Part shown: positions 1-21,708 of the stretch, piece by piece
Layout: each line of letters begins with the position of its first letter
Numbering within the stretch: the stretch's first letter is position 1
Virus record (IMG/VR): IMGVR_UViG_3300030202_000067
Coordinates: 1-21,708 of that record
Length of the DNA stretch: 21,708 nucleotides
Source of the DNA: a virus
Reading direction: 5' to 3' (one strand)
The notes under the pieces: generated by a model
Database searches by the model: none
Seen by the model: only the letters and a program-made list of their open reading frames with translations
Told to the model about the DNA's origin: nothing
Program-made: the position numbers and the translations under genes

Positions 1-633
1 ATGGAGGATAACCTCTATGTTTCTCTCTCTGGTAGATATACTAAAGCTTTGGCTCGTGCAATGGCTTACACAAAACAAGTGAAAGCAGCGTATCCATTAA
101 ATAATGGATTCTCTACTACTTTCTCTTCAGGTGATGGTGTTGCTTTATTTAGCACAGCTCACCCACTTGTAAGTGGCGGAACTAACAGCAACAGACCTTC
201 TTCAGGTGCTGACTTAAATGAAACATCTCTCGAGGATGCTATCATTCAAATCGGTAAATATACTGATGAAAGAGGTCTTAAAATTGCAGCTAGACCAAGA
301 AAACTAATAGTACCATCTGATCTTCAGTTTGTTGCTACTAGACTATTGCAAAGTGACTTCAGAGTCGGAACTTCTGATAATGATATCAATGCAATCAAAA
401 CTAATGGAGTGATTCCAGAAGGTTATGCAGTTAACCACTATTTAACTGATACTAATGCTTTCTTCATCACTACTGATGTTCCTGATGGCATGAAACATTT
501 CGTCAGAAGTCCTATGACTACATCTATGGATGGTGACTTTGACACTGGTAATGTTAGATACAAAGCTAGAGAAAGATATTCCTTTGGAGTATCTGATCCA
601 CTAGGTATCTTTGGATCACCAGGTAGTTCGTAA
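1..633 (+). CDS. Major capsid protein, C-terminal part (cut by window start)
   Basis: This is the C-terminal 210 residues or so of an HK97-fold-type major capsid protein, which builds the icosahedral head. The pattern seen is typical of a marine phage capsid family: an early E-D-N-L-Y segment, S-T-A-H-P-L-V followed by a Gly/Asn/Ser-rich loop, a D-E-R-G-L segment, a basic L-I-V-P-x-x-L strand, D-N-D-I-N-A, and a C-terminal V-R-Y-K-A-R-E-R-Y-S-F-G-V-S-D segment. An ATG occupies bases 1-3. However, family members usually run to 300 or more residues and this segment resembles an internal part of them, so the ATG is probably an internal Met and the gene starts upstream. A strong terminator follows eight bases after the stop, as expected for a very highly expressed capsid gene. 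The assignment rests on remembered family patterns, not an alignment. Confidence 0.8.
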   Translation: MEDNLYVSLSGRYTKALARAMAYTKQVKAAYPLNNGFSTTFSSGDGVALFSTAHPLVSGGTNSNRPSSGADLNETSLEDAIIQIGKYTDERGLKIAARPRKLIVPSDLQFVATRLLQSDFRVGTSDNDINAIKTNGVIPEGYAVNHYLTDTNAFFITTDVPDGMKHFVRSPMTTSMDGDFDTGNVRYKARERYSFGVSDPLGIFGSPGSS

Positions 634-640
634 GAACTTT

Positions 641-670
641 AAGGGAGGCTCGCAAGAGTCTCCCTTTTTT
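641..670 (+). terminator. Rho-independent terminator after the capsid gene
   Basis: Bases 641-651 pair with 656-666 to make an 11-bp stem with one G-U wobble around a GCAA (GNRA-type) tetraloop. A run of six T spans 665-670. It sits eight bases past the capsid stop codon. Partial read-through would set the ratio of capsid to downstream structural transcripts. Confidence 0.9.
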
Positions 671-745
671 CCTTCTAGGGTAATTTTTTTCTATCGACTG
701 ACCTAGCAGACAAGCCAAGACGATAGATTTTAAGGAGACTTAATT
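671..745 (+). promoter_or_regulatory. Folded leader between terminator and next gene
   Basis: This untranslated stretch lies between the capsid terminator and the next start codon. A second T-run spans 684-690. CTATCG (691-696) is the exact complement of CGATAG (721-726), enclosing 24 bases. CTAGG (675-679) can instead pair with CCTAG (702-706), giving a possible alternative fold. An AAGGAG ribosome-binding site follows at 732-737. It may hold a late promoter, an RNA-processing site or a translational control element. I could not recognise a consensus promoter in it. Confidence 0.45.
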
Positions 746-1270
746 ATGGCAAACTCAACTTTTTCAGGACCAGTCAGGTCTGAGAACGGCTTTAAGGTCG
801 TTTCTAAAAATACAAGCACAGGAGCAATATCTACATCCTTTACCCTTGATGGTTCAGGAATGCAAGTAGCACCTGTAGCTTTAGCTGATACTACAGCTAT
901 TTCATTAACAGCAGCAACGCATGGTGGCAGAGTATCAGTTGTACCTGCACTATCAGCTAACTGCACATTAACTTTACCCTCACCTTCAGAAGGAGTTTAC
1001 TTTAAACTTATTTATGGTGGTGCAGCAGAAGAAACTGAAAATCTGATTATCAGCACAGGTTCTAATACTAACTTTTACATTGGTGGTATTATTCATTTAG
1101 ATTCAAATGCAGATAATGTTTCTGTTTATTCTGATGGTAACTCAAATTCCATTTTGACTTTAACTGATTTTGGTTTATTCGAAGTAAACATTTTGGCTAA
1201 AGACTCTACCAATTGGTATATTTGGGGCAATCAAGAAGGTGCAGATGCACCAGCATTCTCTGACGCATAG
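746..1270 (+). CDS. Virion-type structural protein, unknown (174 aa)
   Basis: I do not recognise a named family. It is a 174-residue, Ser/Thr/Asn/Gly-rich, beta-strand-type protein with no signal peptide, no membrane segment and few charges. This composition is typical of head decoration or tail structural proteins. It begins M-A-N-S-T-F-S-G-P-V-R-S-E-N-G-F, a start I associate from memory with the gene following the capsid gene in uncultured marine phages. The start is well supported by AAGGAG eight bases upstream. Its position directly after the capsid terminator and leader suggests an abundant virion protein such as a head decoration protein. That role is inference from position and composition. 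Confidence 0.6.
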   Translation: MANSTFSGPVRSENGFKVVSKNTSTGAISTSFTLDGSGMQVAPVALADTTAISLTAATHGGRVSVVPALSANCTLTLPSPSEGVYFKLIYGGAAEETENLIISTGSNTNFYIGGIIHLDSNADNVSVYSDGNSNSILTLTDFGLFEVNILAKDSTNWYIWGNQEGADAPAFSDA

Positions 1271-1279
1271 GAGTAAATT

Positions 1280-1687
1280 ATGGCAGATGCAGTAACTTCA
1301 CAAACCATCATTGATGGTGAAAGAAACTGTATTATGAAGTTTACCAATGTCAGCGATGGTACTGGCGAATCCGCAGTTGCTAAAGTAGATGTTTCTGCTT
1401 TAAATTCTAATGCAGCAGGTGTAGCTTGCTCAGAAGTTAGAGTTATGCGAGTTAGCCATGCCATCGTTGGTATGTCTGTCCAAATGTTTTTTAATGCTAC
1501 TTCTAATGTTTTACTTATGGAACTTGCAGAAAGTAGTAATGGACATATGGATTTTCAAGACTTTGGTGGTATTCCTAATAATGCAGGAAGTGGTAAAAAT
1601 GGTGACATTTTATTTACCACAAAAGGTCACAGTTCAGGAGACACTTATTCTATCGTTTTAGAGATGGTAAAAGTGTATTCTGATTAA
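1280..1687 (+). CDS. Conserved phage structural protein, unknown (135 aa)
   Basis: This 135-residue protein is predicted to be soluble and beta-rich, with no signal peptide or membrane segment. It begins nine bases after the previous stop behind a GGAG ribosome-binding site. The segment D-G-x-x-N-C-I-M-K-F-T-N-V-S-D-G-T-G-E-S and the ending Y-S-I-V-L-E-M-V-K-V-Y-S-D match my memory of a conserved protein in the head region of uncultured marine phages. No function is known to me. Its place among head genes suggests a virion component. A smaller frame inside it at 1458-1661 is a shadow. Confidence 0.6.
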   Translation: MADAVTSQTIIDGERNCIMKFTNVSDGTGESAVAKVDVSALNSNAAGVACSEVRVMRVSHAIVGMSVQMFFNATSNVLLMELAESSNGHMDFQDFGGIPNNAGSGKNGDILFTTKGHSSGDTYSIVLEMVKVYSD

Positions 1688-1699
1688 TAGGAATTTATT

Positions 1700-2017
1700 A
1701 TGGCTAAAACTAAAAATTATGTAATTTCAGAAACTGGTGAGTTTCCTGCTCAGTACAAAGTTTTACATCTTGATGAAGATGGTATCTACAGACCTGTATT
1801 TGGTCCTGATCCTGATTTAGAAGATGCAAAGCGTAAGTGTGCTGAGATGAACGGAGAAAGGGCTAGAAATGATAAAGGGCAATTAGTTGCTGACGATCCT
1901 TCTACTCCTGATGTTAATGAGGCTTATGTTGGTGGTAAAGCACCAAAGAAAAAAGCCACTAAAAAAGCACCAGCAAAGAAAGCTACAGCTAAAAAGAAAA
2001 CTACTAAGAAAAAGTAG
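1700..2017 (+). CDS. Small protein with histone H1-like Lys/Ala tail (105 aa)
   Basis: The protein has two parts. Residues 1 to about 75 are a mixed-charge domain containing Y-K-V-L-H-L-D-E-D-G and an A-K-R-K-C-A-E-M-N helix. Residues from about 80 to the end are almost purely Lys, Ala and Thr, in repeats such as K-K-A-T-K-K-A-P-A-K-K. That tail resembles eukaryotic H1 and bacterial H1-like proteins and would bind DNA electrostatically. A role in packaged-DNA condensation or as a head-associated protein is inference. The gene begins 12 bases after its neighbour with an AGGAA ribosome-binding site and ends shortly before a strong hairpin, so it closes the first structural block. Confidence 0.6.
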   Translation: MAKTKNYVISETGEFPAQYKVLHLDEDGIYRPVFGPDPDLEDAKRKCAEMNGERARNDKGQLVADDPSTPDVNEAYVGGKAPKKKATKKAPAKKATAKKKTTKKK

Positions 2018-2030
2018 TATCATTTATATT

Positions 2031-2060
2031 TATAATACTCTGGTAAAACGGAGTATTATA
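2031..2060 (+). terminator. Strong hairpin, terminator-like or processing site
   Basis: Bases 2031-2040 pair perfectly with 2051-2060, and 2041/2050 (wobble) and 2042/2049 can extend the stem to 12 pairs around a six-base loop. It starts 14 bases past the stop of the Lys/Ala-tail gene. The following sequence is T-rich but broken (TTTATCTAATTT), so termination may be weak. An RNase cleavage or 3'-end stabilising hairpin is equally possible. Confidence 0.55.
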
Positions 2061-2087
2061 TTTATCTAATTTATAAAAGGAGACAAA

Positions 2088-2312
2088 ATGGCAGGTAAAA
2101 AAACTAAATACATGGCTGGTGGTGGAAAAAACACTAAGTACATGGCTGGCGGTGGGAAAAATTCAAAATATATGGCTGCTGGCGGTATGAAAACTGAAGT
2201 TGGTAAAAAAGCTAAAATTGAGCAATATCAAGATTATGTTAAGAGAATGTTTGGTGGTGGAGTGACTACTAAAGGTTCTTCTGCTGGTGGTCGTAGAGAT
2301 AAAAGATCATAA
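2088..2312 (+). CDS. Small basic protein with KYMAGGG repeats (74 aa)
   Basis: This 74-residue, strongly basic protein opens with three tandem copies of a ten-residue unit of the form K-x-[ST]-K-Y-M-A-[GA]-G-G at residues 5-33. A charged helical middle follows (K-I-E-Q-Y-Q-D-Y-V-K-R-M-F), then a Gly/Lys/Arg-rich end. The start is supported by AAAAGGAG seven bases upstream. I recall KYMAGGG-type repeats in short proteins from uncultured marine phages, but no function. Its place between the head genes and the connector genes, among other Lys-rich small proteins, suggests a DNA- or capsid-associated role. That is inference. Confidence 0.6.
   Translation: MAGKKTKYMAGGGKNTKYMAGGGKNSKYMAAGGMKTEVGKKAKIEQYQDYVKRMFGGGVTTKGSSAGGRRDKRS
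2100..2186 (+). repeat. Three tandem 30-bp coding repeats (KYMAGGG)
   Basis: The repeat unit is ten codons, ending in Lys-Tyr-Met-Ala-Gly-Gly-Gly or a close variant. The three copies are in frame with no insertion. The third copy has Ala for Gly at its third-last residue. Confidence 0.8.
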
Positions 2313-2323
2313 ACAAGTAAATA

Positions 2324-2617
2324 ATGTCTAGAGCAACAAAAGATTCCAGATTAAAAAGAGCTGGAGTCTCTGGATACAATAAACCTAAAAGAACACCTAA
2401 TCATCCTAAAAAGTCACATATAGTTGTGGCAAAAGAGGGTGATAAGGTTAAAACTATACGTTTTGGAGAACAAGGTGCTAGCACAGCAGGTAAACCTAAG
2501 AAAGGTGAATCTGCTCGCATGAAAGCCAAACGTAAATCTTTTAAAGCTAGGCACAGAAAAAATATTAACAAAGGTAAGATGTCAGCAGCTTATTGGGCAA
2601 ATAAAGTAAAATGGTAA
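2324..2617 (+). CDS. Basic DUF6321-like phage protein (97 aa)
   Basis: This is a compact basic protein. Residues from about 16 to the end carry S-G-Y-N-K-P-K-R-T-P-N-H-P-K-K-S-H, then V-V-A-K-E-G-D-K-V-K-T-I-R-F-G, a Gly/Lys linker, S-F-K-A-R-H-x-K-N-I, and the ending S-A-A-Y-W-A-N-K-V-K-W. This is the pattern I remember as the DUF6321 family of cyanophages and other marine phages. Its function is unknown to me. The high positive charge and R-F-G-x-Q-G segment suggest nucleic-acid or virion association. No clear Shine-Dalgarno sequence precedes the ATG. The stop overlaps the start of the next mini-gene by seven bases, implying coupled translation. Confidence 0.75.
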   Translation: MSRATKDSRLKRAGVSGYNKPKRTPNHPKKSHIVVAKEGDKVKTIRFGEQGASTAGKPKKGESARMKAKRKSFKARHRKNINKGKMSAAYWANKVKW

Positions 2618-2727
2618 TTAGCAGAAGTAATATGAAAAACCAAATTCTTAAAGCTCCGTCTTCTAAGAAAAAGGTATCAAAAACAAAGTCTGGTATAACT
2701 ATAACTAGAATTAAAAAGGATAAATAA
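2611..2727 (+). CDS. Tiny basic protein, probable mini-gene (38 aa)
   Basis: The ATG at 2611 overlaps the last seven bases of the preceding gene, and the TAA at 2725-2727 overlaps the ATG of the next by one base. The frame therefore fills exactly the gap between two supported genes. The product has 38 residues and is very basic. It contains R-S-N-M-K-N-Q-I-L-K-A-P, a K-K-K-V-S-K-T-K stretch and the ending I-T-R-I-K-K-D-K. Short proteins of this kind (R-S-N-M-K followed by Pro and a Lys run) occur at this position in other marine phages as far as I recall. The function is unknown. The exact double overlap is the main evidence that it is real. Confidence 0.6.
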   Translation: MVISRSNMKNQILKAPSSKKKVSKTKSGITITRIKKDK

Positions 2728-3422
2728 TGGCAACGAGTGGTACTCATACATTTACTTTAGACATAAGCGATATTATGGAAGAAGCTTATGATATAGCGGG
2801 AGTTGAATTACGCTCTGGCTATAGCTATATGAGTGCTAAACGTGCTTTAAATTTAGTTTTTTTAGAATGGCAAAACAAAGGATTAAATCTTTGGACTGTA
2901 GAGCAAGGTACAGTTAGTTTAACTTCTGGTACAAATACATATAGCTTAGATAGTTCAGCTATTGAAGTTATTGATGCTTTTATTAGAACTGATGCTGGCA
3001 ATGTAGATAAACAGTTTGATCAAAGGTTAAATAGAATATCTAGAACTGAATACAATCATCAAGCTAATAAATTAAATAAAGCTAAACCAACACAGTTTTT
3101 TGTAGATAAAAATACAGGAACTTTACAAATTGTTTTGTGGTCAACACCAGATGACGCAGACACATATACTTTGGTTTATGACTATATACAAAAAATAGAA
3201 GATGTAGGAACAGTAGCTACAAATAATGCTGACGTTCCATCAAGATATTTACCATGCTTATCATATGCTTTGGCATACTCTTTAGCTAGTAAAAATCCTG
3301 AATCTGCACAAAGAATACCTTTTATAAAACAAAGATATGATGAACTTTGGAATGAAGTTAGTGATGCAGATAGAGAAAGAGCACCTGTAAAGTTTGTTCC
3401 TGATTTAGCTACATATAGATAA
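2727..3422 (+). CDS. Head-tail connector / tail accessory protein (P22 gp4-like)
   Basis: This 231-residue soluble protein has an N-terminal helical segment (I-M-E-E-A-Y-D-I-A-G-V-E-L-R-S-G-Y). A helix with A-L-N-L-V-F-L-E-W-Q-N-K-G-L-N-L-W follows, then a beta-rich middle (Y-S-L-D, I-S-R-T-E-Y) and a C-terminal helical part (P-S-R-Y-L-P-C-L-S-Y-A-L-A-Y) ending with D-R-E-R-A-P. This pattern matches the adaptor proteins of podovirus-type phages related to P22 gp4, which bind under the portal and close the head. The start overlaps the previous stop (TAATG). Family naming is from memory. The alternative is another head-completion adaptor. Confidence 0.65.
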   Translation: MATSGTHTFTLDISDIMEEAYDIAGVELRSGYSYMSAKRALNLVFLEWQNKGLNLWTVEQGTVSLTSGTNTYSLDSSAIEVIDAFIRTDAGNVDKQFDQRLNRISRTEYNHQANKLNKAKPTQFFVDKNTGTLQIVLWSTPDDADTYTLVYDYIQKIEDVGTVATNNADVPSRYLPCLSYALAYSLASKNPESAQRIPFIKQRYDELWNEVSDADRERAPVKFVPDLATYR

Positions 3423-3763
3423 TGGCATACGCAAGAGGTAAAAGAGCATTAGGTCAATGTGACAGATGTGGCTTTACATATAAGTTAAATGAACTCCAGT
3501 ATGAAATATTTGATAGCAAACGAAATGGGTTGCGTGTTTGTTATGAATGTTTAGATGAAGATCAACCACAATTAAAACTTGGAGAATTAAATATAGTTGA
3601 TCCGCAAAATTTATATAACCCTAGAGTAGATACAGGGGAAAAAGAATCAACCACTTATTATGCTTTTGATCCTGTAGGAGGAGGTGTTACTGAGTTTGGT
3701 TCAAGTACAATGGGTTTGGATATCACAGCAGAGTTAGGTAAAGTTAAGGTAGTAATAACATGA
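3422..3763 (+). CDS. Small protein with N-terminal zinc ribbon (113 aa)
   Basis: Two C-x-x-C pairs at C13/C16 (C-D-R-C) and C40/C43 (C-Y-E-C), 23 residues apart, form a likely zinc ribbon. The remainder contains L-N-I-V-D-P-Q-N-L-Y-N-P-R and a Gly-rich strand region. Related marine-phage proteins at this place, as I recall, begin similarly but often lack the cysteines. It sits between two connector-type genes with one-base overlap upstream (TAATG) and an ATGA overlap downstream, so it is probably a head-tail joining or tail protein. The metal-binding claim follows from cysteine spacing only. Confidence 0.6.
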   Translation: MAYARGKRALGQCDRCGFTYKLNELQYEIFDSKRNGLRVCYECLDEDQPQLKLGELNIVDPQNLYNPRVDTGEKESTTYYAFDPVGGGVTEFGSSTMGLDITAELGKVKVVIT

Positions 3764-4404
3764 GTTGGACATTTACAACATTAAAAACAGCTATACAAGA
3801 TTATACTCAAAATACTGAGTCTACTTTTGTTACAAATTTACCTACATTAATAGTACAAGCAGAAAACAGAATAGTTAAATCTGTTGAACTACCTAACTTT
3901 AGAAAAAATGTAACTGGTACATTAACTTCTAGTAGTCCTTATTTATCGACACCAACAGATTATTTATATCCTTTTTCTTTGGCTGTTTTAGATAGTAGTA
4001 GTAATTATGAATATTTATTAAATAAAGATGTAAGTTTTATAAGACAATCCTTTCCATCTGCAAGCACTACAGGAACTCCTAAGTTTTATGCACAGTTTGA
4101 TGATGATACTTTTATCATAGCACCAACACCTGATTCTAATTACACAGTTGAGTTGCACTATTTTTATATACCTACATCCATAACCACTTCATCAGATGGA
4201 ACATCATGGTTAGGTACAAATGCCACAGAAGCTTTGCTTTATGCTAGTTTAGTAGAAGCTTATACTTTTATGAAAGGCGAACCTGATATTCTATCTAACT
4301 ATGAAAAAAGATTCCAAGAAGCATTACAAAGACTAACACTTGAATCAGATGGTTATAATCGTAAAGATGCTTTTAGAGATGGACAAAGGAAAGTAAATGT
4401 TTAG
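3760..4404 (+). CDS. Phage adaptor / tail tube-region protein (214 aa)
   Basis: The 214-residue protein starts with W-T-F-T-T-L-K-T-A-I-Q-D-Y-T and an L-I-V-Q-A-E-N-R-I helix. It continues with Y-L-S-T-P-T-D-Y-L-Y-P-F-S-L, a strand pair around F-I-I-A-P-T-P and Y-T-V-E-L-H-Y-F-Y, and a C-terminal helical region rich in Glu, Tyr and Arg. This order is what I know from phage adaptor proteins of podovirus-like marine phages, which sit between portal ring and tail. It overlaps its upstream neighbour by ATGA and the next gene by eight bases, so translation is probably coupled through the connector block. The exact structural role is inference. Confidence 0.65.
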   Translation: MSWTFTTLKTAIQDYTQNTESTFVTNLPTLIVQAENRIVKSVELPNFRKNVTGTLTSSSPYLSTPTDYLYPFSLAVLDSSSNYEYLLNKDVSFIRQSFPSASTTGTPKFYAQFDDDTFIIAPTPDSNYTVELHYFYIPTSITTSSDGTSWLGTNATEALLYASLVEAYTFMKGEPDILSNYEKRFQEALQRLTLESDGYNRKDAFRDGQRKVNV

Positions 4405-4687
4405 TGTTGATATTGAATCAACTATTGGGCAGGTTGCTGTACAAACTACACAAAACAAAGGCTTGAGTCCTGAGTATTGGACTGAAAGAATTTTAGAAAG
4501 ATTAGTGTCAGTAAGCGATAATGCTGATCCTATGGTAAAAGCACAAGCAGATGCTTTTAAAGATCAAATAGAAAAAGTTATATTAATTTACATGAAACAA
4601 GCTATTTTAAGTGACAGATCAACTGTAGCAGGTATGCTAGAGAAACAAGGTCATAAAGAAATGGCAGATATTATAAGGAGACTATAA
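4397..4687 (+). CDS. Small conserved helical phage protein (96 aa)
   Basis: This acidic, mostly helical 96-residue protein contains V-Q-T-T-Q-N-K-G-L-S-P-E, S-V-S-D-N-A-D-P, A-F-K-D-Q-I-E-K-V, and the ending M-A-D-I-I-R-R-L. From memory it belongs to a family widely seen next to tail genes in cyanophages and pelagiphages, without known function. The ATG overlaps the preceding gene by eight bases. The stop overlaps the next start by one base, and an AAGGAG at 4675-4680 inside this gene serves that next gene. Confidence 0.65.
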   Translation: MFSVDIESTIGQVAVQTTQNKGLSPEYWTERILERLVSVSDNADPMVKAQADAFKDQIEKVILIYMKQAILSDRSTVAGMLEKQGHKEMADIIRRL

Positions 4688-5118
4688 TGGCTATATCACA
4701 AGCAATGTGTACTTCTTTCAAGAAAGAGCTCTTGGAAGGTGTTCATAATTTTAAAAACTCAGGCGGAAGCACATTTAATTTGGCACTATATACAAGTAGT
4801 GCTAGTTTAGGTGCTGGTACAACTGCTTACACTACTTCTAACGAAGCTAGTGGAACTAACTACACAGCTAAAGGTGCTTCTTTAACAAGAGTAGACCCTA
4901 CTACTTCTGGAACTACAGCATTTACTGACTTTTCAGATTTAACTTTTAGCTCTGCTACTATTACTGCTAATGGTGCATTAATATTTAATGACTCAGCTTC
5001 TGGCGATCCAGCAGTATGTGTACTAGCATTTGGAGGAGATAAAACTTCTACAAATGGTGATTTTACAATTCAATTTCCAACAGCAGACGCATCAAACGCA
5101 ATTATTAGAATAGCTTAG
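4687..5118 (+). CDS. Conserved virion / tail protein (143 aa)
   Basis: This is a beta-rich protein with M-A-I-S-Q-A-M-C-x-S-F-K-K-E, a Leu-Ala-Leu-Tyr-Thr-Ser-Ser strand, T-T-A-Y-T-T-S-N-E, G-T-T-A-F-T-D-F-S-D, F-x-I-Q-F-P-T-A-D-A-S-N-A-I-I-R-I-A at the end, and D-K-T-S-T-N-G-D before it. I recall this as a very common structural protein of marine cyanophages and pelagiphages, near the tail-fibre genes. It has no signal peptide or membrane segment. AAGGAG lies six bases before the start. The precise place in the virion is not known to me. Confidence 0.7.
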   Translation: MAISQAMCTSFKKELLEGVHNFKNSGGSTFNLALYTSSASLGAGTTAYTTSNEASGTNYTAKGASLTRVDPTTSGTTAFTDFSDLTFSSATITANGALIFNDSASGDPAVCVLAFGGDKTSTNGDFTIQFPTADASNAIIRIA

Positions 5119-5124
5119 TTTTAA

Positions 5125-5823
5125 ATGGCTAATATTACAGGCTGGGGTCGAGGTACTTGGGGTGAAGCTACTTGGGGCGAAGCTGCTCCAATTGTAGTTA
5201 CAGGGGTAGCTGGTACAACAGCATTAGGCTCTGAGACTGTAATAGCAAAAGCATTAGTAACTGTATCAGGTAACGCTGGTGTATCTGCATTAGGTAACAC
5301 AGTTGTTGAAGGAGATGCAGTTCAAGGAGTATCTGCGGTAACATCAACATCTGGACTTGGTGATGAAAGTGTCGTTTGTACTGCAAACATAGCTGTAACA
5401 GGAAATGCAGGAACAACAGCTTTAGGTTCAGAAACTGTTATAGCAGAAGCAAATACATCTGTAACAGGAAATACGGCTACAACAGCAGAAGGTACAGTAA
5501 TTGTACAAGCTATAGCAGTTGTTGGTGTTAGTGCAGTAGCTTCAACACTTGGTTTAGGTGACGAAGTTGTTATATGTGAAAACAATTTAGATGTTACAGG
5601 AGTATCAGGTACTGGTGAAATAGGTGATGTTACAAGTGTAAGTAAAGCTACAGTAGCTGTAACAAATGTAACAGGAACTGGTTTTGTAAATGAAGTAAAT
5701 GTTTGGGGTTTAGTTGATGATAGTCAAACAGCAAACTATTCAGAAGTATCTACAACACAAACACCTAATTATAGTGAAGTTTCAACAACGCAAACCCCTG
5801 ATTGGGAAGAAATTGCAGCTTAA
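5125..5823 (+). CDS. Repetitive tail structural protein, GWGRGTWGE type (232 aa)
   Basis: The N-terminus, G-W-G-R-G-T-W-G-E-A-T-W-G-E, is a Trp/Gly motif that I recall from tail proteins of many marine phages. Residues from about 23 to 190 are about eight degenerate repeats of roughly 20-24 residues. Units of the form V-T-G-x-A-G-T-T-A-L-G-S-E-T-V-I-A alternate with units of the form V-S-A-V-x-S-T-x-G-L-G-D-E. The last 35 residues hold three short repeats ending T-Q-T-P-x-[YW], probably an interaction tail. The product is neutral to acidic, beta-repeat and soluble, suggesting an extended tail or fibre-associated protein. It starts six bases after the previous stop without a clear ribosome-binding site. 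Confidence 0.65.
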   Translation: MANITGWGRGTWGEATWGEAAPIVVTGVAGTTALGSETVIAKALVTVSGNAGVSALGNTVVEGDAVQGVSAVTSTSGLGDESVVCTANIAVTGNAGTTALGSETVIAEANTSVTGNTATTAEGTVIVQAIAVVGVSAVASTLGLGDEVVICENNLDVTGVSGTGEIGDVTSVSKATVAVTNVTGTGFVNEVNVWGLVDDSQTANYSEVSTTQTPNYSEVSTTQTPDWEEIAA

Positions 5824-5851
5824 TTATTATATAATTTTTAGAGGAAAATAA

Positions 5852-8800
5852 ATGGCAAGCACATACGTAAATAACTTAAGACTCAACGAAATGGCGACAG
5901 GTGATGCGTCAGGAACTTGGGGTACAGTTACAAATACCAACTTGGAATTGATTGGTGAAGCACTTGGTTACAATACGCAAGACTGCTTTAGTTCTGACGC
6001 AGATGCTACTACAACAGTAGCAGACGGAGCTACTGATCCAGCTAGAGCCTTTTATTTTAAGGTTACTTCATCAGCTACTTTAAGTGCTACAAGAACACTT
6101 ACTATTGCCCCTAATACTGTATCCAGGGTAATGGTTATTGAGAACGCAACTACAGGTTCGCAATCTATTAACATTTCTCAAGGTTCAGGTGCTAATGTAA
6201 CAATAACCACAGGGCAAGTCAGAGTTGTATATTTAGATGGTGCTGGCTCTGGTGCTGCGGTTGTAGATTCATTTACAGATTTAGGTTTGTCAGGAACAAC
6301 CACAACAGGTGCACTAACTGTTAGTGGAAACTTATCCGTAGACGGCGGAACAATTAAACTAGACGGAAACTATCCTACTGGCACAGAAAACGTAGCTTTA
6401 GGTAATGGTGCGTTAGATGATGGAAGCCTAAGTGGGGATTACAATACCGCTATAGGTAATAATAGTTTGACTGCCAATACATCAGGTAACAGAAATGTTG
6501 GTGTTGGTGATGGTTCATTAGAGGGAAATACTACAGGAGCAAATAATGTTGCTGTCGGTAGAGCAGCCGTAGATGCAAACACAACAGGAAGTTTTAATGT
6601 TGGTATAGGTACAAGTGCTTTAGGTTCTAATACAACTGCATCAAACAACGTGGGAGTAGGTTATTTTGCTTTAACAGCAAACACTACAGGCACAGACAAC
6701 GTAGCCGTAGGTTCAAATGCCCTAGATGCTAACACTACAGGAAACGATAATACAGGTATTGGTGATAATGCTTTGGGTGCTAATACCACAGGAAGAGACA
6801 ATACTGCGGTAGGTTCAAATGCGTTAGGAGCAAATACTGATGCTGTAGAAAACACAGCAGTAGGTGTTGGTTCACTCGCATCAAACACTACAGGAGACGA
6901 TAATGTTGCTGTAGGTTATCAAGCTTTAAATGACAATACTACAGGTACAAATAACGTAGCGATTGGTTCAGCTGCATTAGATGTTGCAACGACAGCTGCT
7001 AATAATACAGCAGTTGGTTTTGCTGCTTTAGGAGCAACAACTACAGCGGGAGGAAACACCGCAGTAGGTTCGATAGCTTTGAATGACAATACAACTGGAG
7101 CAGAAAATACTGCCGTTGGACAAAACGCTATGGGCTTGAACACTACTGGTTCTAGTAATGTTGCGGTAGGACAAGGCTCTTTAGAAGCAAACACGACAGC
7201 TACAGCTAATACTGCTGTTGGACACGATTCTTTGAAAAACAATACAACTGGTGCTGAAAACGTAGCAGTTGGTAAAGGTGCTTTAACTGGTAATACAACA
7301 GCATCTAACAATACAGCAGTTGGAAGAAGTGCTTTAAATGCAAACACAGTTGGTGCTACTAATACCGCAGTAGGTAGAAGTGCTTTATCTGATGATACTA
7401 AAGGTAGTAAAAGTACAGCGGTTGGTTATCAAGCTTTATCTACACAAAACTTTACGTCTGCTACAGATAGTAATAATACAGCAGTTGGATACAATGCAGG
7501 GTCACTAATTACTACAGGAATTGACAATACTGTAGTAGGAACAGATGCTTTAGATGCTAATACTACTGGTTCATATAACACCGCAGTTGGTACAAGTTCT
7601 TTAGGAGCAAATACTACAGGATCGTATAACACAGGATTAGGTTATAAAGCTTTAGAAGATAATACAACTGGTACAAGAAATACAGGTGTTGGAAGGCTTT
7701 CAATAGGAAATAATACTACAGGAAGTTATAACACAGGAATAGGCTACTCTTCATTAGCAGCAAATACAACTGCTGATAACAATACTGCATTAGGATATGG
7801 AACTTTAGCTGTAAACACTACAGGAATAGAAAACGTAGCCGTAGGCGCAGATGCGTTAGACGCAAACACCACAGGAGATTATAATACTGCTGTAGGTGGT
7901 AATGCTCTTACTGCTGCTACAACAGGAGATAGTAGTACAGGAATTGGTTATAACGCTTTAGCTGCACAAACCACAGGACAATATAATACAGCAGTTGGAA
8001 GTGCTGCTTTGGCAAGTGTTACTACAGCAGATAACAACACAGCAGTTGGTAGAAATGCTTTATTAGTAGTCACTACAGGTAACGAAACAGTAGCTGTTGG
8101 TGCAAGTGCAGGACTTTCACAAACTACAGGTGGTGAAAATGTTTTAGTAGGTTTTAAAGCGGGGCAGTCTATAACAACTGCGGGTAATAATACTTTAATT
8201 GGTTGGAAGACTGCGGAAAATAATGCAACACAAGCATATCTTACAGCAGTAGGACATTCTGCATTGCAAGCAAATACATCTGGTCAAAGAGGAACTGCTG
8301 TTGGTGCGTTTTGTTTAGATGCTAACACGACAGGTAATTTTAACGTAGCTGTCGGTTATGCTGCTTTAAGTGGCAATACAACAGGTCCACAAAATACTGG
8401 TGTAGGCTATGAAGCTTTGTTGGCTCAAACAACAGCAACTGGTAACACAGGAATAGGTTTTAGAGCAGGGCATGACATTACTACAGGTGGAAATAATATA
8501 GCAATCGGTAGTGAAGCCTATGCACTAGGAACAACAGCGACATATAATTTAGCTATAGGAAATAATACTTTAGATGCAATAACAGGGGGTTCTTACAATA
8601 TTGCTATTGGTAATATTTCAATGGGTAAACAAAACACTACTACTGGTAATGTGTTTAATACAGCAGTTGGTCATTTTTCTTTGTCAGAATCTACAACAGG
8701 AAATGACAATACCTGTATGGGTTATGCTTCTTTATTAGACCTAACAACCGCAACAGGAAATACAGCTTTTGGTAATTATTCAGGAGAAAATATTACCACT

Positions 8801-9388
8801 GGTTACTCAAATGCTTTATTTGGTCGTGATTCAGGTAGTGTCTTAACTACAGGATATGGCAATAGTATGTTGGGCTATGGCACTAATGCAAGTGCAAACA
8901 ATGGAGAGTTTCAAATTGTTTTAGGAAATGGTGTAACAGGTCATGGTGATAATAAACTTACTTTTGGTCAAGGTACAGGTGATAATAGGGTTTATAACTC
9001 TTATACAGTAAATGCTTCTTGGACAAGAGTTTCTGATGAAAGATATAAAGAAAACATCAAACCTAATACAGATTGTGGTTTGGCATTTATAAATGATTTG
9101 AATCCTATAACCTTCACATGGAAGGCAAAAGCAGACATAGACTCAAGCTTACCCGACTATGATGAAACTCAATTAAAACCAAAGTACGATAGAAAGTTGT
9201 ATGGTTTGATAGCACAAGAAGTTAAAGAAGCTATTGATAAACACGGCATTGAAGATTTTGGCGGTTGGGATGTAGAAGAAAATACAGGCATACAATCTGT
9301 TTCACAAGAAATGTTTATACATCCTCTTATTAAAGCAGTTCAAGAACTTTCAGCAGAAGTAGAAGAACTTAAGAAAAAACTAAACTGA
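5852..9388 (+). CDS. Long tail fibre: YadA-like repeats plus S74 chaperone
   Basis: This 1178-residue host-recognition fibre has three parts. Residues 1 to about 175 form an N-terminal virion-attachment region (S-T-Y-V-N-N-L-R-L-N-E-M-A-T-G-D-A-S-G-T-W-G), a start shared by many marine phage fibres. Residues 180 to about 1027 are about 50 copies of a 17-residue unit, N-[TV]-[AG]-[VI]-G-x-x-[AS]-L-x-x-N-T-T-G-x-x, resembling the left-handed beta-roll of YadA-type adhesin heads. Residues 1061-1178 match the peptidase S74 intramolecular chaperone. They begin S-D-E-R-Y-K-E-N-I, and Ser1061 with the nearby Lys is the expected self-cleavage site. L-Y-G-L-I-A-Q-E-V, H-P-L-I-K-A-V-Q-E-L and a coiled-coil end follow. 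The fibre is presumably a trimer that sheds its last 118 residues. GAGG lies nine bases upstream of the start. Antisense open frames across it reflect the repeat codon pattern. Confidence 0.9.
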   Translation: MASTYVNNLRLNEMATGDASGTWGTVTNTNLELIGEALGYNTQDCFSSDADATTTVADGATDPARAFYFKVTSSATLSATRTLTIAPNTVSRVMVIENATTGSQSINISQGSGANVTITTGQVRVVYLDGAGSGAAVVDSFTDLGLSGTTTTGALTVSGNLSVDGGTIKLDGNYPTGTENVALGNGALDDGSLSGDYNTAIGNNSLTANTSGNRNVGVGDGSLEGNTTGANNVAVGRAAVDANTTGSFNVGIGTSALGSNTTASNNVGVGYFALTANTTGTDNVAVGSNALDANTTGNDNTGIGDNALGANTTGRDNTAVGSNALGANTDAVENTAVGVGSLASNTTGDDNVAVGYQALNDNTTGTNNVAIGSAALDVATTAANNTAVGFAALGATTTAGGNTAVGSIALNDNTTGAENTAVGQNAMGLNTTGSSNVAVGQGSLEANTTATANTAVGHDSLKNNTTGAENVAVGKGALTGNTTASNNTAVGRSALNANTVGATNTAVGRSALSDDTKGSKSTAVGYQALSTQNFTSATDSNNTAVGYNAGSLITTGIDNTVVGTDALDANTTGSYNTAVGTSSLGANTTGSYNTGLGYKALEDNTTGTRNTGVGRLSIGNNTTGSYNTGIGYSSLAANTTADNNTALGYGTLAVNTTGIENVAVGADALDANTTGDYNTAVGGNALTAATTGDSSTGIGYNALAAQTTGQYNTAVGSAALASVTTADNNTAVGRNALLVVTTGNETVAVGASAGLSQTTGGENVLVGFKAGQSITTAGNNTLIGWKTAENNATQAYLTAVGHSALQANTSGQRGTAVGAFCLDANTTGNFNVAVGYAALSGNTTGPQNTGVGYEALLAQTTATGNTGIGFRAGHDITTGGNNIAIGSEAYALGTTATYNLAIGNNTLDAITGGSYNIAIGNISMGKQNTTTGNVFNTAVGHFSLSESTTGNDNTCMGYASLLDLTTATGNTAFGNYSGENITTGYSNALFGRDSGSVLTTGYGNSMLGYGTNASANNGEFQIVLGNGVTGHGDNKLTFGQGTGDNRVYNSYTVNASWTRVSDERYKENIKPNTDCGLAFINDLNPITFTWKAKADIDSSLPDYDETQLKPKYDRKLYGLIAQEVKEAIDKHGIEDFGGWDVEENTGIQSVSQEMFIHPLIKAVQELSAEVEELKKKLN
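6389..8932 (+). repeat. About 50 in-frame 51-bp repeats in the tail-fibre gene
   Basis: The protein period is 17 residues over residues 180-1027, and 848 residues divided by 17 gives about 50. Counting the [VIL]-G turn motif gives the same number. A few units are longer, for example near residues 545 and 935. At DNA level the copies are diverged with varied synonymous codons, so it is an old repeat, not a recent tandem expansion. Confidence 0.85.
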
Positions 9389-9395
9389 GATATTT

Positions 9396-9692
9396 ATGAC
9401 TATAGAAATTAAAACAGTAGCACAAACCCTAGCATCAGCTATGGATTCAGTTAATACAATTAATTACATAAAAACAGGTATTGGACATGATGGTGAATCT
9501 TATAGAGGAACAACAGGAATGTCGCAATCTGAAATAAACACTATGGTAGATAGTAATGTAAAGCATTTAGAAAGCGTACTAGCTTATGACGGCACTAAAC
9601 GCTATCCAGATGTTGCTGGTTCTTCAGTAGATAAATCTGCTTATACAACAGCTATTACTACAGGCAAAAATTACATAATCGCAAATTCATAA
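9396..9692 (+). CDS. Small conserved protein, paralogue A of a tandem pair (98 aa)
   Basis: This 98-residue soluble protein is related to the next gene. Both contain T-V-A-x-x-L near the N-terminus followed by D-S-V-x-x-I-N. Both have a central I-N-x-x-V-x-x-N-V-x-H-L-E-x-x-L-A-Y block and a shared ending T-A-I-T-T-G-K-x-Y-I-x-A-N-S. The charge is mildly acidic, with no membrane segment or signal. The start lies seven bases after the fibre stop with no strong ribosome-binding site. Its function is unknown. The position directly behind the tail fibre suggests a tail accessory protein. Confidence 0.6.
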   Translation: MTIEIKTVAQTLASAMDSVNTINYIKTGIGHDGESYRGTTGMSQSEINTMVDSNVKHLESVLAYDGTKRYPDVAGSSVDKSAYTTAITTGKNYIIANS

Positions 9693-9702
9693 GGAGAATA
9701 AT

Positions 9703-10026
9703 ATGGCTAAAACGGTAGCAGAAGTATTAACAGCAGCAACAGATAGCGTAACTGTTATTAATGACATTAATACTAATGGAAATAAATCACTTTATGCGGG
9801 CGGTGGAACTGATGACGATGGTAACGCTGTAGCAGGTGACTGGTCACAAGATGATATAAACGAAGTAGTACAACGTAATGTTGACCACTTAGAAATTATA
9901 TTAGCTTACGAACCTGTTGATTCAGATGACGATACACCTAACGTAAAAGGATCGTCTTCAAGCAAAAAAACTGCTTGCAGTACCGCTATAACTACAGGTA
10001 AAGCTTATATATCAGCTAATTCATAA
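9703..10026 (+). CDS. Small conserved protein, paralogue B of a tandem pair (107 aa)
   Basis: This is the second member of a tandem duplicated pair. It shares with its upstream neighbour the I-N-E-V-V-x-x-N-V-D-H-L-E-I-I-L-A-Y block and the ending T-A-I-T-T-G-K-A-Y-I-S-A-N-S. It differs in two acidic loops: one around G-G-G-T-D-D-D-G-N-A, the other around D-S-D-D-D-T. The acidic patches could bind divalent metal, but no known motif is present. It has a good AAGGAG ribosome-binding site, unlike copy A, so it may be made in larger amounts. Its function is not recognised. Confidence 0.6.
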   Translation: MAKTVAEVLTAATDSVTVINDINTNGNKSLYAGGGTDDDGNAVAGDWSQDDINEVVQRNVDHLEIILAYEPVDSDDDTPNVKGSSSSKKTACSTAITTGKAYISANS

Positions 10027-10035
10027 GGAGTAAAA

Positions 10036-10281
10036 ATGACTGAAGAGAAAGCAGTAGAAACAACTGAAACTACAGAACAACCTGTAGACCCTCAATTACA
10101 ACAAAGAATCGCTTATACAGAAACTTTGCAAGAAGAAATAAAAAATCTTCAAGAGCAAATTGTACAGTTGCAATATCAACTAGATATAAGAGTAACGGCT
10201 TTGGTTGCTTATCAAAGCACTTTAGATGTTATAGAAAAATCTGAAAAAGAAATTAAATTAAATGGAGAAGGAGAAAAATAA
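10036..10281 (+). CDS. Acidic coiled-coil protein (81 aa)
   Basis: Residues from about 22 to 75 form an uninterrupted predicted coiled coil (for example E-E-I-K-N-L-Q-E-Q-I-V-Q-L-Q-Y-Q-L) after an acidic Thr/Glu-rich N-terminal tail. There is no signal peptide or membrane segment. AAGGAG lies just upstream of the start, and the stop overlaps the following ATG by one base. The function is unknown. A small oligomeric scaffold, trimeriser or accessory protein is possible. Confidence 0.6.
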   Translation: MTEEKAVETTETTEQPVDPQLQQRIAYTETLQEEIKNLQEQIVQLQYQLDIRVTALVAYQSTLDVIEKSEKEIKLNGEGEK

Positions 10282-10478
10282 TGGATACATTAATGAGTCT
10301 TGTACAATGGATCACTACTATAGTAACTGTTGCTTCAATAATAGCTGCATCTACACCAACACCTAAAGATGACGAATGGATCGGTAAGTTATATAAACTT
10401 ATTGATTTATTAGCTGTAAATATAGGTAAAGCTAAACAACAAGCACCTGTAGTTGAATCTAAAGATGGCGACAGCTAA
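10281..10478 (+). CDS. Small membrane protein, holin-like candidate (65 aa)
   Basis: One hydrophobic segment spans about residues 4-23 (L-V-Q-W-I-T-T-I-V-T-V-A-S-I-I-A-A). It is followed by T-P-T-P-K-D-D-E-W-I-G-K-L-Y-K-L-I-D and a basic end. T-P-T-P-K-D-D-x-W-I-G-K-x-Y-K is a pattern I remember from small conserved membrane proteins of marine phages near lysis genes. Size and topology would suit a holin or holin regulator, which the cytoplasmic lysozyme encoded at 18041 would need. No specific holin family is recognised. The gene overlaps its upstream neighbour by one base and its downstream neighbour by 14. Confidence 0.6.
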   Translation: MDTLMSLVQWITTIVTVASIIAASTPTPKDDEWIGKLYKLIDLLAVNIGKAKQQAPVVESKDGDS

Positions 10479-10650
10479 GGATGCTTTGAATGCGATTGAG
10501 TCGCATGAAAAAGAATGTAAATTAATTTATAAAAGCATAGATGCTAGATTAGAAGCTGGCTCTAAAAGATTTGATAAATTAGAGGCTATACTATGGGGTG
10601 TATATCCTTTTATACTAGCAACAATAATAGCATCAAGGTTTTTAGGATGA
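10465..10650 (+). CDS. Small coiled-coil protein with C-terminal membrane anchor (61 aa)
   Basis: Residues 1 to about 42 form a charged helix (A-I-E-S-H-E-K-E-C-K-L-I-Y-K-S-I-D-A-R-L-E, then S-K-R-F-D-K-L-E). A hydrophobic C-terminal segment spans about residues 43-60 (I-L-W-G-V-Y-P-F-I-L-A-T-I-I-A). This resembles the XhlA type of membrane-associated lysis accessory protein. I chose the ATG at 10465 over an in-frame TTG 12 bases upstream because it is the ordinary start codon and similar phage proteins begin M-A-T-A-K-D-A-L. It is paired with the preceding membrane gene. A lysis role is inference. Confidence 0.6.
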   Translation: MATAKDALNAIESHEKECKLIYKSIDARLEAGSKRFDKLEAILWGVYPFILATIIASRFLG

Positions 10651-10931
10651 GCAGAGCACAAAAAATAGATAAAGTAATTAAAGGTTTAAAAAAAGCAAGC
10701 AAGTTACACGCAGGGCAAGCTAAGACTTTAGAGTCTATAGAATTTAAAAAAGGCGGTAAAACTAAAAGTAAAGTTAATGAAGCAGGAAATTATACAAAAC
10801 CTGCTATGCGTAAACGTCAATTTCAAAGAATTAAAGCTGGATCAAAAGGCGGAAAAGCAGGACAATGGAGTGCAAGGAAAGCACAAATGTTAGCAAAAGC
10901 ATATAAAGACGCTGGTGGTGGATATAAATAG
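10647..10931 (+). CDS. Basic conserved phage protein (94 aa)
   Basis: This Lys/Arg-rich protein has the C-terminal block N-E-A-G-N-Y-T-K-P-x-M-R-K-R, I-K-A-G-S-K-G-G-K-A-G-Q-W-S-A-R-K-A-Q and the ending K-A-Y-K-D-A-G-G-G-Y-K. From memory this block is widespread in marine T4-like and podovirus-like phages, where it is a stand-alone small protein or a C-terminal domain of unknown function. The start at 10647 is preferred over an in-frame upstream ATG at 10593 because it forms an ATGA overlap with the previous stop. It also follows an AGG and matches the length of relatives. The strong positive charge suggests DNA or capsid-interior association. Confidence 0.65.
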   Translation: MSRAQKIDKVIKGLKKASKLHAGQAKTLESIEFKKGGKTKSKVNEAGNYTKPAMRKRQFQRIKAGSKGGKAGQWSARKAQMLAKAYKDAGGGYK

Positions 10932-11620
10932 TGTCCTATTTAATCAGCAATATACCTCAGTTTAAATGCTGGGTTAGAAAAGAATTTACTTGTAATCATC
11001 AAAGATATCACGGGGAATTTATTCATGCACTAGCTATTGCTGTTAATACTATTCCAGATAGATCATTAAGTTTTCAAGTAGTTTTTACTGGTTGTGAAAT
11101 AGATAGCTATGAAGATATGCCTAATGTACATGGTGGTGCTATGTGGGCAAGAATGCCAATACAAGCTTTAGTTGCTGATATACCTGTAGAAGAGTGGGCT
11201 TTACCAATGGAAGATCATTTAGCTCAACCTTGGGATTGTGAATCAAGAGATCACTCAGTAGTTGTAATGGATAGGGTAAGTTCTAGTCCTTGGATTTGTA
11301 AAATTAATAATGAATTTTATCAAGGCAAATATTTGTTTACTGTAGATTACACAAATAATTCTATTGCAGATGATCCAGCACAACACAAACAATCTCATGT
11401 TTTATATATAACAGAAGATTGTGAGTGGAAAGGAAATTTAGTTGCATTACCAAATAACAGAGTTAGAGCAACAAGTCCTGCATTATGGAGAACTGGAGAA
11501 GGTGCTCCTGATTTTGCACCATCACAACATATACATTCAGCAGAAGGACATGAAAGTTATCTAGACCCTTTAATTACATTTAACAATTTGTATAGCGAAG
11601 GTTTAAACGAGGAAGACTAA
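10931..11620 (+). CDS. Conserved phage protein, unknown, GTG start (229 aa)
   Basis: This 229-residue soluble protein has many aromatic and His residues. It contains F-K-C-W-V-R-K-E-F-T, H-G-E-F-I-H-A-L-A, H-G-G-A-M-W-A-R-M-P-I, W-D-C-E-S-R-D-H-S-V and a basic C-terminal L-W-R-T-G-E-G-A-P. The paired His, Trp and Cys residues could form a metal site or active site, but I recognise no enzyme family. I recall homologues in uncultured marine phages with the same N-terminus. The start is GTG, overlapping the previous TAG, because an in-frame stop two codons upstream leaves no ATG. It is the only supported non-ATG start here and may lower expression. Confidence 0.65.
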   Translation: MSYLISNIPQFKCWVRKEFTCNHQRYHGEFIHALAIAVNTIPDRSLSFQVVFTGCEIDSYEDMPNVHGGAMWARMPIQALVADIPVEEWALPMEDHLAQPWDCESRDHSVVVMDRVSSSPWICKINNEFYQGKYLFTVDYTNNSIADDPAQHKQSHVLYITEDCEWKGNLVALPNNRVRATSPALWRTGEGAPDFAPSQHIHSAEGHESYLDPLITFNNLYSEGLNEED

Positions 11621-11859
11621 TGCCATTAAAAAAATCACAAAGAAGTTTAAAAAATTGGACAGATCAAAAATGGCGAACAAAGTCAGGAAAAAAATCTTCT
11701 GAAACAGGAGAAAGATATTTACCTGAAAAAGCCATAAAAGCTATGTCTAGTTCTGAATATGCAGCTACTACTAGAAAAAAAAGAGCTGATACAAAAAAAG
11801 GTAAACAATTTTCTAAGCAACCTAAAAAGGCTGCAAAAATATCAAAGAGGTATAGGTAA
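11620..11859 (+). CDS. Basic conserved protein, DUF5872-like (79 aa)
   Basis: This very basic 79-residue protein begins M-P-L-K-K-S-Q-R-S-L-K-N-W-T and contains Q-K-W-R-T-K-S-G-K-K-S, R-Y-L-P-E-K-A-I-K-A-M-S-S-S-E-Y-A-A-T and a Lys-rich end. The pattern is conserved among marine phages and some bacteria. I associate it with DUF5872, though I am not certain of the number. The function is unknown. The W-R-T-K-S-G-K-K-S and Y-L-P-E-K-A signature is more ordered than the other basic proteins of this window, suggesting a folded nucleic-acid-binding domain. One-base overlaps occur at both ends. Confidence 0.65.
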   Translation: MPLKKSQRSLKNWTDQKWRTKSGKKSSETGERYLPEKAIKAMSSSEYAATTRKKRADTKKGKQFSKQPKKAAKISKRYR

Positions 11860-12281
11860 TGTATGAATACGCTTGTAAAGTTGAAAGAGTCGTTGATGGT
11901 GATACTGTTGACGTTGTGTTGGACCTTGGGTTCGATATTCTTTATAAGTCTCGTGTTCGTTTATATGGCATTGATACTCCCGAGTCACGCACTCGTAACA
12001 AAGATGAGAAGGCTAGAGGAAAAATGGCTGCGGCTTTTTTAAAAGATGCTATTAACAATGGTAAACAAGTAGTAATACAAACAAAATTAAAAGATTCTAG
12101 AGGTAAATTTGGTAGAGTTTTGGGAGATGTTGTTGTTGATGGAATAAATATTAACCAGTCAATGATAGATAATTATCATGCTGTTGCCTATTTTGGACAA
12201 AGCAAAGAAGCAATAGAAGCAGTACATCAATCTAATAGAACTAGACTTATAGAACTTGGAAAGTTTAGTCCAGTAGAATAA
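11859..12281 (+). CDS. Staphylococcal-nuclease-like (thermonuclease) protein
   Basis: This 140-residue protein is an SNase-type OB-fold nuclease, a calcium-dependent enzyme cutting DNA and RNA. The expected active-site set is all present and spaced as in the staphylococcal enzyme, one residue earlier. Arg34 (in R-V-R-L-Y-G-I-D-T-P-E), Glu42 and Arg86 (in G-K-F-G-R-V-L-G) match the catalytic Arg35/Glu43/Arg87. Asp39 and Thr40 match the metal ligands, and V-D-G-D-T-V opens the barrel. There is no signal peptide, so it should act in the cytoplasm or in the virion. Possible roles are host-DNA breakdown, DNA repair or packaging. TAATG overlaps link it to both neighbours. Confidence 0.9.
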   Translation: MYEYACKVERVVDGDTVDVVLDLGFDILYKSRVRLYGIDTPESRTRNKDEKARGKMAAAFLKDAINNGKQVVIQTKLKDSRGKFGRVLGDVVVDGININQSMIDNYHAVAYFGQSKEAIEAVHQSNRTRLIELGKFSPVE

Positions 12282-12631
12282 TGGAACAAGCAATCCAATT
12301 TATTAATGAAGTAGGTTTTCCAATAGCTGCTGCATTAGGACTAGGTTTTTTTATATGGAAGCTGATTAATAGAATTATTGACGGCATGGAAACTAAACTC
12401 GATGTACTAGATGATAAAGTTGCAGACCAGATAGCTCAAATGGAAGACCGCCTTGGTACTAAATTAGATTCACAACATGGTATCTTGGTAGCTTTGATAG
12501 ACAGAGTGCGTAGTTTAGATAACGAAATTATTCGTCAAGACACTCTTATAAAAACAATACTAGGTGTACCTCAACTAATAGATAGCAACAAGATTGCAAA
12601 GGCAGATAGAGATGATCAAAGAAAAGACTAA
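12281..12631 (+). CDS. Membrane-anchored coiled-coil protein (116 aa)
   Basis: A single hydrophobic segment spans about residues 11-30 (V-G-F-P-I-A-A-A-L-G-L-G-F-F-I-W), followed by a long coiled coil from about 33 to 90 and a charged end. Proteins of this build, with G-F-P-I-A-A-A-L-G-L near the start, are common in marine phages and are sometimes annotated as holin- or lysis-related. It precedes csgF with a one-base overlap. It could therefore be the last gene of the phage block or the first of the envelope cassette. It is a second holin candidate, but no family match is certain. Confidence 0.6.
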   Translation: MEQAIQFINEVGFPIAAALGLGFFIWKLINRIIDGMETKLDVLDDKVADQIAQMEDRLGTKLDSQHGILVALIDRVRSLDNEIIRQDTLIKTILGVPQLIDSNKIAKADRDDQRKD

Positions 12632-13095
12632 TGACTGACTGGGATAAAATAGTAGCAATATTAGGTATTATATTAATATTGTTAGTTGTTACTTTATCTG
12701 TAGCTGCTGATGAAATGGTGCATCAGTTTAAAAACCCTAGCTTTTCAGGTGTTGGTACATCTAGTCACTATCTAACTATAGAAAACCAAGAGTTTTCAAG
12801 AAAAGAAGCAATACGAGAAGAGATCAAAGCTTACCAAGAAGAACTAGAACGTGAAGCTGAAAACACAACATTAGCTAGGTTTATACGCAACCTAGAAAGT
12901 AGAATATACGCACAACTTAGCAGACAGTTAGTAGATAGTTTGTTTGGTGATACTGCATCTGAGTTTGGCATTTTAGAGCTAGAAGGCAACACCATAGAAT
13001 ACAGAGTAGAAGACGACAAAGTAACGCTTATAATTACAGATGAAGAAGGCAATACAACAGAAATTACTGTACCTCTTGGTTCTTTTACTTTCTAG
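12631..13095 (+). CDS. csgF: CsgF-like curli assembly protein
   Basis: In bacteria CsgF binds the outer-membrane CsgG pore at the cell-surface side and couples curlin export to fibre nucleation. This 154-residue protein has a hydrophobic export signal (residues 6-26, cleavage near V-A-A/D). The mature N-terminus, M-V-H-Q-F-K-N-P-S-F-S-G, aligns with the pore-binding M-T-F-Q-F-R-N-P-N-F-G-G of E. coli CsgF. A long helical region follows (58-78, then L-A-R-F-I-R-N-L-E-S-R-I-Y-A-Q-L-S-R-Q-L-V). The C-terminal beta strands I-E-Y-R-V-E-D-D-K-V-T-L-I-I-T and T-T-E-I-T-V end the protein. Order and length (138 in E. coli) agree with the family. Its 3' end overlaps csgG by 56 bases. No csgE, csgC or csgD was found nearby. 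Confidence 0.9.
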   Translation: MTDWDKIVAILGIILILLVVTLSVAADEMVHQFKNPSFSGVGTSSHYLTIENQEFSRKEAIREEIKAYQEELEREAENTTLARFIRNLESRIYAQLSRQLVDSLFGDTASEFGILELEGNTIEYRVEDDKVTLIITDEEGNTTEITVPLGSFTF

Positions 13096-13846
13096 TTGTT
13101 CATTAATTATACCCCCATTAGATAATGGGTTGCCTCCGATAAGAAATATTGAGCCAGCAGAAGTTGGTTCTTTATTAACTAAATTAGCAGAAGTGCCTAA
13201 ACCTAAACGCAAGCCTGTAGTGGCTGTATATCCTTCTTCGTTTAAAGATAATACAGGACAGCGTAGAAGTAATAGTCAATATGCTAGTTTTAGCACAGCA
13301 GTAACACAAGCACCTGACGCATATCTTATTAGAGCATTACAACACTCTAATGTATTTGATGTAGTAGAGCGTACAGGATTAGATAATCTTACTAAAGAAC
13401 GACAGATTATACGTACAACTCGTGAGTCATTTGATGAAAAACAAAAGGTAAAACCTTTATTGTTTGCTGGTTTATTAATGGAAGGTGGTGTTGTAAGTTA
13501 TGAAACCAATGTTAAATCAGGTGGTGCTGGTGCAAGATACTTAGGTATAGGTGGATCAAAACAATATAGACAGGACTCAGTTACTATATCTTTACGTACA
13601 GTATCAGTAAGCACAGGTAAAATATTGCTAGAAGTGTTAGTAACTAAGTCAATTCTAAGTGCATCTATTTCTTCAGATGTGTTCAGATTTTATACAAATA
13701 ATACTGAATTAGTTGAAATTGAAAGTGGTATAGTAGAAAATGAATCTATAAATATTGCTTTGCAGATGGCTATTGAGTTAGCAGTTCTACAAACAATAGA
13801 GGAGGGTTATGAAAAAGGTTATTGGAAACAAAAAGACCACACTTAA
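13040..13846 (+). CDS. csgG: CsgG-like outer-membrane secretion pore lipoprotein
   Basis: CsgG forms a nonameric outer-membrane channel that exports curlin subunits. This 268-residue protein starts with a lipoprotein signal ending in L17-S18-S19-C20, so Cys20 should be lipidated. The core matches E. coli CsgG in order: V-A-V-Y, D-N-T-G-Q (70-74), F-S-T-A-V-x-Q (84-90), V-V-E-R-x-G-L-x-N-L, E-R-Q-I-I-R, M-E-G, the strongly conserved N-V-K-S-G-G-A-G-A-R-Y-L-G-I-G (157-171), V-S-T-G-K-I-L, S-I-L-S and V-F-R-F. Phe84 matches the constriction phenylalanine (Phe56 of mature E. coli CsgG); the neighbouring Tyr and Asn appear replaced. The start at 13040 is required because the signal peptide lies inside the csgF overlap. 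It has no obvious ribosome-binding site. Confidence 0.95.
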   Translation: MKKAIQQKLLYLLVLLLSSCSLIIPPLDNGLPPIRNIEPAEVGSLLTKLAEVPKPKRKPVVAVYPSSFKDNTGQRRSNSQYASFSTAVTQAPDAYLIRALQHSNVFDVVERTGLDNLTKERQIIRTTRESFDEKQKVKPLLFAGLLMEGGVVSYETNVKSGGAGARYLGIGGSKQYRQDSVTISLRTVSVSTGKILLEVLVTKSILSASISSDVFRFYTNNTELVEIESGIVENESINIALQMAIELAVLQTIEEGYEKGYWKQKDHT

Positions 13847-14549
13847 TTTATTGTTTCTATTAATATCTTTTAGCGTATATACAGCTGACAACGAGGTATA
13901 TATAGATCAGTCAGGTGCAACATCAAACTTAGATATAGAACAAGTTGGCGGTGGTGGTAATATTATTGGAGGTGCTGACGCTACAGCTGGTGCTTCTAAT
14001 ATGACTCCATTAGACCTAGATGGTGCAACTATGACGCTAGATATATTACAGAAAGGTGCATCAAATAAATTTCTTGGTGATATATGGGCAGATACTTACA
14101 CAGGTTACTTCTCATTTATAGGTGATAGTAATACATTCAATATGTCTACTGATGAAACCAATGCTACAGGTGCAGATGGTTCTAATGTAAACGTACAGGT
14201 TACAGGTAATACAAATACTATGACACTCAATCATGCCATGACTGCACTAGCAGCTAATTTAGACTTAGATTGGATTATACAAGGTGGAGGTAATAGTATT
14301 ACAGCATCAATAGATGTAGATGGTGCTACTAACTACATGGATATTGATGGTGATGATAATACTGTAACTTATGATGGTGATGGATATGCTGGTGGTTATT
14401 TCTATCTAGATCATACAGGTGGCAACAGAACTTTTAATATAGATCAGGAATCTACATCTGATAATGATTGGCTCAAGATTACATCTGTTGGCTCTAATGG
14501 TACAGTTTGCGTTACTCAGTCAGACGCAACAACTTCATTCGTCTGTTGA
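13809..14549 (+). CDS. Secreted curlin-like repeat protein (246 aa)
   Basis: The protein has an N-terminal export signal (M-K-K-V-I-G-N-K-K-T, then L-N-L-L-F-L-L-I-S-F-S-V-Y-T, cleavage near A26). About eight beta-strand repeats of alternating hydrophobic residues follow, with central G-x-x-N turns. Examples are Y-I-D-Q-S-G-A-T-S-N-L-D-I-E-Q-V-G, L-D-I-L-Q-K-G-A-S-N, F-S-F-I-G-D-S-N-T-F-N-M, W-I-I-Q-G-G-G-N-S-I and I-D-G-D-D-N-T-V-T. They resemble the Q-x-G-x-x-N curlin repeat but are more diverged, with longer Asp/Thr-rich spacers. Two cysteines (234, 246) at the end could form a disulfide. It is the likely CsgG substrate: an amyloid or beta-solenoid displayed outside the cell. A GAGGAGG ribosome-binding site lies in csgG, which it overlaps by 38 bases. 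Confidence 0.75.
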   Translation: MKKVIGNKKTTLNLLFLLISFSVYTADNEVYIDQSGATSNLDIEQVGGGGNIIGGADATAGASNMTPLDLDGATMTLDILQKGASNKFLGDIWADTYTGYFSFIGDSNTFNMSTDETNATGADGSNVNVQVTGNTNTMTLNHAMTALAANLDLDWIIQGGGNSITASIDVDGATNYMDIDGDDNTVTYDGDGYAGGYFYLDHTGGNRTFNIDQESTSDNDWLKITSVGSNGTVCVTQSDATTSFVC

Positions 14550-15579
14550 TATAGGTTCTATATCTGAACTTAGAGGCAATGCACAAGTCTTAAGAGACAA
14601 ACCTTATGGTGCTGAACTAGAGTTTAACATCCAACAAATGGATGATGTCCGCACAGAAGCGGGCAGAGTTGCTATAACTTTTGAAGATAGTTCTACAGTT
14701 AAATTAACTGAACATTCTAAGTTGGTCATAGATGAATACATCTACGACCCTGACCCATCTAAATCTAAGATGGCACTTAAGTTTGCAAGTGGTACTGCAC
14801 GTTTTATTACAGGCAAATTTAATAATAAAAGTAACATATCTATTAAAACACCTACTGCTGATATTGCTATTCGTGGTACAGATTTTACTTGTACAGTAGA
14901 TGAACTAGGTAGAAGTCTAGTTATATTGTTGCCTGACGAGAACGGATTGTCTAGTGGTGAAATAGTCGTAGCTACAGCTATGGGTAGCGTTACATTAAAC
15001 AAACCTTATCAAGCCACCACAGTATCTGTATATGAAAACAATCCTACTAAACCTGTTACGTTAGATATATCACTAGACTTAATAGATAATATGTTGATTG
15101 TTAATCCTCCGCAAGAAACAGAACAATCAATAGAAGAAACAAGAACACAATCATCTGTGGATTATTTAGAGTTTGATGATCTTGATATTGATTATCTGAA
15201 TGAAGACTTTCTTGATGCAGAGGCAGACCTAGAGTTTACAGAACTAGATGTTAATTATTTAGATGTAAACTTTCTAGAAGATTTATTGAATGTAATAGAT
15301 GCACTTGCCATATCAAAAGAAGAGGATCAATTAAAACAAGGTGGAGTAGGTATTCGTATAGTTGGTACAGAAATAGGGCAAGATAAAGATACACAGATTA
15401 CAACTATAATTACAGGGCAAACTATAAGTCTAAATAGAACAGTAAATCAAAGTGCAAGATTAAATCTTGATGGCTCTAATAGCTATACAATTATACTTAT
15501 ACAAGATGGTGTTGCTAATACAGTTAAAATTAATGGTGGTTCATCTACAACAATAACAATTAAACAAGGTTCAGGATGA
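14464..15579 (+). CDS. FecR-domain protein with acidic linker and curlin-like C-terminus
   Basis: Residues 1-27 form a plausible export signal (Arg5, then L-H-L-L-A-L-M-V-Q-F-A-L-L-S). Residues 30 to about 190 are a FecR domain: G-S-I-S-E-L-R-G-N-A-Q-V at its start and the signature T-P-T-A-D-I-A-I-R-G-T-D-F at 129-141. FecR domains are periplasmic signalling modules that often accompany CHASE2 cyclases in bacteria. Residues 232-281 are an acidic Leu/Asp repeat linker with several [DN]-Y-L-[DN] units. Residues 297-371 return to alternating beta strands with Q-D-G-V-A-N-T-V-K-I (347-356) and K-Q-G-S-G at the end, resembling the curlin repeats of the previous gene. The FecR domain begins exactly where the upstream gene stops, so the signal must lie in the 86-base overlap. 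A frameshift fusion is a less likely alternative. The stop overlaps the cyclase start. Confidence 0.85.
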   Translation: MIGSRLHLLALMVQFALLSQTQQLHSSVDIGSISELRGNAQVLRDKPYGAELEFNIQQMDDVRTEAGRVAITFEDSSTVKLTEHSKLVIDEYIYDPDPSKSKMALKFASGTARFITGKFNNKSNISIKTPTADIAIRGTDFTCTVDELGRSLVILLPDENGLSSGEIVVATAMGSVTLNKPYQATTVSVYENNPTKPVTLDISLDLIDNMLIVNPPQETEQSIEETRTQSSVDYLEFDDLDIDYLNEDFLDAEADLEFTELDVNYLDVNFLEDLLNVIDALAISKEEDQLKQGGVGIRIVGTEIGQDKDTQITTIITGQTISLNRTVNQSARLNLDGSNSYTIILIQDGVANTVKINGGSSTTITIKQGSG

Positions 15580-17342
15580 AAAATATATACACGCTTTTAA
15601 TATTAATATTTTTATTAAGCAGTATATTAGTAATAGAACCAAATATTTATCAGACACTAAAACTCAAAACTTTCGATACTTTAATTCCAAAACAACAATC
15701 TTCAGAGTATTTTACTATATTAAATATTACAGAAGAGGATATAGCTAATGAAGGTGGCTATCCATTATCAAGGCAGACTTTAGCCCAAATACAAATTAAT
15801 CTTTTGCGTAAAGGAGCTATAGGAGTTGGGTGGGTTATGGCTTTTCCACAACCAGATAGATTTGGAGGCGACTTTGATTTTGCAAAAGCTTTGGCATTTT
15901 CTCCTAGTTTATTAGCAATGTTTGAAGGCAATGGAGAATATCCGCCTACTATAGGTACAGTAATATTAGGTGATGACATAGGTGGTTTAAAAGCTCAAGG
16001 AGTTATACAAAATATTGATTTATTAAAGCAAAGTGCTAATCAAGGTTTAGCAGTAGCACGAACTGATGTAGATAATTTGGTAAGAAGATTGCCATTATTA
16101 ATGAGATCAAATGATGGTTGGGTTGCTTCTTATGGCACAGAAGTTTTAAAAGTATTGGCTGGAGCAGACACATATGTAATTAAAACAAATGTTAATGGCA
16201 TAGAAGAAATAAGAGTAAAAGGTTTACCTCCTGTTAAAGTTGATAGTTTGGGCAGAAAATGGATAAGTTGGGTTGATACACCACAAACTAATCTTTCAGA
16301 AATGAATGTAGAAAATAAATTTGTTTTTGTAGGATTTACAGCAAAAGGTATTATGCCTCAAATTGCTACACCCGCAGGTTTATTAGAGCCGCATAAAATA
16401 CAAGCTGCACTTGCAGAATCTATATTAATACAAGATAGCCCTTATATACCTGATTACGCAATAGCAGTAGAAGTAGTATTATTAATATCATTGATATTGC
16501 TATCTTGGGTTTTAATAAATATTTTTGGAATATCGTTAGGAATACTATTTACCAGTTTATTATTTTTTTCTACAGCAGGTGGTGGTTATTATTTAATACA
16601 ACAAGGTATATTAATTGATGTTACTTGGTCATTAATATCACAGTTTATAACAGCATCTACTGCATTTTATTTAAGATTTAGAGAACAATATAAATTAAGA
16701 CAACAAATTAAAGGACAGTTTGGTAAATATCTTGATCCTAGAATGGTCAAAAAATTACAAGATAATCCTGAACTTTGTCAAGTAAATGGTAAAAGAGTAG
16801 ATTGTTCTATTATATTTACAGACCTTAGAGGTTTTACTAGCCTATCAGAATCAGTTGAACCTGAAGTAGTAACCTACATTATGAATTCTGTATTAGATGC
16901 ACAAGTACAAGCAGCTAATAAATATTTTGGATGCACAGATAAATTTATTGGAGATGCTGGTATGTTTCATTGGAATACTATTATTCCACAAGAAGATCAT
17001 CACAATCTTGCTTTACAAGCAGCAAAAGAAATAGAAAAAAATATTGACCAGTTAAATATTAAATTTGCAGAAGAAAATATACCTGAAGTTGCAATAGGAA
17101 TAGGAGTTAATAGCGGTGTTTGCATTGCGGGAAATTTTGGAGCAACAAATAGGTTTGCATTTAGTTTAATTGGCGATCCTTGTAATGTAGCAGCTAGACT
17201 AGAATCAAGTACAAAGGTTGCTGGGGTAGGAGTTTTGATAGGTGAAGAAACTGCCAAATATAGTGATTTTAAGCTACAATTATTAGAACCTATAGAAGTT
17301 AAGGGCAAGGCAAAACCACTACAGGTTTATACATGGGCATAA
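15576..17342 (+). CDS. CHASE2-domain class III adenylyl cyclase, membrane-bound
   Basis: This 588-residue membrane protein has a first membrane segment at residues 4-21 and an extracytoplasmic CHASE2 sensor at about 25-290 (I-L-N-I-T-E-E-D-I near its start, K-F-V-F-V-G near its end). Three membrane segments follow at about 296-366, then a cytoplasmic cyclase domain from about 400 to 588. Key class III residues are present: metal ligands Asp416 (F-T-D-L-R-G-F-T) and Asp460 (F-I-G-D-A-G-M), purine-binding Lys456 and Ser530, and transition-state Asn537 and Arg541 (N-V-A-A-R-L-E). Ser in place of Asp at 530 is the class IIIb type, which makes cAMP. It should therefore convert ATP to cAMP in response to a periplasmic signal, probably through the adjacent FecR protein. 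The ATGA start overlap indicates coupling. It is a complete bacterial-type enzyme, very unusual in a phage. Confidence 0.92.
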   Translation: MKNIYTLLILIFLLSSILVIEPNIYQTLKLKTFDTLIPKQQSSEYFTILNITEEDIANEGGYPLSRQTLAQIQINLLRKGAIGVGWVMAFPQPDRFGGDFDFAKALAFSPSLLAMFEGNGEYPPTIGTVILGDDIGGLKAQGVIQNIDLLKQSANQGLAVARTDVDNLVRRLPLLMRSNDGWVASYGTEVLKVLAGADTYVIKTNVNGIEEIRVKGLPPVKVDSLGRKWISWVDTPQTNLSEMNVENKFVFVGFTAKGIMPQIATPAGLLEPHKIQAALAESILIQDSPYIPDYAIAVEVVLLISLILLSWVLINIFGISLGILFTSLLFFSTAGGGYYLIQQGILIDVTWSLISQFITASTAFYLRFREQYKLRQQIKGQFGKYLDPRMVKKLQDNPELCQVNGKRVDCSIIFTDLRGFTSLSESVEPEVVTYIMNSVLDAQVQAANKYFGCTDKFIGDAGMFHWNTIIPQEDHHNLALQAAKEIEKNIDQLNIKFAEENIPEVAIGIGVNSGVCIAGNFGATNRFAFSLIGDPCNVAARLESSTKVAGVGVLIGEETAKYSDFKLQLLEPIEVKGKAKPLQVYTWA

Positions 17343-17345
17343 AAT

Positions 17346-17741
17346 ATGAGTAAAGTTTTAATAGGTATAATTGCAGTATTATTAATAATTGGTTATTTTC
17401 TTTGGAATGAAAATGCTAAATTAACTGCATTAAATCAAGCTTTTGAGTTACGGGATCAAGAACAACAAGCTGCTATAGAATCTTTGCAAAATGATTTCAA
17501 ATTGCAAACAGAAGGTTTATTAGAGATACAAAGCAAAAATCAAGCTATAGAAGCTGAAATGGCTAGATATTTAGATGTTTTTAAAAGACATGATTTAACT
17601 AAATTAGCAGCAGCTAAACCATCTTTACTAGAGCCTAGGGTTAATAAAGGAACTAAAAATGTATTTGATAGCATTGAAGAAGACAGTCGCAATATTGATG
17701 ATCTTGATGATGGTCTACAGTTGCAGCCTGTTTCCCAGTAA
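17346..17741 (+). CDS. Inner-membrane spanin (Rz-like)
   Basis: An uncleaved membrane anchor spans residues 3-20 (V-L-I-G-I-I-A-V-L-L-I-I-G-Y-F-L-W). A periplasmic coiled coil runs from about 22 to 75, then M-A-R-Y-L-D-V-F-K-R-H-D-L-T-K-L-A-x-A-K-P and a tail with V-N-K-G-T-K-N-V-F-D-S-I. The M-A-R-Y-L-x-x-F-K-R-H-D-L-T-K-L-A segment is one I recall from lysis genes of marine T4-like phages. The gene is followed out of frame by a lipoprotein gene beginning inside it, the classic Rz/Rz1 arrangement, and then by lysozyme. Spanin complexes fuse inner and outer membranes in the last step of lysis. The gene starts three bases after the cyclase stop. Confidence 0.8.
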   Translation: MSKVLIGIIAVLLIIGYFLWNENAKLTALNQAFELRDQEQQAAIESLQNDFKLQTEGLLEIQSKNQAIEAEMARYLDVFKRHDLTKLAAAKPSLLEPRVNKGTKNVFDSIEEDSRNIDDLDDGLQLQPVSQ

Positions 17742-18039
17742 ACAAAACGTACAAATTACAACAAAAGCTTTAGAAAGGCAGATAGCACAGCCTGTTATGC
17801 CTAGAGAAATAGATTTAAAAGAGCCGTATTGGTATGTTGTTTCTGATAAAAATATAGATGAGTTTTTAGCTAGGGTTGAAAAAGAACATGGACAAATAGT
17901 ATTTTTTGCTATGTCTGTGCCTGACTATGAACTCATGTCATACAATATGCAGGAGTTAAAAAGATATATAAATGAACTTAAACAGGTTGTGGTTTATTAT
18001 AGAAAGGTTACTACAAACAAACCTGAAACGGGGGAGTAA
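17659..18039 (+). CDS. Outer-membrane lipoprotein spanin (Rz1-like)
   Basis: The 126-residue product starts with K-K-T-V-A-I-L-M-I-L-M-M-V-Y-S-C, a lipoprotein signal with Cys22 as the expected lipidation site; Tyr at the -2 position is unusual. The mature part has a Pro-containing stretch (Q-P-V-M-P-R-E-I-D-L-K-E-P-Y-W-Y-V-V-S), then A-M-S-V-P-D-Y-E-L-M and a C-terminal helix N-M-Q-E-L-K-R-Y-I-N-E-L-K. This mature sequence resembles proteins next to spanins in marine phages. The ATG lies 83 bases inside the inner-membrane spanin gene in another frame, with AAAGG eight bases upstream. At over 100 mature residues it is longer than lambda Rz1. It should bridge to the inner-membrane partner through the periplasm. 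Confidence 0.75.
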   Translation: MYLIALKKTVAILMILMMVYSCSLFPSKQNVQITTKALERQIAQPVMPREIDLKEPYWYVVSDKNIDEFLARVEKEHGQIVFFAMSVPDYELMSYNMQELKRYINELKQVVVYYRKVTTNKPETGE

Positions 18040-18040
18040 T

Positions 18041-18484
18041 ATGAACATATCACAAGAAGGAATAGCTTTAATTAAAAAGTTTGAAGGTTGTGAATTAGAA
18101 GCGTATCAAGATTCAGTAGGAGTTTGGACTATTGGATATGGGCATACAAAAGACGTAAAAGAAGGTGACAAAATAAATCAAGATGAAGCAGAGCATTTAT
18201 TAAAAGAAGAAATGCCTGAATATGAAGGATACATTAATAATATGGTTACAGTACCATTAAATCAATGTCAGTTTGATGCTTTAGTTTGTTGGGTTTATAA
18301 CTTAGGACCGACTAATCTTGGTGAGTCTACTTTATTGAAATTATTAAACGCTGGTGATTATCACACTACACCTGCACAAATTAAAAGATGGAACAAAGCT
18401 GGAGGAAAAACATTGCAAGGATTAATTAGACGAAGAGAAGCAGAAGCACTTCTTTTTGAAGGTAAAGAATGGATTGAGGTTTAA
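18041..18484 (+). CDS. Endolysin, T4-type lysozyme (GH24)
   Basis: This 147-residue muramidase cleaves the peptidoglycan glycan chain. The Glu-Asp-Thr triad of T4 lysozyme (11/20/26) is reproduced with identical spacing as Glu15, Asp24 and Thr30 in K-K-F-E-G-C-E and Y-Q-D-S-V-G-V-W-T-I-G-Y-G-H. Further family features are V-P-L-N-Q-C-Q-F-D-A-L-V-C-W-V-Y-N-L-G and the C-terminal G-L-I-R-R-R-E-A-E-A-L-L. I chose the ATG at 18041 because GGGGAG lies just upstream at 18031-18036 and the family begins close to the catalytic helix. An upstream in-frame start at 17972 would add 23 unsupported residues. There is no signal peptide, so a holin is required for release. It stands two bases after the spanin stop. 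Confidence 0.95.
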   Translation: MNISQEGIALIKKFEGCELEAYQDSVGVWTIGYGHTKDVKEGDKINQDEAEHLLKEEMPEYEGYINNMVTVPLNQCQFDALVCWVYNLGPTNLGESTLLKLLNAGDYHTTPAQIKRWNKAGGKTLQGLIRRREAEALLFEGKEWIEV

Positions 18485-18485
18485 T

Positions 18486-20357
18486 ATGCCTTTAGCTAAA
18501 TATGTTTTTAAACCAGGTATTAATAAGGAAGGAACAAACTACTCTAATGAGGGTGGTTGGTTTGATGCTGATAAAGTAAGATTTAGAAAAGGTAAACCAG
18601 AAAGAATAGGCGGTTGGAGTAAATTTACTAATGATTCATTTATAGGAACTTGCAGAAAGCTTTATCCTTATAAAGCTACAAATGGCGATAGTTTTGTAAT
18701 ATTAGGCACACATCAAAAACTTTATAATTTATCTGGTGATGTTTATTATGATATAAATCCTATTAGATCAACTACTTCTGCTGGAGATGTTACTTTTTCT
18801 GCATCTGATGGTAGCTCAACTATAACAATAACTGATGCTAGTCATGGTGCAGTTAATGGAGATTTTGTTACTTTTAGTGGTGCATCATCTTTAGGTGGGA
18901 ATATAACTGCAACTGTACTAAATCAAGAATATCAAATAGATACAGTTACAGGTACTAATACATACACAATTACAGCAAAAGATACTTCTGGCGATACAGT
19001 AACTGCTAATAGTAGTGATAGTGGTAATGGAGGTAGTTCTGTTGTTGGAGTTTATCAAATTAATTCAGGACTAGATGTTTATGTTAGAGGAACTGGTTGG
19101 GGATTAAATACTTGGGGTGCTGGCGGTTGGGGTTCTTCTGGAGATTTATCTCTTACAAATCAATTAAGATTATGGTCAATAGATAATTTTGGAGATGATA
19201 CTATAGCTGCTCCTAGAGCTGGAGCTATATATTTTTGGGATAAATCAGATGGTTTAACTACTAGAGCTGTAGCTTTATCTTCAGAATCAGGTGCTAGTGA
19301 TGTGCCAACAGCTTGTTTGCAAGTTATGACATCAGATGTAGATAAACACGTTATAGCTTTTGGTTCTAATCCTATAGGTAGTTCAACTATAGACCCATTA
19401 TTAGTTAGATTTTCTGATAGAGAAAGTGCAGTTGATTGGACACCTACAGCAACCAATCAAGCAGGTGGAGTTCAGTTGTCTCAGGGTTCTACTATAGTAG
19501 GAGCTTTAAGAACTAGACAAGAAATACTTATATGGACAGATGCAGGTATTGTATCTATGCGTTTTGTAGGAGAACCTTTTATATTTAGTTTTACAGAAGT
19601 TGCAGAAGGTCCGAGTTTAATTTCACCTAATGCAGCAGTAAATGCTAATGGTAGAGTTTATTTTATGGATCGTAGTGGTTTTCATGTGTATTCAGGAACA
19701 TCACAAAGATTGCCTTGTACTGTTTTAGATTATGTTTTATCTGATTTAAATCAAGACCAAGCTTACAAAGTTTTTGCTGGAGCAAATGAAGGTGTAAATG
19801 AAATTATATGGTTTTATCCTTCTGGAACAAATACAGAAATAGATAAATATGTATTATTTAATTATTTAGAAAATACATGGTCTATAGGAACAACATCAGA
19901 TAATTTTGTTAGAACTGCATGGAATGAAGCTTCTATATATGAAAATCCATTAGCAGCTAGTAAAAATGATAGTACAGTAAATACTAATTATATATATAGT
20001 CATGAAATAGGACATGGTGATAATGGTAATAATTTTACTGCTTTTATTGAATCAAGTGATTTTGATTTAGCTCCAGATGGAGAAAGATATACATTTATAT
20101 CTAAATTAATACCAGATATAGAATTTAGAAATCAACAATCAACAAGTGATACTGTTACTTTTACAATTAAAGGAAGAGATTTTCCTTTACAAGATTTATC
20201 TACTTTACAAACTATAAATGTAACTCCTGCTTCTACATTTGAAAATACTAGAGCTAGAAGTAGACAGGCAGCATTACGCATATCTAATTCTTCTAATGAT
20301 TATGGTTGGAGATTAGGTGATTTAAGATTAGAAATAAGACCAGATGGTAAAAGATAA
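18486..20357 (+). CDS. Large tail/nozzle protein (P22 gp10-like DNA-stabilisation type)
   Basis: This 623-residue beta-rich soluble protein begins M-P-L-A-K-Y-V-F-K-P-G-I-N-K-E-G-T-N-Y. W-F-D-A-D-K-V-R-F-R-K-G-K-P-E-R-I-G-G-W comes next, the signature I recall from large tail proteins of marine podovirus-like phages related to P22 gp10, the packaged-DNA stabilisation or tail-hub protein. A Ser/Thr/Gly-rich insert (residues about 95-190) could be an Ig-like or loop domain. The later part repeats beta-propeller-like strands with L-W-S-I-D-N-F-G-D and V-Y-F-M-D-R-S-G-F-H-V-Y. I chose ATG 18486, one base after the lysozyme stop. Another in-frame start at 18456 lies inside the lysozyme gene. That the role is a tail nozzle is family inference. 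Confidence 0.7.
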   Translation: MPLAKYVFKPGINKEGTNYSNEGGWFDADKVRFRKGKPERIGGWSKFTNDSFIGTCRKLYPYKATNGDSFVILGTHQKLYNLSGDVYYDINPIRSTTSAGDVTFSASDGSSTITITDASHGAVNGDFVTFSGASSLGGNITATVLNQEYQIDTVTGTNTYTITAKDTSGDTVTANSSDSGNGGSSVVGVYQINSGLDVYVRGTGWGLNTWGAGGWGSSGDLSLTNQLRLWSIDNFGDDTIAAPRAGAIYFWDKSDGLTTRAVALSSESGASDVPTACLQVMTSDVDKHVIAFGSNPIGSSTIDPLLVRFSDRESAVDWTPTATNQAGGVQLSQGSTIVGALRTRQEILIWTDAGIVSMRFVGEPFIFSFTEVAEGPSLISPNAAVNANGRVYFMDRSGFHVYSGTSQRLPCTVLDYVLSDLNQDQAYKVFAGANEGVNEIIWFYPSGTNTEIDKYVLFNYLENTWSIGTTSDNFVRTAWNEASIYENPLAASKNDSTVNTNYIYSHEIGHGDNGNNFTAFIESSDFDLAPDGERYTFISKLIPDIEFRNQQSTSDTVTFTIKGRDFPLQDLSTLQTINVTPASTFENTRARSRQAALRISNSSNDYGWRLGDLRLEIRPDGKR

Positions 20358-20560
20358 TGGCTGATATTAAAACAATAGCATTACCAGTTCCAAATATAGA
20401 ATATGATTCTAATGATGAAGCTTTAACTAGAAGAACTATAGAACAAGCTATAGAAGATATAAATGTAAAAATTATTAATGTTCAAAGAATGCAGTCTACA
20501 GTTACAAGTAAAGCTTCTAAACGACATCAATTTTTATTAATGGGATTAAAACATGGCTGA
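20357..20560 (+). CDS. Small conserved tail-region protein (67 aa)
   Basis: This 67-residue, mostly helical protein contains I-A-L-P-V-P-N-I-E-Y-D, R-R-T-I-E-Q-A-I-E-D-I-N and the ending K-R-H-Q-F-L-L-M-G. I remember this pattern as a small conserved protein following the large tail protein in uncultured marine phages. The central heptads (I-E-Q-A-I-E-D-I-N-V-K-I) suggest a short coiled coil, perhaps a trimeric plug or chaperone. The TAATG overlap with the upstream gene and the eight-base overlap with the next suggest coupled translation. The function is unknown. Confidence 0.6.
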   Translation: MADIKTIALPVPNIEYDSNDEALTRRTIEQAIEDINVKIINVQRMQSTVTSKASKRHQFLLMGLKHG

Positions 20561-20891
20561 TGATTTAAAAGTATTAGGTCAGTTAGACCCAGCAGCTACT
20601 ACTACTACAGTTTTATATACTGTGCCAGATATGACACAAACTACAATTAGTTCAATTGTGGCAGCTAATAGAACAGGATCAGCTATAACATTTAGATTAA
20701 GTGTTCATGTTGCTGGTGCAGGTGCAGATGACAAACAATTTTTATACTATGACAAATCAGTTGCAGCTAATGATTCGTTAGCTATAGTTATAGGTATAAC
20801 TTTAAATCAAACAGATGTGTTAAAGGTTTATACAAGTGCAGTTGATATGAGTTTTAATGTGTTCGGTTGCGAAACTAAAGAGGAAAGATAA
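20553..20891 (+). CDS. Small conserved tail/virion protein (112 aa)
   Basis: The protein begins M-A-D-D-L-K-V-L-G-Q-L-D-P-A-A-T-T-T-T. Regular beta strands follow (V-L-Y-T-V-P, T-I-S-S-I-V-A-A-N-R, I-T-F-R-L-S-V-H-V-A-G-A) and the C-terminal segment is M-S-F-N-V-F-G-C-E. This is the L-G-Q-L-x-P-x-A-x-T family commonly found near tail genes of marine phages, probably a small beta-sandwich virion protein, from memory. It has no signal peptide or membrane segment. It overlaps the previous gene by eight bases and the next ATG by one. Confidence 0.65.
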   Translation: MADDLKVLGQLDPAATTTTVLYTVPDMTQTTISSIVAANRTGSAITFRLSVHVAGAGADDKQFLYYDKSVAANDSLAIVIGITLNQTDVLKVYTSAVDMSFNVFGCETKEER

Positions 20892-21708
20892 TGGATATTA
20901 AACAACAAACTAAAAATGTAGCAGCTCAAGGTCGTTATGGCGACTCTATGCTTTTGCACGTTAATCCAGCAGAAGTAAAAGGATTAGCGTCAGCTATGCC
21001 TATAACAGTCAATCCTGAAACAGGGCAGCCAGAGGCTTTCTTGCCTTTTCTTGCTCCAATAGCAGGAAGTTTATTAGGAAGTAGTTTGTTAGCTGGTGTA
21101 GGTGGCATGAGTGCTTTGACAGCAGGAGCTTTAGGTTCAGGTCTTGCACAATATGCAGCTACAGGCGATCTTAAAAAAGGATTGTTAGCTGGCTTAACTG
21201 GTTATGGAGTAGGTCAAGCTTTGCAAGGAGCAGGAGCAGCAGCAGCAGGAGCAGATGCAACAGCAGCAGCTACACAAACAGCAACAGATGCAGCAACACA
21301 AGCAGCATTAACTAATCCTGCTAATTTAAATATAACTGATCCAACTTTATTAAATATTGCCTCAACTGATCCCACTTTTGCTTCTCAATTAGGAGCAGAG
21401 GCTTTAAATCCAGTAGGACAATTAGCAGTTCAAGGACAAATGGCAGGATTACAACCAGCAATAACACAAGCTGGTAAAACCGCAGCAGAAGCTTATACAG
21501 GAACTGGTGTAGATGCTTTAAAAGATGCGTTTACAGGTAATACTATTGGTGAAGGTTTTGGAAACGTAGCAACAGGATTAGCTGATCCTATGGCATACAT
21601 ACCAGCAGGTATAGGTATGGGTGGTACTGGAATAATGGAATCACAAGAAGCTTTTGAAAGAATGATAGGAGAAAGTGAGGAAGCATACAGAAGAAGAAGA
21701 GAACAAAA
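20891..21708 (+). CDS. Ala/Gly-rich virion-type protein, 5' part (cut by window end)
   Basis: The frame opens at ATG 20891, overlapping the previous TAA, and stays open to the window end (272 codons). The N-terminus has R-Y-G-D-S-M-L-L-H-V-N-P-A-E-V-K-G-L-A-S-A and N-P-E-T-G-Q-P-E-A-F-L-P-F. H-V-x-x-x-E-V-x-G-L and N-P-x-T-G-x-P-E-A-F are features I associate with large tail or internal virion proteins of marine phages. A hydrophobic Gly/Ala stretch follows (about residues 58-85), then an Ala/Thr-rich low-complexity region at about 115-140. The last visible residues are a charged Glu/Arg helix. The glycine-zipper-like hydrophobic part might insert in membrane during DNA ejection, which is inference. 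Confidence 0.7.
   Translation, partial: MDIKQQTKNVAAQGRYGDSMLLHVNPAEVKGLASAMPITVNPETGQPEAFLPFLAPIAGSLLGSSLLAGVGGMSALTAGALGSGLAQYAATGDLKKGLLAGLTGYGVGQALQGAGAAAAGADATAAATQTATDAATQAALTNPANLNITDPTLLNIASTDPTFASQLGAEALNPVGQLAVQGQMAGLQPAITQAGKTAAEAYTGTGVDALKDAFTGNTIGEGFGNVATGLADPMAYIPAGIGMGGTGIMESQEAFERMIGESEEAYRRRREQ

Follow-up and report, generated by a model that had tools for sequence, protein, structure and literature searches.

The open reading frame at nt 5,852–9,388 of a virus record of 21,708 bases (the whole stretch analysed, hereafter the window) encodes, as judged from the annotation of its relatives, a marine phage tail fibre, the central part of which is a roll of 50 short repeat units. 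In comparisons between near-identical phages, the roll and the C-terminal chaperone appear to be swapped together as one cassette. The protein is probably a receptor-binding fibre that is anchored to the virion, assembles as a trimeric beta-solenoid, is cleaved by its S74 domain and has its roll exchanged as a cassette. This kind of fibre is already known; the points of interest are that the roll appears to be exchanged whole and that the structure models disagree on handedness.

Tail fibre gene and neighbouring genes

The fibre gene (1178 aa) is a single ORF lying, with all its parts, on the plus strand. Whole-protein relatives in annotated phages were found in 121 records, every one below 60% identity, under the names tail fibre, tail structural protein and tail spike. 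These names, matches to PHROG tail and virion families and the S74 chaperone support the reading of the gene as one for a tail fibre, as had been proposed in a preliminary description of this DNA.

The protein begins with a conserved N-terminal domain (residues 1–141, nt 5,852–6,274), which presumably anchors the fibre to the virion. This domain was modelled poorly by AlphaFold2 (block pLDDT 25–56 for residues 1–140) and was assigned no fold. It is followed by a linker (residues 142–179, nt 6,275–6,388) whose length and sequence vary among relatives, as seen in the alignment and the breakpoints, and then by the roll (residues 180–1037, nt 6,389–8,962). A short cap (residues 1038–1060, nt 8,963–9,031) leads from the roll to a Peptidase_S74 intramolecular chaperone (nt 9,032–9,385), which runs from the SDxRxK motif at Ser1061 to a long C-terminal helix.

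The start of the record encodes the C-terminal part of a capsid protein that is 62–66% identical to its counterparts in Pelagibacter phages HTVC023P and HTVC027P and 70% identical to those in Synechococcus and Planktothrix phages. In Roseobacter phage CRP-902, the fibre gene likewise lies a few genes downstream of the capsid gene, and the N-terminal domain of its product is 56% identical to that of the fibre here over 139 residues. CRP-902 and HTVC023P share part of the fibre N-terminal domain, and the proteins checked in these phages had no 17-residue units.

Directly after the fibre gene are two ORFs that resemble each other, one of 98 aa (nt 9,396–9,692, plus strand) and the next of 107 aa (nt 9,703–10,026). 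The former lies inside the stretch that is unmatched in a close relative, L002, and the match to L002 restarts only at its end. Preceding the fibre gene is a 232-aa protein (nt 5,125–5,823) with short repeats of its own, such as TTALGSETVIA, and with no PHROG or Pfam match. Further downstream (nt 12,631–17,342) is a curli (type VIII secretion) island comprising CsgF, CsgG, a secreted protein, FecR and a CHASE2-adenylate cyclase. The secreted protein (nt 13,809–14,549) has a signal-like start and no match in Pfam or PHROG; its position between CsgG and FecR is compatible with a curlin subunit, and it may be a curlin repeat protein. Curli islands in pelagiphages are already known (PMC9599517).

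Repeat anatomy of the roll

The roll consists of 50 uninterrupted units, listed individually, which cover 858 residues with the consensus N-T-A-V-G-x-x-A-L-x-A-N-T-T-G-x-x. Unit length was exactly 17 residues in 47 of the 50, the exceptions being unit 1 (nt 6,389; 18 residues), unit 21 (nt 7,412–7,474; 21 residues) and unit 44 (nt 8,597–8,656; 20 residues). About 50 units of constant 17-residue period had been noticed at nt 6,389–8,932; number and period held, and the last unit was found to end at nt 8,962. Autocorrelation of residues 151–1040 was 0.434, 0.394 and 0.381 at lags 17, 34 and 51, respectively, and about 0.05–0.15 at other lags. A 17-column scoring matrix detected 48 units in the protein (50 being counted by eye) and a mean of 0.125, with a maximum of 1, in 40 shuffled sequences; trained on one half, it recovered 23 of 28 and 22 of 22 units of the other half. 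An earlier permissive detector, giving 54 units versus a mean of 17 across 30 shuffles, was dropped.

Column 5 is Gly in 50/50 units. When 644 standard units from the window and its relatives were pooled, the entropy of this column was 0.03 bits, and columns 6, 7, 10, 16 and 17, the presumed outer face, were the most variable (3.3–3.7 bits). Charged residues are nearly confined to columns 6, 7, 10, 11, 16 and 17, with 52 acidic and 20 basic residues in the roll and an estimated pI of 4.1. It had been suggested that the few longer units act as hinges. This was unsupported, as two of the three are extended within the loop, by four residues in unit 21 (ALSTQNFTSATDSN) and by three in unit 44, and long loops like that of unit 21 recur many times in one relative (L023).

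Age and turnover of the units

DNA identity between units averaged 0.52, with a highest value of 0.78. In the window, identical residues of different units shared a codon at a rate of 0.469, which is no more than chance, since codon usage in the rest of the window predicts 0.493. Over 25 fibres in which 12 or more units were detected, counting both members of two near-identical pairs, this rate was 0.439 for adjacent units (lag 1) and 0.440 for lags of 6 or more, so that neighbours had no excess. Silent sites thus bear no trace of recent copying, which argues that selection on the protein keeps the units alike. By this codon evidence the units are old, and the earlier reading of diverged codons under a selected protein pattern was upheld. 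Recent single-unit tandem duplication in the window was rejected, since no pair exceeded 0.78 DNA identity and no rise occurred at short lags. An apparent avoidance of the same codon between neighbouring units of the window (0.42) was gone when the 25 fibres were tested.

The only rise in these 25 fibres was a slight one at lag 4 (0.464 vs 0.440), in agreement with the four-unit, 72-residue period of L023, in which residues 209–976 follow a super-period of 17+17+17+21 residues about ten times. A 279-nt piece of roll is common to L018 and L021 (85.7%) at an offset of 510 nt, which equals exactly ten units; for L012 and L013 the common piece is 292 nt long (91.8%) and the offset 276 nt. From such patterns, some gain or loss of blocks in the rolls is possible. 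The preliminary description had raised evolution of length by unit gain and loss; repeat number does differ among relatives (12–57), with single recent duplications rejected in the window and block changes possible.

Exchange of the roll and chaperone among relatives

Relatives were retrieved by the N-terminal domain alone, and the best 80 of 566 confirmed were used, giving, with the window, 81 ORFs, 53 of which were complete. At least 10 units were present in 20 of the complete ORFs and fewer than 3 in the other 33, with none between; one base domain therefore bears many shafts, the roll being one option. The 20 roll fibres (two near-identical pairs included) had 12–57 detected units, the longest having at least 57.

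Over nt 1–6,521 of the window, identity with L002 is 97.4%; similarity is then lost at the roll start, the fitted breakpoint lying 11 nt past it. Inside the roll only repeat-level matches of 64–70% were seen, and identity returns from nt 9,682 (91.9%). The block replaced comprises the roll, the cap, the S74 domain and the 98-aa ORF at nt 9,396.

Breakpoints were compared in 45 pairs alike in N-terminal DNA, taken from 28 fibres with at least 6 units. In 16 pairs they lay close to the detected roll start, at most 30 nt upstream or 55 nt downstream of it, and in 23 they lay further upstream, in the linker or the last part of the N-terminal domain. The remaining 6 showed no real break or no fit (L014/L015, L051/L061, L076/L079, in which L079 is cut, L037/L039, and two pairs with L062); an automatic tally of 40 pairs with a drop takes in L076/L079. 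In 39/39 pairs with a break, similarity reached at most about 55 nt into the roll. With 16 and 23 of the 45 pairs in the two classes, there are two usual places of exchange, only one of which is the roll start.

Units with 35–52% identity were also found in bacteria, on eight contigs (six Bacteroidota, one Kapaibacterium and one Acidobacteria). Most of these ORFs, two of which extend past the retrieved stretch, open with an apparent signal peptide. The unit is thus old and common to phages and bacteria, and probably giant viruses.

The S74 chaperone and proposed mode of action

In a whole-protein Pfam scan up to E 10, Peptidase_S74 (PF13884; residues 1061–1132, E 3.3e-12, 46.9 bits) was the sole family found, and no YadA membrane anchor was detected; a second scoring gave 52.8 bits against a curated cut-off of 22. 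The start of the S74 domain is marked by the serine of the SDxRxK motif, here Ser1061. This serine and the following Asp, Arg and Lys were invariant in 16/16 aligned C-termini, drawn from the set of 20 complete fibres that have 10 or more units after L015 and L061 (near copies), L023 and L027 were excluded. In the AlphaFold2 model, the S74 part contains a long C-terminal helix and superposes on the intramolecular chaperone 3gw6 with Z 9.5 over 109 residues (rmsd 3.0). The motif was present in 19 of these 20 fibres and in 5 of the 33 complete ones with fewer than 3 units, so roll and S74 usually occur together. The sole roll fibre without the motif, L027, has a C-terminus of different sequence. 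S74-type chaperones are described as serving trimerisation and maturation and as cutting themselves after the serine (PMC10579305). Presence of this domain suggests that the fibre is a trimer, and cleavage at Ser1061 would be expected.

From the last detected unit to the S74 serine there are 41–76 residues in 17/19 fibres and 108 and 148 in the remaining two, and part of these residues is still layer-like. As this stretch is so short in most of the fibres, a separate tip seems to be lacking in the mature fibre, and on this basis the roll is proposed to be both rod and adhesive surface, as in adhesin heads. The following mode of action is proposed. The N-terminal domain would attach the fibre to the virion, and three chains, side by side, would form a long thin beta-solenoid with one turn per 17-residue unit, the N-T-A-V-G and A-L residues pointing mostly inward and variable columns 6, 7, 10, 16 and 17 outward. 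The S74 domain would initiate trimerisation from the C-terminus and then release itself by cleavage at Ser1061. The remaining rod would have about 50 layers and, at the rise of 4.8 Å per layer seen in adhesin head rolls, a length of about 24 nm. The roll would form shaft and distal end and would probably contact the receptor itself, and exchange of the cassette, from roll start to gene end, among close relatives would alter rod length and surface together.

The roll had been regarded as a rigid shaft. As its only role this is doubtful, because little separate tip is left once the chaperone is cut off. Nevertheless, that the roll serves as a rigid spacer only, with the receptor bound by the last layers, the cap or another protein, is a serious alternative, which we hold to be somewhat short of an even chance. 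The last layers and cap are indeed the parts that deviate most from the unit consensus, and cap and chaperone travel with the roll in the cassette. On the other hand, the 41–76 residues between the detected roll and the cut site leave small space for a domain, and the presumed outer columns are the most variable along the entire roll. As for the more specific proposal that receptors are bound by the bare roll itself and by no tip domain, with host specificity reset by exchange of the whole roll, length included, as a cassette starting at the first unit or just before it, we advance it tentatively and regard it as rather less than probable. If the roll binds, host-range prediction for such marine phages has to be based on the surface of the repeats instead of on a search for a tip. 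Natural rods of 12–57 layers on one conserved base are usable for relating fibre length and surface to host choice.

Fold and handedness

AlphaFold2 was applied to residues 879–1178 with 16 sequences (mean pLDDT 84.4) and to residues 1–400 with 12 sequences (mean pLDDT 65.2; roll blocks 71–92 at residues 181–370 and 58–75 beyond). The end-of-roll part (model residues 1–171) superposed best on left-handed adhesin heads, namely those of CbpF (Z 14.8, rmsd 2.5, 146 aligned), BpaC (Z 14.7, rmsd 2.4, 140 aligned), BoaA (Z 14.1, rmsd 2.8, 131 aligned) and AtaA (Z 13.9, rmsd 2.7, 139 aligned). Acyltransferase helices, of the left-handed kind, came close behind (Z up to 13.6); the match therefore indicates the left-handed class more than the adhesin family. 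Best matches of the residues 1–400 model were right-handed tailspikes and lyases, with the Sf6 tailspike at Z 16.0 (rmsd 2.6, 217 aligned). Superpositions drew only on Foldseek candidates, among which the absence of a fold is uninformative, and Foldseek returned no PDB match at E ≤0.001 for either model. In a viral structure library, the end model had 84 matches at E ≤0.001, many of them phage proteins with S74 or chaperone in their names, along with some from giant viruses; among the 50 matches listed, some had rmsd of 2.9–4.9 over about 170–210 columns and many had rmsd above 10.

The handedness is thus contradictory, the roll start being modelled as right-handed and the roll end as left-handed, both confidently, and units of one kind can hardly adopt both. 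For repeats, AlphaFold2 is reported to yield confident yet false beta-solenoids, in a paper whose text does not mention handedness (PMC11795689). The assignment of opposite handedness to the two ends of one repeat array provides a natural benchmark.

Sequence searches gave weak hints. Pfam YadA_head (PF05658) scored 13.3 bits, below its cut-off of 25, and was absent from the whole-protein scan up to E 10. When 75 segments were scanned, it matched 4 (best E 9.3e-4), and the left-handed helices of EIF2B and GLGC matched 3 and 1, respectively; MgpC, an unrelated family, matched 19 (best E 0.015), and because unrelated families score similar E-values, the left-handed family hints are weak. No match was obtained in an NCBIfam scan or, up to E 1, in a phmmer search of the fibre against solved structures. 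A profile of the 75 segments gave two weak matches to solved structures up to E 10 (E 0.065 and 0.67), both to gamma-carbonic-anhydrase-like chains, named CA3 and CAG1. Chains of gamma-carbonic anhydrases are left-handed helices.

On the models, the repeats likely form a beta-solenoid, which on balance is predicted to be left-handed. A right-handed parallel beta-helix resembling P22/Sf6-type tailspikes is what the residues 1–400 model suggests (Z up to 16.0), and FhaB-like proteins of Ostreococcus viruses are predicted to be right-handed (PMC12906663); against this, the last-units model gives a left-handed roll and the weak YadA_head, EIF2B, GLGC and gamma-carbonic-anhydrase-like hints point the same way, and we consider a right-handed helix unlikely. 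Disorder, or a functionless low-complexity expansion, is very improbable even with the upward bias of AlphaFold2 confidence for repeats (PMC11795689), since the codons are saturated while the protein pattern is strict, with Gly in 50/50 units, and the pattern recurs in 20/53 complete relatives and, at 40–52% identity, in Bacteroidota proteins.

The label YadA-like given in the preliminary description stands in part. The invariant Gly, the T/V-A-V/I-G strand, which fits the published head rules, and the Z of 14–15 for the end model agree with it; the subthreshold YadA_head score, a layer of 17 and not 14–15 residues and the right-handed model of the first units do not.

Comparison with known systems

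No published description of this 50-unit fibre was found in the openly accessible literature. A pelagiphage fibre described in 2014 is likewise marine and has a YadA-like (3S6L_A) C-terminal region and S74, but its N-terminal domain is of T7 type, unlike that of the fibre here (PMC3909814). In that metagenome paper, recruitment to this one fibre drops in the YadA-like C-terminal region, which corresponds to the present cassette pattern at lower resolution (PMC3909814).

The bacterial repeat proteins (L087–L094), mostly from Bacteroidota and some having S74, contain the same 17-residue unit, at 35–52% identity, and SDxRxK in 3/8, and mostly carry a signal-peptide-like N-terminus instead of the phage domain. 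The mature parts of the K1F tailspike and the T5 L-shaped fibre have a fold other than that of the fibre here. Both proteins (K1F as 3GW6) possess, as here, a C-terminal self-cleaving trimerisation domain (PMC10579305).

The heads of the adhesins YadA, BpaC, BoaA, UspA1 and AtaA resemble the roll in their invariant Gly, T/V before an inner V/I, loop insertions at one layer position and long roll (PMC9543794). When Gly5 was set to layer position 8 (G@8) and the columns were mapped by eye onto the published numbering, T/V of column 2 fell on position 5, V/I of column 4 on position 7 and G of column 15 on position 1, with the three extra residues between positions 14 and 1, the published place of insertions (PMC9543794). 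They differ in having a layer of 14 residues (15 in UspA1) versus 17 here (PMC9543794), in a sequence homology to the roll that is below significance, and in a bacterial outer-membrane anchor, which the fibre here lacks, having the S74 chaperone instead. The roll had been called far longer than the usual adhesin head; this holds only partly, as the BpaC head has 42 layers, about 20 nm at a rise of 4.8 Å (PMC9543794), and one relative of the fibre has at least 57 units. If receptor binding by the bare roll is true, phage fibre and adhesin head rolls would work by one principle, in which a long rod of repeats presents a variable outer surface.
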